Part shown: positions 1 through 64,000 of the stretch, one piece after another | How the letters are laid out: every line of letters starts with the position of its first letter | Numbering within the stretch: the first letter of the stretch is position 1 | Assembly (NCBI RefSeq): GCF_014279795.1 | Contig: NZ_CP047945.1 | Location: forward strand, 2,314,572-2,378,571 | Length of the DNA stretch: 64,000 nt | Direction of reading: 5' to 3' | DNA from: Synechococcus sp. PROS-7-1 | GTDB lineage: Bacteria; Cyanobacteriota; Cyanobacteriia; PCC-6307; Cyanobiaceae | Notes under the pieces: generated by a model | What the model was told of the DNA's origin: nothing | The model's database searches: none | The model's input: the letters and a program-made list of their open reading frames with translations, nothing else | Position numbers and translations under genes: made by a program

Positions 1-855
1 CTGCCAGTGCTCGAAGCCTTGTTGGTCGGCCATCACAGCGGTGCCAGCGGCGAGCGCCAAACCATTCACCGGCCAGGGATCGCGCCACTGACTCCACTGC
101 TGAAGCCGCTCAGGCGCAGCGATGGCGTAACCCAGTCGCAACCCCGCCACCGCAAACAGCTTGGTGAGGCTGCGGATCACTACCAGGTTGGGATATTCGG
201 CTAAGAGCGGTATCAACGTTTGCCGTTCACCCTCCGGCACCAGGGGCAGGAAGGCTTCATCGCAGATCACCAGGCGGTGACGCGCCAAGAGCGGCTCCAG
301 GGACGCGCGGCTCCAGAGCTGGCCGGTGGGGTTGTGGGGATTGGTGATCCAAACAACGGATGCATTCGCCAGCGAGTCCGGTGCGAACGGCCAGGGATGG
401 GGATCGCTCTGATCAGACCAGGCGAGCGGTAGCGACACAGATACACAGGCGGCGTCCCAGCAGCGCAGGGCCCTGGCGTAATCAGCGAAACCCGGCTGGG
501 GCAGAGCACTGACCCCGAGCGCGGCAGCATCACGGGCCACCCATGTGAAGAGCTCGGCAGCACCGTTGCCGGGCAACACCTGCTCTGGCGGGACGCCATG
601 CCAGGCAGCGATCGCTTCACGAAGCGCCGCTTGGCTGCGATCGGGATAGTCACGCAGGGCACTGCTGCGCATGGCCTCAGCAAGGGCCTGTCGCAGTCGG
701 CGGGGTGGAGAAAACGGCACCAGCGAGGCGCTGGCATCTAGAACCCGCCCTGGATTCAGGCCAAACCGCTGCGCTTCCTGGATCAGGTTGCCGCCATGGG
801 GAGGTGGTCCGTTGCTCACACCAGACGCCAGCTGCTTTCGCTCCATCCTGCCCAT
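1..855 (-). CDS. cobD: L-threonine-O-3-phosphate decarboxylase / histidinol-phosphate aminotransferase-like PLP enzyme (3' end outside window)
   Basis: Fold-type I PLP enzyme. In the cobalamin pathway this family decarboxylates threonine phosphate to aminopropanol phosphate. The frame is open from position 855 to the window edge, so the C-terminus is missing. Visible motifs are a PLP-site segment ITNPHNPTGQLW, VICDEAFLPL with the PLP-pairing Asp, and SLTKLFAVAGLRLGY, whose Lys is the likely Schiff-base residue. Two in-frame ATGs lie six bases apart (855 and 846). The family also includes HisC, so the decarboxylase reaction is inferred from similarity to short CobC/CobD proteins. It points away from the pilus locus. 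Confidence 0.75.
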   Translation of the reverse strand, partial: MGRMERKQLASGVSNGPPPHGGNLIQEAQRFGLNPGRVLDASASLVPFSPPRRLRQALAEAMRSSALRDYPDRSQAALREAIAAWHGVPPEQVLPGNGAAELFTWVARDAAALGVSALPQPGFADYARALRCWDAACVSVSLPLAWSDQSDPHPWPFAPDSLANASVVWITNPHNPTGQLWSRASLEPLLARHRLVICDEAFLPLVPEGERQTLIPLLAEYPNLVVIRSLTKLFAVAGLRLGYAIAAPERLQQWSQWRDPWPVNGLALAAGTAVMADQQGFEHWQ

Positions 856-892
856 GGCAGGACGGTCGAGCCGACGGCAGTCAGAAGCCCGT

Positions 893-1621
893 CTAGCTTT
901 TGCATCCAGCTGCGTAGTCCTTCGGCAACGGCGCACCCCAGTCGTTCTGGGGAAGAGTGTTGAACGGTGGGGCGTAGACCTGTTTCACCATTTCAAAGCC
1001 CGTGGGGATCGCGGAGCGTTGAGGGTCGTAATTGACAATCCAGAAGTAGTCGTAGTTCTTGCCAGGCCATGTTTTTGGCACGCCTGGAAGCTGGTCAAGG
1101 TTGAGTAACTGGCGCAGGGTGACCTTCTCACCAGGGTTTTGACGCTCGAGGCGAGCACTGGCGATGGAGGTGTGCTGCCAGGTCATCACAACAGTGCGGT
1201 CATGCCAGGCCGGATTGGTCAACACATCAGCAGCGGCAATGCTTGTGGCGTTCTTGAGCTCCTGTGGCACAGCTGCTCCACCACCATCAAGCGGCACGAC
1301 GGCATAGGTGTTGATCGGCATCCCCCAACTCTGAGCGGAGGGAGCAGCCAACTCCAACGTGTGCAAGGTGATAGCCAAAAAAGCCGCAGGGGCCTGACCA
1401 CCCAACAGCACGCTGTTCGTGGCATTACGACCCAAGTAGGTGTCACGCAGCGCAAGAGATCGTTGCTGCCCGATCGCACACAAGGCGTAGGCATTGGCCT
1501 TTTCGCCATGGCGCAGAAGGATGACCTTGCGAGGCACCGCGTGAGCAGACGACAGACAGGTGCCAAGCATGGACAGGACGACACCTGTTACCAGAAGGGG
1601 GCGGACTCTCTGGGAAAGCAT
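893..1621 (-). CDS. Exported histidine phosphatase superfamily protein
   Basis: Phosphoglycerate-mutase-like (histidine phosphatase) fold. VILLRHGEKAN carries the phospho-accepting His of the RHG signature, and WQHTSIASA near residue 170 supplies the second catalytic His. Starting at 1621 gives a clean signal peptide ending SSAHA before VPRK, so the enzyme is probably periplasmic. An in-frame ATG at 1696 would add 25 residues and bury the signal peptide. The substrate cannot be read from the sequence. It lies directly downstream of, and on the same strand as, the upstream-facing intergenic region, with the CobD-like gene 38 bases beyond its stop. Confidence 0.7.
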   Translation of the reverse strand: MLSQRVRPLLVTGVVLSMLGTCLSSAHAVPRKVILLRHGEKANAYALCAIGQQRSLALRDTYLGRNATNSVLLGGQAPAAFLAITLHTLELAAPSAQSWGMPINTYAVVPLDGGGAAVPQELKNATSIAAADVLTNPAWHDRTVVMTWQHTSIASARLERQNPGEKVTLRQLLNLDQLPGVPKTWPGKNYDYFWIVNYDPQRSAIPTGFEMVKQVYAPPFNTLPQNDWGAPLPKDYAAGCKS

Positions 1622-2298
1622 CGGGACACAGAGGGTGGCTATCGAGCTTTTGGTAGCAACGAATTTGCGTCGAGAGTTAGAGGGCAAGGTGCCCATGACC
1701 AGCGCGAGGAGCTGTCTAATACCAACGCCTGGCGAGGCGAGAACCAGGAGAGGGCAAACTTCCCGAAGTAGAGACCAGGGGGAGCGTGCAGAGCAGCTCC
1801 GGACGTCCCTCGAGAGGAATCAACACCATGCGAACCAACAACCAGACCATGGAATGGACTCAGGCGCTAGTCATTACAACTTGGAAAGATGGCGATGAAC
1901 CTTGGTCAAGAATGGGGAGCAAACAGACGAGAAGAATTCGCAACAGATGGATACATCCCCTTTCACCAAAGAGCAAAAAAGCTCCAACGTTGAGAAAGAC
2001 TACGCAAAACACAATGGGTGGCGCCCACGAAAAGCAACAGCACTAGATACAGAGGCAAAGCAGAATCGAGGCCAGAGAGGGAAACGATCGGAGGCAAAAC
2101 TAAGACCAGTAATAAACAGAAGCAGACAGACAACAGCGTCAGAACCGATGAAGCACAAGACAAGCCAGCGACAAAACGAAACACCGGGGCATGACACAAA
2201 CCAATTTTTTCCGGCAGATGCTTTAGCGCAAAGAGTCCAGGACAAGCGTTGACAAAAAAGCCTAGGGCGGCCAACATTAATTTGGCTTTTTAGAATTC
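1622..2298. other. Long intergenic region upstream of the pilin operon
   Basis: About 600-680 bases without a convincing gene. The plus strand is strikingly A/G-rich between about 1800 and 2200. The short open frames there translate to low-complexity Lys/Gln/Arg-rich strings or, on the other strand, to hydrophobic strings, neither with a recognisable domain or a good start. It probably holds the divergent promoters of the phosphatase and the pilin operon and a long pilin 5' leader. The TTGACA box and inverted repeat are given separately. Confidence 0.5.
2249..2291 (+). promoter_or_regulatory. TTGACA box and inverted repeat just before the first pilin
   Basis: TTGACA at 2249-2254 is followed 17 bases later only by a weak -10 (CAACAT). 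AAAAAGCC (2255-2262) and GGCTTTTT (2284-2291) form a perfect 8-bp inverted repeat that ends 7 bases before the ATG at 2299. No Shine-Dalgarno-like purine run precedes that ATG. The hairpin could be a terminator/attenuator for an upstream transcript or a leader structure that limits pilin translation. These roles are inference; only the repeat is directly seen. Confidence 0.35.
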
Positions 2299-2772
2299 AT
2301 GACTCTTCTCCAGGCCTACCTCAACAAGCCAAGTACTCGCCGCGTTCTGAACCGCAAGGCAGGCGAGCAAGGCTTTTCACTCATCGAGCTTGTTGTCGTC
2401 ATCGCCGTTTTGGCTGTGCTGATCGTGATTGCACTGCCAAACTTCCAGGGCGTAACCGATGACGCAGCTGTGTCATCAGGTAAAAAATATTTAGTTGACG
2501 GGTACACCGAATGCAACATTGCAAGAACAAGGGGGCTCGCAACTGGCGCATCGGGAGGCCCAAGCATTACGCCGCCAACAATTAATGGCGGCACTTTCAG
2601 CACTACCTCCGCAATTCCTTGTCCGATAGCAGCAGGAACAACCTTGACATACACACCTGCATTGACGTCTATTCCAACGTTCACAATTGACTTATACTCA
2701 GGAGCAAAAACATGTGTAGTCGCGGGTAGAGGAACTGGATATAACTGCAATGCAACGACGCTTAAGTGGTGA
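2299..2772 (+). CDS. pilA: Type IV prepilin (major-pilin type, 157 aa)
   Basis: A long 27-28 residue leader ends in GEQG, followed by the prepilin peptidase site and N-methylated helix FSLIELVVVIAVLAVLIVIALPNF, with Glu at +5 of the mature chain. The rest is a short globular domain with Cys residues near 98, 139 and 150. The length suits a major pilin or GspG-like subunit of a cyanobacterial type IV pilus. It is the first gene of an operon with a second pilin, pilB, pilT and pilC. Its 3' end overlaps the next gene by 23 bases. Start at 2299 is the only ATG giving the leader. Confidence 0.85.
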   Translation: MTLLQAYLNKPSTRRVLNRKAGEQGFSLIELVVVIAVLAVLIVIALPNFQGVTDDAAVSSGKKYLVDGYTECNIARTRGLATGASGGPSITPPTINGGTFSTTSAIPCPIAAGTTLTYTPALTSIPTFTIDLYSGAKTCVVAGRGTGYNCNATTLKW

Positions 2773-4042
2773 ATCGCGATGCCCAAATGGGCCAAGGGGC
2801 TTCACACTCCTAGAGCTGATTGTCGTCATCTCTGTGCTTGGAATTTTATCATCTTTATCAATTCCTCCTATCGCAAGTTGGATTAAAGAGTCCAAGATTG
2901 ATGGAGCAAAAGCTCAAGTCAACACCGCTGCTGCAGATTGCCTACAAAGGCTAAGAACATCGGATAATCAAGATATCGCAGTTGATTCAAATATAATTTC
3001 CGATGACAATCTCAAGCAATATGGATACAAAATAGCGTCCGGCGGCAATAAATGTTCTTATTTTTCAATTGAGCCTCTCGATAGCGACGAAACGCATAGG
3101 TTCCCAATGGGTTTTGCAATTGGGCTAGGGAAGCTCACCAAGTTGGCGACGCCAACTGGGGCAGAATCACTGCCTTCCTGCAAGAGCTGGGCAGGAGAAA
3201 ACTGCTCAGTAAGCGAAGATCTAAAAAGACATGTTGAATATCTTGAGAAAATTAATGCAGCGAAGAATTCCTGCGAGTCGACATATAACCAATGGATCAC
3301 AGCGAAAAGCAGCGGCTCAAATGTTCGCTGGAATCCTACCGGTGATAGCAAATGCCCACCACGCCCCCCAATCGAAGATGCTCAATATTGCACACCAAAC
3401 TCATGCAATAGAAAGGTCTATGCACTCGACGGAACGGTAGTTGGCTATACACAAGAAGACTACGATAAAGCGCTAGAAGAAAAATATGGACGCATTTGCA
3501 CTGAAAAGCTAGAAGATCTCAGAAATCAAACACCGCCATTTACCAACCCCAGCGAACAACCGATCACCATTACCGAATGCGGACCTCAAGAATTCTGGTT
3601 TCACAAAGGCAAAGAAGCCGCCACACAAGACGAGTGGACAGGATTAATGTGTGAAGATGAGATCAACAATGTCATCTCATCAGGAGGCCTAAACAATAAA
3701 GCTCTTCCATATTGCGGCTCAGAGCCTGTTTATATCTGCGATGGCACAAAGCAGCCCAATGCAGAAAAATACCAGCAATGCGTCGAGGCCAATGAAGGTG
3801 CAAAATGTCAATCTGAAATCAATGAGCTAATACGCACAAGTCCTAATGGAGTTGTCTCTCATCCATCCAAAGGACGAGCAACACCCCCCTGCGGGGATAC
3901 CTTTTGGGTGTGCAACAACACCTACAAAGATAGCGAAGAAAAATTTAATGCTGATTGCCCGAGTCAACCACCACCAACATGCAAACCAAGAAATCAAAGA
4001 CGTTGCGATAAATTTGGCGGCATATGGTGCAAATGCGCCTGA
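2750..4042 (+). CDS. Large Cys-rich type IV pilin-like protein (430 aa)
   Basis: The prepilin N-terminus GPRG plus FTLLELIVVISVLGILSSLSIPPI (cleavage after Gly about residue 17, Glu +5) is fused to a C-terminal region of about 390 residues. That region has many paired Cys, including a closing CKPRNQRRCDKFGGIWCKC. This is far larger than ordinary pilins (about 150 aa) and resembles a pilus-borne adhesin or tip subunit. It overlaps the preceding pilin by 23 bases and ends 6 bases before pilB, so the three genes are probably co-translated. Base composition is clearly more AT-rich than the surrounding chromosome, as expected for a variable surface protein. Ligand unknown. Confidence 0.75.
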   Translation: MQRRLSGESRCPNGPRGFTLLELIVVISVLGILSSLSIPPIASWIKESKIDGAKAQVNTAAADCLQRLRTSDNQDIAVDSNIISDDNLKQYGYKIASGGNKCSYFSIEPLDSDETHRFPMGFAIGLGKLTKLATPTGAESLPSCKSWAGENCSVSEDLKRHVEYLEKINAAKNSCESTYNQWITAKSSGSNVRWNPTGDSKCPPRPPIEDAQYCTPNSCNRKVYALDGTVVGYTQEDYDKALEEKYGRICTEKLEDLRNQTPPFTNPSEQPITITECGPQEFWFHKGKEAATQDEWTGLMCEDEINNVISSGGLNNKALPYCGSEPVYICDGTKQPNAEKYQQCVEANEGAKCQSEINELIRTSPNGVVSHPSKGRATPPCGDTFWVCNNTYKDSEEKFNADCPSQPPPTCKPRNQRRCDKFGGIWCKCA

Positions 4043-4048
4043 ACATGA

Positions 4049-5692
4049 ATGGAATTAACACCTACCACAACTCGTCAACTCGTCGACAAACTATTTTCCC
4101 TGCAGTGGTGCAGAGAAAATCTAGTCGTACCGATTAATACAATCACCAATGGACAGGCACAGTCGCAAATAATCACGATTGCCATCGGAAATTTTAGCTA
4201 CCTAGCAACAATTGGCGAATTTATCAAAAAGCGCGCTGCAGAGAACGGATATGAGTGCCAGATCGTCGAAAAGCCAGCCAATGAAATACAGTCGCTGCTA
4301 GATCAAGCCGCTGAGGAACGGCTCATTAGCGGAGACAGCATCTCCGAAACAGAATTCAGCGATGATGCCATCCTTGATGCACTCAAAGAAGCCGAAGACG
4401 ATAATCAGCTGGGCTTTAACTTTGATTTCGACGATAGCGAAGAAGAAAATATTGAAGACATCGTCCAAGATCTCTCACTTGAAATGCTGGGAAGCAAAAT
4501 TCAACAGGCCGCTGCAAAAATCCTGATTCATGCCTGTCGCTCGAATGTCTCTGATATACACGTTGAACCCAGGCATGACGACTACAACATTCGCGTCCGG
4601 CGTGATGGCGTTATGCAGAACTATGTGAAAATACCTCGATCTGCAGGCATCAAATTAACAGCTTGTCTGAAAAATATGGCCAAAATGGATATTGCTGAGC
4701 GACGTGCATCTCAGGATGGAAAAATCAAACGCCGTTTCGAAGGGCAAACGATGGAATTCCGTTGCGCTACGGCTCCTGGAAAGTACGGCGAAAAGATGGT
4801 GATGAGGATTCTCAACAGCAATAGTGAGATGCTCAGCCTTGATCTTTTGATCTCTAACGACAATGTGCGCGAGCAATTTCGCTCCATTATCAATGAATCC
4901 AATGGCATCATTATTGTGTCGGGCCCCACCGGTTCTGGTAAATCCACAACGCTGGCTTCTGCGCTCAGAGAAAAAGATACTGGAGAACTCAATATTGTGA
5001 CTGCGGAAGATCCCATTGAATACGACCTTGGGGGCAACATCCAACAATTTCCTGTTGTCCGTGCAAAGGGTCAAACCTTTGCCAACTTACTGCGGACATT
5101 CCTACGGCAGGATCCCGATGTGATCCTGATCGGCGAAACCCGTGATCCCGAAACAGCGGAATCATCCATGGATGCTGCTGAAACGGGGCACCTTGTGTTC
5201 ACCACCTTGCACGCTAACAGTGCAGCAAGCTCTCTCACGCGACTCATGGACATGGAAGTACCCAGTTATAAATTGAATGCATCACTTCGCGGGGTGCTTG
5301 CTCAACGCCTGCTCCGAAAAGTTTGTCCGGAATGCAGCGCAGAGCGACCGATTAATGAGGCCGAAAGCCAATTCACTGGTATTCAACTTGGCACCAACGT
5401 GCGAGTAGCCACCTCTCTGAAAGCCGAAGACAAGCAACAACGCAAACAAGAGGGAAGCCTTTGCACCCGATGCAGCGGAACCGGCTACCAGGGGCGAATC
5501 GGTACCTATGAACTCATGAAAGTGAACCGCAACATCCGTGACGCCATCAAACAACAGAAATCAAACCATGAAATCGAGGAAATAGCCGTCGAAGATGGCA
5601 TGTTGACACTGAAAAGCTACGCTGTGGACCTGATCAAAAAACAACTCACCACCATTTCCGAACTCAAGAAAATCTGCAACACTGAACACTAA
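4049..5692 (+). CDS. pilB: Type IV pilus extension ATPase PilB (GspE family)
   Basis: Hexameric motor that powers pilus polymerisation at the inner membrane. N-terminal residues 1-130 form a divergent, acidic GspE-II-like region. The ATPase has a Walker A GPTGSGKST with Lys about 298, the Asp box TAEDPIEYDLGG, a Walker B region LLRTFLRQDPDVILIGETRD and a His box ETGHLVFTTLHAN. A tetracysteine zinc motif (CPEC near residue 428, CTRC near 472) is typical of GspE/PilB. At 547 aa it is somewhat short because the N-domain is reduced. It lies 6 bases after the large pilin and 13 bases before pilT. Confidence 0.9.
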   Translation: MELTPTTTRQLVDKLFSLQWCRENLVVPINTITNGQAQSQIITIAIGNFSYLATIGEFIKKRAAENGYECQIVEKPANEIQSLLDQAAEERLISGDSISETEFSDDAILDALKEAEDDNQLGFNFDFDDSEEENIEDIVQDLSLEMLGSKIQQAAAKILIHACRSNVSDIHVEPRHDDYNIRVRRDGVMQNYVKIPRSAGIKLTACLKNMAKMDIAERRASQDGKIKRRFEGQTMEFRCATAPGKYGEKMVMRILNSNSEMLSLDLLISNDNVREQFRSIINESNGIIIVSGPTGSGKSTTLASALREKDTGELNIVTAEDPIEYDLGGNIQQFPVVRAKGQTFANLLRTFLRQDPDVILIGETRDPETAESSMDAAETGHLVFTTLHANSAASSLTRLMDMEVPSYKLNASLRGVLAQRLLRKVCPECSAERPINEAESQFTGIQLGTNVRVATSLKAEDKQQRKQEGSLCTRCSGTGYQGRIGTYELMKVNRNIRDAIKQQKSNHEIEEIAVEDGMLTLKSYAVDLIKKQLTTISELKKICNTEH

Positions 5693-5705
5693 CAGCACTC
5701 TTGCT

Positions 5706-6758
5706 ATGAAACTGGCTCGCCAAATCGTTCAATTTGCTATTAATGCTGGTTCGTCTGATATCCATCTGGAAGAAGAGTCGCCCATAGCCATACGTACAAA
5801 TTCAGACATTCGCATTCTTGATAATATCCTGAAGAAGCAAGACATGGATCAATTGCTTGGAGAGCTACTCGGTCAAGAGAAATTAAAGATATTTGAAAAA
5901 CATAATGATTTGGATACATCAATCGGACTCGAGGGACTCTCACGCATTCGTATCAATGCCTACGTGGCCAACAATAAGCGCTGTCTCACGTTAAGGATAC
6001 TCCCTGACAATTTACCTCGCTGGCAGGATCTAGGTCTGCCCCAACCACTCATTGATCTCACGAATAAACATCGCGGTCTTTTGCTCTGCACAGGTCCCAC
6101 AGGCTCAGGTAAATCCACGACACTTGCGGCCTTTATCAATTGCATTCTCGAAACTCAGAAACGCCACATTCTCACTATTGAAGATCCGATTGAATTTGAG
6201 TTTTCTCACTCGCGTCATTCAATCATTCATCAACGTGAGGTTAAACGCGACACCCAATCGTTTGCCTCTGCTCTGCGTGCAGCTCTGCGGGAAGATCCCG
6301 ATGTGATCTACATTGGTGAGATGCGGGATCTGGAAACGATTCAACTCGCCATTACCGCCGCAGAAACCGGTCACTTGGTACTCGGCACCCTGCACACCGC
6401 TTCAGCCGCCAAAACAGTGGAGCGGATCGTGGATGTTTTCCCTGGTGATCAGCAGGAACAGGCCAGATTGCAAGTGTCAACCTCCTTGGTCGGGATCATG
6501 TCGCAAACACTCTGCAAAAACACATCCGGCAAACGCTCACTGGCCTATGAATTGTTGATTAATACACCCGCAATCGCCAATCTAATTCGAGAACGGAAAG
6601 TGAGTCAAATTTACTCACAGCTGCAAACTGGCAGCCGCGAAGGTATGAATACACTGGAGCAATGTTTGCAGAGCCTGGTGGATGCAGGCACGATCACCCT
6701 GCAAGAAGCGATCGGGAAAGCCTCCAATCCCAAAGCCATTCTTCAGGCCAACACTTAA
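5706..6758 (+). CDS. pilT: Twitching motility/pilus retraction ATPase PilT
   Basis: Retraction motor that depolymerises type IV pili. 350 aa, normal for PilT. Walker A GPTGSGKST has its Lys about residue 136. The PilT-specific stretch ALREDPDVIYIGEMRDLET is present, followed by the His box AETGHLVLGTLHTASAAKT. The zinc tetracysteine of PilB is absent, as expected. A retraction ATPase suggests these pili are dynamic (motility, DNA uptake or adhesion) and do not belong to a pure type II secretion system. It sits inside the pilB-pilT-pilC operon with gaps of 13 and 3 bases. Confidence 0.92.
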   Translation: MKLARQIVQFAINAGSSDIHLEEESPIAIRTNSDIRILDNILKKQDMDQLLGELLGQEKLKIFEKHNDLDTSIGLEGLSRIRINAYVANNKRCLTLRILPDNLPRWQDLGLPQPLIDLTNKHRGLLLCTGPTGSGKSTTLAAFINCILETQKRHILTIEDPIEFEFSHSRHSIIHQREVKRDTQSFASALRAALREDPDVIYIGEMRDLETIQLAITAAETGHLVLGTLHTASAAKTVERIVDVFPGDQQEQARLQVSTSLVGIMSQTLCKNTSGKRSLAYELLINTPAIANLIRERKVSQIYSQLQTGSREGMNTLEQCLQSLVDAGTITLQEAIGKASNPKAILQANT

Positions 6759-6761
6759 GCC

Positions 6762-7940
6762 ATGGCCACTTACGGCAACACCAGCCTCAACAAAGCTGCA
6801 AGCAGCACACTGGCGGCCAGAGAAAACCCACCATCGAGCAGCATGATCAGTTTGTTCAGCGGCCTGTTGGGAGGGCAGCCAGCACCACAACAACTCAAGG
6901 TGCCCCAAAAAGATCTGCTTGTGTTCTTTCGGCAGCTTTCAGTGATTCTGCAGAGCGGCGTTTCGCTCGCTCAAGGGTTGACACTGATTGCCGAGAACAT
7001 GACTAACAAAAAGCTAGCCCATTGTGTGCAACGAATCGCGGCGAGGCTCAGTGCAGGGGAAGAACTCTCTCTCTCATTGCGGCAATACCCCAAGGTTTTC
7101 AAACCGATCACGGTGGGATTGATTGAAGCCGGTGAAACTGGCGGAATTCTCGATTTAGTGCTGGAACGCATCGCCCTACTGATGGAAGAGCAGGCCAAGA
7201 TCCGAGGTCAGATTATCGGGGCGCTGGTCTACCCCTCATTGGTATTTCTCTTAGCCATCTCCGTGAGCCTTGGTCTTTTGATTTTTATCGTTCCCAAGTT
7301 CAAAGACATGTTCGATGGCATGGGCGCTGACCTGCCTGCGCTCACGTCCTTCATGCTCACCCTCTCCAAACTGGTCACCAGTTGGCAATTCGCCGTTGGT
7401 GCTCCGCTCACAATCCTGGGGCTTCTATATGGCTTCCGTACCGTCTATGCCAGCAAAATAGGACGTTTGCGCATCGACACAGCCATTTTCCGCGTGCCCT
7501 TGTTTGGCGATCTCATCCTGCGCTCTGAAATGGCGGGAATGTGTGACACATTGGCCACCCTGGTGAATTCAGGCATTCCTGTGGTTGATGGTCTGGAACG
7601 CTGCGTATCGGCAAGTTCGAATGAACGGATTCGCACCACAATCCGTCGTGGTATCAATCTAGTGATGCAAGGACAGGAACTCAATTACTCTCTCGCCAAA
7701 AGCCAGGTGTTTCCAAAACTGGTTATTTCGATGATTAAAATAGGCGAAGAAACAGGCCAGCTCAGCTTCATGCTCGAGAAACTGGCGATTTTTTACAAGC
7801 GTGAAGTTGAATCCACTGTGAGCTCACTCACCAAAGCAATGGAACCTGCAGTGATCTTTGTGGTATCTGGAATTGTTGGCACCATCGTAATTTCCCTCTA
7901 TCTACCAATGTTCAGCCTGATTCAAAATTTTGGCAAATAG
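6762..7940 (+). CDS. pilC: Type IV pilus inner-membrane platform protein PilC (GspF family)
   Basis: Polytopic platform that links motor ATPases to pilin assembly. Two T2SSF repeats are visible: residues about 50-170, with FFRQLSVILQSGVSLAQGL, and about 255-380, with ILRSEMAGMCDTLATLVNSG. Three long hydrophobic helices are LVFLLAISVSLGLLIFIV, one near residue 215 and a C-terminal one. The 392-aa length fits. The first 45 residues are Ser/Gly/Ala-rich and poorly conserved, so a later start cannot be excluded. It is the last gene of the plus-strand operon and converges with the PilM-like gene 30 bases away. Confidence 0.9.
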   Translation: MATYGNTSLNKAASSTLAARENPPSSSMISLFSGLLGGQPAPQQLKVPQKDLLVFFRQLSVILQSGVSLAQGLTLIAENMTNKKLAHCVQRIAARLSAGEELSLSLRQYPKVFKPITVGLIEAGETGGILDLVLERIALLMEEQAKIRGQIIGALVYPSLVFLLAISVSLGLLIFIVPKFKDMFDGMGADLPALTSFMLTLSKLVTSWQFAVGAPLTILGLLYGFRTVYASKIGRLRIDTAIFRVPLFGDLILRSEMAGMCDTLATLVNSGIPVVDGLERCVSASSNERIRTTIRRGINLVMQGQELNYSLAKSQVFPKLVISMIKIGEETGQLSFMLEKLAIFYKREVESTVSSLTKAMEPAVIFVVSGIVGTIVISLYLPMFSLIQNFGK

Positions 7941-7970
7941 AGAATTTTCCATCTATCAATTGATTCAACG

Positions 7971-9671
7971 TCAACTGTCATCACTGAATTTCAGCTCTCC
8001 TAGCGGTAACGACGATGCGTCATCCTGCCTCTCTGGCTCAGCCTGAGCAACAGCATCCTGATCGATTGGCTCGTCAAGAGCTTCAGGCGTGGCCTCGATG
8101 TTGGAAACCGTCGCTTCCTGCGCAAACATCAGGCGACCAATACTTGGCCATTCCTCCTCGTCGTCGTTGATCTCTTCACTACTCGGTGCGATCGGCAACT
8201 CAGGCTCTGATGGGAACACCTGCGAAGCAATGCTTGGCCATTCCTCTTCCTCCTCTTGGATTGGTTCGGATTCCAAGGCAGGATCCTGTTGTGGCTCCAC
8301 TTCTAGCTGGAGTGGGATATCACTCGCCAAAGCGTGGCTGCTGGCAATAGTGCTGGAGCCGCCCCCTGGCACTGCTTCAAGCTCAATGTTTGGCAACGCA
8401 ACCTGCGACTCAATCACGGCCAAAGACTCGGTCTCTACAAATGAACTGGGCTCAGGGGCCGGTGTGACATCCACCAGTGAAATAGCAGTGGTCTTTGAGA
8501 CTGCAACAGGAGCATCCAACAAACGGCAAGACAGCAGATGGTCGCTCGGCAAAAGCCCTAAACCCAAGCCGACGAGTCGATTGAGACCTTTCTGGACGAC
8601 CACGTTGTCGTATTGCAGGCCCTCAACCGCCGGCGCCAGTACCGGCTCCAGAGCCTGAACGAAACAACCGAACTCCGCCTGCAACAGCTCCGCCAAGATC
8701 GGATGGGCACTGTTGGGACCCATGAGCGCAATGTCTTGCAGGTGAAAACCTGGCCAATCCGCGGAAAACCGTTGCAGCGCTTCGCGCATCTCCGCCACCA
8801 GCACACGCAGATCCATTTCGGAAAGCGCGAGGTAGCTCTCCTGATGGATGCTGATCTGCTCGGCGCCCACCCCATCCTCAAGGGCAGAAACGGTTTGCTC
8901 CTCAGAAAGAGTTGGCTCAGGAAATTCCCTAATTGCAGCGAGGCGCTCCATACAAAACGGACCTGAAGCCCCCACCAAGATGAAATGCGTGCAGTCGCGC
9001 TGAAGCTCCAACACCAGCCGCACATCCTGCTCTCTGAGCATCACCAAATCGAGCGCCATCAAGCGCAACTGGCTGTAAGCACCAATCTCCAGTGCCTGCA
9101 GCTCCAGCTCCGCCGCCTGAAACGTCTCCAAAACCCTGTCCACCAAGTTGCACGGCATCGCCGAAAGCAGATACGTCACTTGATTTCCTTCTGCGCCGCG
9201 CAAACCCGGCAAGGTGGTGGGTTGCAGGTCGAAATCGGCCTGACTCAACGCAATTGGAATCTGCAGGCCGCTGGATGGATCCAGCACAAACTGGCGGGCC
9301 TCTTGGAGGGAAAGCCCAGCGGGCAACTGAATCAAACGCTGAAACGCCACCTCGGTAGGCAACACAACAGCAGCGCGAACCACATCAATCTGCTTCTCGC
9401 TGCAAAGCTCCCGGATCAAACCAGCCATCTTTGCCGGGTCGCTGGGAATCCCCCTCTCCAAAGCATCCTCAGGTAGGTCGATGCGGGACACATGATCAAA
9501 CTGAAGACCAGCCCCGGCGAACCTGGCCTCCGCCAATCGCAGCCGGCGGGGATCAAATTCGAGCAGCAGCACTCGTTTTGACACCTGACGACGCAAACCC
9601 TTCAGGCGCTGCAGCAATGGAGTGAGCTCCAGCCCAAAGAACTTCGTGCCAACCAGGGGGGTGGAAGTCAT
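7971..9671 (-). CDS. PilM-like actin-fold pilus assembly protein with long acidic C-terminal tail
   Basis: 566 aa. The N-terminal 390 residues look like a degenerate PilM/GspL: LLLEFDPRRLRLAEARF opening strand, LPTEVAFQRLIQLPAGLS, and a C-lobe AEMREALQRFSADWPGF followed by LMGPNSAHPILAELL. The last 170 residues form a low-complexity, Glu/Pro/Ser-rich tail. The tail has two copies of an acidic-aromatic motif, EEEEWPSIASQVF and DEEEWPSIGRLMF, about 30 residues apart. Classical PilM (about 350 aa) lacks such a tail. It heads a minus-strand group of pseudopilins. A second, shorter PilM lies at 22.2-23.1 kb. It probably pairs with the PilN/PilO genes at 14.7-16.2 kb, which is inference. Confidence 0.65.
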   Translation of the reverse strand: MTSTPLVGTKFFGLELTPLLQRLKGLRRQVSKRVLLLEFDPRRLRLAEARFAGAGLQFDHVSRIDLPEDALERGIPSDPAKMAGLIRELCSEKQIDVVRAAVVLPTEVAFQRLIQLPAGLSLQEARQFVLDPSSGLQIPIALSQADFDLQPTTLPGLRGAEGNQVTYLLSAMPCNLVDRVLETFQAAELELQALEIGAYSQLRLMALDLVMLREQDVRLVLELQRDCTHFILVGASGPFCMERLAAIREFPEPTLSEEQTVSALEDGVGAEQISIHQESYLALSEMDLRVLVAEMREALQRFSADWPGFHLQDIALMGPNSAHPILAELLQAEFGCFVQALEPVLAPAVEGLQYDNVVVQKGLNRLVGLGLGLLPSDHLLSCRLLDAPVAVSKTTAISLVDVTPAPEPSSFVETESLAVIESQVALPNIELEAVPGGGSSTIASSHALASDIPLQLEVEPQQDPALESEPIQEEEEEWPSIASQVFPSEPELPIAPSSEEINDDEEEWPSIGRLMFAQEATVSNIEATPEALDEPIDQDAVAQAEPERQDDASSLPLGELKFSDDS

Positions 9672-9674
9672 CGC

Positions 9675-10241
9675 TCAACAGAACGGCCGCGGCCTGCAAA
9701 ACAGTCGCCGTGTGGGAAGACTGGCGGCATCGGAGCGCTCGGGCAAGGCCTGGAGCACATAAATCCCCGCCTTAGCTCCGGCATCACGACGCACCAGGGC
9801 CTCGGTTGAAGCCTCTACCAAGCCAGTAGTCCAAACGCAGATGCGATAACCAGGTGGGAACAAAAGCTTGGGCCCAGGCAAACGCCAAACCTGCAGTGGA
9901 TCGGAGTCAGCCGGTGCACAGGCTTGACCCGGATCTGTGGACGAGGCAAAGGCGATCTGGGGATAACCCGTTACCAGACCATTCAAACGATCTTTGCTGA
10001 TGCCGGGCTGCCCAAGCACCTCGGCCAACTGGTCGAGACCAATCTGGATCTCCTGATGATCGATCAACACCCCATTCCCACCTTGCTGCGCCGACTCCAC
10101 CTCCCCGGCAAAGCGAGAGGTGACCTCCAGCACCGCCACCACTACACCGGTGAACATCACCAACATCATCATCGCCACCACCATTTCCAGCAGCGTCATG
10201 CCTCTGCAAGCCGAATGGAGATGGCGGCGACGACCGATCAC
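9675..10241 (-). CDS. Prepilin-like (pseudopilin) protein, 188 aa
   Basis: A prepilin signature CRGMTLLEMVVAMMMLVMF places the peptidase site after Gly 14 with Glu at +5, followed by a hydrophobic helix. The downstream domain is about 150 residues with three Cys and no recognised fold. It is likely a minor pilin (GspJ/PilW-like by position and size). It overlaps the upstream small pseudopilin by 4 bases (ATGA) and ends 3 bases before the tail-bearing PilM gene, so all are presumably one transcript. Confidence 0.7.
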   Translation of the reverse strand: MIGRRRHLHSACRGMTLLEMVVAMMMLVMFTGVVVAVLEVTSRFAGEVESAQQGGNGVLIDHQEIQIGLDQLAEVLGQPGISKDRLNGLVTGYPQIAFASSTDPGQACAPADSDPLQVWRLPGPKLLFPPGYRICVWTTGLVEASTEALVRRDAGAKAGIYVLQALPERSDAASLPTRRLFCRPRPFC

Positions 10242-10456
10242 TGAACCGGCAACTGACGCAAATCAGCCTCTAGCACTTGACGATCTTCGGATCCCGCATT
10301 GGCGTCATATCCGGCTCCGCGCAGAATCTCCACTTCTCCTTCAATCAAGGGTGAACGACCGGCCTGATCGAAAGCCGATTGCGTCACCTGCACCGCCGAC
10401 AACATCGCCGTGGTAGCCGTAACCGCAATCACCGCTCCCACCACTGCATCCAACAT
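10238..10456 (-). CDS. Very small leaderless pseudopilin-like protein (72 aa)
   Basis: MLDAVVGAVIAVTATTAML resembles the helix of a minor prepilin, but the ATG lies at what would be mature residue about +3. There is no leader or Gly cleavage site. The frame upstream is closed only 15 bases earlier by the TGA that ends the preceding gene, in the same frame. It may be a genuinely leaderless minor subunit, a pseudopilin remnant or the product of an unusual start. The following prepilin overlaps its stop by 4 bases, which supports translation. Confidence 0.5.
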   Translation of the reverse strand: MLDAVVGAVIAVTATTAMLSAVQVTQSAFDQAGRSPLIEGEVEILRGAGYDANAGSEDRQVLEADLRQLPVQ

Positions 10457-10471
10457 TCTTGAGCTCCCGGG

Positions 10472-10969
10472 TCAGCCTTCAAAGGAACACAAGCCTGCAC
10501 TGTTCAGTGAGTTCGTGAGGCAGGAATACAAACCATAAGGTGCCCCAGGCTCTTTTTCCTCAGGAACGATCAACACACGATGGGCGCCCTTGCTGAACAC
10601 ACAGGCACGGGGAAAAGGATGACCTGAATCGGTGATTGAGCTGGCAGAAAACTCGCCGAGAGTGTCATAACCAGCCTCGTAAGCATTTTCTCCAGTACAG
10701 CGCTTTTCCTGCGCCTCACTCACACGACAGAGCAGCTGATCACAGAGCGATTGTGAACTCAGATTGCGTCCGATCACATCCAGAGCGTCGGAATCACTCA
10801 GAAGTTCCATCCAGCGCTGATCATCACGCTGTTCCGGTCTTCCTCCCGTGTAGGCATCGTTGGGGGGTGACAACAAACTCTGCTGGCTTGTCAACGACAG
10901 CCCCATTTCGAACATCGCCATGATGCCGGTCAACATGGCGATGCCCAACACCGCATAGAGATACGTCAA
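10472..10969 (-). CDS. Membrane-anchored minor-pilin-like protein (165 aa)
   Basis: One N-terminal hydrophobic helix (MTYLYAVLGIAMLTGIMAMF, then an acidic Glu) is followed by a soluble domain with five Cys. Context (first gene of the pseudopilin group) suggests a minor pilin or GspK-like initiator, but a canonical Gly-Phe prepilin site is not visible. The gene is transcribed divergently from moxR with 62 bases between the starts, so the promoters must overlap. Function unknown. Confidence 0.55.
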   Translation of the reverse strand: MTYLYAVLGIAMLTGIMAMFEMGLSLTSQQSLLSPPNDAYTGGRPEQRDDQRWMELLSDSDALDVIGRNLSSQSLCDQLLCRVSEAQEKRCTGENAYEAGYDTLGEFSASSITDSGHPFPRACVFSKGAHRVLIVPEEKEPGAPYGLYSCLTNSLNSAGLCSFEG

Positions 10970-11031
10970 GACACGGCCTCCAGGGGATTGCCAACTGGCC
11001 CAACATCATCAATGTAACGCTCGCTTTCGGC

Positions 11032-11925
11032 ATGCCCTCTCACCTGCAGCCTGTGATTGCTGGGATCAGCCGCGTGCTGCTGGGCAAAACGCATCAGGTG
11101 CAACTCTGCGTGGCCTGCCTGCTTGCCCGCGGCCATCTGTTGCTGGAAGACAAACCGGGCATGGGCAAAACCACCCTGGCGGAAGCGCTGGCGCGCAGTT
11201 TCGGCCTCGCCTTCCAGCGCATGCATTTCACCAGCGATCTCCTGCCCGCTGATCTCACCGGCATCAACATCTGGGATAGCGCAGCCGCCCAGTTCCGCTT
11301 TCACCCTGGCCCCCTCTTCACCGAAGTGCTGCTGGCCGATGAAATCAACCGAGCCAGCCCCCGCACCCAGAGCGCCCTACTGGAAGCGATGGCCAGTGGT
11401 CGGGTGAGTATGGAAGGCACCAGCCATCCCCTGCCACAACCGTTCTTTGTGATCGCCAGCCAGAACGGGCTCGACCAGCGCGGTACCTCCGCGCTGCCCG
11501 AATCGCAGCTGGATCGCTTCCTGATGCGCCTGTCGCTCGGATACCCCAATCGGGAAGCGGAACGGGCCATGCTCAGCGGGGGCCAGCAAGCGGTGGAGAG
11601 CCTGAGCAGCAGCCTGCAGCCTGCCGATCTACTGCAAGCGCAACAAGCGGTTGAACAGCAGCACACGGCTCCGGCCTTGCTGGACTACGTGCTCGATCTG
11701 GTGCAGGCCAGCCGCGACCGAAGCATCGGCCTGAGTCCGCGCGCTGCTAAGGATCTGATCGCTGCTGCCCGCGCCTGGTCGTATCTGGAAGGTCGGGACT
11801 GTGTGCTTCCCGATGATGTGCAGGCTGTGTTCGAAGCCGTGAGTGAGCATCGACTGGATGGCGGATTGCACCAACCCCAGCCACTCAGCCGCAACCTGCT
11901 GGAGTCGGTGGATGCGCTGCGCTGA
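11032..11925 (+). CDS. MoxR-family AAA+ ATPase
   Basis: MoxR ATPases act as chaperones that mature metal- or cofactor-containing or secreted protein complexes, usually beside DUF58 and transglutaminase genes as here. Walker A PGMGKTTLAEAL has its Lys about residue 46. Walker B is VLLADEINRASPRTQSALLEAM, with sensor 1 FFVIASQNG and an Arg finger region LDRFLMRLSLGYP. 297 aa, typical length. The stop overlaps the DUF58 start by 14 bases, so translation is coupled. Client unknown; proximity to pilus genes may be incidental. Confidence 0.9.
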   Translation: MPSHLQPVIAGISRVLLGKTHQVQLCVACLLARGHLLLEDKPGMGKTTLAEALARSFGLAFQRMHFTSDLLPADLTGINIWDSAAAQFRFHPGPLFTEVLLADEINRASPRTQSALLEAMASGRVSMEGTSHPLPQPFFVIASQNGLDQRGTSALPESQLDRFLMRLSLGYPNREAERAMLSGGQQAVESLSSSLQPADLLQAQQAVEQQHTAPALLDYVLDLVQASRDRSIGLSPRAAKDLIAAARAWSYLEGRDCVLPDDVQAVFEAVSEHRLDGGLHQPQPLSRNLLESVDALR

Positions 11926-12841
11926 GCCCAGCCAAACCCGGCAGTTCAGCCGCCGCAACCTTTTCATCTTCAGCAGTCGCTTCGGGGGGCTCTGGTGCGT
12001 GAGCACCGTGATGATCTATCTGATGGGCATCCAGGCCAGCAGCAGAACCCCCCTGCTGCTGGCCTACCTGATGGGCGGATTGATGCTGCTGGCGCTGTTT
12101 CTCACCCACCAGAACCTGGCTGGGCTGGAACTGCGCACACTCGACCAGCCGATCACCTTCGCTGGTGAGCGAGGCAGCATCGCCCTGGAAGCCCGCAGCC
12201 AGCACTGGCACAGCAGCCTGCAGTTGCACTGGCGGGGCCTGCCGGATACCAGCAGGACGGAATGGCATCTCGCCCCAGGGGTCACGCGCCTGGAGCTTCC
12301 CTGGTTGGCAGTCGGCCGCGGTCAGCAACGACCAGGCGAGCTACTGCTGGTCACCCGAGCACCTCTTGGCCTGTTCCGGTGCTGGGGTGGCTGGAAACCC
12401 GATCTGCTCGTGACCGTGGCGCCAGCCCGGCGGCCCGGACCAGTGCAGTGGCTGAAGGGTGAGGCTGACTCGAACCAGCCCTCACCCTCTGCCGACTCAG
12501 TGCGGCAAGCAGGGAGCGAAAGCTTCGAAGACCTGCGCCCTTGGCGCAAGGAGGAGGGAAGCCAACGCCTCGACTGGAAAACGCGGGCTCGCGGTCGCGG
12601 CGACCTTTGCAAAACCTTCAGCGACGACCAGCTCCCGGCCCTGTGGTGCAGCCCAGATCCGCATCTGCCCTTGGAGCAGGGTCTCGAGCACGTGTGTGAC
12701 CAGCTCTGCCGGATGGCCGCAGCGGGACAGCCTTTCGGGTTGATCCTGCCCCATGGCGACCGGATCAGGCCCGGCAGCGGCGCCGCCCATCTCGAGCGCT
12801 GCCTCACCGCCCTGGCCAAGGCACCAGGTGAACCGCCATGA
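11912..12841 (+). CDS. DUF58 domain membrane protein
   Basis: Start at the ATG at 11912 (MRCAEPSQTRQFSRRN). Two adjacent transmembrane helices lie at about residues 22-62. The DUF58 core at about residues 195-240 contains SFEDLRPWRKEEGSQRLDWKTRARGRGDLCKTF. Families of this type sit between MoxR and a transglutaminase and are thought to link ATPase and periplasmic enzyme. It shares an ATGA overlap with the transglutaminase gene. 309 aa. Confidence 0.8.
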   Translation: MRCAEPSQTRQFSRRNLFIFSSRFGGLWCVSTVMIYLMGIQASSRTPLLLAYLMGGLMLLALFLTHQNLAGLELRTLDQPITFAGERGSIALEARSQHWHSSLQLHWRGLPDTSRTEWHLAPGVTRLELPWLAVGRGQQRPGELLLVTRAPLGLFRCWGGWKPDLLVTVAPARRPGPVQWLKGEADSNQPSPSADSVRQAGSESFEDLRPWRKEEGSQRLDWKTRARGRGDLCKTFSDDQLPALWCSPDPHLPLEQGLEHVCDQLCRMAAAGQPFGLILPHGDRIRPGSGAAHLERCLTALAKAPGEPP

Positions 12842-14838
12842 CCGGCAAGCTCTTAACGGCACGCCGTCTGCTGCAGGCAGCCCTCGCCGCGCTCTGGCTG
12901 CAGCTTCTGCCCACGGGTCAATTGCAGCTGAGCAGCCTCGTGCTGATCCCCACCCTGCTCGTGATCAGCAGCTGGCCCGCCCTGCCCCAGCGGCGGCTTC
13001 AGGCCCTCACCTTCACCGTGCTCGCCTGCTGGGGCCTGGCTTCCGCTGGGCTCGATAGCCGGCCCTGGCTCACGGCCCTCGCCAATCTGCTCTGGCTGCT
13101 GGCCGGGCTCAAACTGGTCGAGGCACACGCAGGTCGCCCCCTTCGCCTCGTGTCCCTGATTCTGCTGATCGGCATCGCCTTGGCCGGGGTGCTCAGTCAA
13201 TCCCTGGCAGCGAGCCTGCTGCAAGGGCTGGCTGCCCTGCTCAGCCTTAGCGGCCTGATCGCAGTGGAGGGGGGGCCGCAACCGCTGCGGTTCCTGTTCA
13301 AGCGCTGCCTCAGCCTGGTCGGCCTGGCCCTGCCCCTGGTCATCAGCGCCTTCCTCCTGCTGCCGAGGCTTCCGCCGTTGTGGACGCTGCCCTCCAACTT
13401 GTCGGGCCGCAGCGGCCTCTCCGACCAGCTCAACCCCGGTGCCCTCAGTGAGCTGGCCCGCTCCTCCGAACTGGCGGCTCGCCTGTTTGTGGAAAAGCCT
13501 GATCTGCCGCCACCGAGCAAGCGTTATTGGCGTGTGCTGGTGCTCGATCGCTTCGATCGGGGCAGTTGGCGTGCAGCTCCGGTCGGTCGTGCAACTGCGC
13601 CGATGGCCAACAGCGCCCTACCGATAGAAGAGCCACGCACCTGGCTGCTGGAGCCCTCTGCCCTCTCCCAGGTGCCCTGGGATGGCGAGGGGACACCGCT
13701 CACCACCACACTCACCGTCACAGCCAAGGGAGAACTGCAGGCGTCAGAGCCGATCCGCTCCCGATTCCGCTACCGCTTGGCAAATCCGCCGGTCACCACT
13801 GACGTGCACAGCTGGCGCCAGCAACCTCCCACTGCCCAGGATCTGCAATGGCCTCGTGGGAGCAATCCACGATTGGAGGAACTGGCCCAACAATGGCGCC
13901 AGGGTGCCACTGATCCATTGGAGGTGGTGAACAAGGCCAAACGTTGGTTCATCGGACACCCCTTTCGCTACACCCTGCAACCGGGAACCCTGCCCGCGCG
14001 TGGGGGGCTGGATGCCTTTCTGTTTCGGAGCCGCGCAGGCTTCTGCGGCCACTACGCGAGCGCCTTCACGGGGCTGATGCGAGCTGCAGGCGTACCGGCA
14101 AGAGTGGTGGTGGGCTATCAGGGCGGGCGCTGGGTGAGGCCCCTCACCGGCCAGCCCTTTCTGGAAATCACCAACAGCGACGCCCATGCCTGGGCCGAGA
14201 TCTGGGATCCGAAGCGGGGTTGGCTGCAGGTCGACCCCACCGCCTGGATCGCCCCACAACGCAGTCGCACAGATCTACTCAGCAGCTTGCCGGCGTCAGA
14301 GCGTCCCCTGCTTGCCGTCACAGGCCTTCGGCACTGGCTTCGGCCAATCGCTGATCAATGGCGCGGGCTCGACAATCAGTGGCAGCGCTGGGTGATGGGC
14401 TTCGATGCCGAAGCCCAGCGCAGACTGCTGCTGCAATGGCTACCCCTCGGGGCACGGAGCCAGGGGGTGGTGGCAGTGCTCACGATCGGTGTTCTCCTGG
14501 TTCCTGCCGTGCTCCTTCTGCAACGCCTCCCGGCAGGCCCAAGAGCAGACAAACTGCGCCAGGCCCTTGAACGCTGCCTCGCCGTACTGAAGCGAGGGGG
14601 CTGGCATCCCCAAGATGGGGAAACGCTGCGGGCCTTCAGCCAACGGCTAAGCCGAGAGCAACCCGAGCTCCAAGAGGTGCTCGATCAACTGGCAAACAGC
14701 TACAACCAAACGCGTTTCGCCCCATCCTCTTCAGAACCCCGTCACCTCAAGGGGCGCTGGCAGGAGCGGAAGGTTGCACGTTATTCGCTGCAGCTGAAGC
14801 ACCTTTTGCGTCGTCAGGCTGACGGCCATAAGCAGTAA
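12838..14838 (+). CDS. Transglutaminase-like membrane protein (DUF3488/TgpA type)
   Basis: 666 aa. The N-terminal third has about six membrane helices (DUF3488-like). A soluble transglutaminase-like domain follows with Cys 403 in RAGFCGHYASAFTGLMRAAG, His 450 in NSDAHAWAEIWDP and Asp 466 in WLQVDPTAW, a complete catalytic triad. A last helix near residue 540-560 precedes a cytoplasmic DUF4129-like tail. It probably modifies or cleaves amide bonds in periplasmic protein or peptidoglycan; the substrate is unknown. The 3' end overlaps the convergent PilO-like gene by 92 bases, so both C-termini are read from the same DNA. Confidence 0.85.
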   Translation: MTGKLLTARRLLQAALAALWLQLLPTGQLQLSSLVLIPTLLVISSWPALPQRRLQALTFTVLACWGLASAGLDSRPWLTALANLLWLLAGLKLVEAHAGRPLRLVSLILLIGIALAGVLSQSLAASLLQGLAALLSLSGLIAVEGGPQPLRFLFKRCLSLVGLALPLVISAFLLLPRLPPLWTLPSNLSGRSGLSDQLNPGALSELARSSELAARLFVEKPDLPPPSKRYWRVLVLDRFDRGSWRAAPVGRATAPMANSALPIEEPRTWLLEPSALSQVPWDGEGTPLTTTLTVTAKGELQASEPIRSRFRYRLANPPVTTDVHSWRQQPPTAQDLQWPRGSNPRLEELAQQWRQGATDPLEVVNKAKRWFIGHPFRYTLQPGTLPARGGLDAFLFRSRAGFCGHYASAFTGLMRAAGVPARVVVGYQGGRWVRPLTGQPFLEITNSDAHAWAEIWDPKRGWLQVDPTAWIAPQRSRTDLLSSLPASERPLLAVTGLRHWLRPIADQWRGLDNQWQRWVMGFDAEAQRRLLLQWLPLGARSQGVVAVLTIGVLLVPAVLLLQRLPAGPRADKLRQALERCLAVLKRGGWHPQDGETLRAFSQRLSREQPELQEVLDQLANSYNQTRFAPSSSEPRHLKGRWQERKVARYSLQLKHLLRRQADGHKQ

Positions 14839-15514
14839 GGGTGAGCGACAGATCGAGAGGGGGTGCAGCGGACTCAGCACCTTTCTCTTCGTCGGCACTG
14901 ACTTGCTGAACCTGCAGATCTAGATCACTGATTTCCACAAATACCTGCAGGCTCTCAAGCGCACGCATGAAACCAAGCAACCCGGCAAAGGACCCTGACA
15001 CACCCAGTTGGGCTGAACGGCGCTCCAATCCCTCGCGCAACAGAGGATCCTTCGGCTCGGCGCCCTCACCACCTGCCGCCGGGGGCGGCGCAACCGCCTG
15101 CCCCTCTGCAGGGGTAGGCGGTGGTTGATAGGCCTGCACTTCACCGGGTTCGGCGCGGGTGATCGTCACCCCGATCCGATCGGCGAGATCGTTGAGGAGG
15201 GCCAGCAACGTATCGAGTTCACCGGTCCCCGCGACCAACTCCAACAAAGATTCCTGCCGCTGCCAACCCTGCTCAAGCCGCGCCAACTCAACCTCGAGTT
15301 GTTGACGCAACAACGGCACGGCATCACGCAGACGCCGTAGCTCCTCCACTTGTTCACGCTGGCCTTGGTTCCGCACAAGCAGGGGGGTAAGCGCCAAAAA
15401 AGTAAGAAGCACGGTGGCCATCAAACCTGCCGCGATCGGTATCACCAAAACCGCACGTTCTGGCGTCAGCCAACGCACCCGAGGAGCCGTTGGATTGGTC
15501 TGAAAATTGGTCAT
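14747..15514 (-). CDS. PilO-like pilus alignment protein (first set)
   Basis: 255 aa. A short cytoplasmic stretch and one membrane helix (AVLVIPIAAGLMATVLLTFLAL) are followed by a coiled coil (about 45-105) and a periplasmic domain with ESLQVFVEISDLDLQVQQV near residue 195. This is the PilO/GspM architecture: PilO pairs with PilN to connect cytoplasmic PilM to the secretin. The C-terminus is Ala/Pro-rich. It overlaps the upstream PilN-like gene by 4 bases. The last 30 residues are encoded antisense to the end of the transglutaminase gene. Confidence 0.65.
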   Translation of the reverse strand: MTNFQTNPTAPRVRWLTPERAVLVIPIAAGLMATVLLTFLALTPLLVRNQGQREQVEELRRLRDAVPLLRQQLEVELARLEQGWQRQESLLELVAGTGELDTLLALLNDLADRIGVTITRAEPGEVQAYQPPPTPAEGQAVAPPPAAGGEGAEPKDPLLREGLERRSAQLGVSGSFAGLLGFMRALESLQVFVEISDLDLQVQQVSADEEKGAESAAPPLDLSLTLTAYGRQPDDAKGASAAANNVQPSAPASAP

Positions 15515-16194
15515 GGCAGCAGCCCAAGCCGGCGCATCAACTCGACGCGCAGTGCCACACCATTCGCCCCCAGCTGTCGCAGACGTCCTGCGCTGGCCTC
15601 TGCCGCATCCGAGGCAAAATTGGCTTTGACCTGATAGCGCAGCCGCGGCGATTGCTTGCGCTCATCAAAGACAGCGTCCACCAGGATCACCGAGCTGGAA
15701 TCAAGAAACGACGAATTCTTAAGGCTGAGAAGAAAAGCATTCACCATTTTGAACCCCCCCTCGGGATCGCCTTCCCCCAGAAGCGTCAGGCCCTTCCCCT
15801 CAACCACCACTGAATCGAGCTGTAAACGGGTTGGGATACGTCGCTGCAGTTCGGTGAGAAACGCGGAACTGGATCGCACATCGGCAAGAGCCTTCGCAAT
15901 CTCCTGGTTCTGATCGTCCAGCTGCTTCAGCTTTGTGCGAGTCGTCTGCAGCCGCTGCTCAAGATCGCCGTACTCCTGCTGGGCAGGCAGGAGTGAACGT
16001 GCCTCAGCAGCAAGCCATTGATTGCGCACTAACAACCATCCGCAGATCAACAAGAGTCCTGCCGGCAGAGCGATGCCAATCAGCGCACCACGACGCAGCA
16101 GGCTGCGGGTTGAGACCACTTGCGGTCTGACCTGGCCGTAATCTTCTCGACGCTGACGGAGAAGATCGATTTCAAGCCAGGCACCAACACCCAC
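15511..16194 (-). CDS. PilN-like pilus alignment protein (first set)
   Basis: 227 aa. N-terminal cytoplasmic WLEIDLLRQRRED recalls the PilN peptide that binds PilM (usually an INLLP-type motif, here altered to IDLLRQR). One helix (IGIALPAGLLLICGWLLV), a coiled coil (about 70-115) and a periplasmic ferredoxin-like domain follow. It is transcribed with the PilO-like gene behind it and divergently from the DsbA-like gene, 66 bases away. A paralogous PilN lies at 21.5-22.2 kb. Confidence 0.65.
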   Translation of the reverse strand: MGVGAWLEIDLLRQRREDYGQVRPQVVSTRSLLRRGALIGIALPAGLLLICGWLLVRNQWLAAEARSLLPAQQEYGDLEQRLQTTRTKLKQLDDQNQEIAKALADVRSSSAFLTELQRRIPTRLQLDSVVVEGKGLTLLGEGDPEGGFKMVNAFLLSLKNSSFLDSSSVILVDAVFDERKQSPRLRYQVKANFASDAAEASAGRLRQLGANGVALRVELMRRLGLLP

Positions 16195-16260
16195 AGAGCT
16201 CGAACGAATCTCGATCCATTTAATCGGCTTGCGTTAGTCCCAACAACTGAGGGCGCATCG

Positions 16261-17019
16261 ATGCAGAAATCACCAATGCCTCGCGCTTGGCGCCTTCCGA
16301 CCTGGATGCGATCAGCGGCTTACCTCGTTTTCGGCGCTTGCCTGGGAGTCGGAGGCACCTTCGGCTTACAGCAATGGCAGAACGCAGGAGAAGAGTCCCC
16401 GGTGGTTCAGACCCCAAACAAGCAAAACCGCCAACCGCGAACACTGGTGATGGACCTCTTGCTGCAAGGGGATCCAGTGCTCGGCAAGCCATCAGCACCA
16501 ATCACGATTGTGGAGTTCAGCGATTACCAATGCCCCTACTGCCGCCGTTTTCAACAGCAAGTATTTCCGAAATTAAAACGGGAGTTCATCGATGAAGGCT
16601 TAGTGCGCCTCATCCATAAGGATTTGCCATTGCCGTTTCATCAGCAAGCCGAAACCAGCGCCGCGGTGGCCCGCTGCGCTGAACAACAAGACGCTTTTTG
16701 GCCAGTACACCAGGCGCTTTACGACCAACAGAGCTGCTTGGAATGCCGTGGCCCCATCGCGATCGCTGTCGCCGCAGGACTGAACGGCGACGAACTTGAT
16801 CGCTGCCTGCGCCAACCAGCGATCCTGGAGGCAGTGCGCAGCAATCGATCGGAATCGACCCTTCACGACATCAGCGCCACACCCACCTTTGTGATCGGCC
16901 CCACCATTGGTCGCGATCGACATCGCGGTCAGATTGTGGAGGGAGCCTTACCGTGGCCGCAATTCAAGTCGCTGATCGAGCAGCAACTGAAGAAAGCCTC
17001 CTTGGATGCGAAGCGATGA
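16261..17019 (+). CDS. DsbA/DsbG-type thioredoxin-fold protein, membrane anchored
   Basis: Start at 16261 gives an N-terminal anchor or signal (AAYLVFGACLGVGGTF). A DsbA-like domain contains FSDYQCPYCRRF (Cys 91 and 94), the cis-Pro loop SATPTFVIG, and an extra pair in QSCLEC. It should oxidise or isomerise disulfides of exported proteins. The Cys-rich pilin and minor pilins of this locus are plausible clients, which is inference from position. 252 aa. Its stop overlaps the next gene in an ATGA. Confidence 0.8.
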   Translation: MQKSPMPRAWRLPTWMRSAAYLVFGACLGVGGTFGLQQWQNAGEESPVVQTPNKQNRQPRTLVMDLLLQGDPVLGKPSAPITIVEFSDYQCPYCRRFQQQVFPKLKREFIDEGLVRLIHKDLPLPFHQQAETSAAVARCAEQQDAFWPVHQALYDQQSCLECRGPIAIAVAAGLNGDELDRCLRQPAILEAVRSNRSESTLHDISATPTFVIGPTIGRDRHRGQIVEGALPWPQFKSLIEQQLKKASLDAKR

Positions 17020-17393
17020 GCGCCAACACACTGCAGAACGACAGGTACTGGTTCGATCGCCATCCCAATGCTGTGGTGCGCTTCAGGCGCCAACGCATCG
17101 GGGAGTTTGAAAGTTTGAACGCCCGAGGCGAACAAGCACCCGTTTTCCGCCCGAGCTTCAGCGGCGAAGAAGCGCTCACATGGGTCGCCGTCGTGGATCT
17201 GTTTCAGCTGCTGCAAGACACCAACGCAGCATCAGATGGCACCCGCATGCGGTTGCGACTGCGCACGACTCCGATTCGGAGCACTGCGGAGCGATCCCAG
17301 GCCAGACAGGAGCTGATGAAAGCGGTGGCCAGAGAATTGCTCGAACAAGCCTTGCTCGATGAAGCACTGAGCATCAATCAAGAAGCAGCCTGA
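17016..17393 (+). CDS. Hypothetical protein (125 aa), coupled to the DsbA-like gene
   Basis: MSANTLQNDRYWFDRHPNAVV begins at the ATGA overlap with the DsbA-like stop; a 21-codon upstream extension is possible but unlikely. Mixed alpha/beta composition, a predicted helical C-terminus rich in Arg/Gln/Glu, and no signal peptide or membrane segment. I recognise no family. Tight coupling suggests it is expressed with the thiol oxidoreductase. Confidence 0.6.
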   Translation: MSANTLQNDRYWFDRHPNAVVRFRRQRIGEFESLNARGEQAPVFRPSFSGEEALTWVAVVDLFQLLQDTNAASDGTRMRLRLRTTPIRSTAERSQARQELMKAVARELLEQALLDEALSINQEAA

Positions 17394-17466
17394 ATGCCAA
17401 CTGATCGACAGAGGCCTTGGCGGCTGATACAAGAAGAGCATCGCTGACGCAGCTCTCACTTCGCTA

Positions 17467-18282
17467 ATGCGCCATATCCCCCTGCTGCTGGCCCTCCCTT
17501 TGTTATGCGGCAGTGCACTGTCTCCCACGGCATCAGCCGCCGACTCGGAAGCTTTACTGCTGTTGCTACAGAAGCGGAGCTGCCCGGATTGCAAGCTCCA
17601 AGATGCCGATTTGGTGCATGCCGATCTGCGTGATGCGAACTTGCAAGGTGCTCGGCTGCAGCGCGCCAACCTTGGCCAAGCCCAACTGGATGGAGCAGAT
17701 CTGAGCGGCGCCGACCTCAGTTTCACCAGCCTGCGCGGAGCGAGCCTACGCGGAGCCAATCTCGTTGGTGCTCGACTTTATGGAACGGATCTAAGAGAGT
17801 CAGATCTCAGCGGGGCAAAGCTCAGTCCGGAAGCCCTTGAGGAAGCGCACTGGGATCAAGCCAAGGGAGTGGGAAATGGAATCCAGAGCCATGCATCGCT
17901 TCACAATGCTGGCGTCGATGCCGCTCTTCAAGGCCGCTGGGGTGACGCAGAAGCTTTGTTCAGTCGTGCAATCGAACAATCTCCGAACGAGAGCCTCTCG
18001 TGGATTGCGAGAGGGATCGCACGCTCAAAACTTGTGAAGGACGACCTCGCCGCCTCAGACTTTGGCTATGCGGCGACTATCTATCAATCGCAGGGGAATA
18101 AGGATTGGGCAAAACAGCTCAGTTCTGCTGCTAATAACCTCAAAAAGAGACGACATCATCAGGATTCACCCATACCGGCGAATGGCGTAGGCAGTAGTGT
18201 TTTGAGCAGCATCTCCACTGCCATTAGAACTATTGCACCTTTAGCAATCAAGGCATTTTCCCCAATAGGATTGGGCTTCTGA
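17467..18282 (+). CDS. Exported pentapeptide-repeat protein with TPR-like C-terminus
   Basis: The signal peptide ends near SPTASA. CPDC precedes about ten pentapeptide repeats of the A(D/N)LxG/x type (for example ADLSGADLSF, ANLVGARLYG) at residues 45-120. A TPR-like helical region (ALQGRWGDAEALFSRAIEQSP) follows, then a basic, hydrophobic tail. Pentapeptide proteins form right-handed beta helices that serve as scaffolds. Convergent with the secretin, 17 bases apart. The function is not evident. Confidence 0.7.
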   Translation: MRHIPLLLALPLLCGSALSPTASAADSEALLLLLQKRSCPDCKLQDADLVHADLRDANLQGARLQRANLGQAQLDGADLSGADLSFTSLRGASLRGANLVGARLYGTDLRESDLSGAKLSPEALEEAHWDQAKGVGNGIQSHASLHNAGVDAALQGRWGDAEALFSRAIEQSPNESLSWIARGIARSKLVKDDLAASDFGYAATIYQSQGNKDWAKQLSSAANNLKKRRHHQDSPIPANGVGSSVLSSISTAIRTIAPLAIKAFSPIGLGF

Positions 18283-18299
18283 ACACATAGAACTACGAT

Positions 18300-20630
18300 T
18301 CAAGTCCCTGAAAGGACTTGCCTTGCAGCAGGGAGACTTGGCCTGTAGCCGTAACCATAAGCGCCACCAGCTCGATCATCAATAATTTTAGGAGTGACCA
18401 TAATCACCAACTCACTCTTTGACCTCTCACCACCAGAATTCCGAAAGAACTGACCTACGAATGGCAGATCGCCGAGAATTGGCCATTTCGTTACCACCTC
18501 ACGATCGGTATCAGAAATAACACCCGTAAGGATCAATGTTTGACCATCGCGAACACGAATCTTCCCTGTATCCAATGATCGGTCATTGATGATCGTTATC
18601 GAACCACAATTGCCAACCTGCTCAGTGCCAACGGGTGCAGAAATCTCGGGTGAAAGCGCGAAAGTCACAAATCCATTGTCATCGATTTTTTCCACACGAG
18701 CACCGAATGTTAGGCCAGCATTGGCAAAAACCGGTTGACAGAAATTATTACCATTGACATCTTGCTTTACCTCGAAAGAGGTTACGAACTGAGTGCCGAC
18801 ACGTACATAGGCTTCATTGGAAAACTCGCGACCAATCTTGCCATCTTCTGAGATTTTGCCTTTATCTGTGCCTGTCGACTTTTCCCCAAATTCTTGCAAC
18901 ACAAGCGTTGGACTCGCAAGCACCTTCGTCGAAGTCGACTGAATCCTTGCCCGAAGAAAGTCAAAAAATTGATTTTCAGGGTATTGAAACTTCGTCGGAG
19001 GTGTGTATTCAACACCATCCTCAGTGACTTCGCTAACCCCAGGCTGCAGAGGATTGTCGTAAGTCCCGAAATCTGGCCTTACAGGTGACAAGTTCGATTC
19101 ACCCACCTGGGTGTTCGAACCCGGCAAAGGATAAGCCGAAGAAGGTTGATCAAAGAATGGAGTATTTTCACCCGCAAGTATGCCAGTACCTGGCACTGGC
19201 GTTGTTCCATCCTGGGCTGCGTATCGACCCGGCAAACCGCCAGCCTCGGTCGCAGGAGGCTTGTAGCCACCAAAATTAGCCAGCAACTCACCATTATCAC
19301 TCACCACAAACATATTACCAGACCTGAACGCAAAGCTATTTGCGATTTGCTTATCATTTTCGAGATTGATATCTAAAATCTTGATCGTCAAAGCAACCTG
19401 CCTTTGCCGGAGATCAATTTGCTTTAAATAAGCCTCCGCAATCGCAACCAACTGAGAATCACCAACCAATGTCACAGTCTGCAATCGTTTATCGGTAGTG
19501 CCTGTTAAACCCTTCAAAGGGCCAACTGCCGCTCCATAGGTCTCAATACTGGTCAACGTCGATGTGGACTGCGATGTCTGCGAACTGATCTGCGTTGTAC
19601 CAGCCGAGGCCGGATCACCACTGGTGATTGATGTTGTATTCACCTTGCTGACTGATGCACCAAGACTGGCGAGATAATTAGCCGCCGATGATGCACTCGC
19701 CTGATTGAGTCGGTAAACCTTGGACACTTGAGGCCCGAAAGTTTTCGCAGACACTGCGCTACCCACCATCAAAGTCCTTCCATCCAGCTTTCCTTGCAAC
19801 CCTGAAGCCAGCAGCACCCCATTCAGGGCACGGGCATAACTTTCATTCTGGAAAGACATTGACACCGGATTGCCACCACCTGAAACGCTTCCAGTTGCTG
19901 CTTGTCCAGGTTCTGAAGTTGCGTCGCCGGCATCCCCCACATACACAAACCCATACCCACCCAAGCGCGCCAGAGCCATCAAGGCATCCTTTGCCGGAGC
20001 GTTGTTCAGGGTGAGCGTCACCGGCGGACCGCTCACATTCACGAAGCTGCGGTTCTGCAGCACCATCGTGCCCACGGCCATATCGCCCAGCGGTGGGGCA
20101 ACAGCCCGGGGACGCAGGGGTGGGGCGTAACGCGCCTGGGGCACACTGCCCGGGGTGTTCAGATCCAGGCGGCCCGTCTGCAGGGTGGGCGCTGTGGTCA
20201 GACCGTTGAACTGGAGGATCAGATTTCTGCCATCCGCACTCACCACCGGTTCCTGCAGGGTCTGTCCTGGCACCGGCACCACTTCCAATTGGTAGGTCTG
20301 CCCCGAACCACTGATCGCCACCTTGGCCAGGCTCGCGCCGGGATCCGACAGTTGCTGGCTGCCATTGCGCACCCCCGGCTGACCCTGGGTTTGCAGGCGG
20401 CCCTCCCACACCCCGCCATTGAGGCGCTGCTGCAGCACCGGCTGGGCACCCACACCCTCAACCACCACCTCCACGCCGCTTGGGCCACGGCGGATGCGCA
20501 ACGCCAGAGCACCTTGCGCCTGCACTTGACGGGAGACGTTGTTCATCAGCCCGTCGAGTGCCCCCACGTCGGCAGCCGAAAGGCCAGCAATCAACACGAG
20601 GGCCGTCAACCGGGAAGGAGGGAAGCGCAT
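18300..20630 (-). CDS. pilQ: Type IV pilus outer-membrane secretin PilQ
   Basis: The ATG at 20630 gives a normal signal peptide (MRFPPSRLTALVLIAGLSAADVGA); an upstream in-frame TTG at 20651 is less likely. An AMIN-like N-domain (about 25-150), STN/secretin N0-N1 domains with PVTLTLNNAPAKDALMALARLGG, and a secretin C-domain follow. The signature WPILGDLPFVGQFFRN lies before VIMVTPKIIDD. About 776 aa. It forms the outer-membrane gate for pili. The DNA encoding the C-terminal two thirds is visibly more AT-rich than the N-terminal 230 codons. A CAAGTCC/GGACTTG hairpin covers the stop codon. Last gene of pilM-N-O-Q. Confidence 0.9.
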   Translation of the reverse strand: MRFPPSRLTALVLIAGLSAADVGALDGLMNNVSRQVQAQGALALRIRRGPSGVEVVVEGVGAQPVLQQRLNGGVWEGRLQTQGQPGVRNGSQQLSDPGASLAKVAISGSGQTYQLEVVPVPGQTLQEPVVSADGRNLILQFNGLTTAPTLQTGRLDLNTPGSVPQARYAPPLRPRAVAPPLGDMAVGTMVLQNRSFVNVSGPPVTLTLNNAPAKDALMALARLGGYGFVYVGDAGDATSEPGQAATGSVSGGGNPVSMSFQNESYARALNGVLLASGLQGKLDGRTLMVGSAVSAKTFGPQVSKVYRLNQASASSAANYLASLGASVSKVNTTSITSGDPASAGTTQISSQTSQSTSTLTSIETYGAAVGPLKGLTGTTDKRLQTVTLVGDSQLVAIAEAYLKQIDLRQRQVALTIKILDINLENDKQIANSFAFRSGNMFVVSDNGELLANFGGYKPPATEAGGLPGRYAAQDGTTPVPGTGILAGENTPFFDQPSSAYPLPGSNTQVGESNLSPVRPDFGTYDNPLQPGVSEVTEDGVEYTPPTKFQYPENQFFDFLRARIQSTSTKVLASPTLVLQEFGEKSTGTDKGKISEDGKIGREFSNEAYVRVGTQFVTSFEVKQDVNGNNFCQPVFANAGLTFGARVEKIDDNGFVTFALSPEISAPVGTEQVGNCGSITIINDRSLDTGKIRVRDGQTLILTGVISDTDREVVTKWPILGDLPFVGQFFRNSGGERSKSELVIMVTPKIIDDRAGGAYGYGYRPSLPAARQVLSGT

Positions 20631-20720
20631 ACCCGGGCCGAACCGCCACAAACCATGGGCGGATGGTATCGATCGAATCTCAACTCAACCAGCCCTTACC
20701 AACAAGAACTCACCTGTGGT

Positions 20721-21467
20721 TCAGGAGGGTGCTGACTCCGCCTTTGGCTCAACCGGTGCAGCGGATTTGTCAAAGAACGTGAGCTTCAGCTTCAGCTGAG
20801 TGCGAGGTGGCCCGGCGGGTTGTTGATCGTCTTCATCAGACGATTGAGACGCATCGTCAAGCGCCACCAATTCCAGATCGCTGGGCTGAACCAGCAATTC
20901 CAACGCCTCCATCCGCCTGAGAAAAGCGAGCAAGCCGGGATAGGGGCCCTCCGCCTGGAGCAGAACCGCCGTTTTCTGGTATCCGAGCTTGGCCAAGGGG
21001 TCCTTTGGTGCTGCCGGCTTGTTGCCTTTCCCCTGGGTGTTTCTGGATTTGGATGCCTGGTTCGGTGCCTGCGATGAGGCATCCGCAGGAGCCGCAGGCA
21101 CAGGCTCGTACAGCGTGATCGCTACTCCGGTGGCAACCGACTCGCGGCTGAGCTGAGCCATAAACGTGTCGATCTCCCCCTGGCCAGCCACCAGTTCAAT
21201 GAGCAGGTTCTGCTGCTGCTGCGCTTTCTGCAACTCCACTTGGGTTTTGGTGCGCTGCAGTTTCAACTGGGGCAGGGATGCCTCTTTGGCCTTCAAGTCA
21301 TCCATGCGCTGGCGCTGTTCTTCGATCACCCCCAGCCGCGGCCAAGCCAGCCCGGCTAACAGCGCCCCAGCCAGCACCACCCCGAAAGCCGCAGGCGCAC
21401 CCACCAGAATCCGCCCCCGGCTGAACCGGCGACGCCAGACCGATTGATCCGGACTGAGGTTGGTCAC
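20721..21467 (-). CDS. pilO: PilO-like pilus alignment protein (second set)
   Basis: 248 aa. One helix (FGVVLAGALLAGLAWP), a coiled coil (about 48-95) with many Gln/Lys, and a periplasmic domain with GPYPGLLAFLRRMEALELLVQPSDLEL. That segment is homologous to the equivalent part of the PilO-like protein at 14.7 kb. A low-complexity linker rich in Ala/Lys/Pro sits near residues 125-155. It overlaps pilN by 4 bases and is followed by pilQ after 90 bases. Confidence 0.75.
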   Translation of the reverse strand: MTNLSPDQSVWRRRFSRGRILVGAPAAFGVVLAGALLAGLAWPRLGVIEEQRQRMDDLKAKEASLPQLKLQRTKTQVELQKAQQQQNLLIELVAGQGEIDTFMAQLSRESVATGVAITLYEPVPAAPADASSQAPNQASKSRNTQGKGNKPAAPKDPLAKLGYQKTAVLLQAEGPYPGLLAFLRRMEALELLVQPSDLELVALDDASQSSDEDDQQPAGPPRTQLKLKLTFFDKSAAPVEPKAESAPS

Positions 21468-22159
21468 AGCGGCACTCCCTGCTGCTCAAGCAACCGGTAG
21501 CGCTCGGCCAGCCCCTCAGCCCCCAAAGCCTCCAACTGCTGGATCGACGGTCCTGCTTTGGGATCAAGCACCCAGTCGAGACTGAAGTTCACCACCGGGG
21601 TGTCACCATCCTCGCGGGTGAGCTTAAGCACCTTCACCCCATCCGCCTTGGAGATGGGCAGGCGCGCCAAGGTGATGGCCAGAGCATTGATGCGCTCCAG
21701 AGGCCCCGGCGTGGTTCCCACGGCAGCCTTGCCAGAAACCTTGATCCGGTCGCTTTGAACCGAAACGTCCTCCAGCTGGATGCCGACGGGAGTGACGCGC
21801 CGCAACTGCTCCAATAAAGGCGATCCTGCGGGGACCGCCACGAGTTGCTCGGCGATCTGAAGCGTGTCCCTCTTGAGAGAGGACATCTTGCCCTTGTTCG
21901 TCTTGATCTGGCCTTCAAGGGAGCGGACCTGACGTTCAAACGGCAGCAGCGTCTCCAGCTCGCGCTGCTGGGCAGCCTCAATCCAGCCCAAGCCAACCAC
22001 AGAGGCCAAGGCAACACCAACGGCCGCCCCTCCCAGCAACGCCCCCCGCAACAGCAGAGGCCCCTTGGGCATCAACGGTGGGGAGTCCTGGGGACGTCCG
22101 AGCTCTAAGCGCCGTTCGCGCAACAGATCTGGCAAACGCTGCTGCTTTTGGCTCATCAC
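21464..22159 (-). CDS. pilN: PilN-like pilus alignment protein (second set)
   Basis: 231 aa. The cytoplasmic N-terminus contains LPDLLRERRLELGRP, the likely PilM-binding peptide. A Gly/Ala-rich helix (residues 35-60), a coiled coil and a small periplasmic domain (about 110-190) follow. It overlaps pilM and pilO by 4 bases each, the classical pilMNO arrangement. It is only distantly similar to the PilN-like protein at 15.5 kb. Confidence 0.75.
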   Translation of the reverse strand: MMSQKQQRLPDLLRERRLELGRPQDSPPLMPKGPLLLRGALLGGAAVGVALASVVGLGWIEAAQQRELETLLPFERQVRSLEGQIKTNKGKMSSLKRDTLQIAEQLVAVPAGSPLLEQLRRVTPVGIQLEDVSVQSDRIKVSGKAAVGTTPGPLERINALAITLARLPISKADGVKVLKLTREDGDTPVVNFSLDWVLDPKAGPSIQQLEALGAEGLAERYRLLEQQGVPL

Positions 22160-23070
22160 GGCAACTCCGCTGGCGCCATCAGCGCCAGCTCCACCAAGGA
22201 CATTTCGGCATCCCCAAGCAATGGCCCCAGCTTGAGCGCGTCATGGCTCTCCCCCCAGCGGCCTTTCCACGCAGCATCAGCCGTCACGCACCAGCCTGGA
22301 AGGTCCATGACTGCAGATCCTTTTTCACAGTTTTGCTCCCTCCAGGCATCGACCAGCCCCAGCACTTCCACGCGCAAGGCCGCCAGATCCCTGGCCTCCA
22401 GGGCAACGTCCAACTCAGGCCATCCATGCTCCAGCAGCAGGAGACGCCAGCTGCCCCCCTGCTCCACCAACCAGATCAGAGGCTGCTGCAGGTCCTGCTC
22501 GTGCGAGCAGGCCAGTCCCCTCCAGGCGGCACAGAGCAGCCATTCAGCCCGGCGCACGCTGAGATCGGCCGCGGCCAGGGTGTCCAGCCAAGCCTGCAGC
22601 ACCATGCGCTCGGCACCCACCACCATCACCGTCTTCGTGCGGGTGTCCGGCACCAGGTCGAGGTAGCTCTCCTGCAGCGAGAGAGACCAGCCCAGGTCTG
22701 GGCCAAGCGCCCGCAGATCATCACCGTTGCTGAGCGTGGCCGCTGCCGCTCCCTGAAGCCGCCGCCATTCACAGCACGGCAGAGGCAGCAACAACTCCAC
22801 TTCAACCTGGGCTGCCACCAACCCCTGATCCAGCAGCAGATCAGCCAGGGTGTCGCCCAGCACCTCGCGCTGCAGGGGAACGCCGGCGCGGACCAGATCC
22901 TGGGGAAGCGGGACGCTGGTGACCTGCGGCTCTCCCTGCAGGCTCCAGGTGAGTGTGAGGGCATCGTCGGATGGGACCAGCACGACCCGCACGGGATCCA
23001 GAAGGGCCTGGACCTGACGCATCCAGCCCTCAAGTGCAGGAAAGCGATCGCTCAGTCCGGCCAGCACCAC
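22156..23070 (-). CDS. pilM: PilM-like actin-fold pilus assembly protein (second set, short)
   Basis: 304 aa, shorter than usual PilM (about 350). The frame is open back to the pyrD stop. No ATG lies in the first codons, so a GTG at 23070 or 23073 is the likely start. Motifs include LPLPCCEWRRLQG and SLSLQESYLDLV, which match the PilM/GspL fold only weakly, and classical ATP-binding motifs are hard to see. Position at the head of pilNOQ supports the call. About 45 bases downstream of pyrD, so the pilMNOQ set may be read from the pyrD transcript. Confidence 0.65.
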   Translation of the reverse strand: MVLAGLSDRFPALEGWMRQVQALLDPVRVVLVPSDDALTLTWSLQGEPQVTSVPLPQDLVRAGVPLQREVLGDTLADLLLDQGLVAAQVEVELLLPLPCCEWRRLQGAAAATLSNGDDLRALGPDLGWSLSLQESYLDLVPDTRTKTVMVVGAERMVLQAWLDTLAAADLSVRRAEWLLCAAWRGLACSHEQDLQQPLIWLVEQGGSWRLLLLEHGWPELDVALEARDLAALRVEVLGLVDAWREQNCEKGSAVMDLPGWCVTADAAWKGRWGESHDALKLGPLLGDAEMSLVELALMAPAELP

Positions 23071-23115
23071 ATCCCCCCCACTGGCGTCATCAACGACCTG
23101 CCGGAAGGGTATCGG

Positions 23116-24294
23116 CTAGCGCCAAGGGGCGCCGCTCCCCACCGCCTCACTGATGTGGCGGAATCCATGGCGATCGAGCTGCAGCTGCAGTCCCTCCAAC
23201 ACCCGGGGCACCAGATCGGGGCCTTCATAAATCCATCCCGTGTACAGCTGGACCAGGGACGCACCAGCCGTGATCCGCTCCCAGGCTGCTTCCGGTGTGC
23301 TGATCCCGCCCACACCCACAAGGGGAAGCGCCGGCCCGGCGGTGGCGCGCAGGCGCCGCAACACTTCCAAAGCGCGTCTGCGCAAGGGATCGCCGCTGAG
23401 ACCACCCGCCTCCTCCGCCAGGGTGCGGCCGGTCTGAGCAAGCACACGCTGCTCGAGGCCGAGACGGTCCAAGCTCGTGTTCACAGCGATCACCCCCGCA
23501 AGCCCCTCCTCATAGGCAAGACGAGCCAGACCATCGATGGCGTCATCCTCCAGATCGGGGGCGATCTTCACGAGCAGGGGCGGGCAGCCGGGCAGACGGC
23601 GCAGACGCTCCACCAGGCGCCGCAGTTGCGACGCGTCCTGCAGGTCCCTCAGACCTGGAGTATTCGGAGAACTGACGTTGATCACGGCGTAATCCGCCTG
23701 GGGCGCCAGCAGCTCAAGCGACGAGGCATAGTCATCGGCCGCCTGGTCGAGGGGCGTGATTTTGGACTTGCCGAAGTTGATCCCCAGCACTGCCGGGCGC
23801 TGACCACGGGCCGGCAACGCCTGCCGCAACAGGGTGCGGCGCAGCACTTCGGCACCCCCATTGTTGAAGCCCATACGATTCAACGCGGCCCGCTCCTGGG
23901 CCAGCCGGAACAGCCGCGGCCGCGGATTGCCTGGTTGCCCATGCCAGGTGACGGTTCCCACCTCCGCAAAGCCAAACCCGAAGCGATCCCACACCCCTGC
24001 GGCGACACCGTTCTTGTCGAAGCCAGCCGCCAGCCCGACAGGATTGCTGAAGCGGCAGCCGAAGAGCACCTGTTCCAGGCGCACATCGTTGCGCTGAAGC
24101 TCCGCACCGATGCCCTCCAGCACTCCGGAGACTCCGGGCCATCGACGCCGAAGGCTGAGTTGAGCGAGAGCCTGCAAGGCCGCACGACTGAGCTGTTCGG
24201 CATCGACCCCCTCATCGTTGGCCAGCACGGGGCCCAGCCAGCGGCGATAGAAACCTGCGGTGGACAACGCCCCGGACGATGACGACTGGGCCAT
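23116..24294 (-). CDS. pyrD: Dihydroorotate dehydrogenase (quinone), class 2
   Basis: Oxidises dihydroorotate to orotate with FMN and quinone in pyrimidine synthesis. Start [20 protein letters not shown] at 24294 is the family-like N-terminus; 32 upstream codons are open but unlikely. [37 protein letters not shown] (catalytic Ser region), [17 protein letters not shown] and the FMN phosphate loop VGVGGI are all present. 392 aa. It follows rnhA after 14 bases on the same strand. Confidence 0.92.
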
Positions 24295-24308
24295 CTGGTT
24301 TCCTGCTT

Positions 24309-25031
24309 CTATCTCGATCCTGCCTCGGCACGCCGCAAGCGCCAGCGATCCCCGTCGATCGGTTCCACCATCCAGTCGCGCCAACGCCACGGGTGCTGGC
24401 GTTCAAGCACGTTGGCGAGGGGTTGTTCCACCAACTGAGCCAGCTCGACGGCCGTGAGCGTGAAACCACCGGTGGCGAGCCGATCCGCCAGCTCCAGGCG
24501 CGTGAGCAACGTGCGCAGTGGCTCCGGTGCCGGATCCGGAGGTTGGGTTTGCGCAGCACGAAGCGGTGGTGCCCCCCCCTTCGAGTAAGCCACAGCGATG
24601 GCATCAACCCGGTCGTTGTCGGGATCACCGCTATGCCCTTTCACATAGGTGAGCGGCACATCGGGCAGGCGTGCCGCATCCAGGGCCTGCCAAAGGTCTT
24701 GGTTGAGCACGGGCTTACCGGCGGCCGTCTTCCAGCCCTTGCGTTTCCATCCGACCATCCAGGAGCCAAGCCCATCGATCAAATATTTGCTGTCGGTCCG
24801 CAAGGTGAGATCGGGATGGCGTGGCAGCTCTGCCAAGCGTTCCAGCACGGCGAGGGCAGCCTGCAACTCCATGCGGTTGTTGGTTGTGGCCGGCTCGGAT
24901 CCACCGAACTCCTCCACGCTGCCGTCTTCAAAGCGAATCAAGGCACCCCAGCCCCCTGGACCTGGGTTGCCGCTACAGGCTCCATCGGTGGCCGCCGCGA
25001 CAACCCGTCCCCTGCGATCGCCATCAGCCAT
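24309..25031 (-). CDS. rnhA: Ribonuclease HI with C-terminal extension
   Basis: Degrades RNA in RNA-DNA hybrids. The catalytic acidic residues are visible: Asp in [16 protein letters not shown], Glu in [11 protein letters not shown], Asp in [10 protein letters not shown] and Asp in [10 protein letters not shown]. The usual domain ends near residue 160; an additional 80 residues contain a helical segment [21 protein letters not shown] and an Arg/Trp-rich end. The extension's role is unknown, possibly nucleic-acid binding. 240 aa. First gene of rnhA-pyrD, divergent from the DUF3747 gene by 60 bases. Confidence 0.92.
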
Positions 25032-25091
25032 TTGTCACCCCACCCTGTGTTCGGTACAACACGGTTCTTGAGCACCCAGGAGGTCTGGGCT

Positions 25092-25796
25092 ATGGGCCGA
25101 ACCTACTTCCGCAGGACTGCCTTAGCGGCCACCGCCCTGGGGCTTGCCGGTCTGGGCGCGGCTCTTCCTGGCTTGAGCCGAGCTTTATTCGACAGTCGGC
25201 CCTTGCAACAGGAACGCTTCGCGGTTCTGGCCCAGGCCGTGGGCAACAGCCGCTGGAAACTGCTCGTGCTGGAGCAGATCAAGGCCCGTCCACTGTGTTG
25301 GGAAGAGCGCAGGGACGGCTTGATGAAGCCTTCTTTGAATGATTTCGATTTCAGCGGGATCTGCAGCCGCTATCTCGACAGCAATGGCTATTCCCTACGC
25401 ACGGGAGGCACGGACTCCGACAAACGCTTTCGCCTGAAGCTGGAGCAGACCCGCGATGGACTGCTGCTGCAGGCCATGGATCCAGTGAGGGGAGACAGCA
25501 CGGTTGTGGCCCGAGCCACCCGGGTGCGGCGGGACAAGGATGCTTTTGTGAAACTGACCCTGGAGCCGGGGTGGGCCCTGGAACGTCGGGCCTACAAAGG
25601 CCGAACCCTGAGCCATGTGTATTTCGCCAATTCCAAGCCAATGCCAACGCTCATGGCCTCGAGTCGGGGCAGCAGCCGCCAGACCCGCAGCTTCTCAGCG
25701 AGTCTGCCCAGTGCTCCAGGACTGCCGCAGGCAGGAGGCAGGGGCCAGGCAGGGCGGGGGCCGATCCGATTGCAGGTGATTCCCTTCCGTCCCTGA
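25092..25796 (+). CDS. DUF3747 domain exported protein
   Basis: The ATG at 25092 gives a twin-Arg-like signal peptide (FRRTALAATALGLAGLGAALPG). The DUF3747 core follows: SRWKLLVLEQIKARPLCWEE, then DFDFSGICSRYLDSNGYSLR and FRLKLEQTRDGLLLQA. The C-terminal 50 residues are Ser/Gly/Arg-rich. This cyanobacterial family is exported and of unknown function. 234 aa, monocistronic, closed by a strong terminator about 140 bases downstream. Confidence 0.75.
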   Translation: MGRTYFRRTALAATALGLAGLGAALPGLSRALFDSRPLQQERFAVLAQAVGNSRWKLLVLEQIKARPLCWEERRDGLMKPSLNDFDFSGICSRYLDSNGYSLRTGGTDSDKRFRLKLEQTRDGLLLQAMDPVRGDSTVVARATRVRRDKDAFVKLTLEPGWALERRAYKGRTLSHVYFANSKPMPTLMASSRGSSRQTRSFSASLPSAPGLPQAGGRGQAGRGPIRLQVIPFRP

Positions 25797-25934
25797 CGGG
25801 AGGACAGTTGAGGGAGCGCCCTCTCCCGACGAGACAGGGCCAGGATCACTTCTTATGGTTCATTTGTGTGAGGAGTGCTAAGCGCCTCTTCAGGGTCGAA
25901 ACAAGGACAGACTCCTGCAATGCGCTTCACTTCT

Positions 25935-25965
25935 GAGTCCTGCCTTTGGCAGGGCTCTTTTTTTT
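25935..25965 (+). terminator. Rho-independent terminator after the DUF3747 gene
   Basis: GAGTCCTGCC (25935-25944) pairs with GGCAGGGCTC (25948-25957) around a TTT loop with one G-T wobble, followed by eight T. It is read on the plus strand. Confidence 0.85.
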
Positions 25966-25972
25966 GGGCCAC

Positions 25973-25997
25973 AAAAAAACCGACCCTGGGGTCGGTT
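25973..25997 (-). terminator. Rho-independent terminator after rplL
   Basis: On the minus strand AACCGACCC and its complement form an 8-9 bp GC-rich stem with a very short loop, followed by seven T (A run at 25973-25979 on the plus strand). It ends the rplJ-rplL transcript and lies back to back with the plus-strand terminator. Confidence 0.88.
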
Positions 25998-26053
25998 GGG
26001 TGCAATGGAATGGGGGAAGGGTCGCTATCCCGCAGGACACCGACCCGACACGA

Positions 26054-26446
26054 TCACTTGAGGGTGACCTTGCCGCCCACTTCTTCGATGGCCTTCTTGA
26101 GGGCTTCGGCTTCGTCCTTGGACACGCCTTCCTTGATGGCCTTGGGTGCAGCCTCGACCATGGCCTTGGCATCACCAAGACCCAGGCCGGTGGCCTCACG
26201 CACAGCCTTGAGGACCTTGATCTTGGCTGAAGCGTCAAAGCTCTCCAGCACAACATCAAATTCGGTCTTCTCTTCAGCAGCCTCGCCACCGCCAGCGCCA
26301 GCAGCGCCAGGAGCGGCCATCACCACACCAGCAGATGCGGCAGCGGACACACCGAAAGCTTCCTCGATCTGCTTGACGAGCTCGGAAGCCTCAAGCAGCG
26401 AGAGAGTTTTCAGTGATTCGAGAATTTCGTCGGTTTTTGCAGACAT
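26054..26446 (-). CDS. rplL: 50S ribosomal protein L7/L12
   Basis: Stalk protein that recruits translation factors to the ribosome. 130 aa: N-terminal dimerisation helix [18 protein letters not shown], an Ala/Gly-rich hinge (residues 45-65), and the conserved C-domain [24 protein letters not shown]. Follows rplJ by 47 bases and is closed by a terminator. Confidence 0.97.
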
Positions 26447-26493
26447 GGTTGGGAATCAGCAACAGATCAGAGAAACAGTCGAGTCGAAGACGA

Positions 26494-27021
26494 TCAGCCT
26501 TCGCCGGATTCGGCGTGCTGCTTGAGCGCTCGAGCAAGGCCGGAGGGAACCTCGTTGATACCGACAGCCACCTTGGTGGCAACGGCATTGATGGCACCGG
26601 CGATCTGCGCCATGAGTGCTTCCTTGGAGGGAAGATCACCAATGGCCTTGATCTCGTCCTGAGACAGGAGCTGGCCTTCGAAAAGACCGCCCTTGGTTTC
26701 AGACTTTTTGGTGTCCTTCTGGAAAGCCTGAACGGCTTTCACTGCACCGCCCACATCCCCTTTGACAAGGATGAAAGCGTTGGTGCCGGTGAGAAGGGAA
26801 TCAAGGTTTGACCAAGCACTGTCACCATCAATCGCACGACGCATCAAGGTGTTTTTGGTCACCTTGCACACACCGTTGGCTGCCTGCAGACGGGTCCGCA
26901 GATCAGACATTTCCTTGATGGAGAGACCCTGATAATCCAGGACCAGTGCCATTTCGGCCTCACCGAGGAGCTGCTTGAGCTCTTCGACGATCTGTTGCTT
27001 GCTCTCCAGAGTGCGGCCCAT
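26494..27021 (-). CDS. rplJ: 50S ribosomal protein L10
   Basis: Stalk base protein that binds 23S rRNA and L7/L12 dimers. [19 protein letters not shown] at 27021 is the family start; the open frame upstream is the untranslated leader. 175 aa. In bacteria L10 with L7/L12 represses its own mRNA by binding the leader, and a structured leader is visible here. Confidence 0.96.
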
Positions 27022-27245
27022 AGGAATTGGATCGGATCGGGGGAACAAGCTGGACACGCGGCCGATCAGTGCTCCCCGAAGGGGAGACGAGGCCGCGTAT
27101 CGATCCAATCCCAAAGGGAGCAAAATCGTCGCGTTTGCCTCGGCAGGACTTATGCGACCAAGCCGGTTCGGGAGAACTGGCTGATGCAACCTGCTGTCTC
27201 AGGCCGGGCACGTGCCCGTGGACTGGCTTTCGCCAGTCCATCAAA
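27022..27245 (-). promoter_or_regulatory. Ribosomal protein L10 leader
   Basis: A 240-base gap between rplA and rplJ holds several hairpins on the minus strand: TGGACTGGC-GAAA-GCCAGTCCA (27219-27240, GNRA loop), CGGGCA/TGCCCG directly after it, and CTCCCC-TTC-GGGGAG near 27071-27086. Position and multi-stem structure match the autoregulatory L10 leader upstream of rplJL. The first hairpin may also partly terminate the rplA transcript. Exact L10-binding elements were not modelled. Confidence 0.55.
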
Positions 27246-27261
27246 TTACATCACAGCGTGA

Positions 27262-27969
27262 TCAGCCGTCTTTGTTGATGTCCTGCAGCGCAGCGATATC
27301 AACTTCCACAGACGGGCCCATGGTGGATGTCACGTAAAGGCTCTTCCAATAACGCCCCTTCGCGCCGCTGGGCTTGTTGCGGTCGATGGTCTCCTGGAGC
27401 GTTTTGAGGTTGTCCAGAAGATTGCCTTCCGAGAAGCTGGCCTTGCCGAAACGCACATGCACGATTCCCGTGCGGTCAGCACGGAATTCGAGTTTTCCGG
27501 CCTTGAATTCGTTGATGGCAGCCGCCAAATCCGTTGTCACCGTTCCCGCCTTGGGGTTCGGCATCAAACCACGGGGACCAAGCACCCGACCCAACTTGGC
27601 GACCTTGGGCATCATGTCGGGGGTGGCGATCAGCAGGTCGAAATCCATTTCTCCCTTGCTGATGATTTCCACCAGATCCTCATCACCAGCGAGTTCAGCG
27701 CCGGCCGCCTTGGCCTCAGCAACCTTTTCACCGCGGGTGATGACCGCAATTCGCACCGTCTGACCGGTGCCATGGGGCAATGCCACCGTGGTGCGCAGCT
27801 GCTGGTCGGTGTATTTGGGGTCAATGCCAAGACGGGCGTGGGCTTCCACGGTCTCGTCAAACTTGGCAGTGGCGTTTTCCTTGACCAATTGAATGGCTTC
27901 AAGGGGTTCGTAGGCCCGTTCCTCGATCTTGTTGACGAGGCTGGCCAGGCGTTTGGATGTTTTAGGCAT
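27262..27969 (-). CDS. rplA: 50S ribosomal protein L1
   Basis: 235 aa protein of the L1 stalk that moves E-site tRNA. Conserved blocks [29 protein letters not shown] and [19 protein letters not shown] are present. Follows rplK by 80 bases on the minus strand. Confidence 0.97.
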
Positions 27970-28049
27970 GGCAGGAATGGGGTGCAGGCGACCGCAAGGT
28001 CTCCCCCGAAAAAGGACAGTTGAAGCAGTGAGAACTGGCGCTTGAGGCG

Positions 28050-28475
28050 TCAGTCGGTGATGGCGACGCCCATGTTGCGAGCGGTGCCTTCAATGACGCG
28101 CATGGCCGACTCAACGCTGGTGCAATTGAGGTCGGGCAACTTGGTCTTGGCGATCTCCTCAAGCTGGGAACGCTTGATGGAGCCAACACTTCCCTTGGCG
28201 GACTCGCCGGACCCTTTCTCGATTCCGGCGGCTTTGGTGATCAACACCGACGCCGGAGGCGTCTTGGTGATGAAGGTGAAGCTGCGGTCTTCGAAGACCG
28301 AGATCTCCACCGGGATCACAAAACCGGCCTTGTCCTGGGTACGGGCGTTGTACTCCTTGCAGAACGCCATGATGTTGACCCCGTGCTGACCGAGAGCAGG
28401 GCCCACGGGCGGTGCGGGGTTGGCTTTGCCGGCCTGAAGGGCCAGCTTGATGACTGCTGTGACTTTCTTGGCCAT
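28050..28475 (-). CDS. rplK: 50S ribosomal protein L11
   Basis: 141 aa. The N-terminus contains [28 protein letters not shown], the highly conserved, methylated and thiostrepton-site region. The C-domain binds the GTPase-centre rRNA. In the order nusG-rplK-rplA-rplJ-rplL. Confidence 0.97.
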
Positions 28476-28585
28476 CGGCGGACGGAGTTGTACATCTGCG
28501 GATCACTTGCCCCTCGGGGCAGGTGCGGCGGAGCGGAAACCACTCCTAAGGCCGCCCTCCGCAGGGAGACGGCCGCCACAACACC

Positions 28586-29254
28586 TCAGTTTTGTTTGCT
28601 CACCTGGGAGAACTCGAGCTCCACAGGCGTTTCCCGGCCGAAGATTGAAAGAAGGGCCTTGAGCTTGCTGCGCTCGCCCGACACTTCAATCACTTCGCCT
28701 TGGAAGTCCTTGAACGGCCCAGCCGTTACCAGAATTTGATCACCCTCGGTGAGATCAACCTTGACGACGGTCTTCTTCTCGGCAGCCCGCTTGAAGATGC
28801 GATCCACCTCGGAGCGGCTCAGAGGTCGCGGCTTGATGTGACCGCGGGCTTTGCCCGTAGCGCGGCGATCCTCCGCACCCACGAAATTGATGACGTTCGG
28901 AGTGCTGCGCACAGCCATCATCGTGTCTTCGTCGAGCACCATGCGCACCAGCACATAGCCGGGGAAAACCTTCTCCTCCGTGGACTGCCGACTGCCATCT
29001 TTTTTGATCTTCACGGCAGGCGTTTCCGGAATCTCGATTTCAAGAATCCTGTTGCTCACGCCCAGGGTGACCGCCCGTTGCTCGAGGGTGGCTTTCACCT
29101 TCTTTTCGCAGCTTGAAGCCACCTGCACCGCGTACCAGCGGGCAATCCCCGTTCGCACTTCAGGGACTTCGAGCGTTCCTTCCTCGCCGTCGTTCGGGGC
29201 CGGAAGATCCAGCACTTCACTGGAATCCGACTGGCTGAGATCGAGATCAGACAC
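28586..29254 (-). CDS. nusG: Transcription termination/antitermination factor NusG
   Basis: 222 aa. The NGN domain begins RWYAVQVASSCEKKVKATLEQ and contains VFPGYVLVRMVLDEDT and TPNVINFVG. The C-terminal KOW domain contains EGDQILVTAGPFKDFQGEVIEV. An acidic N-terminal extension of about 35 residues precedes NGN. Between secE and rplK. Confidence 0.96.
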   Translation of the reverse strand: MSDLDLSQSDSSEVLDLPAPNDGEEGTLEVPEVRTGIARWYAVQVASSCEKKVKATLEQRAVTLGVSNRILEIEIPETPAVKIKKDGSRQSTEEKVFPGYVLVRMVLDEDTMMAVRSTPNVINFVGAEDRRATGKARGHIKPRPLSRSEVDRIFKRAAEKKTVVKVDLTEGDQILVTAGPFKDFQGEVIEVSGERSKLKALLSIFGRETPVELEFSQVSKQN

Positions 29255-29317
29255 GGGGCAGGATGAGAAGAACAGAGCATCGATGCGACTCGACGCCGTG
29301 GGAGGCGGACCAGCCGA

Positions 29318-29566
29318 TCAACGGAACACCTGGGACGCAGCCCAGCCGTAAAAACGACTCAGAGCAGCGATGGCAGCGGCTGACAGGCTCACCATCAGAA
29401 TCACTGCGATCGATTCACTGAACAGCTGCTGCCGACTGGGCCAGACAACCAGCTTGAGCTCCTCGTAGGTCGCAGCGAAGAACCCACCTTTCTTTCCCGG
29501 CTGGTCAGAGCCGGTAGGAGCCGGTGACTTGGCTGATGCGGTGTCCTCGGAGGTAGGCGTTGTCAC
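29318..29566 (-). CDS. secE: Preprotein translocase subunit SecE
   Basis: 82 aa with one C-terminal membrane helix (IAVILMVSLSAAAIAALSRFY) preceded by the amphipathic KLVVWPSRQQLFSES motif. The Ser/Thr-rich N-terminus is not conserved. It clamps SecY in the Sec/thylakoid translocon. First gene of the secE-nusG-ribosomal protein group. Confidence 0.92.
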   Translation of the reverse strand: MTTPTSEDTASAKSPAPTGSDQPGKKGGFFAATYEELKLVVWPSRQQLFSESIAVILMVSLSAAAIAALSRFYGWAASQVFR

Positions 29567-29659
29567 GAATCGCTGGGCACGGAGTCATTGGGCCGGTGCT
29601 GACGCAGGCTCAGATGGCACGTGACAGCAAACAAAGATCCTACCGGACGCCTTCTGCGC

Positions 29660-32428
29660 TCAAGCAGGTTCAAACCTGAAGGGTTCAGCGGGCGAAGCGC
29701 CAGCGTGGACCCGCACGGTTTGGGCAGCGTGGAAGCGATCTTCAAGCAATTCCGTCGCCAGGGGGTTTTCCAGGCGGCGGCGCAACACACGGCGCAGGGG
29801 TCTGGCGCCGTATTCAGGTTCGTACCCCAGGCTCACGAGGGCATCGATCACGGCGTCGTCAACCTCGAGGGAGAGTCCCTGCTCCCGCAGAAGCCTGGAC
29901 AGATCAGCCAGTTGCAAGCGCACAATCCGGCTCAAATCCTGCTGATCGAGCGGTCGAAACCGAATCACCTCATCGATGCGGTTGAGAAATTCAGGCCGAA
30001 AATGGCTGTTGAGCGCTTCATCCACCGCCGCATCCAATGACGGGGATGCGGCTTGAGGGTCCGACTCCTGGCCTGATCGCGCTGCCTCAAGGATGGCCCG
30101 ACTGGCGAGATTGCTGGTCATCACAACCACCGTGTGACGGAAATCAACGGTGCGCCCCTGGGAATCACTGAGCCGGCCGTCGTCGAGCACCTGCAGCAGC
30201 ACATTGAACACATCCGGATGGGCCTTCTCCACCTCATCAAGCAGCAGCAGGGCATAGGGACGACGACGCACGGCCTCCGTGAGCTGACCGCCTTCCTCGT
30301 AGCCCACATAGCCCGGAGGAGCACCCAACAAGCGGGCCACGGCATTGCGCTCCATGAACTCGCTCATGTCGAGACGCACCATCGCCTCCTCTTCATCAAA
30401 GAGTTGACCCGAGAGGGCCTTGGCCAGCTCGGTCTTGCCCACACCGGTCGGCCCCAAGAAGAGGAAGGACCCCACTGGCCGGCGCGGATCCTTCATGCCG
30501 GCACGCGCCCTGCGGATCGCAGCCGCCACGGCCTGCACGGCCTCCGGTTGCCCGATCACCCGCTCTTGCAACCGTTGATCCAGCTCCAGCAGTTTCTGGC
30601 GCTCGCCAGCCAGCAGCCGCTGGACCGGGATCCCAGTCCAGCGCGCCACCACATCGGCAATATCCGCGGCCTCCACCTGTTCGCGCAGCAGCGCGGTTCC
30701 AGCAGCTTGGGCATCACTGAGGGACTGCTCGAGAGCGTCGCGGCGCTGCTGGAGTCGATGGAGCTGGTCGTATTGCAGGCGCGCAGCCTCCTCGAGGTCT
30801 CCCTCGCGTTCCGCCTCGGCCATGGCATGGCGGAGATCTTCGTCCTCCTGCAGCAGCTGGCGCAGCTCCTCGAGCTGGGCGCGTTCGGCCTGCCAACGCT
30901 CCCGCAACCGGGACAAGTGCGTGGTGGCCTCCAGTCGTTGACGCTGCAGCTGAACACGTTCCGCCTCAGGAGCCTGTTCGGCAGCAAGCACCGACAACTC
31001 CACCCGGCGCAAGGCCATTTCGGCGTCTTCCACCACCTGGGGCTTGGACGTCACATCCATCTTGAGCTGAGCGGCCGCCTCGTCGATCAGATCGATCGCC
31101 TTATCGGGCAGGCAGCGGTCGCTGATGTAGCGATCGGCGAGCCGGGCGGCGGCGGTGACCGCGGCGTCCGTGATCGTGACGCCGTGGTGCAGCTCATAGC
31201 GCTCCTTCACCCCACGAAGGATCTCGATGCTGTGATCAATGGAAGGCTCCGCGATGGGCACCTGCTGAAAACGCCTGTTCAGTGCAGGGTCTTTTTCAAC
31301 AGTGCGCCGGTAATCCTCGGGTGTGGTGGCGGCGATGCAGCGCAGATCGCCCCGCGCCAGCGCAGGCTTGAGCAGGCTGCCGGCATCGGCACTGCTGCGA
31401 TCACTGTTCACCACCGTGTGCAGTTCATCGATGAACAGCACCACACCCGCTTCCGGATCACTCACCTCCTGCAACACCTCGCGCAGGCGCTCCTCGAATT
31501 GTCCACGGAACTTGGCACCGGCAATCAGCGCTCCGGCATCCAACGCCACAAGCCGCAGGCCTTGAAGCGATTCAGGCACTTCACCAGCCACCATCCGCTG
31601 GGCGAGCAGTTCAGCAATCGCCGTTTTTCCCACACCCGGAGCACCGATCAGCACGGGGTTGTTCTTGCCGCGGCGGGAGAGCACTTTGATCAAGCTGCGG
31701 ATCTCGGCATCCCGACCCACCACTGGATCCAGCTGGCCGTCAGCAGCTTCCGCCGTGAGATCCCGCCCGAACCGCTCAAGGGCTGTTGCTTCAGCCGCAG
31801 GGACCGGCTCAGGCACAGCGTCGGTCGTTTGGGCAGGCGCCGGTGGCGGTGCTGGAGCGGGCGGCGATGCCGGAGCAGACGGCGGGACCGGGAAGGACGG
31901 ACCCTGTGCTGAAGGTACCTGTGAGGGGGACTGGATCGTCGCTCCAGGGCCAGGGTCCGGAGCCCGGCGCAGCTCCGCCTCCAAACGGTCCGGCGTCAGC
32001 CCGAAGCGGGAGAGGAGATCTTCGCCAATGCGCGGATCCCGGCCGATCGCAATGATCAAGTGGGATAGATCGATCAGACGAGAGCCCCAAAGCCCCCGCA
32101 CACGATCCGCCGACTCCAGCAAACGCTCGAGATCTTCCCCAATAAAAAGATCCTGACCGCGGGCGGTGGGTTGCTCGACAAGAAACGATTCGAGCTGATC
32201 AAGGAGACGGTCGCGGGGGAGTGAGAGCACAGCCACGTCCGCCTGATAACGAGGATCGGCGAACAACACCTGGAGCAGATGCTCCACATCGAGATCTCCA
32301 TGGCGCCAACGCCTGGCCACGTCTTGGGAACTGAGCAACAGATCCCAGGCCTGATCGCTGAAACGCTCAGGTTCGGCAGTGAGGCTGGCTGGAGGCTGGG
32401 AACTCCCTTCGTAGGCAGACGTCATCAA
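29660..32428 (-). CDS. ClpB-type AAA+ disaggregase (ClpB2-like)
   Basis: 922 aa. A Clp N-terminal repeat domain (about 20-150) is followed by a Pro/Ala-rich linker (about 155-215) unusual for ClpB. NBD1 has Walker [10 protein letters not shown] and Walker [11 protein letters not shown], and a coiled-coil M-domain spans about 430-560. NBD2 has Walker [10 protein letters not shown] and the arginine-rich [17 protein letters not shown]. The middle domain marks it as ClpB rather than ClpC. Cyanobacteria carry two ClpB paralogues, and the divergent N-domain and linker suggest the second, non-heat-induced one; this is inference. Follows gloA by 8 bases. Confidence 0.85.
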
Positions 32429-32436
32429 GGGGTGGC

Positions 32437-32838
32437 TCAGGCAGACGGGGAACGGGACGCCAGTTCAATCAGCTCAATTTTGTATCCATCGGGATCTTCC
32501 ACGAAGGCGATCACGGTGCTGCCGTGCTTCATCGGGCCTGGTTCGCGAACAACCCGACCCCCCTGGCCAGCAATTCCTGAGCAGGTTGCCTGGATATCGT
32601 CCACGCCCAAGGCGATGTGTCCATAGCCAGTTCCGAGGTCGTACTCAGAGGTATCCCAATTGTGGGTGAGTTCAAGAACGGTGGACTCCGACTCATCCCC
32701 GTAACCGACAAAGGCGAGGGTGAAGCGTCCGCCTGGATAGTCCTTGCGCCGCAGCAAGCGCATGCCCAGAACGTTGGTGTAGAAGGCCAGAGAACGCTCG
32801 AGATCGCCCACCCGAAGCATGGTGTGCAGCATGCGCAT
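32437..32838 (-). CDS. gloA: Lactoylglutathione lyase (glyoxalase I)
   Basis: Converts the methylglyoxal-glutathione hemithioacetal to lactoylglutathione. [20 protein letters not shown] at 32838 is the family start. Metal ligands are visible: His in MLHTMLRV, Glu in [10 protein letters not shown], His in GYGHIALGV and Glu in DGYKIELIE. 133 aa, normal length. Divergent from eno with 146 bases between. Confidence 0.93.
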
Positions 32839-32957
32839 CGACAGGTTCAGCAGCTCCTTCCCAGCATGGTGCATTCCCTTGGAGGACGGAAGCGCGTGTA
32901 GGGACGCTTGCCATTCGTGCCGAAGGGCACAGTTCCAGTGAGCAGGGCGACCCATAG

Positions 32958-34277
<1,320 letters not shown>

Positions 34278-34297
34278 TTCTCAAATCAAGCTTGTTC

Positions 34298-35980
34298 TCA
34301 GCGCTGGGCTGAGGACAGGCTTTCAAGCCGAGCGTCCTTACGCAACTTCACTTGGAGTTTGAGCCAGCCCATCCCAACAGGAACAGCTGCACCCAGAGGC
34401 AACAGTGCCCACAGCGGCCGAGCGCTCGCACCCATCAATGCCGCAGCCACGGCCAACCCCCCCAGCACAACCGACTGACCGATGGAGTGTTGAGCCGTCA
34501 CCATGCGACGGAACTGTCTGTCGGACTCGCCCATGCGGATCTGCAGTTGCAGATCGCCCTGCTCCAGGCGCTCCAGGCTTTCATCGAGGCGCCGGGGGAT
34601 CCCCACAGCGCGGGAACTCAGGGCTCCCACCTGACGGCCGAGCTCATTGAAGAGATCATTAGAACCGGATCCACTGGATGTCATCAGAGGCAGTAGATAG
34701 GGCTTGGCAATCCCCACCAAACTAAAGCCAGGATCAAGGCTGCGGCCTACACCCTCAAACGTGGAGAGTGCCCGCATCACGAAGATCATCTCCACCGGCA
34801 GCCGGAAGGGTTGGCCGTACACCAGTTCATAGAGATCACCGGAAAGCTTGTCGATCACATTGGCGCTGAACGGAGGCGTGAGGGCATCACGGAGCATCAA
34901 ACGCACCAGACGGCGCACCGGTCCCACATCCACATCACCGGCGATCACCCCCGCCGCCTGCATCTCCTCGACCAGAGCGGCCGCATCCCTCGATGCCGCG
35001 GCACGAACCATCGCTCCAAGCCTCCGGCGCAGACGCTCGGACAGCTGCCCCATCATTCCGAAGTCGTAGTAGATCAGTGCCCCATCGGCTGCAACGGCGA
35101 GATTGCCGGGGTGGGGATCGGCGTGAAAAAAGCCGTACCGCACCAGTTGCTGGAGATAGCTGGCGGCTCCAATCTCAGCAACTTCACCAGGATCAATTCC
35201 CGCTTGAATCAACGCGGGGCGATCGTTGATCTTGATGCCTGGTAAGTAATCAAGGCAAAGCACCCGCCGGGTGCTCAATTCCCAGATCACGCCGGGCACG
35301 CGGATCCTGGACTCATCGAGAAACTGCTGGCGGAACCGTGCCGCATGCTGCGCTTCAAGGCGGAAATCCAACTCCCTGAGAAGCACACGCCTGCACTCCT
35401 GGGCAATCGCCACCCAATCACGTCCTCGCCCCCATTGGGGGTGACGCTGCAGAACAGCCGCCACCTGTTGCATCACCTCCAGGTCCAGGCGGAACACGGA
35501 CTCCAAGCCGGGTCGCTGAATCTTGAGCACCACCTGACGGCCGCTGCGCAAGCTGGCGCGATGCACCTGGGCCAGGGAGGCCGCTCCGAGCGGCTCTTCA
35601 TCAAGATCGATGATCTCGGCGCAGCGGGCACCCAGTTCCTCTTCCAGCAAGGCCTGGGCCTTATCAAATGGGAAAGCCGGCACCTTGTCTTGAAGATCAG
35701 CCAGCTCGGCCACCCAACCCGCAGGAAGCACATCCGGGCGGGCCGATAGCAACTGCCCCAGCTTGATGAAGGCAGAACCAAGCTCCAGAAGTTCGCGAGT
35801 GAGCCAACGGGCCCGCTGCTGCTGGCGCTGTTCCCTGCGCTCTGGTGTAGGCCCACCGGCGTAGGTCCAGCCCTGCCCATCCCACCAGAGGAGCACAAGC
35901 AGCACGACAACAGCTCGCCAGATGCGCAAGGCACGGAGGGCGCGACGCCAGGGCGCCATCAACGACACCAAGCGACTCAA
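34298..35980 (-). CDS. ABC1/UbiB family atypical kinase
   Basis: Family needed for quinone biosynthesis or plastoquinone homeostasis. 560 aa. FIKLGQLLSARPDVLP (KxGQ motif), AAASLAQVHRA (Ala-rich loop), VLKIQRPGL, FFHADPHPGNLAV and YYDFGMMGQL are canonical. Two membrane helices lie near the C-terminus (about 495-540). Convergent with eno. Overlaps the 104-aa gene by 4 bases. A COQ4-like gene in the same window fits a quinone theme. Confidence 0.9.
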   Translation of the reverse strand: MSRLVSLMAPWRRALRALRIWRAVVVLLVLLWWDGQGWTYAGGPTPERREQRQQQRARWLTRELLELGSAFIKLGQLLSARPDVLPAGWVAELADLQDKVPAFPFDKAQALLEEELGARCAEIIDLDEEPLGAASLAQVHRASLRSGRQVVLKIQRPGLESVFRLDLEVMQQVAAVLQRHPQWGRGRDWVAIAQECRRVLLRELDFRLEAQHAARFRQQFLDESRIRVPGVIWELSTRRVLCLDYLPGIKINDRPALIQAGIDPGEVAEIGAASYLQQLVRYGFFHADPHPGNLAVAADGALIYYDFGMMGQLSERLRRRLGAMVRAAASRDAAALVEEMQAAGVIAGDVDVGPVRRLVRLMLRDALTPPFSANVIDKLSGDLYELVYGQPFRLPVEMIFVMRALSTFEGVGRSLDPGFSLVGIAKPYLLPLMTSSGSGSNDLFNELGRQVGALSSRAVGIPRRLDESLERLEQGDLQLQIRMGESDRQFRRMVTAQHSIGQSVVLGGLAVAAALMGASARPLWALLPLGAAVPVGMGWLKLQVKLRKDARLESLSSAQR

Positions 35981-36291
35981 GTGTGCTCCTCCAAGCGGTT
36001 GTCGAGGTCTGCGACCTGGGCCCTCAGGCGATCAATGCGCTCTTGCAGGGATTCATCCGACGGATCCGTTGGCGGTTGGGTGCCCTGGGATTCAGACAGA
36101 TCGCTCTCTTGATGCAGCCGCTCGGCCTCAGCTCTCACCTCTTCCTGAAAGAGATCCCACTCCTGGCGAATGCGTTCGGGGGCATCCTGAACAGCAACCG
36201 CCATGCCAGCGGCAGCATCCGCTAACCCCTCTCCAATGCGGGCAACCAGGCGATTGATGGTCGCGCGCAGCAAGGCATCAGGTGGCGTCAT
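35977..36291 (-). CDS. Small coiled-coil protein coupled to the UbiB-like kinase
   Basis: 104 aa. Helical N-terminus (RATINRLVARIGEGLADAAA), an acidic middle and a C-terminal coiled coil (QERIDRLRAQVADLDNRLEE). No signal or membrane segment. ATGA overlap with the kinase gene suggests coupled translation. Resembles small proteins found next to ABC1 genes in cyanobacteria; function unknown. Confidence 0.65.
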   Translation of the reverse strand: MTPPDALLRATINRLVARIGEGLADAAAGMAVAVQDAPERIRQEWDLFQEEVRAEAERLHQESDLSESQGTQPPTDPSDESLQERIDRLRAQVADLDNRLEEHT

Positions 36292-36348
36292 GGCGATCTG
36301 CCGATGCGCAAACTGTGGCAGATCCCTCCCTCATCTGGTGAGGCTGAT

Positions 36349-36948
36349 CTACGGATTGGGTGGTGCCGTGGGCGGCGTTGAAAAGGCCTGGGGATCCTCG
36401 AACGGTTGAGGATTGACCGGCGGGGCGGGGCTTTCGAACAGACCTGGATCCTGCGCATCAATCACTGGATCAGGAAGCGGTGCAACGGCGGTTTCCGCAG
36501 GCGTCTCAGGCTCCAGCTCGGCTGCAGGGAGCTCAACAGCAGGGGCAGCCACTGGCGTTGCCGTCCACGCGGGCTCCGTCAAAACGGGCTCAACCAAAGC
36601 AGCCTGCTGCTCGGCGTCCCGACGTTCAGCCTCGGCAGCGATGGCCGCAGCCTGCTCCTTGGCCTGCTCGAGCTTGCGTTGTTCTGCTTCCACAGCTTCA
36701 AGCGCCGCCACATCGCCCATCAACGCTTTGTCCTCGCCGTAGCGACGTCTCAAAGCCTCGAGCGTCTCACCGGGGAAGCCCTGCTGGCGGAACGCTTCCT
36801 GCTGGGGCTGCTGCCAAGCGGCCCGCATCAGCACAACGCGCTGGGTGATGCCGTATCCCAACGCAAAACAAGCCCCGGCCACCAAGGGACCCACCCAGAA
36901 CCGTGGGCGTTTGGGGCGTTGCAGCTCAGATGCGGAGGGGGCCATCAC
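36349..36948 (-). CDS. Hypothetical membrane-anchored Ala/Pro/Glu-rich protein (199 aa)
   Basis: One N-terminal helix (VGPLVAGACFALGYGITQRVV) is followed by a coiled coil (residues about 45-115, repeated AEQRKLEQAKEQ-like heptads) and a Pro/Ala/Glu-rich tail with PAPPVNPQPFEDP. No known domain. Before insertion of the 9-kb element this gene would have lain directly downstream of argJ. Confidence 0.6.
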   Translation of the reverse strand: MMAPSASELQRPKRPRFWVGPLVAGACFALGYGITQRVVLMRAAWQQPQQEAFRQQGFPGETLEALRRRYGEDKALMGDVAALEAVEAEQRKLEQAKEQAAAIAAEAERRDAEQQAALVEPVLTEPAWTATPVAAPAVELPAAELEPETPAETAVAPLPDPVIDAQDPGLFESPAPPVNPQPFEDPQAFSTPPTAPPNP

Positions 36949-37037
36949 TGGAACTCAAAGGGTCAACAACACACCTGACGGTGGGCCCCATCCTCGCCCC
37001 TGAACGCCAGGAGCGCATCCAAGGCTGCAATCAGGTG

Positions 37038-37062
37038 GTGTAATCGGCGTTGATGCGCACGT
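37038..37062. repeat. Left attachment site (stranded argJ 3' end)
   Basis: 25 bp matching 46042-46066 with one mismatch (A at 37043, G at 46047). The 19-bp core TCGGCGTTGATGCGCACGT is identical. Read on the minus strand it codes for the end of ArgJ, followed by ACC ACC TGA. Confidence 0.88.
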
Positions 37063-37110
37063 GAGGCAAGATCCCAGTCTCTGACTGCATTGTTTGCCAT
37101 TACAATAGGT

Positions 37111-37128
37111 GTGAGCAAATTGTGAGCA
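37111..37128 (+). repeat. GTGAGCA pair, left arm site 1
   Basis: GTGAGCA-AATT-GTGAGCA, two heptamers with 11-bp period, about one helical turn. It begins 49 bases inside the left attachment repeat and overlaps the presumed integrase start. Candidate arm-type binding site. Confidence 0.6.
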
Positions 37129-38738
37129 TCGGTCGTCGCCTAGTCAAGGCAAGCGATCTGAGCGAATCGCGTGAGCAACCCGTGAGCAAAGCACTCGACA
37201 ACACGACCCCAAAACGGATCCTTGATCGCTGCGACTTACAAGGCGGCAGGGCAAACAACGCTTATGTCTTTAGAGACGGACAACGCGGCGGTCGCTGGTG
37301 CCTCTACTTCATCAACAAAGAAACAATGCAGCGCCATCGTTTTGTCTTGAAGCGGAGCAACGGTCGCCTCCCATCACCCACTCCAGACGGTCTAGATGAC
37401 GCCTTGGAACTTGCGCTGGAGAAGTTCATTGAACTGAAGGGCAAAACCGACCGAGGCGAAGCGGTACGGGCAATGACCATCGCTGAGATGGTCACTAGAT
37501 TCTTGGACAAAGAAGAGGGGCGGATCTCCAATCGCCCTCATGAGGGCATCACCGCTGCGCGTTACAGACTGCTCAGAAACCAGGCGAAGCACTTCCTGGA
37601 GTTCTGCTGCAGGAAGAACGGACCAGGGGCGAGCAAGCAGGTCCATCTCCTAAGGCGGAGTTTTCTGGAGACGTACCAGCGGTGGCGTGAAGACACGACA
37701 GGCGAGAACGACAAGCAAGGGAGAAAACTTCCTCGCCCGACAACACTCAATGCTGAGTTCTCAACGATCAGGAGGATGTTCAAGGAAGTCCCTTTACGTC
37801 ATGGATACATCACTGGCGACCAGATGCCAGAGATACCCAGAGCGAAGGTTCCGAAAGATAAGTCTCTGCGCCGATCATCACTCAGCGAAGAGGAATGGAT
37901 ACAACTCGAGAAAACATCGCGCCTCTACTGGACACAAGGAATCAGCAGGTATTCAGCGACTGGAGAACCGCTTGGGTACAAACTCATAACAAGAGGTCAA
38001 AACAAAGGAACGGAAAGCAATACGCCCATCACAAGAAACAACCTCTTTGGAGTCAACAAAGACAAGCACGCTCGCCAGTCAAAGAGGGCAACTCGACAAA
38101 AAGACCACCGCCTGATGCTGTACCTGGCGATGAGGATATCGATGGAAAGTGGCATCAGGATTGGTTCGCTTCGCCAAATGCGCTGGTCGCACATCTCAGC
38201 GAATAAAACACTTAGCAACGAAGATCAGAAAATCTGGTGCTTGATTGAAGTGCCAGCAGAAAATACAAAAACAGGACGACACTATGAACTAAGCGCGCCC
38301 TGCGCCAGACACTTAGAACACCTAAAGCGCCTGACGAAAGGCAAAGACGACGAACTTCTTTTCATCAATCTGAACAACAGGAAAGCATTATCAGATCGTA
38401 TCTGGCGCGATGGGTTACTGGAGATGCTCGTTGAAGCAGGTTTGGCGAATTGGGCAGAAGACGACAGCAACAACTGCAGGAAGGCAGAGGTGAAATCGGG
38501 AAAGTCACTGTCTTGGTATTCGTTCCGACACACTTACATCACCCTTGCGCTGGAACGAGGCGTTCCAATCGCCACCGTATGCTCCAACTGCGATACGAGC
38601 ATCCAGTACGTGCAGGAGCACTACTTCCACTATGACGCCAAGCGCGCCACTGAGGCACTCATCACAGGACGTAAACGAGTACCAAAAGGGGGGTTCAGCG
38701 CCGACTGGATGAAAGATCCCTATGTCAAAGAGGACTAG
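37122..38738 (+). CDS. Tyrosine recombinase/integrase
   Basis: 538 aa. The N-terminus is a possible arm-binding domain and a SAM-like core-binding region spans about 115-220. The catalytic domain has the first Arg in SGIRIGSLRQMRWSHI (about 350), LSWYSFRHTYITLALERG with the Arg-His pair (about 470), and the nucleophile Tyr probably in YVQEHYFHYD (about 502-506). An insertion of basic residues at about 270-325 is unusual. GTG starts are at 37122 or 37182 (in frame, SKALDNTTPKR). A TACAAT box at 37101-37106 just before the paired GTGAGCA motifs suggests integrase autoregulation. It is adjacent to the left attachment site. Confidence 0.88.
   Translation: MSIGRRLVKASDLSESREQPVSKALDNTTPKRILDRCDLQGGRANNAYVFRDGQRGGRWCLYFINKETMQRHRFVLKRSNGRLPSPTPDGLDDALELALEKFIELKGKTDRGEAVRAMTIAEMVTRFLDKEEGRISNRPHEGITAARYRLLRNQAKHFLEFCCRKNGPGASKQVHLLRRSFLETYQRWREDTTGENDKQGRKLPRPTTLNAEFSTIRRMFKEVPLRHGYITGDQMPEIPRAKVPKDKSLRRSSLSEEEWIQLEKTSRLYWTQGISRYSATGEPLGYKLITRGQNKGTESNTPITRNNLFGVNKDKHARQSKRATRQKDHRLMLYLAMRISMESGIRIGSLRQMRWSHISANKTLSNEDQKIWCLIEVPAENTKTGRHYELSAPCARHLEHLKRLTKGKDDELLFINLNNRKALSDRIWRDGLLEMLVEAGLANWAEDDSNNCRKAEVKSGKSLSWYSFRHTYITLALERGVPIATVCSNCDTSIQYVQEHYFHYDAKRATEALITGRKRVPKGGFSADWMKDPYVKED
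37171..37188 (+). repeat. GTGAGCA pair, left arm site 2
   Basis: GTGAGCA-ACCC-GTGAGCA, same 7+4+7 layout and orientation as the site at 37111. It lies inside the first codons of the integrase as called, or just upstream if translation starts at the GTG at 37182. Confidence 0.6.
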
Positions 38739-38965
38739 GGAGAGACGAGATCCAGAAGGTTTCCATCACCATCAACGATGCGGAACCGCTTTCCTGTCGC
38801 CGCTGCGCGCGCCTTGGCAGTCCTGTAGGCATCGCCTTCGTTGTGCTTCTCCTGGTAGCGATGCCATTTGCCGAACTGATCCTGGTATTGGAGGACGAAC
38901 TTCATCTGAGCGAGTGCTGGAGCGGTGAGGAGCAGGAGCAATAGGGGGAGTAGCAGGAACCTCAT
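38735..38965 (-). CDS. Small exported protein (76 aa)
   Basis: MRFLLLPLLLLLLTAPALAQ is a clear signal peptide, starting at 38965. The mature part is about 56 residues and ends GKRFRIVDGDGNLLDLVSP. This closing pattern resembles that of the neighbouring 64-aa protein (GRRTRVLGEDGEVLHEVDP), so the two may share ancestry. Convergent with the integrase (4-base overlap). Function unknown. Confidence 0.6.
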   Translation of the reverse strand: MRFLLLPLLLLLLTAPALAQMKFVLQYQDQFGKWHRYQEKHNEGDAYRTAKARAAATGKRFRIVDGDGNLLDLVSP

Positions 38966-38975
38966 CAGTCGCCCG

Positions 38976-39170
38976 TCAAGGTCTTGACTTTGATGGATCC
39001 ACTTCATGGAGGACTTCTCCGTCCTCGCCCAGGACTCGGGTCCTCCTACCAATCATCCTGGCGATCCTGTTCGCTTCTTTTGGGGCGACCTCTAACGACG
39101 GCGCTGAGGCGTGGAGGTGCCATTCTATGAAGGGATTCAGTTCTTGGACGCGGAACTGGTCTCCTGCCAT
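38976..39170 (-). CDS. Small protein (64 aa) related to the neighbouring 76-aa protein
   Basis: MAGDQFRVQELNPFIEWHLH at the start, then EANRIARMIGRRTRVLGEDGEVLHEVDP. No signal peptide. It sits 3 bases after the 60-aa gene and 10 bases before the 76-aa gene, in one apparent operon with the serine recombinase. Confidence 0.55.
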   Translation of the reverse strand: MAGDQFRVQELNPFIEWHLHASAPSLEVAPKEANRIARMIGRRTRVLGEDGEVLHEVDPSKSRP

Positions 39171-39173
39171 CCC

Positions 39174-39356
39174 TCACTCGCCCTCCAAAACTTTCTCAAC
39201 CACTGCGTCCTTCACCCTGTCCTGAAAGGTCCTGCCGTCTTGCTCAGGGGCAATCACATTCGCAGTTGATCTCAACAGGTCTGCGGTGATCTGCCTTACC
39301 TCTGGGTTGGTGAAGAGAAGGAACCCCAGACCGACTCCTATGAGGACCTTCAGCAC
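39174..39356 (-). CDS. Tiny membrane protein (60 aa)
   Basis: One N-terminal hydrophobic helix (MLKVLIGVGLGFLLF) is followed by a charged amphipathic region (ITADLLRSTANVI, then DRVKDAVVEKVLEGE). Overlaps the 3' end of the serine recombinase by 7 bases. Function unknown; small one-helix proteins of this kind are common in cyanobacterial accessory DNA. Confidence 0.55.
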   Translation of the reverse strand: MLKVLIGVGLGFLLFTNPEVRQITADLLRSTANVIAPEQDGRTFQDRVKDAVVEKVLEGE

Positions 39357-39949
39357 GACATCGCCTCCTGTTCGGCAATGATCCGACGGATCGTTGAGAG
39401 CGCCAACCCTGTCTGTTCCCTAATGGAGCGATAGGAGCAACCCTCTTCTCTTAAGCGCAGCACCAGGCGCTCCTTTGCCTGATTGGTTTTGGGGCGTCCG
39501 CCAATGCTCTGACCAGTTGCCTTCCTGTGCTCAATGCTCTCCATCACTCGGTCTCTGGTCATCTCCCGCTCTACTTCATTCAGACCAGTCAGCAGACCAA
39601 TGAGGACAGGTGCCATCTTTCCCATTGCCTTGGTATTTACCAGTCCATCCAGGGTGCGGACATGAATGCCCTTCTCCTGAAGGTCATGAAGACGATTGAT
39701 CACCTCCCGTTGCGTCCTCCCAAGTCTTGAGAGGGCAGTGATGACCAGTTCGTCGCCTTCCACCACCGCATTGAGTGCTGCCTGTAGTTGATGGCGGTCT
39801 TTCTCTGGCGTGCGAGTGCTGACGATCTCTTGGAAAACCACAGCGCACCCTGCATCCTTCAGCGACTTGACCTGGACTTCCAGACCCGCTGCCTGCTTGG
39901 TGTCGCCACCGCCGCTGGTTCTTGCGTAACCAATGCTTCGGGAAGTCAC
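39350..39949 (-). CDS. Serine recombinase (resolvase/invertase family)
   Basis: 199 aa. The catalytic domain begins SIGYARTSGGGDTKQAAGLEVQ, with the nucleophile Ser probably the one in YARTSGG. VVEGDELVITALSRLGRTQREV and MTRDRVMESIEHRKATG are family motifs. The C-terminal HTH is SYRSIREQTGLALSTIRRII. It could resolve replicated copies of the element or invert DNA. It heads the minus-strand operon with three tiny genes. Upstream lie TGGAACA repeats. Confidence 0.88.
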   Translation of the reverse strand: MTSRSIGYARTSGGGDTKQAAGLEVQVKSLKDAGCAVVFQEIVSTRTPEKDRHQLQAALNAVVEGDELVITALSRLGRTQREVINRLHDLQEKGIHVRTLDGLVNTKAMGKMAPVLIGLLTGLNEVEREMTRDRVMESIEHRKATGQSIGGRPKTNQAKERLVLRLREEGCSYRSIREQTGLALSTIRRIIAEQEAMSC

Positions 39950-40168
39950 TGTTCCAGAAAGGGTTGTTACAGAAAGAATAACAACAGAACACCATTATTG
40001 GAACACTCAGATCTCAGTTGCAGCGATTTGGGTTTGATGTTCTCGTTTCCGATCGGTTGTTGGAACACCCGAGTCCATGCGTCTTCTGCAATGACCGTAG
40101 AAATCCCCCATTCAGGGGAGGCACACTCGCACTGATGGATCCAAAATCAGGACAGGTAGAAGACCTCC
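39950..40168. promoter_or_regulatory. Divergent intergenic region with TGGAACA and other repeats
   Basis: Between the recombinase and the hsdM remnant. TGGAACA occurs on the minus strand at 39950-39956 and on the plus strand at 39999-40005 and 40061-40067. TGTTCCAGAAAG (39950-39961) and TGTTACAGAAAG (39965-39976) form a near-perfect 15-bp-spaced tandem repeat. GTTGTTA and TAACAAC (39964-39986) form an inverted repeat. It may be a recombination site or operator for the adjacent serine recombinase; inference only. Confidence 0.4.
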
Positions 40169-40525
40169 GTGACGGACTCGGCGAATAACCCTCTTGCTCA
40201 AGGCGCAGACCAAGAACCTGCTGGTCTGGATGACTTGCTGGCATCTGTCATCTCAGGAGAAGACGAGCAACCCAAAAAGCGAGGGCGAAAGAAGAAGGTC
40301 GCTGCTGCTGAACCCGAACCGACCTTCCAGATCGGTCAGAAACTGACCTTCTCCCAACTGGAGTCGTTCCTCTGGAAGAGCGCAGACATCCTGCGGGGAA
40401 GCATGGATGCGTCCGAGTTCAAGGACTACATCTTCGGGATGCTGTTCGTGAAGCGCCTGTCCGATGCCTTTGAGGAGGCACGAGAAGGAGTCATCGCCTG
40501 GTGGATGGTGATGGGCGCTTATTAG
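40169..40525 (+). pseudogene. Truncated type I restriction-modification methylase (HsdM N-terminal fragment)
   Basis: GTG start; 118 aa. After a basic linker ([13 protein letters not shown]), [40 protein letters not shown] is the HsdM N-terminal helical domain. The frame ends at residue 118 in an unrelated [12 protein letters not shown]; the catalytic methylase domain (DPPY-type motif), HsdS and HsdR are absent. It is either a decayed remnant or a free N-domain. Confidence 0.75.
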
Positions 40526-40538
40526 ATTTGATAGATAG

Positions 40539-40703
40539 TTAGTATTGAGTTTGAAGAATTTCTTTGTTGATAAATCGCCTAAGCAAAGTCCGACTGCGCA
40601 ATTTCCATTTGCAATCGCTGGGAGTTGCCCCAATCACAAATGAATAGTTGCCAGAGGGATAGCGACCTTTGATCTTGAGGTGACCATTCTTGAGAACAGT
40701 CAC
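40539..40703 (-). CDS. Possible small protein or decayed gene (54 aa from GTG)
   Basis: On the minus strand a protein-like frame is open from about 40790 to the TAA at 40539. It includes FLSEVVNTLRPYTIDGEVTV, NGHLKIKGRYPSGNY and SFVIGATPSDCKWKLRSRTL. There is no ATG; the first usable start is a GTG at 40703. The 5' part overlaps the end of the 73-aa gene in another frame. It could be the distal part of a gene disrupted by a frameshift. Confidence 0.3.
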   Translation of the reverse strand: MTVLKNGHLKIKGRYPSGNYSFVIGATPSDCKWKLRSRTLLRRFINKEILQTQY

Positions 40704-40774
40704 CTCTCCATCAATGGTGTATGGGCGAAGGGTATTGACTACTTCCGAGAGGAACCCTTTGCCATGCTTGAAGA

Positions 40775-40996
40775 TTACTCTTCTACACTGAAATAGGAGT
40801 ATTCCAACAGATCGGTATCATTATCAACACGACACTGCTGTAAGTATTTTACGGGATCTGTGACATCTGAGGGGAGGTGGATCTCGCGATATTCCGTCAC
40901 TTTGGTCCATTGGATATCACCCCCTCCCCTAGGAGTGAATGGCACATAATGAGTAAAATCGTAACTCCAGAGTTTGTAAGCAGTTTGCGCGTCCAT
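40775..40996 (-). CDS. Small hypothetical protein (73 aa)
   Basis: MDAQTAYKLWSYDFTHYVPF at the start, followed by an acidic Tyr-rich end (DTDLLEYSYFSVEE). No signal peptide or known domain. A strong promoter (TTGACG and TATAAT) lies about 135 bases upstream. Confidence 0.5.
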   Translation of the reverse strand: MDAQTAYKLWSYDFTHYVPFTPRGGGDIQWTKVTEYREIHLPSDVTDPVKYLQQCRVDNDTDLLEYSYFSVEE

Positions 40997-41394
40997 AAAT
41001 GCCTCCGTGGGCGTAGATTTGATATTGCTCTAAACCTGAGCAGGTATAGGTATTTCTAGCGGTTTTTGCCGAACAACTGAAGACTTACTCCCTAAGAACT
41101 AAGTCGCTGGGGCGTCTTTCGCTTGTGGGGTTATTATAGGGCATCCCCCCCTGACCCGTCAACCCCTTCTGGGCAAATTAGTTGAGACACAAGTAGTCAC
41201 AAGGGTTCCGATTGGGCACCCCAGATGGCGACTGAGATCCCACCGTCTCAAATCCAGAAAAGGCAAGACTCATTCCAGGGCAGTGCTTTCTGCTCTTTTA
41301 CCTAACCCTTACTGATAATCAAAGGCAATGCTTACTTGTCCAAGCATCTCAAGATCTCCCGCTAAACCCTGATAACAACGAGAGAGGAGATCTG
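40997..41394. other. Intergenic stretch inside the element
   Basis: About 400 bases with no credible gene on either strand. It contains the minus-strand promoter at 41133-41162 and C- and G-rich runs near 41145. Confidence 0.5.
41133..41162 (-). promoter_or_regulatory. Sigma-70-type promoter for the 73-aa gene
   Basis: On the minus strand TTGACG (41162-41157), an 18-base spacer, then TATAAT (41138-41133). Expected start near 41126, giving a leader of about 130 bases. Confidence 0.6.
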
Positions 41395-41640
41395 TCAGTC
41401 AATATCATGGTAATTGCCCTGGGCATCGGTATAACCTCTGAACCTGCCTCGCTTTGATGGGTTGTAGGTCCTGGAATACTCCACGGGGTATCGCTTTCCA
41501 TAGGCGTTGGTGAAGGTCCTAGCGTCCCTGCTGACACCAAGACCAACCCTTTGAGTGGTGGAGGCACCAGATTCCCTTGACGCCCCGTAGAACCGCCGTA
41601 GAAGCGTTTGGAGGTCATAAAGGACACCTTGCAAAACAAA
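41395..41640 (-). pseudogene. Frameshifted partial copy of the 134-aa gene at 42962-43366
   Basis: Bases 41404-41572 are identical to 42971-43139, and the similarity continues to 41603. At 41573 the copy has TCCC where the intact gene has GCCCC, a substitution plus a one-base loss that shifts the frame in the middle. The C-terminal frame still encodes RGFRG-like TYNPSKRGRFRGYTDAQG ending HDID, and the other frame still encodes MTSKRFYGGSTGRQG. The N-terminal 60 codons of the parent are missing. Confidence 0.82.
41404..41603. repeat. 200-bp direct repeat, left copy
   Basis: Left copy of a recent duplication; 169 bases are perfectly identical to the right copy at 42971-43139, and the whole repeat differs by one substitution and one deletion. 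Confidence 0.92.
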
Positions 41641-41677
41641 GGGACGACTATACAATTAATCTGCAACCTATCCAACG

Positions 41678-42112
41678 ATGAATTCAGGAATTAATTTTAT
41701 CGCGTTAGCAACAGCAGGTATGCTCCTTGCTTCCTGTAACGCACATGACTCCAAGACCAATGGCAGTACGTCAAATCCTGACAGTACAAATCCTCCGAAC
41801 GTCGTAAAAGTGCTGGATAGAGTCGTCTGTTCTAATAATATTACTTCATGCCCTCAGGAAGTTATCAATAAAATCTGGGGGATATGCCTCAAGAATGGTT
41901 TTTCGGAGGCAATGCCTAACCGCGAGGTGTTGTCATCTAGAGACATACAAGATCTAGTTTCAGAATCAGAAACTATTACCAAAACACGCCCAACCGACTA
42001 CCAGACAACTGATGAGAACGGAATCGTTAAAGATGTACAGGGTGAAGAGCAATACGACGAAGAAGTTACCACCAAGGGGGTATGCATTGGTTCAGAATAT
42101 ATTCTCAAATAG
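41678..42112 (+). CDS. Small lipoprotein (144 aa)
   Basis: A signal peptide with lipobox LLASC puts the lipidated Cys at about residue 19, followed by a Ser/Thr/Asn-rich linker. The mature part has Cys pairs (VVCSNNITSC, then WGICLKNG and KGVCIGS), suggesting a disulfide-bonded domain. No family recognised. It is flanked by the two copies of the 200-bp repeat, with the divergent secreted protein beside it. It may be an exclusion or surface protein, but this is not shown by sequence. Confidence 0.65.
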   Translation: MNSGINFIALATAGMLLASCNAHDSKTNGSTSNPDSTNPPNVVKVLDRVVCSNNITSCPQEVINKIWGICLKNGFSEAMPNREVLSSRDIQDLVSESETITKTRPTDYQTTDENGIVKDVQGEEQYDEEVTTKGVCIGSEYILK

Positions 42113-42181
42113 GTTTGGCAATCTTTAAATCATATAATTGATATCGCCCAATGAGTCGAGTCCTAACCGACAACCATCCAC

Positions 42182-42946
42182 CTACAAACCATTGAATTGT
42201 TCAGACTTTTTAAATTTTGAGATGACGTAGTGAGTAACAGTGAGTAACAAATTTCCGGTATATGAGAATTTTTCTCTATCGGTAGACAACCAATAAAGGG
42301 GTCTGAGAACAAATTGCCGTCTACTCGGAATTGTCCAGTCGCAATTAACTATGGTCAAGCGTTCCTTGTAATTGGAAGCATAATCTCCAGTGTATATATT
42401 AAAGAGTTTACCAGTCTTATCCACAAGTTTATTCCCATCATGGGCGGGATACATCATCCCCGTCTCTCGTTTTATGCTAGTGTCATAATAAGTTCCAGCA
42501 GGATTCCCGCCACTCTCACGAGCGCAATTAATAGAGCAATCGATGTCGACTGGATTCGGGTACTTGACACCCGATTTTCGATCCAAACATTCGTAATAGT
42601 CCTGTTGCTTAGTTCCATAAAATCTCGGATTAAGACTAGGATTATTGATATTAGTCCAGGCATCCCATTTCGCAGTTTTCAAAACACAGACAATGTCTGG
42701 AGTGGTAAAATTAATATTTCGATTGTAGACGAGATTGCGGAGGGTCTTATGCATATTTATCTGATCTGGATCACCGCTATAGGGAATAATGTAGAAGGAC
42801 CTATTACCGAGAATCAAGTTACTCTTTGAATACGAAAGAGACTGATTAGAAGGGCATACATATTCCGCCTTTACCTGAGAAACAAACGATCCGACTGCGA
42901 CCATGCAAAAAAACGTGCGTACAGTTCTAGAATTGGGCATATGCAC
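42182..42946 (-). CDS. Exported Cys/Tyr-rich protein (254 aa)
   Basis: The signal peptide ends near SQVKA. The mature chain is Tyr/Asn-rich with eight or so Cys and the repeated-looking YPNP and RFYGTKQQDYYEC segments. No known domain. The DNA is strongly AT-rich compared with the host genes, indicating recent transfer. It lies between the two 200-bp repeat copies, tail to tail with the lipoprotein gene. Confidence 0.6.
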   Translation of the reverse strand: MHMPNSRTVRTFFCMVAVGSFVSQVKAEYVCPSNQSLSYSKSNLILGNRSFYIIPYSGDPDQINMHKTLRNLVYNRNINFTTPDIVCVLKTAKWDAWTNINNPSLNPRFYGTKQQDYYECLDRKSGVKYPNPVDIDCSINCARESGGNPAGTYYDTSIKRETGMMYPAHDGNKLVDKTGKLFNIYTGDYASNYKERLTIVNCDWTIPSRRQFVLRPLYWLSTDREKFSYTGNLLLTVTHYVISKFKKSEQFNGL

Positions 42947-42961
42947 ATCGAGTGGACTTTA

Positions 42962-43366
42962 CTAGTCTAAATCATGGTAATTGCCCTGGGCATCGGTATA
43001 ACCTCTGAACCTGCCTCGCTTTGATGGGTTGTAGGTCCTGGAATACTCCACGGGGTATCGCTTTCCATAGGCGTTGGTGAAGGTCCTAGCGTCCCTGCTG
43101 ACACCAAGACCAACCCTTTGAGTGGTGGAGGCACCAGATGCCCCTTGACGCCCCGTAGAACCGCCGTAGAACCTCCTACTGGTCATGAACGAGACATCAT
43201 CAAACTTCAGACCACGTTGCTTCCTGATGCTTGTTGCCTTGGTCTTTGCCTGATCAAATCCTCTTGCTGTTCCAAGGACTGCTCGTGTCTTCTTGTTGAA
43301 GATCACGAACTCAGCATTTGGGTTGTAGTCCTCACATAGATCCAGGAACTGTTTAAAGGTAATCAT
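42962..43366 (-). CDS. Unknown basic protein (134 aa), parent of the frameshifted copy
   Basis: MITFKQFLDLCEDYNPNAEF at the N-terminus resembles short N-terminal tags seen in cyanophage-encoded small proteins (from memory). The middle is Lys/Arg-rich and the C-terminus has RVGLGVSRDARTFTNAYG and YNPSKRGRFRGYTDAQG, then NYHDLD. Overlaps the 49-aa gene by 4 bases (ATGA). Last gene of a five-gene operon. Confidence 0.6.
   Translation of the reverse strand: MITFKQFLDLCEDYNPNAEFVIFNKKTRAVLGTARGFDQAKTKATSIRKQRGLKFDDVSFMTSRRFYGGSTGRQGASGASTTQRVGLGVSRDARTFTNAYGKRYPVEYSRTYNPSKRGRFRGYTDAQGNYHDLD
42971..43171. repeat. 201-bp direct repeat, right copy
   Basis: Right copy, lying within the intact 134-aa gene. 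The two copies flank the lipoprotein and secreted-protein genes in the same orientation and could recombine to delete them. Confidence 0.92.
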
Positions 43367-43512
43367 AGTGGCAACTTCTTATTCGCTTTTGCTAACTTCT
43401 CATGTGATGCAGTGACTGCATCTAGATAACCAAAGAAGTCGTAAAAATCAGTTTTCGTGAGGATCACTTTGATCCTGTCTTCAATTGATTTAGGGATGTT
43501 CCTTTGTGCCAT
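43363..43512 (-). CDS. Very small protein (49 aa) in the overlapping operon
   Basis: Starts MAQRNIPKSIEDRIKVILTK and ends HEKLAKANKKLPL. Its ATG (43512) lies within the end of the 107-aa gene (23-base overlap) and its TGA overlaps the ATG of the 134-aa gene. The perfect spacing and helical, protein-like composition support a real gene. No family recognised. Confidence 0.6.
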   Translation of the reverse strand: MAQRNIPKSIEDRIKVILTKTDFYDFFGYLDAVTASHEKLAKANKKLPL

Positions 43513-43813
43513 TTCTGTTCTTCCTGTCGTAGCATTCCATAACCTTTTTCACTGCTTTACGCTTTCTGCTTTCAAATACCCTTATTCCTTCTTGCGGATT
43601 GTGAGGATTGGGGTAATACCTTGACCGACCATGCTTTCTTGGGTCAATCGCTCGTGGATTGATCTGATCCCAATTTTGCAACTCAGGGTCATCCTCTAGA
43701 TCTTGAATGTAAGAACCATCTTTGATCTTGTCCCTAAGCGTTTTGATGATCCCACGATCCTCTAAGTATGCCTTGTACAAGGTCTTTATGAAATCACTGT
43801 ATGTGTAACTCAT
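43490..43813 (-). CDS. Unknown small protein (107 aa)
   Basis: MSYTYSDFIKTLYKAYLEDRG, then an acidic segment and a basic C-terminus (SRYYPNPHNPQEGIRVFESR). Cytoplasmic and without a recognisable domain. ATGA overlap with the upstream 76-aa gene. Confidence 0.6.
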   Translation of the reverse strand: MSYTYSDFIKTLYKAYLEDRGIIKTLRDKIKDGSYIQDLEDDPELQNWDQINPRAIDPRKHGRSRYYPNPHNPQEGIRVFESRKRKAVKKVMECYDRKNRNGTKEHP

Positions 43814-44040
43814 TTGCTTACTCTTCCAATTCCAAGAACGTGGATTAGGTTCTGCTCGTAATCTTTGTACTCAACCTGGAACAGTTCCATCTTGAGTTTT
43901 GCGATCTCATCGCAGATGTAGTTGTAAGTGTCTCTGTTGTCAGGTGTTGGTCTGCCAGCAGTGTCTCTATCAACCCTATCTCTCTTCTTGATTAGATGAT
44001 TGATTAACTGTTCCTTCTTCTCACGTTCTGCATTATTCAT
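43810..44040 (-). CDS. Unknown small coiled-coil protein (76 aa)
   Basis: Highly charged and helical (NAEREKKEQLINHLIKKRDR, then YICDEIAKLKMELFQVEYKD). No known domain; perhaps a DNA- or protein-binding accessory factor. Five bases after the stop of the operon's first gene. Confidence 0.55.
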   Translation of the reverse strand: MNNAEREKKEQLINHLIKKRDRVDRDTAGRPTPDNRDTYNYICDEIAKLKMELFQVEYKDYEQNLIHVLGIGRVSK

Positions 44041-44045
44041 TTTTT

Positions 44046-44276
44046 CTAGATCTTGTGTTTTTGTTGTGGGAAGATAAGTTCATCAACGATCTGAAGCATT
44101 CTTTTATAAGAAGCAGACCTTCCAAGACCAAAGTGCTTCATGACCCGTTGCTCTTTTCGCATTAGGTCTTGTTCATCTTCCTTGAATGACAGATGAACCT
44201 TGTGGGACATCTTGGGCACAAAGGTGTGCTCATTCTTTTCACATTTAATTTGATCATAAAGTGTGGAATTTCTCAT
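44046..44276 (-). CDS. Unknown small protein, first gene of the element's minus operon (76 aa)
   Basis: Start at 44276 (MRNSTLYDQIKCEKNEHTF) is preceded by a GAAGGAAAG ribosome-binding run; an upstream ATG at 44339 is less likely. C-terminal QRVMKHFGLGRSASYKRMLQIVDELI could be a helix-turn-helix or ribbon-helix-helix-like segment, so a regulatory role is possible. Transcribed from the promoter at 44434-44462. Confidence 0.55.
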   Translation of the reverse strand: MRNSTLYDQIKCEKNEHTFVPKMSHKVHLSFKEDEQDLMRKEQRVMKHFGLGRSASYKRMLQIVDELIFPQQKHKI

Positions 44277-44433
44277 TTCAGTCTTTCCTTCAGTCCTGTG
44301 TTGAGTGCCTAAGGGCACATGCTCTGAACTATTTATCAAACTTTTTTAATGCTACGCGGAACCCTTGAGCGCCCCAGAAGAACTCTAAATACCCTAAAGA
44401 ACTACAAGTTGTGTTTCATCGGTCTTACCGATA

Positions 44434-44462
44434 TTTATACACGATTTTCTCTAGTTTGTCAA
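44434..44462 (-). promoter_or_regulatory. Near-consensus promoter of the small-protein operon
   Basis: Minus strand TTGACA (44462-44457), 17-base spacer, TATAAA (44439-44434). Expected transcription start about 44427 and a leader of about 150 bases before the first ATG. One of the best sigma-70 matches seen in the window. Confidence 0.75.
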
Positions 44463-44514
44463 GAACTGTGTGAAATAGGTGATACCTAACATCCACAGTC
44501 CCTTGGGAAAGTGC

Positions 44515-44544
44515 TTGACAACTAGCAGAACTTAGTGTTACAAT
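44515..44544 (+). promoter_or_regulatory. Promoter of the zinc-ribbon gene
   Basis: TTGACA (44515-44520), 18-base spacer, TACAAT (44539-44544). Start expected about 44551, 26 bases before the ATG at 44577. Divergent from the minus promoter, about 53 bases apart. Confidence 0.7.
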
Positions 44545-44576
44545 ATATCAACTAGAAGTTAGAAATACTGCTCTGT

Positions 44577-45074
44577 ATGACTTATCACGTTTCCCATACA
44601 CCTCAGCAACTGCAAGGGATCTACAAGTTGGATGAGTTGCTTTTGACCCAGGCACCATTCAGTCTCGGGATCACCCCAAGAGTGAATACCCCATATCGCT
44701 GCATCTGCCCTTATTGTGATGGTCACCACAGTGGCAAAGCGAAAGACAGAACACGAAAGGTAACTGGCAGCATCTTTAAGCATCAGAACGGCGAGGGTTA
44801 CTGCTTCAAGTGCATTGCTTGCAAAGAGTTCCGCAATTCCATGTACCTGCTCGCTCTTGAGAACTTCCCGAACGGTGAAGCGGTTGCTGATTGGTATGCG
44901 ACCTATCGCTGGGAGAGGTTGGACCGTGCTGCTGGGCATGGATGGTCCTGCCCACTCCCTAAGAAGGTCGCTAAGTCGTTCGCAGAGGCACGGGCGAATA
45001 AGTCCTTGTCCAAGAAGGCGGGTGCTTCTGCGAAGGTTGCGGCAGAGATGTTCCTGCCCCCTCGTAATGCTTGA
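44577..45074 (+). CDS. Zinc-ribbon protein with primase-like zinc-finger (165 aa)
   Basis: CICPYCDGHHSG and, about 35 residues later, CFKCIACKEF form a four-Cys (plus His) zinc site. It resembles the CHC2-type ribbon at the N-terminus of DnaG-family primases and phage helicase-primases. No TOPRIM or helicase domain follows; the C-terminus is Lys/Ala-rich (KKVAKSFAEARANKSLSKK). It may be a primer-initiation or DNA-recognition factor for element replication. That role is inferred only from the motif and the element context. Confidence 0.6.
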   Translation: MTYHVSHTPQQLQGIYKLDELLLTQAPFSLGITPRVNTPYRCICPYCDGHHSGKAKDRTRKVTGSIFKHQNGEGYCFKCIACKEFRNSMYLLALENFPNGEAVADWYATYRWERLDRAAGHGWSCPLPKKVAKSFAEARANKSLSKKAGASAKVAAEMFLPPRNA

Positions 45075-45090
45075 GGTTTCACAAACCCAT

Positions 45091-45104
45091 TGACCACGTG
45101 GTCA
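45091..45104. promoter_or_regulatory. 14-bp perfect palindrome
   Basis: TGACCACGTGGTCA is a perfect palindrome 17 bases after the zinc-ribbon gene. No T run follows, so it is more likely a dimeric protein-binding site than a terminator. It lies between convergent genes, where an operator would be unexpected. Confidence 0.4.
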
Positions 45105-45186
45105 TCAGAGTGTCTTGTTGAGTAAAGAATGAAGGGGAGTTATTACCTGTCTGTCTCCTGCTCCCCGAACCAGGGTTTTACGAGGG

Positions 45187-45450
45187 TCAGAGGTCCTCGA
45201 AGAACTTATATAGAGAGAACCTTGGCGTCTCATCAAAAGGAAGAGACCGCACAAACTGATTCAGATTCCAAATCACATACTTCTGATAGTTCCTTCCAGG
45301 GGATGAGCAGAGGGTAAAGGATCTCTGCTCACCCCCATAGGAAGCAACGCAGACAGGATGCCCTGTCTTCTTACGCATACGGAAGGTTCCTTCATCAGCA
45401 AGGTCCCGCAGATAATCCTTAATTCTGCGATTGACGGTTGCTGTATTCAT
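45187..45450 (-). CDS. Unknown small protein (87 aa)
   Basis: MNTATVNRRIKDYLRDLADEG suggests a helical N-terminus; the remainder is Phe/Arg-rich (RSFTLCSSPGRNYQKYVIWN). No domain recognised. Convergent with the zinc-ribbon gene. Confidence 0.5.
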   Translation of the reverse strand: MNTATVNRRIKDYLRDLADEGTFRMRKKTGHPVCVASYGGEQRSFTLCSSPGRNYQKYVIWNLNQFVRSLPFDETPRFSLYKFFEDL

Positions 45451-45571
45451 TTTTCAGGACTCAACTCAAAGTAGTAGATACCTTCTGAGAAACCCAGTCT
45501 TTAATCTGAGAGAACCCAGACGACAGAGCAAGCACTCAGAAGGGTCTGCATTAGTGCGTCACCAGCACTCG

Positions 45572-45817
45572 TCAAGCAACATCATCCTCACCTTCTTCAA
45601 CAACTTCAGCATCGAAGTAGTTTTCAAGATCAGCAAAACCATTGTCGTAATCCAATTCGTCCGTATCAATCTTGAAATCAGCAAGACAGTTTTCACGGAT
45701 GTATTGGATCAAATCTTGCTCATCAAGACCAGCAGGCGCTTGGACATTCATACGGGCAGGAAGAAGAACAAATACCTGCCAAGACACAGAGTAAGTAGTG
45801 AGTTCGTTGTTAGTCAT
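45572..45817 (-). CDS. Small acidic protein (81 aa)
   Basis: MTNNELTTYSVSWQVFVLLP at 45817, then LDEQDLIQYIRENCLADFKI and a strongly acidic C-terminus (DADEVVEEGEDD-like). An earlier in-frame ATG at 45871 would add 18 residues. The acidity suggests a DNA-mimic or binding protein, but nothing proves it. Last gene before the right end of the element. Confidence 0.5.
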   Translation of the reverse strand: MTNNELTTYSVSWQVFVLLPARMNVQAPAGLDEQDLIQYIRENCLADFKIDTDELDYDNGFADLENYFDAEVVEEGEDDVA

Positions 45818-45970
45818 TTTTAATCGTTGGAGAAAGGAACATTTAGACATTGGTTGTTCTCGCCAGAGCAATGATTTCAGTGGCGTTTATTCAATTTGAG
45901 CGTTGAACAAGGACGCAAATCACTTGACTCAACAGAATCAATATATGTCGATTTACGTTGCGTGTCTAGC

Positions 45971-45988
45971 GTGAGCATGGTGTGAGCA
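45971..45988 (+). repeat. GTGAGCA pair, right arm site
   Basis: GTGAGCA-TGGT-GTGAGCA, the same 7+4+7 layout and strand, ending 53 bases inside the right attachment repeat. The match of this arrangement at both ends of the element supports a role in recombination. Confidence 0.6.
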
Positions 45989-46034
45989 GCATCAAAAGAC
46001 CTCTCACATTGACTGCAACAACTAAACTTATTGC

Positions 46035-47327
46035 CTATGTTGTGTAGTCGGCGTTGATGCGCACGTATTGGTCGGACAAGTCACATCCCCAGGCCAGGCC
46101 CTCTCCGGCCCCGGAACCAACGACAAGACGAATCTGGACCGAATCATCCACTAAGTAGCGGCCATAGGCACGCTCACTGAGATACGCCGAAGCAGCTGAG
46201 CGATCAAACACCAGGGGTTGGCCCGCTGCCATCAGTTGATAGGGCCCGATCCAGAGGGCAACGGCGTCAGCCTCAAAGGCCACTCCGGAACGACCGGCCG
46301 CCGCCACGATGCGGCCCCAGTTGGGGTCACGACCATGCACGGCCGTCTTCACCAGCGAGGAGCCACAGATCGTGCGCGCCATCTGCAGGGCTCCGGCCTC
46401 AGTGGAGGCTCCCTCCACCTGAACCTCGATCAGACAGGTGGCTCCTTCCCCATCGCGGGCGATCGCACGAGCGAGATGTTGTGCCACCAGAGTGAGTCCT
46501 TCCTCCAGCTTGTCCTCACAAAACTCCGGCAGGGACTCACCGGCGCAGAAGGCCAGCACGGTGTCGTTCGTGCTGGTGTCGCCATCGACGGTGATGGCGT
46601 TGAAAGAGCGTTCTACCGCCCGCTGCACCATGGCTTTCCACGTCAGAGGGGGGACGGCCACATCGCAACTGATGGTGCCGAGCATGGTGGCCATATCGGG
46701 GTGGATCATTCCTGATCCTTTGGCCATGCCACCAATGCGCACAGTGCGGCCAGCGAGTTCGGCCTCAAAGGCGATCTGCTTCTCCACCAGATCCGTGGTG
46801 AGGATCGCCTGCGCTGCGGCGGATCCCCCCTCCGGGCTCAGCCCGTCCACCAGAGGATCCAGGCCTGCCAACAGCACCTCCATCGGGATCGGCACACCGA
46901 TCACCCCCGTGGAACAGATCAACACCGCCTCCCCATCCACACCCAGGCGATCCGCCAGCGCCTGGGTGGCGCGCTGGCTGTCGATCAAACCGCGATCGCC
47001 TGTGCAGGCGTTGGCCTGACCGGAATTGATCAGCACCGCCCGCGCCTGACCGCCCCCGTCCTGCAGTCGTTCAGCGCAGAGATCCACACAGGCGGCACGC
47101 ACCACCGACCGGGTGAATGCCCCTGCGCACACCGCACCCTCGGGGGCCAGCACCAAGGCCAGATCAGGCTTGGCAGAAGCCTTCAGGCCAGCGGTGATCC
47201 CTGAGGCCTGAAATCCTGTCGGCGCGGTCACCCCCCCCGCCACCGGCAACCAGTCGGACGAAACCCTGCGAGCGGCGTCAACCACGGCTGTACGCGAGAC
47301 ACTGAAAGCATCCTGCCGCCGCACCAT
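46035..47327 (-). CDS. argJ: Bifunctional glutamate N-acetyltransferase / amino-acid acetyltransferase ArgJ
   Basis: Transfers acetyl from acetylornithine to glutamate in arginine biosynthesis. The self-cleavage site is visible in KGSGMIHPDMATML (cleavage before Thr). APEGAVCAGAFTRSVVRAAC, GQANACTG and NWGRIVAAAGRSG are family motifs. The last nine codons are supplied by the integrated element, yet still read VRINADYTT. The start is uncertain: ATG at 47327 overlaps the divergent coaE start at 47326, and an earlier ATG at 47375 would lie inside coaE. Confidence 0.93.
   Translation of the reverse strand: MVRRQDAFSVSRTAVVDAARRVSSDWLPVAGGVTAPTGFQASGITAGLKASAKPDLALVLAPEGAVCAGAFTRSVVRAACVDLCAERLQDGGGQARAVLINSGQANACTGDRGLIDSQRATQALADRLGVDGEAVLICSTGVIGVPIPMEVLLAGLDPLVDGLSPEGGSAAAQAILTTDLVEKQIAFEAELAGRTVRIGGMAKGSGMIHPDMATMLGTISCDVAVPPLTWKAMVQRAVERSFNAITVDGDTSTNDTVLAFCAGESLPEFCEDKLEEGLTLVAQHLARAIARDGEGATCLIEVQVEGASTEAGALQMARTICGSSLVKTAVHGRDPNWGRIVAAAGRSGVAFEADAVALWIGPYQLMAAGQPLVFDRSAASAYLSERAYGRYLVDDSVQIRLVVGSGAGEGLAWGCDLSDQYVRINADYTT
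46042..46066. repeat. Right attachment site (within present argJ)
   Basis: Right copy of the 25-bp direct repeat; the core is at 46048-46066. It lies inside the present argJ gene, and the codons after the core (TAC ACA ACA TAG) come from the element. Confidence 0.88.
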
Positions 47328-47922
47328 GCCAAGCCAACGCCGGATCGGTCTCACCGGCGGCATCGCATCGGGCAAAAGCAGCGTGGGGCGCTGGTTGAGC
47401 GACCACGGACTCCCGGTTCTGGATGCCGATCGCTATGCCCGGGACGCCCTCGCCCCGGGCAGTGCAGGCTGCCAAGCCGTGCTGGCGCGGTACGGACCCG
47501 CTGTAGCTGCCCGTGGGGCACGAGCCGACGTGGTGGAGCTAAATCGATCGGCCCTGGCCGACATCGTGTTCGCCGATGCGGTGGAGCGCCGATGGCTCGA
47601 ACGGCTGGTCCACCCCCTCGTCCGGCAGGCCTTTGACACCGCTCTCGGCGAGCTGGAGCTCACACCAGCGGTCGTGCTGATGGTTCCTCTGCTTTATGAA
47701 TCCGGCCTGGAGAGCCTGTGCACGGAAGTGTGGGTTGTGCGCTGCAGCAAGGAGCAACAACAGCAACGGCTGATTCAGCGCAACAGGCTCTCGGCTCAGC
47801 AGGCCGATCAACGCATCGAGGCGCAATGGCCGCTGGCACGCAAATGCCTGCTGGCGGATCAGATCATCGACAACAGCGGCGAACCGGATGCGTGGCAAGC
47901 CCAGGTTTTGAGCTTGCTGTGA
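47326..47922 (+). CDS. coaE: Dephospho-CoA kinase
   Basis: Last step of CoA biosynthesis. P-loop GLTGGIASGKSSVGRWL at residues 8-24; VLDADRYARDAL; MVPLLYESGLESLC and VWVVRCSKEQQQQRL are family motifs. 198 aa. Divergent from argJ with overlapping start codons (sharing the CAT/ATG at 47325-47328), so each promoter must lie inside the other gene. Confidence 0.93.
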   Translation: MPSQRRIGLTGGIASGKSSVGRWLSDHGLPVLDADRYARDALAPGSAGCQAVLARYGPAVAARGARADVVELNRSALADIVFADAVERRWLERLVHPLVRQAFDTALGELELTPAVVLMVPLLYESGLESLCTEVWVVRCSKEQQQQRLIQRNRLSAQQADQRIEAQWPLARKCLLADQIIDNSGEPDAWQAQVLSLL

Positions 47923-48033
47923 GCACAATCACACCACCTCGGGATCAAGGTCACGGGCTGCAGCACGCGAGCTGAGGACAGTGCATGCATCACCGGGAGC
48001 GACAGCAACCCGGGCCTGTTTCAACTCCTTCCC

Positions 48034-48984
48034 ATGGCTTCCATCAAACGTCAGATCCTGGCCCTCGGCACAACAGCACTCACCATCACCACCGGCTGCC
48101 TGTTCGCTGAGACTCCTGCCATCGCCGGCAATGGCATCCCCTGCGACCAAGGAGACCGCCTGGGCCGCATCGCGCTCAAATCCACGCACAACAACCGTTT
48201 TCTGGAGGCTCGCGGCAACAACAAACGCCTCAAGGCCAAGGAACGGCAAACCCCTCGTGCCGGCAGCTGGGGCAGTTTTGATGTGTATGTCGTGGGCGGC
48301 AATGTGAACGAGGGCTTCCTTTACGCCCTCCGCAGCAGCAAAGACCCCAACCGCTGGGCCACAATCGAGCGCAATGACAACAAACTGAAGCTCCAAGCCC
48401 GACGCTGCACGTCGACCACCACCAGCAAGCTCTTCAAAGCCAGTGGTTCCGCCCAGCAGTTCTCACTGAAGTCGCTGAAAAACAACCGATGGATCGGTGT
48501 GGACGACGACAAGAAGCTGGTAGCCAAGTACCGCGATGCCAACGGACGCACCGAACTGCTGATGGTGGAGCTCGGGCAGGGAGCGGGCCAGGGGTCTGGG
48601 CAGGGGTCTGGACAGGAAGCCACGCTGAGCTCTCAATTCGCCATCGCAGGGACCTGGGTTGGACGTCGCGGACAAAAGACCTATGTGTACAAAGTGCAGC
48701 AGAATTCGGATCGTTCAAAATTGCGGATGATCCAGTTCATCCACACGGGCAATGGAGAGCTTGTTGGACCCGTCCGAGAATTCAAAGGAACTTTGAGCGA
48801 TCAATCAAACCGCGAAGAACAGTTCGATGGGGAATGGCGCCATAGCTGCAACAGCCATCGGATGGCCCAGACCGTTCTCTACCGATCCACCGATGTGTTG
48901 CTGAGCGCCACCCAGGGCAACGGTGCAGTGCCTGTCTCCCAGCGCACAACCCGCACACCGCGCTCGATCACTCCAGCCTGCTGA
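48034..48984 (+). CDS. Exported fascin-like beta-trefoil protein (316 aa), cassette copy 1
   Basis: The signal peptide ends near ETPAIA. Residues about 40-180 contain the beta-trefoil pattern RIALKSTHNNRFLEARGNN, FLYALRSSKDPNRWATIERN and SLKSLKNNRWIGVDDDKKL, which resembles fascin/actin-crosslinking-type folds. A Gly/Gln/Ser linker (GQGAGQGSGQGSGQ) joins a second domain beginning IAGTWVGRRGQKTYVYKVQQ. It is a paralogue of the 392-aa protein at 49871. Likely a periplasmic or surface carbohydrate- or protein-binding protein; ligand unknown. Confidence 0.7.
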   Translation: MASIKRQILALGTTALTITTGCLFAETPAIAGNGIPCDQGDRLGRIALKSTHNNRFLEARGNNKRLKAKERQTPRAGSWGSFDVYVVGGNVNEGFLYALRSSKDPNRWATIERNDNKLKLQARRCTSTTTSKLFKASGSAQQFSLKSLKNNRWIGVDDDKKLVAKYRDANGRTELLMVELGQGAGQGSGQGSGQEATLSSQFAIAGTWVGRRGQKTYVYKVQQNSDRSKLRMIQFIHTGNGELVGPVREFKGTLSDQSNREEQFDGEWRHSCNSHRMAQTVLYRSTDVLLSATQGNGAVPVSQRTTRTPRSITPAC

Positions 48985-49005
48985 GCGCCGCCCACACCGC
49001 ACACC

Positions 49006-49032
49006 AGCCCCCGCGCAATGGGGGCTTTTTTT
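49006..49032 (+). terminator. Rho-independent terminator after beta-trefoil gene 1
   Basis: AGCCCCC (49006-49012) and GGGGGCT (49020-49026) form a 7-bp stem with a 7-base loop, followed by seven T. Confidence 0.9.
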
Positions 49033-49212
49033 ATGGGCGCACACCCATCACCGATCGCTCAGAACCACTGCAGCCAAGCCTGTCTCGAACACTGTGATCA
49101 ACCTCACAGCACGCTGCGATCTCGCTCATCAACCCCACTCACAATCTCGGTGATCTTGGGTTCATCGGCGGAACGCACACACCGCCACCAGCTTTCCTCA
49201 CTCCTCCACACC

Positions 49213-49653
49213 ATGAACCGCTCCCTCTCCGCTCTCTCCGCCCTCACCTTCAGCTCCATCACTCTCGTCATCGCCCATGCTCCGCAGTCGAAAGCCATGG
49301 CCATCGCCTTCGACTGCTTCGATCGCACCACCAGCCAGCTCGTCGCACGCAGCGCCGTCGACATGACCAGCCCAGCCGTCAGCTGCTTACCCGTTCCAGG
49401 TGGGACGGTCGCCAGCAACCCCGATTGGCCCAGCGATGACAACGTGCTCGAAATCAGCGACACCATCTCCGAGGACGACCCAGACGCAGACTTTTTTGAA
49501 GATTCAGTTGTTGACGACTCAACAGCTGATGACTTTGAAGATGACGTCGCTGACCTGGAAGATTCACAATCCACAGGCGAAAAACTCGGCTCCGCTGTTG
49601 GCGAACATCTCGGCAAAATTCTCGTCGAAGGCCTCTCTGATCTCTTCCGCTAA
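49213..49653 (+). CDS. Exported small CFDR-motif protein (146 aa), cassette copy 1
   Basis: Start MNRSLSALSALTFSSITLVI at 49213 gives a signal peptide. The mature N-terminus FDCFDRTTSQLVARSAVD, then MTSPAVSCLPV, matches YACFDRSTGEQVAISEID, ISTPTVSC of the protein at 51162: two Cys about 27 residues apart around a conserved core. The C-terminal half is strongly acidic (DISEDDPDADFFEDSVVDD-type). Its own terminator follows at 49697. Function unknown. Confidence 0.65.
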   Translation: MNRSLSALSALTFSSITLVIAHAPQSKAMAIAFDCFDRTTSQLVARSAVDMTSPAVSCLPVPGGTVASNPDWPSDDNVLEISDTISEDDPDADFFEDSVVDDSTADDFEDDVADLEDSQSTGEKLGSAVGEHLGKILVEGLSDLFR

Positions 49654-49696
49654 TTACAACTACAAACCCACTCTTTCGCACAGTGATCCGTCATCG

Positions 49697-49723
49697 AGCC
49701 TCCCGCACCCACGGGAGGCTTTT
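49697..49723 (+). terminator. Rho-independent terminator after CFDR gene 1
   Basis: AGCCTCCCG and CGGGAGGCT form a 9-bp stem with a 6-base loop, followed by four T. Confidence 0.85.
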
Positions 49724-49870
49724 CCATGCCAACTAACCGAGAATCAACTGTGACAAAGATCACAAGCGCTGACGACGCAAGTCAACAGCGAAGCGAAAGC
49801 AAGCGACAAAACTAAGTGCATGGCCAAGGAAATCTCACAGGCCAGTCATTCTCCTCACACCCTCAAACCC

Positions 49871-51049
49871 ATGCAATTCAGCAAAGCCGCCCTCGCCCTC
49901 AGCCTCACTGCCGCCGCTGGCCTCAGTGGCTTCACCGCCCTCAGCCCAGCTCCTGCTGAAGCCCTGACCCGCTGCTCAGGCGGCACCCTGCTGGGCCGCT
50001 ACGCCCTGAAATCCAATCTGAATAACAAGTACATCCGTGCCGGCATTGGAGCCGATTCCGCCGTCGGTGCCACCAGCAGCCGCATCGGTGGCAACAAAAG
50101 CTGGGAAACCTTTGACATCTACGACCTCGGCAATCGCAATGGATTGAATGGGGGAACCTATGCCCTGCGCAGCACACAGGACCCCAATCGCTGGGTGAGC
50201 GTTGCCAATAACAAGGCGCTCAAACTGAAAAGGGGCTGCAACACCAACAGCCGCAACCGCTTGTTTGTGGCCAACAAGGTGGGCAACACCCTGCAACTGC
50301 AATCCCTCTCCAACAGGCAGTGGGTCATTCAACGATCCAACAACATGCTGCACGCCAATGCCTCTACCGCTGGAGGCAATGTGCCGAAGGCATTGCAGTA
50401 CCGAATGATCCGTGTGAGCGCTGGATCTGGGTCTGGATCGAACAGCACTCCGCCATCCAATCAGCAGCAGGTCAACCTCAATGGCTGGCTCAAAGGCAAC
50501 AACAAAGGTGTCTATTCCGCTCAGCGCAGCGGCAACAACTTCCAGATGAAAGGCTTCCTCAATGGCAAACCCTTCAACCTGATCACCGGCACCATCCAGG
50601 GAAACATCATCAATGCGTCCTGGAAGAACTACTGCAACAACAGCACCGGCAGCCTCAAGCTGCGCATCGAACGCAATCGACTCGTCAAAGTCGGCGGCAA
50701 CCCTGGCTTCAACACCTCCTGGACACCCACACAAAAACCCGCATCCATCAGCAGCCGACCCGACTGCAACGATGCGCGCAACCTCAACGGAACCTGGCGG
50801 GGCAACAACGGCGGAACGTATGTGGTTCGCCAGACAGGATCAATCGTCTCCTGGAGCGGCCGAGGAGGCAATTTCAAAAACATCTTCATCGGTCAGCGCC
50901 AAGGCAACACTGTGAGTGGCTTCTGGCAGGACACCGCCAGCAGTCAGACCCAGAATTCGGGGCGTCTCACTTTCAAGGTCGTCAACGGATCCAAGCTGGT
51001 GCGGATGAGTCACACAGGCTCCCTCGGCAACAGCAGCTGGAGCCGCTGA
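49871..51049 (+). CDS. Exported fascin-like beta-trefoil protein with two C-terminal repeats (392 aa), cassette copy 2
   Basis: Start at 49871 (MQFSKAALALSLTAAAGLSG) gives a signal peptide ending PAEA; an upstream ATG at 49820 adds 17 residues. A beta-trefoil at about 35-180 (GRYALKSNLNNKYIRAG, TYALRSTQDPNRWVSVANN) precedes a Ser/Gly linker. Two tandem copies of a roughly 90-residue domain follow: LNGWLKGNNKGVYSAQRSGN and LNGTWRGNNGGTYVVRQTGS, each ending near a conserved SW. The paralogue at 48034 carries only one such domain. Asn-rich throughout. Confidence 0.7.
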   Translation: MQFSKAALALSLTAAAGLSGFTALSPAPAEALTRCSGGTLLGRYALKSNLNNKYIRAGIGADSAVGATSSRIGGNKSWETFDIYDLGNRNGLNGGTYALRSTQDPNRWVSVANNKALKLKRGCNTNSRNRLFVANKVGNTLQLQSLSNRQWVIQRSNNMLHANASTAGGNVPKALQYRMIRVSAGSGSGSNSTPPSNQQQVNLNGWLKGNNKGVYSAQRSGNNFQMKGFLNGKPFNLITGTIQGNIINASWKNYCNNSTGSLKLRIERNRLVKVGGNPGFNTSWTPTQKPASISSRPDCNDARNLNGTWRGNNGGTYVVRQTGSIVSWSGRGGNFKNIFIGQRQGNTVSGFWQDTASSQTQNSGRLTFKVVNGSKLVRMSHTGSLGNSSWSR

Positions 51050-51086
51050 TCAACCGAGCCTGCTCACTGCATCCAAGCTCCAAAGC

Positions 51087-51110
51087 AGCCCCCGCAAAGC
51101 GGGGGCTTTC
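51087..51110 (+). terminator. Rho-independent terminator after beta-trefoil gene 2
   Basis: AGCCCCCGC (51087-51095), AAA loop, GCGGGGGCT (51099-51107), then a short T run. The T run is weak (three T). Confidence 0.75.
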
Positions 51111-51161
51111 CCATGGCAGAAAGCTCTGCCCCAGCACCAGACAAACCATGACCAAGCAACG

Positions 51162-51698
51162 ATGATGCCTCTCTCCAATTGCTTTCTCCCCATGGGGCCC
51201 GTCTCGCCAAGAGCTGGAGCTCTGCTTTTGATGAGCAGCAGCATGATGATCTTCAATCCAGCAGCGGAAGCCAGCACCTATGCATGCTTCGACCGCAGCA
51301 CCGGTGAGCAAGTCGCCATCAGTGAGATCGACATCAGCACCCCCACAGTGAGCTGTCGGTCGAAGCAGACCGACAGCGGAAGTACGCCCACGGCCCCTTC
51401 CACATCCTCTCCCCAGCAGGCTGCAACCGACCCACTGGCCGGCCGACGGGCCATCAACCTGGCGCGCAACACGGCTGTCGCCCTCAACGGTGGGTTGGGC
51501 CAATACCGCCCGGGCAGCTGCATGTTCGCCAGCGCCATGAACAATCCCTGCATCACTCGCTCGGACAGTGCCGGCATTGTGTTCACCATTCCCGGAGGCC
51601 CCCCTGGCTGGGAGCAGAGCGGCGAACAGCCCACAATCACCACCGTGGTGGTGATTGCCCCAGACGGCCGTTCAGTGGTGGAGTCCCGTCAGAACTGA
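51162..51698 (+). CDS. Exported small CFDR-motif protein (178 aa), cassette copy 2
   Basis: The N-terminal signal is probably internal starts MGPVSPRAGALLLMSSSMMI; several ATGs near 51162-51192 make the start uncertain. The mature N-terminus YACFDRSTGEQVAISEIDIS is homologous to the small protein at 49213. A Ser/Thr/Pro-rich linker follows, then a distinct C-domain with GSCMFASAMNNPCITRSDSA (two Cys) and PDGRSVVESRQN. Convergent with gatB, six bases apart. Function unknown. Confidence 0.62.
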   Translation: MMPLSNCFLPMGPVSPRAGALLLMSSSMMIFNPAAEASTYACFDRSTGEQVAISEIDISTPTVSCRSKQTDSGSTPTAPSTSSPQQAATDPLAGRRAINLARNTAVALNGGLGQYRPGSCMFASAMNNPCITRSDSAGIVFTIPGGPPGWEQSGEQPTITTVVVIAPDGRSVVESRQN

Positions 51699-51703
51699 CG
51701 GGA

Positions 51704-53191
51704 TCAGGCCCCTTTGAGCTTCTTGCTCAGGATCTGGTTGGCGAGCTTGGGGTCGGCCTTGCCGCCGGTTTTCTTCATCAGCTGGCCAACGAAGAAGCCC
51801 TGCAGTTTGGTCTTACCGCCGCGGAACGCCTCCACCTCATCGGGATGGGCGCCCAGAAGCTCATCAACGATGGCCTCAATCGCAGCCGGGTCGCTGATCA
51901 TGCCGAGGCCGCGTTCATCCACGATCGCCTTGGGTGAGCCGCCGTTCTCCAGCAGTTCGGGCAGGATCTCCTTGGCGATCTTGCCGCTGATCTTGCCGCC
52001 GTCGATCAACTGCACCATCTCAGCCAGCTGTTCGGGGCGGAAGGGCAGGTTGGCGTAACTGAGCCGGTTGCTGTTCACATAGGCGGCGATATCGCCCGTG
52101 ATCCAGTTGGCCGCAAGCTTGGCGTCGGCACCTGCCGCCACCACAGCCTCGAAGTAGTCGGCCATCAGCTTCTCATCGGTGAGCACCCGGGCGTCGTATT
52201 GGGACAGCCCCAGAGTTTCGGCATAGCGGTGGCGCTTGGCAGCCGGCAGCTCCGGCAACTCAGCCCGCCAGGACTCCCGCTGATCAGCACTCACCTCGAT
52301 CGGCCCGAGATCCGGATCTGGGAAATAGCGGTAATCACTGGCCCCCTCCTTGCTGCGCATGCTCTTGGTGAGCTGCTTGCTCTCATCCCAGAGCCGCGTT
52401 TCTTGAACGATGGGCTCACCGGTTTCGTAGGCCTTGATCTGGCGCTGGATTTCGTACTCGCAGGCCTTCTGAATGGCCGAGAACGAGTTCATGTTCTTGA
52501 TCTCCACCTTGGTGCCGAACGGCGCCTCCGGCCCTCGGCGCACGGAGATGTTCACGTCACAGCGGAGTGAACCCTCCTGCATGTTTCCGTCGCTAACGCC
52601 CAAGTAGCGCATGATGCGACGGATTTCCGAGGCGTATTCCGCCGCTTCCCGGCCCGTGCGCAGATCCGGCTTGCTCACAATCTCCGCAAGGGCAACACCG
52701 GCGCGGTTGTAATCCACCAACGAATGGGTGGAGCCAGCCAAACGATCGCTGCCGGCATGCACCAACTTGCCGGCGTCCTCCTCCATGTGAAGGCGCTCGA
52801 TCCCGATGGTTTTCAGATAGGTGTCTTTCCCCTTCTCGGCCACCTCCACTTCGATCCAGCCGTCCTCTGCGATCGGTTCGTCGTACTGGGAGATCTGATA
52901 GTTCTTGGGCAGGTCGGGGTAGAAATATTGTTTGCGATCGAACTTGCTGTGTTCGGCAATGTTCAGATTGAGTGCCATCGCCGCTTTGACGGCGTACTCC
53001 AGCACCTTCTGATTGAGAACAGGAAGCGTTCCCGGCAGCCCGCACACCACAGGGTCGATGTGGGTGTTGGGGTCATCCCCGAACGCCGTGGATGCAGCCG
53101 TGAAAATCTTGCTGTTGGTGCCCAGCTGAACGTGGGTCTCGAGACCGATCACCGCTTCCCAGGCCTGATCTGTTGCTGCAGGTGCCGCCAT
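51704..53191 (-). CDS. gatB: Aspartyl/glutamyl-tRNA amidotransferase subunit B
   Basis: Transamidates misacylated Glu-tRNA(Gln) and Asp-tRNA(Asn). Start MAAPAATDQAWEAVIGLETHVQL at 53191. DPVVCGLPGTLPVLN, EDAGKLVH and NRAGVALAEIVSKPDLR are typical of GatB, with the helical GatB/Yqey tail domain at about 345-490. 495 aa. Divergent from thiO, 68 bases apart. Confidence 0.95.
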   Translation of the reverse strand: MAAPAATDQAWEAVIGLETHVQLGTNSKIFTAASTAFGDDPNTHIDPVVCGLPGTLPVLNQKVLEYAVKAAMALNLNIAEHSKFDRKQYFYPDLPKNYQISQYDEPIAEDGWIEVEVAEKGKDTYLKTIGIERLHMEEDAGKLVHAGSDRLAGSTHSLVDYNRAGVALAEIVSKPDLRTGREAAEYASEIRRIMRYLGVSDGNMQEGSLRCDVNISVRRGPEAPFGTKVEIKNMNSFSAIQKACEYEIQRQIKAYETGEPIVQETRLWDESKQLTKSMRSKEGASDYRYFPDPDLGPIEVSADQRESWRAELPELPAAKRHRYAETLGLSQYDARVLTDEKLMADYFEAVVAAGADAKLAANWITGDIAAYVNSNRLSYANLPFRPEQLAEMVQLIDGGKISGKIAKEILPELLENGGSPKAIVDERGLGMISDPAAIEAIVDELLGAHPDEVEAFRGGKTKLQGFFVGQLMKKTGGKADPKLANQILSKKLKGA

Positions 53192-53259
53192 CCGCTGTGT
53201 GGAACGTTCAGAGCAGGGCAATCCTATGGAAAGACCGCGAACCGCAGCCCCCATCAGCC

Positions 53260-54387
53260 ATGACCGCCTTGCGCCCACCCGCCACTGACGCCGCGTTGAT
53301 CCTTGGTGGCGGATTGATGGGGCTGGCCATCGCCCATCAGCTGGCCCGGCGTGACCATCCTGTGTGCGTGATTAGCCGGCGGCGCGGTGAGGCCGCAGGG
53401 TTCGTGGCGGCAGGCATGCTGGCTCCCCACGCTGAAGGCCTGAGCGGTGACCAGCTGCGCTTCGGTCAACTGAGCCTGGAGCGGGTGCCGAGCTGGGTCG
53501 CCCAGATCGAGGCCGACAGCGGCCTGCCCTGCGGGCTGCGGTCCACAGGCATTGTGGTGCCCTTCAGCACCAGTGAACAGCGGGATCGCTACCCCACGGC
53601 ATCCTTCGGAACAGCCCTGAACCGCCAGCAACTGGAACGGGAAGTACCCGGCATCGCCACAACCTGGCAGGCCGGTCTGCTGTTCGAGCAGGACGGACAG
53701 ATCGACAACCGCCGCCAGTTGATGCGCTCCTTGGAAAGCGCCTGCGTGGAACGGGGGGTGCAATTTCTTGAAGGCGTGGAAGTGCTGGACCTGCTGCAAA
53801 GCGGCAACCAACGGATTACAGCACGCATCCGTAACGCCGAGGGTACGGTTACGGAACGAAACAGTGCCATCGCTGTGCTTTGCTCCGGAGCCTGGAGCAG
53901 CCAGCTCCTGCCTCAGCTGCCAATTTTTCCCGTGAAAGGGCAGATGCTCTCCCTCCAGGCTCCCCGGGGCGCTCTCAAACGCGTGATCTTCGGACCTGGC
54001 ACTTACCTAGTGCCCAGAGAAGACGGCCTTGTGGTGGTGGGCGCCACATCGGAGCGGGACGCGGGCTTTGCCGAGGGCCTCACCCCACAAGGGCAAAGCA
54101 CTCTCAAGCAGGGCATTGCCTCGCTGCTTCCGGAAGCCTCGGGCTGGCCCCCGATGGAACGCTGGTGGGGATTCCGGCCCTGCACGCCGGACGAGGGGCC
54201 CTTGCTTGGCCGAGGCCCCTTCTCTGGCCTTTGGCTGGCCTGCGGCCATCACCGCAACGGGGTGCTGATGGCTGCAGCCACAGCCGAGGCCATTGCGGAC
54301 TGCGTAAGCCAGGGCCATGCCCGCGATGACCTCGACCGCTTGCTGCCCTGTTTCCAATGGCAGCGCTTTGACACCGACATCAGCTGA
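53260..54387 (+). CDS. thiO: Glycine oxidase ThiO-like FAD enzyme
   Basis: Produces dehydroglycine for the thiamine thiazole. Start MTALRPPATDAALILGGGLMG at 53260. The FAD-binding GGGLMGLAIAHQLARR with RRRGEAAGFVAAGMLAPHAE is at the N-terminus, and the C-terminal FRPCTPDEGPLLGRGPFSGL plus ACGHHRNGVLMA complete the DAO fold. 375 aa. Convergent with the GS-like gene, 8-base overlap. Confidence 0.85.
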   Translation: MTALRPPATDAALILGGGLMGLAIAHQLARRDHPVCVISRRRGEAAGFVAAGMLAPHAEGLSGDQLRFGQLSLERVPSWVAQIEADSGLPCGLRSTGIVVPFSTSEQRDRYPTASFGTALNRQQLEREVPGIATTWQAGLLFEQDGQIDNRRQLMRSLESACVERGVQFLEGVEVLDLLQSGNQRITARIRNAEGTVTERNSAIAVLCSGAWSSQLLPQLPIFPVKGQMLSLQAPRGALKRVIFGPGTYLVPREDGLVVVGATSERDAGFAEGLTPQGQSTLKQGIASLLPEASGWPPMERWWGFRPCTPDEGPLLGRGPFSGLWLACGHHRNGVLMAAATAEAIADCVSQGHARDDLDRLLPCFQWQRFDTDIS

Positions 54388-55726
54388 GGTCTCCCACCAG
54401 CGGCCACCAACGGGTGCTGGCGATCACTTGATCCGCGGGCCAACCCGCACAACGGTCGATCTCGGCATCGATGCTGTCGAGCACGCTCCCATGCAGCAGC
54501 TCCCCCATCGCCGCCGACAGCACTGCATCGGATGCCAAGGCTGTGCGCCCTTCCGCCAAGGACTGGGGCAGACGGGCATGGGCCGCTGTGCTGCCGTCCG
54601 CGCGCGCCGGATCACCGCGCACCGGCGCCGGCAGGGGCACGACGTCGCTGAGAGCTGCCAGCGCCAACACCTGCAACGATCCAAGCAACAGATAGGGATT
54701 GGCCCCCAGATCGGCAACTTTCAGTTCGAGGTGGGCGGGCACTTGATCGACAGAAGTTGGGACCAAACGCAAGGCCGCCTCACGGTTTTCAATTCCCCAC
54801 ACCTGATAGGGCGCCGACCAGGAGCTGGGCGCCAGACGGGCGTAGGAGGCCGAGAGCGGACAGGCGATCGGCAGCAACGCCGGCAGATGATGCAGCACAC
54901 CGGCAATCAGCGCCGCACCCTCCGGCAACACGCCACCTGGGCCATCGCCTCCCTGCAGCACGGGCTGACCATGCCGGAGAAGGCTGAAGTGCACATGACC
55001 GCCGTTGCCGACCTGATCCGTGGTGAGCTTGGGCGTGAAGCTGCAACGCAACCCCAATCGCCGGCTCACGCGCTGAATCACCAGGCGAGCCAAAACCAGG
55101 CGATCGGCGGCTTCCACAGCCGACCCATGGGCCAAAGACAACTCGAACTGGGACGCGCCGTATTCGGGGTGAAACTGCAACCAGTCCAGGCCAGCGGCAT
55201 CCAGGGCGTCACAGACCTCAGAGGCGTAGTCGAGACCTTCCACCAAGCGATCAGCCCCATAGGGCCCGCCGGGAAATGCGGGAGACCCCTGGGCTCCTCT
55301 ATCGGCTGCCAGCACCATCCACTCGAGCTCGAAGCCCGCTTGCAGCGTCAGCCCTTGCTGCTGGAAACGATCCTGTTGCAGCCGGCAGAAACTGCGCTGA
55401 TCGGCCTCGTAGGCCCGTCCATCGCGCCAACGCCGCTCCCCAGGGGCCCAGGCCCAGCCGCGATCGGGCTCGAGCGGAACCAGCGCCTCCACCACAGCAT
55501 GGAGACGCAGGTCTTCATCCGGTCGCGCGCAACGATGCGCAGCAGCGATGCATCCATCCACCCGGAAGGCATCGGCCACTGGCGAAAACCCCACACCCAG
55601 ATCGGCGGCCGTGTCGAGATGGCGGCGGGGCACCACCTTCACCAAGGGAGCGCCGGCATGATTCACCCAGGTGATCGCCACGCGCTTCAGCCAGGGCTGC
55701 AGCGCGTGGGAATGAGCATCACTCAA
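54380..55726 (-). CDS. Glutamine-synthetase-like ATP-dependent ligase (448 aa)
   Basis: GS C-terminal catalytic fold. Metal/ammonia-site signatures are ELEWMVLA, LDWLQFHPEYGASQFELSLA, NGGHVHFSL and SWSAPYQVWGIENREAALR. The N-terminal beta-grasp domain is short and the overall similarity to canonical GlnA is low. It may act on another amine, such as a gamma-glutamyl ligase, which fits the nearby speA only loosely. The frame runs from ATG 55726. Confidence 0.75.
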   Translation of the reverse strand: MSDAHSHALQPWLKRVAITWVNHAGAPLVKVVPRRHLDTAADLGVGFSPVADAFRVDGCIAAAHRCARPDEDLRLHAVVEALVPLEPDRGWAWAPGERRWRDGRAYEADQRSFCRLQQDRFQQQGLTLQAGFELEWMVLAADRGAQGSPAFPGGPYGADRLVEGLDYASEVCDALDAAGLDWLQFHPEYGASQFELSLAHGSAVEAADRLVLARLVIQRVSRRLGLRCSFTPKLTTDQVGNGGHVHFSLLRHGQPVLQGGDGPGGVLPEGAALIAGVLHHLPALLPIACPLSASYARLAPSSWSAPYQVWGIENREAALRLVPTSVDQVPAHLELKVADLGANPYLLLGSLQVLALAALSDVVPLPAPVRGDPARADGSTAAHARLPQSLAEGRTALASDAVLSAAMGELLHGSVLDSIDAEIDRCAGWPADQVIASTRWWPLVGDLS

Positions 55727-55795
55727 AACGCGAGCTTGCCGAGTCCTCTCATGATGCGTTGCACTTAGGGAGAAGACATGGCGAAGGCTGATGAC

Positions 55796-56254
55796 TCAAC
55801 CTTCGGTGCGCCATCCCTGATCAGACGGAGTCCAGTCGCTCAGCTCAGACGCCTGGAACCAGAGACCGATCTCGAACTGAGCCGTTTCAGGCGCATCAGA
55901 GCCGTGAATCACGTTGCGGCCGATGTTGATCGCCAGATCGCCGCGAATGGTGCCGGGTTCTGCCTCCAGAGGCTTGGTGGCGCCGATGAGCTTGCGGGCG
56001 CTGGCGATCACACCGTCGCCTTCCCACACCATGGCCACCACAGGCCCAGAGGTGATGAAGTCGACCAATCCAGCGAAGAACGGACGCTCCTTATGAACGC
56101 CGTAGTGCTGCTCCGCCAGTTCACGGCTGGGGGTGAGCTGCTTGAGGCCCACAAGCTTGAAGCCCTTGCGCTCGAAACGCCCAAGGATCTCGCCGATGAG
56201 ACCGCGCTGAACCCCGTCGGGCTTGATGGCGATGAAGGTGCGTTCCGAGGCCAT
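55796..56254 (-). CDS. ndk: Nucleoside diphosphate kinase
   Basis: Balances NTP pools. Start [20 protein letters not shown] at 56254; eight upstream codons are open but unlikely. Active-site [10 protein letters not shown] holds the phospho-His. 152 aa, normal length. Lies between the GS-like gene and speA, divergent from speA. Confidence 0.96.
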
Positions 56255-56390
56255 GGAAAAACAAAAAACCGTCGCCATCGTCCGTGGCAGCCGGCCCGCT
56301 TGGCAAGCAAGCGGACTGCGCCGAGCTGTTGAAGCGATGAACCCTGCCTAGATTCGCGGCACAGAGCCTGGAGAGCACCGTTTGACACTG

Positions 56391-58301
56391 ATGGCCCACA
56401 CCAGCACCGCTGGACCATGGACCGTGCAGGACGGTGCCGATCTCTACGGACTGGATCGGTGGGGCGATCCTTACTTCTCGACCAACTCCCGCGGTCATAT
56501 CACCGTGCAACCCCAGGGCGAGCGGGGCGGCAGCATCGACCTGATCGAACTCGTTGAGGGCCTGCAGGCCAGGGATCTCGGCCTTCCACTGCTGATCCGC
56601 TTCGACGACATCCTTGAAGATCGCCTCGAGCGGTTGCATGCAGCCTTCGACCGTGCGATCGCGCACTACGGCTATGCGGGCCGCTATCAGGGCGTGTTCC
56701 CTGTGAAGTGCAACCAGCAGCGCCACGTGGTGGAACGCATCGTGGAAAGCGGCCAGCGCTGGCACTTCGGTCTGGAGGCAGGGAGCAAGGCGGAACTGCT
56801 CATTGCCCTCTCACTGCTGAACGATCCGGACGCTCTGCTGATCTGCAATGGCTACAAGGATCAGCGGTACCTGGAAACGGCCATCCTGGCGCGCAAACTC
56901 GGGCGTCAGCCCGTGGTGGTGATCGAACAACCCGACGAGGTGGAGCGGATCATCCGGGCGAGCGATCACCTGGGTGCAGCACCGATGATTGGAATTCGGG
57001 CACGCCTCTCCACCCGTAGTACGGGCCGCTGGGGCAGCTCCGTGGGAGACCGCGCCAAATTTGGGCTCTCCATCCCCGAACTGCTCGATACCACCGAGGC
57101 ACTCCGCAACGCGGGGCTTCTGAAGGAACTGCGCTTGCTGCACTTCCACATCGGCAGCCAGATCAATGACATCGCCGTGCTGAAAGATGCCCTGCAGGAG
57201 GCGGGACAGATTTACGGCGAACTGCACCGGTTGGGTGCTCCCATGGGCTTCCTCGACGTGGGTGGTGGCCTGGGGGTCGACTACGACGGCAGCCGCAGCG
57301 CCACCGCCGCCTCCACCAATTACTCGCTTCAGAACTACGCCAACGACGTGGTGGCCACCGTGAAGGAATGCTGTGAACCCAGCGGTGTTCCCGTGCCCAC
57401 GCTCGTGAGCGAAAGCGGTCGCGCCCTGGCCAGCCATTTCAGCGTGTTGGTGTTCGACATCCTCGGCACCGGTGCCGCACCGGATGAGCGGCCGGAACCG
57501 ATGGACGACGATCCGCTGATCCTGCGCAACCTGCATGAAACCTTTGATGGCATCACCACCGCGAACCTGCAGGAAGCCTGGAACGACGTTCTCAAATTCA
57601 AAGGCGATGCACTGAGCGCGTTCCGCCTGGGATACCTGAGCCTTCCGGAGCGGGCGCGGGCCGAGCAACTGGCCTGGGCCTGTGCGCGGCGCATCAGTCG
57701 CCTGTTGCCAGCGGATGACAGCAGCCCCGAGGAGCTGCGCAACCTGCGCGCCAGCCTGGCTAGCACCTACTACGGCAATTTTTCAGTGTTTCGATCGGCA
57801 CCCGACACCTGGGCGATCGATCAGCTGTTTCCCGTGATGCCGATTCATCGCCTCGATGAACAGCCCAACCAGCTCGGAAGCATTGCTGATCTCACCTGTG
57901 ACTCCGATGGCAAGTTGGCTCGCTTCATTCAAGGCGGGCAAAGCAAACCCTTGCTGGAACTGCACAGCCCCCAGCCGGATCAGCCTTACCTCATTGGTTT
58001 GTTTCTGGCCGGTGCTTACCAGGAGGTGATGGGCAACCTGCACAACCTGTTCGGGAGCACCAATGCTGTGCACATCCGCCTGGCCCCAGGCGGTGGCTAT
58101 CTGCTCGACCACGTGGTGCGCGGCGACACCAATTCCGATGTGCTCGAAGCGATGGAGCACGATCCTGATCTGATGCTCGAACGCCTCCGCCTGGCCAGTG
58201 AGGAGGCCATCCGCGAACAGCGGCTGTCGGTCAACGACGCCAGACTGCTGATCAGTCACGTGGCTAGCAGTCTTCAGCAGGCCACCTATCTCCAGGGCTG
58301 A
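56391..58301 (+). CDS. speA: Arginine decarboxylase (biosynthetic)
   Basis: Arginine to agmatine for polyamine synthesis; PLP-dependent. Start MAHTSTAGPWTVQDGADLYG at 56391, with a TTG three codons upstream. YQGVFPVKCNQQRHVVE carries the PLP Lys, and HFHIGSQIND, DVGGGLGVDYDG and SESGRALASHFSVLVFDIL are family blocks. 637 aa. Monocistronic by position. Confidence 0.95.
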   Translation: MAHTSTAGPWTVQDGADLYGLDRWGDPYFSTNSRGHITVQPQGERGGSIDLIELVEGLQARDLGLPLLIRFDDILEDRLERLHAAFDRAIAHYGYAGRYQGVFPVKCNQQRHVVERIVESGQRWHFGLEAGSKAELLIALSLLNDPDALLICNGYKDQRYLETAILARKLGRQPVVVIEQPDEVERIIRASDHLGAAPMIGIRARLSTRSTGRWGSSVGDRAKFGLSIPELLDTTEALRNAGLLKELRLLHFHIGSQINDIAVLKDALQEAGQIYGELHRLGAPMGFLDVGGGLGVDYDGSRSATAASTNYSLQNYANDVVATVKECCEPSGVPVPTLVSESGRALASHFSVLVFDILGTGAAPDERPEPMDDDPLILRNLHETFDGITTANLQEAWNDVLKFKGDALSAFRLGYLSLPERARAEQLAWACARRISRLLPADDSSPEELRNLRASLASTYYGNFSVFRSAPDTWAIDQLFPVMPIHRLDEQPNQLGSIADLTCDSDGKLARFIQGGQSKPLLELHSPQPDQPYLIGLFLAGAYQEVMGNLHNLFGSTNAVHIRLAPGGGYLLDHVVRGDTNSDVLEAMEHDPDLMLERLRLASEEAIREQRLSVNDARLLISHVASSLQQATYLQG

Positions 58302-58317
58302 CCCGTTGCTCCCCGGC

Positions 58318-59007
58318 TCAGCCCGGTAGCAATCCCCGCTTAATCAGCGGTTGGTCATCCACAATCCTCAAGCGGCCTCCGCTTTCAGCGATCGTTCCTC
58401 GGGTTCGGAGTTTGCTCAACGTGCGTGAAGCCGTCTCCCGCGCCAGACCTGCCATTAGGGCGATTTCCTTCTGCGCCAGGGGTGGGAGCTCAACGGAGAG
58501 GTCTTGCCCACCTGAGCTTTTACGTGCCAGATAGGCAAGAGCATCGAGTAATCGGGTAGTGGCATCAGCGCTCTGCAAGGCGAAGCGCTGGTTGAGATCC
58601 CGCAAACGCCCAGCTTCAAGCCGCGCCAGTGCAAGTGCAAAGCGCGCTTCCCGCCCCAGCAGAGAGGCGAAAGGAGCCGAACGCATCTTGATCAGATGCA
58701 GAGGAGTCAACGCCACAACATCCGCAGACCGAGAGGCCCCGTCCAGAGCCGACATCTCTCCGAACACGTCGCCAGGCCCGAGCAGCGACATGATCACTTC
58801 ATCGCCATCAGCTGTGTAGGTCCGCACCTTGGCCAGGCCATCCTTAATCAGAAAGAGAGATTCACCCCAGTCCTGCTCCATCACGATCACCTGATCGAGC
58901 TGGTGGGTTGTTTCACGATGACGATCAAGAAGAAGGATCCGCTGATCCTCGTTGAGATCGGAGAACAGGGGCATGGCCCCGAGATCCTCAGGCGTAAGCG
59001 GTGACAT
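58318..59007 (-). CDS. CRP/FNR family transcriptional regulator
   Basis: A cyclic-nucleotide-binding domain at residues 15-120 (SLFLIKDGLAKVRTYTADGD, GPGDVFGEMSALDGASRSADV) is followed by a long helix and a winged HTH, EIALMAGLARETASRTLSKLR. The phosphate-binding cassette has GEMSALDG with a plausible cyclic-nucleotide-binding Arg-Ser. Whether it binds cAMP is unproven. 229 aa. Convergent with speA (16 bases). Confidence 0.85.
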   Translation of the reverse strand: MSPLTPEDLGAMPLFSDLNEDQRILLLDRHRETTHQLDQVIVMEQDWGESLFLIKDGLAKVRTYTADGDEVIMSLLGPGDVFGEMSALDGASRSADVVALTPLHLIKMRSAPFASLLGREARFALALARLEAGRLRDLNQRFALQSADATTRLLDALAYLARKSSGGQDLSVELPPLAQKEIALMAGLARETASRTLSKLRTRGTIAESGGRLRIVDDQPLIKRGLLPG

Positions 59008-59189
59008 GAATCAGCGAATGCTGGCTCTCGCAATCGATGATGGCGTGCATGTGCCATGCGGCCCAGCCAAGCAGCAGATTGAAACCGATGCTCACGGCTG
59101 GACAACGTCAGAACATGACGCTCCACCAAGGCAACGTGACCGTTTGCCCAAGTGCAGCCAGCATGCAATGAACGCCTCCCCGTGGCTCC

Positions 59190-59765
59190 ATGGAGAGCGA
59201 CCACACTCGAGACAGTCATGTGAAGGGACGCCTACGCATGCTGATCGCCACCCACCTGCAGACCCTGCCCCACGAACGCATCACCCCACCAGTGGGAGCC
59301 GTCGTTCTGGAACAAGATGCCCCCGCCGAACGGGTGCTGTTGATTGAAGCGGGGGAGGTTTGCATCCACCGCAAGGAAGCCGGGGAAGCAGCGCAACTGA
59401 TCGCCACAGCCGGTGCGGGCGAGCTATTGGGCGAGATGACGTTGATTGGTGACCCTCACCACAGCGCCACCGTTAGCGTGAGCCGCGGGCCAGCCGAGCT
59501 GCTGGCTATTCAGACCGACCATCTGCTACAAGCCGCCCTCTACGACAGCGATCTTGTGATGGAGTTGCTGGCATTGAGCAGTGCCCGGTGCCGGCGGACC
59601 AGTGGACAGCTCGCCCTGATGCTTGAAGCACTCGCAGCCGTTCTGGCGAGAGATCAACCCACACTGCGCCGGTGCTGCCAGAAACTCTCATCCACGACTG
59701 ACCCCGCGATGCATCGCGCTGCCGGACTGCTCGACGCGTTAGGGCGGGACGCGGAGACAGCCTGA
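59190..59765 (+). CDS. Cyclic-nucleotide-binding domain protein without HTH (191 aa)
   Basis: A cNMP-binding fold, with VLLIEAGEVCIHRKEAGEAA and GAGELLGEMTLIGDPHHSATV, matches a CRP-like beta-roll but no DNA-binding domain follows. The C-terminus is helical, with a terminal RRTSGQLALMLEALAAVLAR. It ends 2 bases before the adenylate-cyclase-like gene, so the two are probably co-transcribed. The start is uncertain (59190 ATG, 59220 GTG or 59238 ATG). Confidence 0.75.
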   Translation: MESDHTRDSHVKGRLRMLIATHLQTLPHERITPPVGAVVLEQDAPAERVLLIEAGEVCIHRKEAGEAAQLIATAGAGELLGEMTLIGDPHHSATVSVSRGPAELLAIQTDHLLQAALYDSDLVMELLALSSARCRRTSGQLALMLEALAAVLARDQPTLRRCCQKLSSTTDPAMHRAAGLLDALGRDAETA

Positions 59766-59767
59766 CC

Positions 59768-61651
59768 ATGGCGGGGCCTCTGGGATGGTTTCGCCGCCAT
59801 ACCCTCGTGCTGACGCTCGGGGGTGTCGTTGCCATCGTGGCTTCGCTGAACGCCACGACTCTTCATCTGCTCAACCTTCGCTTCGCCGGCTGGGTGCAGG
59901 AACTGCGGGGGCGACGAACGAGTCCTGACCGGGTCGTGATCGTGGCGATCGATGATTTCAGCCTGCAACAGGCCGACAATGCCGATCTGAGCGACGACCC
60001 ATTGCTCAGATCCCTGTCCCAGTGGCCCTGGCCTCGACGGGTGCACGGCACGGTTTTGGAGCGTTTGATCGAATCCGGCGCAGACGCTGTGGGATTCGAT
60101 CTCCTGTTTGAAGCACCCAGCAGTTATGGCCCCGACGACGATCAGGTGTTCGCGGACGCTCTCCAACGCCAGCAGCAGCGTGTGGTGCTGGGGACCCAGG
60201 TGCTCTCCACCCGAGGACCGGTAGCGGGGATGTCGTTTCTCGACCTGGCACCGTCACTCAGTCGGTTATCGCCGCCTTTGCATCGGGGCCTGCTGAATGG
60301 AGAACCTGACAGCGATGGGGTGATCCGACGTCTTCCCGGCAATGCAGTGCCGTTCTTTCGGCGTCAACTAGGGACATCCGTTCCGGATGGTCTCGCCAAC
60401 GCGCTCTTAAAGCGAGTGGATAGCGATGCGAATCTGAGCAGCAGCGGGACAACCCTGCTGGATCCCTACGGACCGCCCCGCACAATCAAGACCATCTCGA
60501 TCTGGGACCTTCTGGAACCCACTGCCTTCGAGAGCGTCAAGGCATCAGGACTGTTGAAGGAGGCCATCGTGCTGGTGGGCCCCACCGCGGCCGTCTTTCA
60601 AGACCTGCATCCGGCGGTGTTCGCAGGAGCTGAAGGAATGCCTGGGGTGGAGCTGCATGCCACCGAACTTGCCAATCGCCTCGACGGTCGATCGCTGCGT
60701 TCCATCAGCGCACCGCCCGGATGGAACTGGGTCTTAGCAGCCGTTGTCATCGCCGTTGGTTTAGGGGCAGCTCGCTGGGATCGACCGCTGCCGAGAATGG
60801 GCTATCTGCTCGGCGCTGCAGGGCTGTTAACGGCAGTGAGCGCTGCACTCATTGTCTGGGCAGGTCTGCAGTTGCCCGTTGTCGGCCTCGCCGCTGGCAT
60901 TGCGCTCACGGGGTTCTTGAGCAGTGGGGAGGCCACCGTGCATCTGCAATGGCAGCGCCGACGCCTGCGCCGCACCTTGGGTCGCTACCTCTCCCCTGCT
61001 GTGGCTGCAGAGATCGCGGATCAGCCGGAGGAAGCCGATGGCCTTCTCGGCGGGCGTTTGGTGGATGTTGTGGTGCTGATGAGTGATATCCGGGGATTCA
61101 CCGCTTTTACCCAAACCATGACTGACCAAGGACGGGTCAAAGAGCTTGTGGAACGCCTGAATCGCTATTTCGGCGAGGTTGTGGATGCCGTGCATGCCGA
61201 GGAGGGCACGGTGGACAAATTCATCGGCGATGCGGTGTTGGCTGTGTTCGGCGCACCTCTGCCACGGGAAGCGCCAATCAACGCACGGGCCGCCATCCGC
61301 GCTGCTCTCTCCCTACAGGAACGCCTGGCCAGGCTCAACAAGGAATGGACAGCCGAAGGGCAACCTGCCTGGGAGCAAGTAGTCGTACTCAGCTATGGCT
61401 GGGTCGTGAGCGGCAATATCGGCTGCAGCAACCGCATGGATTACACCGTGATCGGCGATGCGGTGAACACCGCGAGCCGCCTGGAGGCCGTGGCCAAACA
61501 GTGCAAAGCGTCGATCGTGATGAGCGAAGCCGTCGCTCAGATGCTCCCCAGCGAACTCTGCACGCAGGACCTCGGAACATTCCAGATCCGAGGCCAGGGA
61601 CTGCAGAGGGTGTTCGCACTGCGAAGTGACACTGATCAGAACGAACGATGA
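59768..61651 (+). CDS. CHASE2-sensor class III adenylate/guanylate cyclase
   Basis: 627 aa. An N-terminal helix, an extracytoplasmic CHASE2 sensor (about 40-320), three membrane helices (about 325-400), and a class III cyclase domain (about 430-610) follow in order. VLMSDIRGFTAFTQ and HAEEGTVDKFIGDAVLAVFG carry the two metal-binding Asp residues, and DYTVIGDAVNTASRLEAVAK is the substrate-site strand. It likely converts an extracellular signal into a cyclic nucleotide. Co-transcribed with the cNMP-binding protein; convergent regulator nearby. Confidence 0.88.
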   Translation: MAGPLGWFRRHTLVLTLGGVVAIVASLNATTLHLLNLRFAGWVQELRGRRTSPDRVVIVAIDDFSLQQADNADLSDDPLLRSLSQWPWPRRVHGTVLERLIESGADAVGFDLLFEAPSSYGPDDDQVFADALQRQQQRVVLGTQVLSTRGPVAGMSFLDLAPSLSRLSPPLHRGLLNGEPDSDGVIRRLPGNAVPFFRRQLGTSVPDGLANALLKRVDSDANLSSSGTTLLDPYGPPRTIKTISIWDLLEPTAFESVKASGLLKEAIVLVGPTAAVFQDLHPAVFAGAEGMPGVELHATELANRLDGRSLRSISAPPGWNWVLAAVVIAVGLGAARWDRPLPRMGYLLGAAGLLTAVSAALIVWAGLQLPVVGLAAGIALTGFLSSGEATVHLQWQRRRLRRTLGRYLSPAVAAEIADQPEEADGLLGGRLVDVVVLMSDIRGFTAFTQTMTDQGRVKELVERLNRYFGEVVDAVHAEEGTVDKFIGDAVLAVFGAPLPREAPINARAAIRAALSLQERLARLNKEWTAEGQPAWEQVVVLSYGWVVSGNIGCSNRMDYTVIGDAVNTASRLEAVAKQCKASIVMSEAVAQMLPSELCTQDLGTFQIRGQGLQRVFALRSDTDQNER

Positions 61652-61695
61652 CGCGTTCATGACTAAGAAATGACCAATCGTGATTCGGGACGCTG

Positions 61696-63633
61696 GTGTT
61701 AAAGAAGCTGCTGTTAATGGCTTTTGCGGCAGCGCTGGTCATCCCCGAAGCAAACGCTGCTCCGTTCAACAACGCCACCATCCGCCGCATCATCGATGGC
61801 CGGGAAGTGTTCATCGACAAGCGGGAAGCTGCCGTCAATCAAACCGCTGATCGCGGCCAAGAACTGAGTACAGGTCAAAGCCGGGCTGAAGTCCTGTTCG
61901 ATCGACGGGCGCTGGGATTTCTCGGAAACAACAGCCTGATTCGGTTGGGGGAAGACTGCTTCCGGCTCGATCGCGGTCAGGTCTTGGTCAACGGGCCTCA
62001 AAACAGTTGCCTGGGAAGCAAGGTTCTCGGCATTCGCGGCACAACGTATGTGCTGAGTGTGCGCGACGACGGTGGGTATGACCTGGCGGTTCTGAGCGGC
62101 GAAGCCACTGTTGCCGATGAAACACAGGCTCAACCGACCACCATTGAAGAGCCAGACATCCTCTCCCTGTATCCAACGCTCAATCCTGTCATCGGCATTG
62201 GATCCAGTGCCTGGGGCAGCAACGCATCAGGCGAAACATTGGGCGAAGCTGCTGGCCTGATTCTTGGCGATGCGTCCTTTTTTCTGCCTCTCAGCCAGAG
62301 TTTGGGTAGCAGCCTTCTCTACAGCTATTCAACGGGCAACACGAATTTCGATGGCGCTTGGGGAGCGAGCACCGAACTTGGGTACAAGTGGTTCAACCCC
62401 GACGATCGCAGCATCAGTTCGCTGCTGATCGGTTACGACGGCTGGGATATTTCCGGTTGCTTCCACTCCCAGCTTGCTGTGGGCGGACTCTGGCAAAAAG
62501 GCCGTTGGCAGTTGGGTGCCACGGGTGGTGTTCCTCTGGATGGATGCCTCAACAATCTTGGTTATGCCATTGGTCAGCTGGGCATTCCGCTGGCTGATGT
62601 TGGTGACCAATCCATCACTCTGTCCCTCTCTCCCTATGTCATCCACGGCATTGGCGATTCGTTTGGCGGTGGGCGTGTTGGGGTGACCGTCCCCGTGAGC
62701 AACCAGCTCACCCTCTCTGCCTACGGGCAATACGACGACCTTCTGGACACCGTGGTCGGAGGCCAAATCAGCTACCGCTTCGCGACGAATGGTGGTTTTG
62801 TGAGTGACCCCAACCTTTCTGCGCAAGGTCCTGCCTCCCCCTTGCCATGGCAGGCCGGCGACTTCAACACCGGCAGACCGATGCAGCTGGCACTGGCCCG
62901 TAACGGAGCAGCGGTGGATGGGGTCGTGGCGACGCCAACCTCCCCACTCGAGAGTCTGACGAGCCAGGCTGAACCAGTGGTACGCCTGAAAGCCGGAGAG
63001 GAAGCCAGCTTCAGTCAAGACGGTGCCTTGATCAGCAAAGACACGATGAGCAAGGAGCGCTTTTCTCAGCTGGTGATCGACACCATGAGCGGCCAAAACC
63101 TTCTGCCTGAAAGCCACGTCATCAACCTTGTTTATCAGCAGATGTACGGGCTTCCCGAACGGGAACTGCTTGGGATTCTCGGTTCCGACTGGCTGATCGC
63201 CGCCCGCACTCCCTACCCAAGGCTGAGAGGAGCCAACAACTTAGTGGTGCCTGCCGATAAGTTGCCAAGAGAAGAAGCCAAAGTTGAGCCAGAAGAAGAA
63301 GAAGTGATTGAAGAAGAAGAAGAAGAAGAAGTAATTGAAGAAGACAACGAAGAGAAGGAAGACGACGAAGAAAAAGGTGACGACACTCCAGAGCCCGAAC
63401 CAGAGCCCGAACCCGAACCAGAGCCGGAGCCGGAGCCCGAACCTCCTCTGCTCACCTACGTGTGCCGTGCCTTCAGTGGCAATCCTGATTTTTCCTATTA
63501 CACCGGCGGCTTCACGGGCGGGAGCCTGTCACAAGCCGTACGTTTCCAAACCCGATCCTCGTCTGAGGTCTCCTGTTCAGGACGAGGGGCTGGATCCGAT
63601 GGCAATGAAGTCACGATTCCTCAATTCCTATAA
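61696..63633 (+). CDS. Exported FecR-domain protein with beta-barrel-like region and acidic/PE repeat
   Basis: GTG start; signal peptide MLKKLLLMAFAAALVIPEANA. A FecR domain at about residues 50-140 (GRGQVLVNGPQNSCLGSKVL-like, LGIRGTTYVLSVRDDGG) is followed by about 200 residues rich in Gly and alternating strands (FNPDDRSISSLLIGYDGWDI, LGATGGVPLD), which suggests a beta-barrel. A highly acidic stretch near 521-565 precedes a run of PE dipeptides, then a last domain with Cys. 645 aa. Probably an envelope protein; position after the cyclase may indicate a regulated surface function. Confidence 0.65.
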   Translation: MLKKLLLMAFAAALVIPEANAAPFNNATIRRIIDGREVFIDKREAAVNQTADRGQELSTGQSRAEVLFDRRALGFLGNNSLIRLGEDCFRLDRGQVLVNGPQNSCLGSKVLGIRGTTYVLSVRDDGGYDLAVLSGEATVADETQAQPTTIEEPDILSLYPTLNPVIGIGSSAWGSNASGETLGEAAGLILGDASFFLPLSQSLGSSLLYSYSTGNTNFDGAWGASTELGYKWFNPDDRSISSLLIGYDGWDISGCFHSQLAVGGLWQKGRWQLGATGGVPLDGCLNNLGYAIGQLGIPLADVGDQSITLSLSPYVIHGIGDSFGGGRVGVTVPVSNQLTLSAYGQYDDLLDTVVGGQISYRFATNGGFVSDPNLSAQGPASPLPWQAGDFNTGRPMQLALARNGAAVDGVVATPTSPLESLTSQAEPVVRLKAGEEASFSQDGALISKDTMSKERFSQLVIDTMSGQNLLPESHVINLVYQQMYGLPERELLGILGSDWLIAARTPYPRLRGANNLVVPADKLPREEAKVEPEEEEVIEEEEEEEVIEEDNEEKEDDEEKGDDTPEPEPEPEPEPEPEPEPEPPLLTYVCRAFSGNPDFSYYTGGFTGGSLSQAVRFQTRSSSEVSCSGRGAGSDGNEVTIPQFL

Positions 63634-63698
63634 ACAGTCCAAGTGCTGACTGACGGACACAACAAACCAACCAAACTGCAAGGATCAGCCTTTCTCTG

Positions 63699-64000
63699 AT
63701 GCGCATCAAACTGCAGGAACGTCTCCAGAGCCTGAAACTGCTTGCAGGACTTGCTACCTTCCTGAAAAATCCCGGTTCGCTGGAGAGCGTTTTTGCTGTA
63801 GGTGCCAGCCTCAAGGACAGCCCACTCGGCAAACAAATGGTGGAGCACCTGCTGGAGGACCACCAATTCCGATCACTGGTCGACGAAGGCTGGCGGCCTG
63901 CACCGATCAACCTCGAGCAGTTGCAAGAACTGCCCGAGGGCAGCTTGGGTCGGGTGTACGCCGATCAACTGATCAGCCAGGGCATCACCCCCGACAGCTT
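63699..64000 (+). CDS. COQ4-like ubiquinone/quinone biosynthesis protein (3' end outside window)
   Basis: MRIKLQERLQSLKLLAGLAT starts at 63699. The visible 100 residues contain MVEHLLEDHQFRSLVDEGWR and LGRVYADQLISQGITPDS, close to the COQ4 pattern LGxxYAxxL. The metal-binding motif of COQ4 lies beyond the window. Open to the window edge. The family organises or catalyses a step in quinone head-group synthesis. Confidence 0.7.
   Translation, partial: MRIKLQERLQSLKLLAGLATFLKNPGSLESVFAVGASLKDSPLGKQMVEHLLEDHQFRSLVDEGWRPAPINLEQLQELPEGSLGRVYADQLISQGITPDS

Follow-up and report, generated by a model that had tools for sequence, protein, structure and literature searches.

Five small open reading frames (P1 to P5) lie on the minus strand of the window, the whole 64,000-nucleotide stretch of DNA that was analysed, which is part of the closed 2.57-Mb genome of Synechococcus sp. 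PROS-7-1. All five are open at the positions and with the lengths given in the initial annotation.

44276-44046, minus strand: P1, 76 aa, probable regulator with a ribbon-helix-helix-like pattern, as judged by eye
44040-43810, minus strand: P2, 76 aa, no family assigned
43813-43490, minus strand: P3, 107 aa, no family assigned
43512-43363, minus strand: P4, 49 aa, found with P3 in five elements and near P1 in two further loci
43366-42962, minus strand: P5, 134 aa, element-family protein with a conserved C-terminal tail

Overlaps occur at three of the four junctions, and measure 4 nt (ATGA) at P2/P3 and P4/P5, and 23 nt at P3/P4. P1 and P2 do not overlap and are separated by 5 nt. The overlaps, which the initial annotation had assigned to the entire series, are thus found at the last three junctions but not at the first.

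Genes P1-P2-P3-P4-P5, in the same order and on the same strand, were identified by tblastn and profile searches in four other genomes (L017, L018, L019 and L020). P5 is broken by frameshifts or stops in L019 and L020. The recurrence of the five-gene order supports even P4, which is present in all five elements and may be considered a real gene, as suggested despite its length of 49 residues. Ratios of pN/pS are 0.45-0.89 for P1 (3 pairs), 0.33-0.78 for P2, 0.32-0.60 for P3 and 0.31-0.71 for P4 (10 pairs each), and 0.23 and 0.44 for P5 (2 pairs). All measured pairs, in many of which pS is near saturation, have values below 1. Both the order, for which a search of related elements had been proposed, and the reading frames are therefore conserved. 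P3 is found in 5 of 300 family genomes, its own genome counted, and in none of the 243 other genomes of a phylum-wide sample (n=244).

The operon is carried by a 9.0-kb element located at the 3' end of argJ. The following features delimit the element and flank the operon.

37035-37062, no strand: attL, left attachment repeat, 28 nt, 93% like the right copy
37122-38738, plus strand: tyrosine recombinase (integrase), 538 aa, PF00589, E 1.2e-7
39350-39949, minus strand: small serine recombinase, 199 aa, PF00239, E 3.8e-27
44577-45074, plus strand: P6, 165 aa, predicted stand-alone zinc domain of the T4-type phage primase (gp61), divergent from P1
45187-45450, minus strand: P7, 87 aa, with relatives in L017 (internal stop), L024 and others
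46039-46066, no strand: attR, right attachment repeat, 28-nt direct repeat within the argJ 3' end

The tyrosine integrase adjoins the left repeat, and the right copy is located within the last codons of argJ. An empty site is found in genome G246, in which the sequences flanking the element (35534-37062, 93% identical, and 46039-47895, 98% identical) are contiguous and share exactly the 28 nt (L081, 1502-1529). Of 22 argJ loci that were compared, at least nine show the empty-site signature (L081, L082, L085, L086 and L088-L092). The contiguity of the flanks in relatives indicates that 9.0 kb have been inserted at the argJ 3' end. With an integrase next to one repeat, direct repeats at both ends and an empty site in a relative, the region qualifies as an integrative mobile element. 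In L083 (genome G231), a sequence resembling part of the serine recombinase gene is found beside the same 28-nt argJ site, and argJ may be a repeated insertion site. No tRNA genes are present in the window, and no RNA families were found by Rfam in the interval 35500-47500.

A partial second copy of the C-terminal half of P5 (41395-41655, similar to 42962-43195) is found at a distance of 1.57 kb; 180 nt are 98% identical, and the copy is probably a duplication remnant. The interval 40169-40525 encodes a truncated HsdM protein, limited to the N-terminal domain, which is the sole HsdM_N match of the genome. A 105-aa protein (38735-39052) has a signal-like N-terminus, as judged by eye, and its C-terminal part is matched in 14 of 26 relative regions, some of the matches being on the strand opposite to P5 or P6. 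Genes at 41678-42112 and 42182-42946 feature lipoprotein- or signal-like starts (by eye), have no relative in the compared elements and are likely cargo. The element proteins that were scanned include no recognisable terminase, capsid protein or full primase. Relatives of P1, P3 and P5 were not found in IMG/VR viral contigs, and no near match of the element was found among 50,697 phage records.

In searches against the phage syn9, the P6-family profile matched the T4 gp61-like DNA primase subunit (E 9e-22; next match E 2.4), the match being restricted to residues 16-109 of the syn9 protein. P6 of one relative matched 519 phage records, some of which are duplicates, with a best identity of about 46%; 461 of these records are named Synechococcus phage, Cyanophage or Prochlorococcus phage. 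P6 of another relative matched 196 phage records. In the PDB, P6 matches nothing below E 0.01 except two sequences of DNA primase; the PDB code 8dvf occurs in the consulted text of a paper on the T4 primosome (PMC10359460). The P6 of the window is diverged and, when searched alone, matched the phage primase at E 0.06 and the PHROG DNA primase at E 0.0024; it scores E 5e-39 in the family profile, in which it is itself included. No other P6 match was found in the host genome at E up to 1, which argues that P6 is not the host DnaG.

Proteins of the P6 family contain the zinc ribbon with four cysteines and, behind it, the region that binds the helicase; the catalytic TOPRIM part is missing, as is the second helicase-binding motif. 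According to the consulted part of the T4 primosome paper, gp61 uses its zinc domain both to recognise the site of priming and to bind gp41, the latter via the Ile74-Lys97 region (PMC10359460). Residues 6-92 of the T4 gp61 chain align with the P6 protein that was used in the 519-record search. As the alignment extends up to residue 92, P6 seems to retain most of the docking part, without the catalytic part. P6 thus shares with T4-type gp61 the N-terminal zinc domain, differs from it in having no TOPRIM domain, and is best described, on the basis of its sequence, as a gp61 zinc domain deprived of the catalytic core.

P1-P5 proteins found no family match in the libraries searched, in agreement with the initial annotation, in which none had been recognised. 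A possible role of P1 as a DNA-binding regulator, also suggested there, is made plausible by the strand-helix-helix pattern of the P1 family, which is ribbon-helix-helix-like by eye, but finds no significant library match. The best Pfam hit had an E value of 0.021 among 18 members, none of which was significant; the best PHROG hit (E 0.0064) is a family of unknown function. The P1 profile matched unrelated PDB proteins at E 0.13 and 0.51, and the CcdA antitoxin at E 0.77. The match to AlpA (E 0.11) fell short of the cut-off, and no other scanned window protein matched AlpA. A palindrome, ATCGGTAAGACCGAT, is located just after the -10 box in the window, but shuffled sequences give nearly as many palindromes of that length (0.7). 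Iteron-like repeats were sought in 16 regions, and the best repeat surpassed all 15 shuffles in three of them (L061, L063 and L023), not in the window. P1 probably regulates, as a ribbon-helix-helix protein, the control region that it shares with the divergent P6 gene.

A defence or toxin-antitoxin identity of P1-P5 was considered and rejected, as nothing significant was found in PADLOC, NCBIfam, Pfam and PHROGs. P4 matched the TacA1 antitoxin model at E 0.058 only. PADLOC detected no defence system protein among the ten proteins scanned, and CARF models matched the serine recombinase at E values of at least 0.009. Structure prediction, proposed at the outset for each protein, was carried out for P3 and P5 with two-sequence inputs. 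The P3 model is unusable (pLDDT 49.6), but a moderate model (pLDDT 68.4) was obtained for P5, which is predicted to fold as a small beta-beta-alpha-beta domain. With this model, Foldseek gave best E values of 0.0099 against viral models and 0.66 against the PDB. P5 relatives were not found in phages and plasmids.

The N-terminus of several P3 and P5 proteins follows the pattern x-F/Y-x-x-F/Y-L, which recalls the internal proteins of T4. The P5 genes of L066 and L075 have a start at MKSYKQFISEARE and MKTFSQYRREAQEA, respectively, and resemble in this syn9 gp184 (MKKFSAFLSEAER). Two of 212 syn9 ORFs fit a simple pattern for a capsid-targeting-type N-terminus, as compared to 1.8 in shuffled sequences; one of the two, gp184, looks real. 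The N-terminus of P5 in L066 and L075 is perhaps a particle-targeting signal.

P1 and P5 are found well beyond the window-type operon. The P1 profile has matches in 54, and the P5 profile in 22, of 400 family genomes. We compared 27 regions, i.e., the window and 26 relatives chosen via P3 or P5 matches. P1 and P6 occur together in 16 of these regions and are arranged back to back in all 16, at a distance of 234-565 nt in 15 regions and of about 2 kb in L059. P5 belongs to a window-type operon in five regions, is located behind P6, in the same orientation, in ten (L021, L022, L058, L059, L060, L064, L065, L069, L070 and L074), and follows P1 without P2-P4 in four (L061, L062, L063 and L075). 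In the rest, P5 is located elsewhere or is fragmentary; the gene is broken in several elements. P2-P3-P4 mark the window-type variant, and P2 is also present in L023. The integrases of the relatives do not all belong to one family. P1 and P5 belong to the shared module of the element family, not to its cargo.

Thirty-six further P1 loci, of about 3 kb each, were inspected. In 14 of them, P6 is found at a distance of up to about 1.5 kb from P1, and in 22 it is absent from this range; P4 is present in two, and P2, P3 and P5 in none. Given the scarcity of P6 and the absence of P2, P3 and P5, distant P1 relatives may belong to another kind of element. The P4-like frames are found in L138 (E 9e-10) and L144 (E 2e-16), with no P3 or P5 within the 3 kb examined. 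Additional features were noted in single elements or groups of elements. L062 (genome G134) contains two P1/P6 pairs about 5.5 kb apart, and five P1 matches are present in that genome. The relative in L017, which adjoins a tRNA-Ser gene, encodes a true AlpA regulator (13994-14209, PF05930, E 8.5e-22) besides P1 and P6. Hairpins featuring G-N-A triloops and changing stems are found between P6 and P1 (14 in 16 regions, 0.52 expected). They occur in L021, L022, L058, L060, L065, L069 and L070, are arranged in tandem in four elements, and are absent from the window; they might act as an RNA switch, an origin or a terminator.

In the window, the region separating P1 and P6 contains the following signals.

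44457-44462, minus strand: TTGACA, -35 box of the promoter toward P1
44432-44439, minus strand: TATAAATA, predicted late-promoter consensus doubling as the -10 box of a sigma-70-type promoter
44330-44337, minus strand: late-promoter-like GATAAATA upstream of P1
44515-44544, plus strand: sigma-70-type promoter toward P6, TTGACA-18-TACAAT

The near-consensus promoter of the initial annotation is present, with TTGACA at 44462-44457, a 17-nt spacer and TATAAA at 44439-44434. As reported in the consulted part of PMC2984593, the late promoter of T4-like cyanophages is NATAAATA, and a combined early and late signal is found at S-PM2 middle genes. The -10 box TATAAATA of the window is likewise predicted to be an early and a late promoter in one. 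Late motifs are located at -59 and -161 of P1 in the window, and at -29 to -33 in most relatives.

Promoters were analysed in 16 control regions, i.e., 15 P1 regions and L023, where P5 replaces P1. A TTGACA promoter directed toward P1 is found in 13 of the 16 (0.26 expected from mononucleotide shuffles). The promoter is located 186 nt upstream of P1 in the window and 312-443 nt upstream in the 12 relatives bearing it, and would thus specify a long leader. A strict TTGACA promoter toward P6 is present in two regions (0.32 expected), and a looser pattern, counted with no control, occurs within 70 nt of P6 in six. These counts support an early P6 promoter only in part. Twelve of the 16 regions have the hexamer TAAATA at no more than 80 nt from P1; 1.12 were expected from dinucleotide shuffles (maximum of 6 in 1000). 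The position is -29 to -33 in ten of these regions, -59 in the window and -56 in L017. Over the entire control regions, TAAATA is repeated 30 times in the direction of P1 (7.1 expected) and 7 times in that of P6 (5.0 expected).

The motif had been spotted by eye in the 16 regions, and was then tested at the other 57 P1 matches, analysed as a first group of 39 loci and a second of 18. Of the 39, 36 were retrieved after the motif had been noticed, and three, in L059, L062 and L019, had been available earlier without being used. Most shuffle controls preserve base composition alone. A/CTAAATA is found in the sense orientation within 200 nt upstream of P1 in 46 of the 57 loci, and in antisense orientation in 11 (7.4 expected). 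Figures are 33 sense and 7 antisense for the first 39 loci (4.9 expected from mononucleotide shuffles), and 13 sense and 4 antisense for the remaining 18 (2.5 expected). When the range -120 to -15 is considered, the motif is present in 8 of the closest ten of the 39 loci (0.99 expected), in 6 of the middle twelve (1.91 expected), and in 4 of the weakest seventeen (2.29 expected), the latter showing little excess. The motif lies farther from P1 in distant P1 relatives. Redundancy was reduced by retaining one locus per P1 cluster among 15 + 39 loci. At 70% identity, the motif is found in 27 of 31 loci (8 in antisense; 4.0 expected), and at 50% identity in 13 of 14 (4 in antisense). In an unbiased count of 7-mers, ATAAATA is the commonest, being found in sense orientation in 32 of 54 loci and in antisense orientation in 9.

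The motif is not restricted to P1. Outside the window-type operon, it is found at the start of 10 of 17 P5 frames (0.70 expected), and its distribution depends on gene order. Nine of the ten P5 genes located behind P6 carry the motif, as opposed to none of the four located behind P1; of the three others, L068 has it, L023 and L066 do not. This is the distribution expected if P5 needs a late promoter of its own only where that of P1 is not available. P6 is preceded by the motif in one of 19 genes (1.77 expected). In the phage syn9, used as a positive control, TAAATA is located at -40 to -22 in 20 of 183 genes (2.8 expected) and is mostly preceded by A or C, like the motif of the elements. P1, and P5 when located behind P6, are thus preceded by a putative cyanophage late-promoter motif, and P6 is not.

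On these grounds, we favour the view that the operon is the late module of a small integrative element wired to T4-like cyanophage infection, which would most likely be a phage satellite. A satellite is proposed because two phage-derived signals, the late motif and the gp61 domain, are combined with mobility. The initial annotation had regarded the operon as typical of phage-satellite or defence cargo. The bounded 9-kb integrative element, the late-promoter motifs and the phage-primase-derived neighbour agree with the mobile setting that it proposed, but P1 and P5, being a shared module, do not fit the term cargo. P6 would be expressed early upon infection, with transcription probably due to the host polymerase, and could dock on the phage gp41 helicase through the helicase-binding region of gp61, with the effect of either recruiting the replisome of the phage to the element or preventing phage priming. 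The phage late sigma factor (gp55) and the clamp would then switch on P1-P5 at the TATAAATA boxes. P1 would feed back on the divergent control region, and P2-P5 would act late, when particles assemble. More tentatively, the family may consist of widespread, undescribed satellites of T4-like cyanophages, in which a stolen, catalytically empty primase domain docks on the helicase early, the P1 operon is controlled by late promoters of the helper, which would time the element to particle assembly, and late proteins, P5 above all, steer helper particles to the element.

The same wiring might serve an anti-phage island, in which the element senses a T4-like cyanophage and sabotages it by a primase decoy made early and by P1-P5 made late, perhaps abortively, without hitchhiking in particles. 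P6 has the form expected of a dominant-negative protein, as it retains from gp61 the part that binds DNA and the helicase, without the catalytic one, and no relatives of the element were found in the IMG/VR viral contigs scanned. Such an island nevertheless seems rather unlikely to us, since the element is mobile, the module is associated with different integrases, an operon expressed late would come into play when much damage has already been done, and the PADLOC scan of ten proteins was negative. We consider it more doubtful still that TAAATA is unrelated to phages, being either the binding site of P1 itself, involved in autoregulation, or a host promoter box. The motif is indeed strongest beside P1, and shows no excess when the other ORFs near P1 are pooled: it is found at 6 of 200, three of them P5, and 4.8 were expected. 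None of 52 host genes of the window has the motif in the last 60 nt, a control of little power, as 0.3 were expected at their G+C content. The motif, however, agrees with the late promoter of the literature, and with the syn9 control, in its sequence, its spacing and the base before it; it is strand-specific, also precedes P5 where P5 follows P6, and is maintained where P1 identity drops to about 20-30%.

An ordinary integrative element with decaying genes, in which the operon would be cargo of no current function, could account for the truncated hsdM gene, the partial P5 duplicate and the broken P5 genes of relatives. We regard this as improbable, as the five frames of the window are intact, gene order and promoters are conserved, and pN/pS is below 1 in all measured pairs.

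Tycheposons are reportedly the subject of a 2023 paper by Hackl, and VEIMEs of a 2022 paper by Eppley; some tycheposons are described as viral satellites. The comparisons that follow refer to the consulted parts of the papers cited. Tycheposons of Prochlorococcus, like the element of the window, are cargo-carrying picocyanobacterial integrative elements, but sit at tRNA genes (PMC10872708, PMC10187409), whereas the window element sits at argJ. The picocyanobacterial element of Flamholz et al. (PMC10187409) shares with it the host type, a divergent tyrosine integrase and variable cargo. A small serine recombinase near the integrase, frequent but not constant in the Flamholz element (PMC10187409), is also present (39350-39949). 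The relative L023 features both a serine recombinase (E 1e-4 to that of the window) and a tRNA-Phe gene. In the Flamholz element, in contrast, the integrase is located upstream of tRNA-Phe or tRNA-Cys, and the consulted text makes no mention of the P1/P6/P5 module, the gp61 domain or a late promoter (PMC10187409).

PICMI satellites of Vibrionaceae (PMC10803314) are similarly small integrated elements that carry an integrase and a primase-related gene, insert at the end of a protein gene and depend on a virulent phage, a dependence that is inferred for the window element. PICMIs feature AlpA and a DUF3987/DUF5906-type primase, and are inserted at fis (PMC10803314). In contrast, the window element is inserted at argJ and features the gp61 zinc domain alone, a ribbon-helix-helix-like P1 and late-promoter motifs; Pfam found no DUF3987/DUF5906-type primase in the window proteins scanned. 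PICMIs, tycheposons and the Flamholz element are the nearest kinds, as far as the consulted texts go, and the window element departs from each of them in at least one defining feature. A screen of titles and abstracts turned up neither T4-like cyanophage satellites nor a gp61 zinc domain standing alone in an element of this type, which is not a claim of absence from print. An isolated gp61 zinc domain combined with phage late promoters was not met in the parts of the literature examined.

T4-like cyanophages rank among the major viruses of picocyanobacteria in the ocean, and little is known about the intracellular elements that exploit or resist them. The module formed by P1, P5, P6 and the TAAATA box is a sequence handle on a family with a definite kind of helper, and leads to a sharp prediction, namely that the primase mimic would be expressed early, and the operon late.
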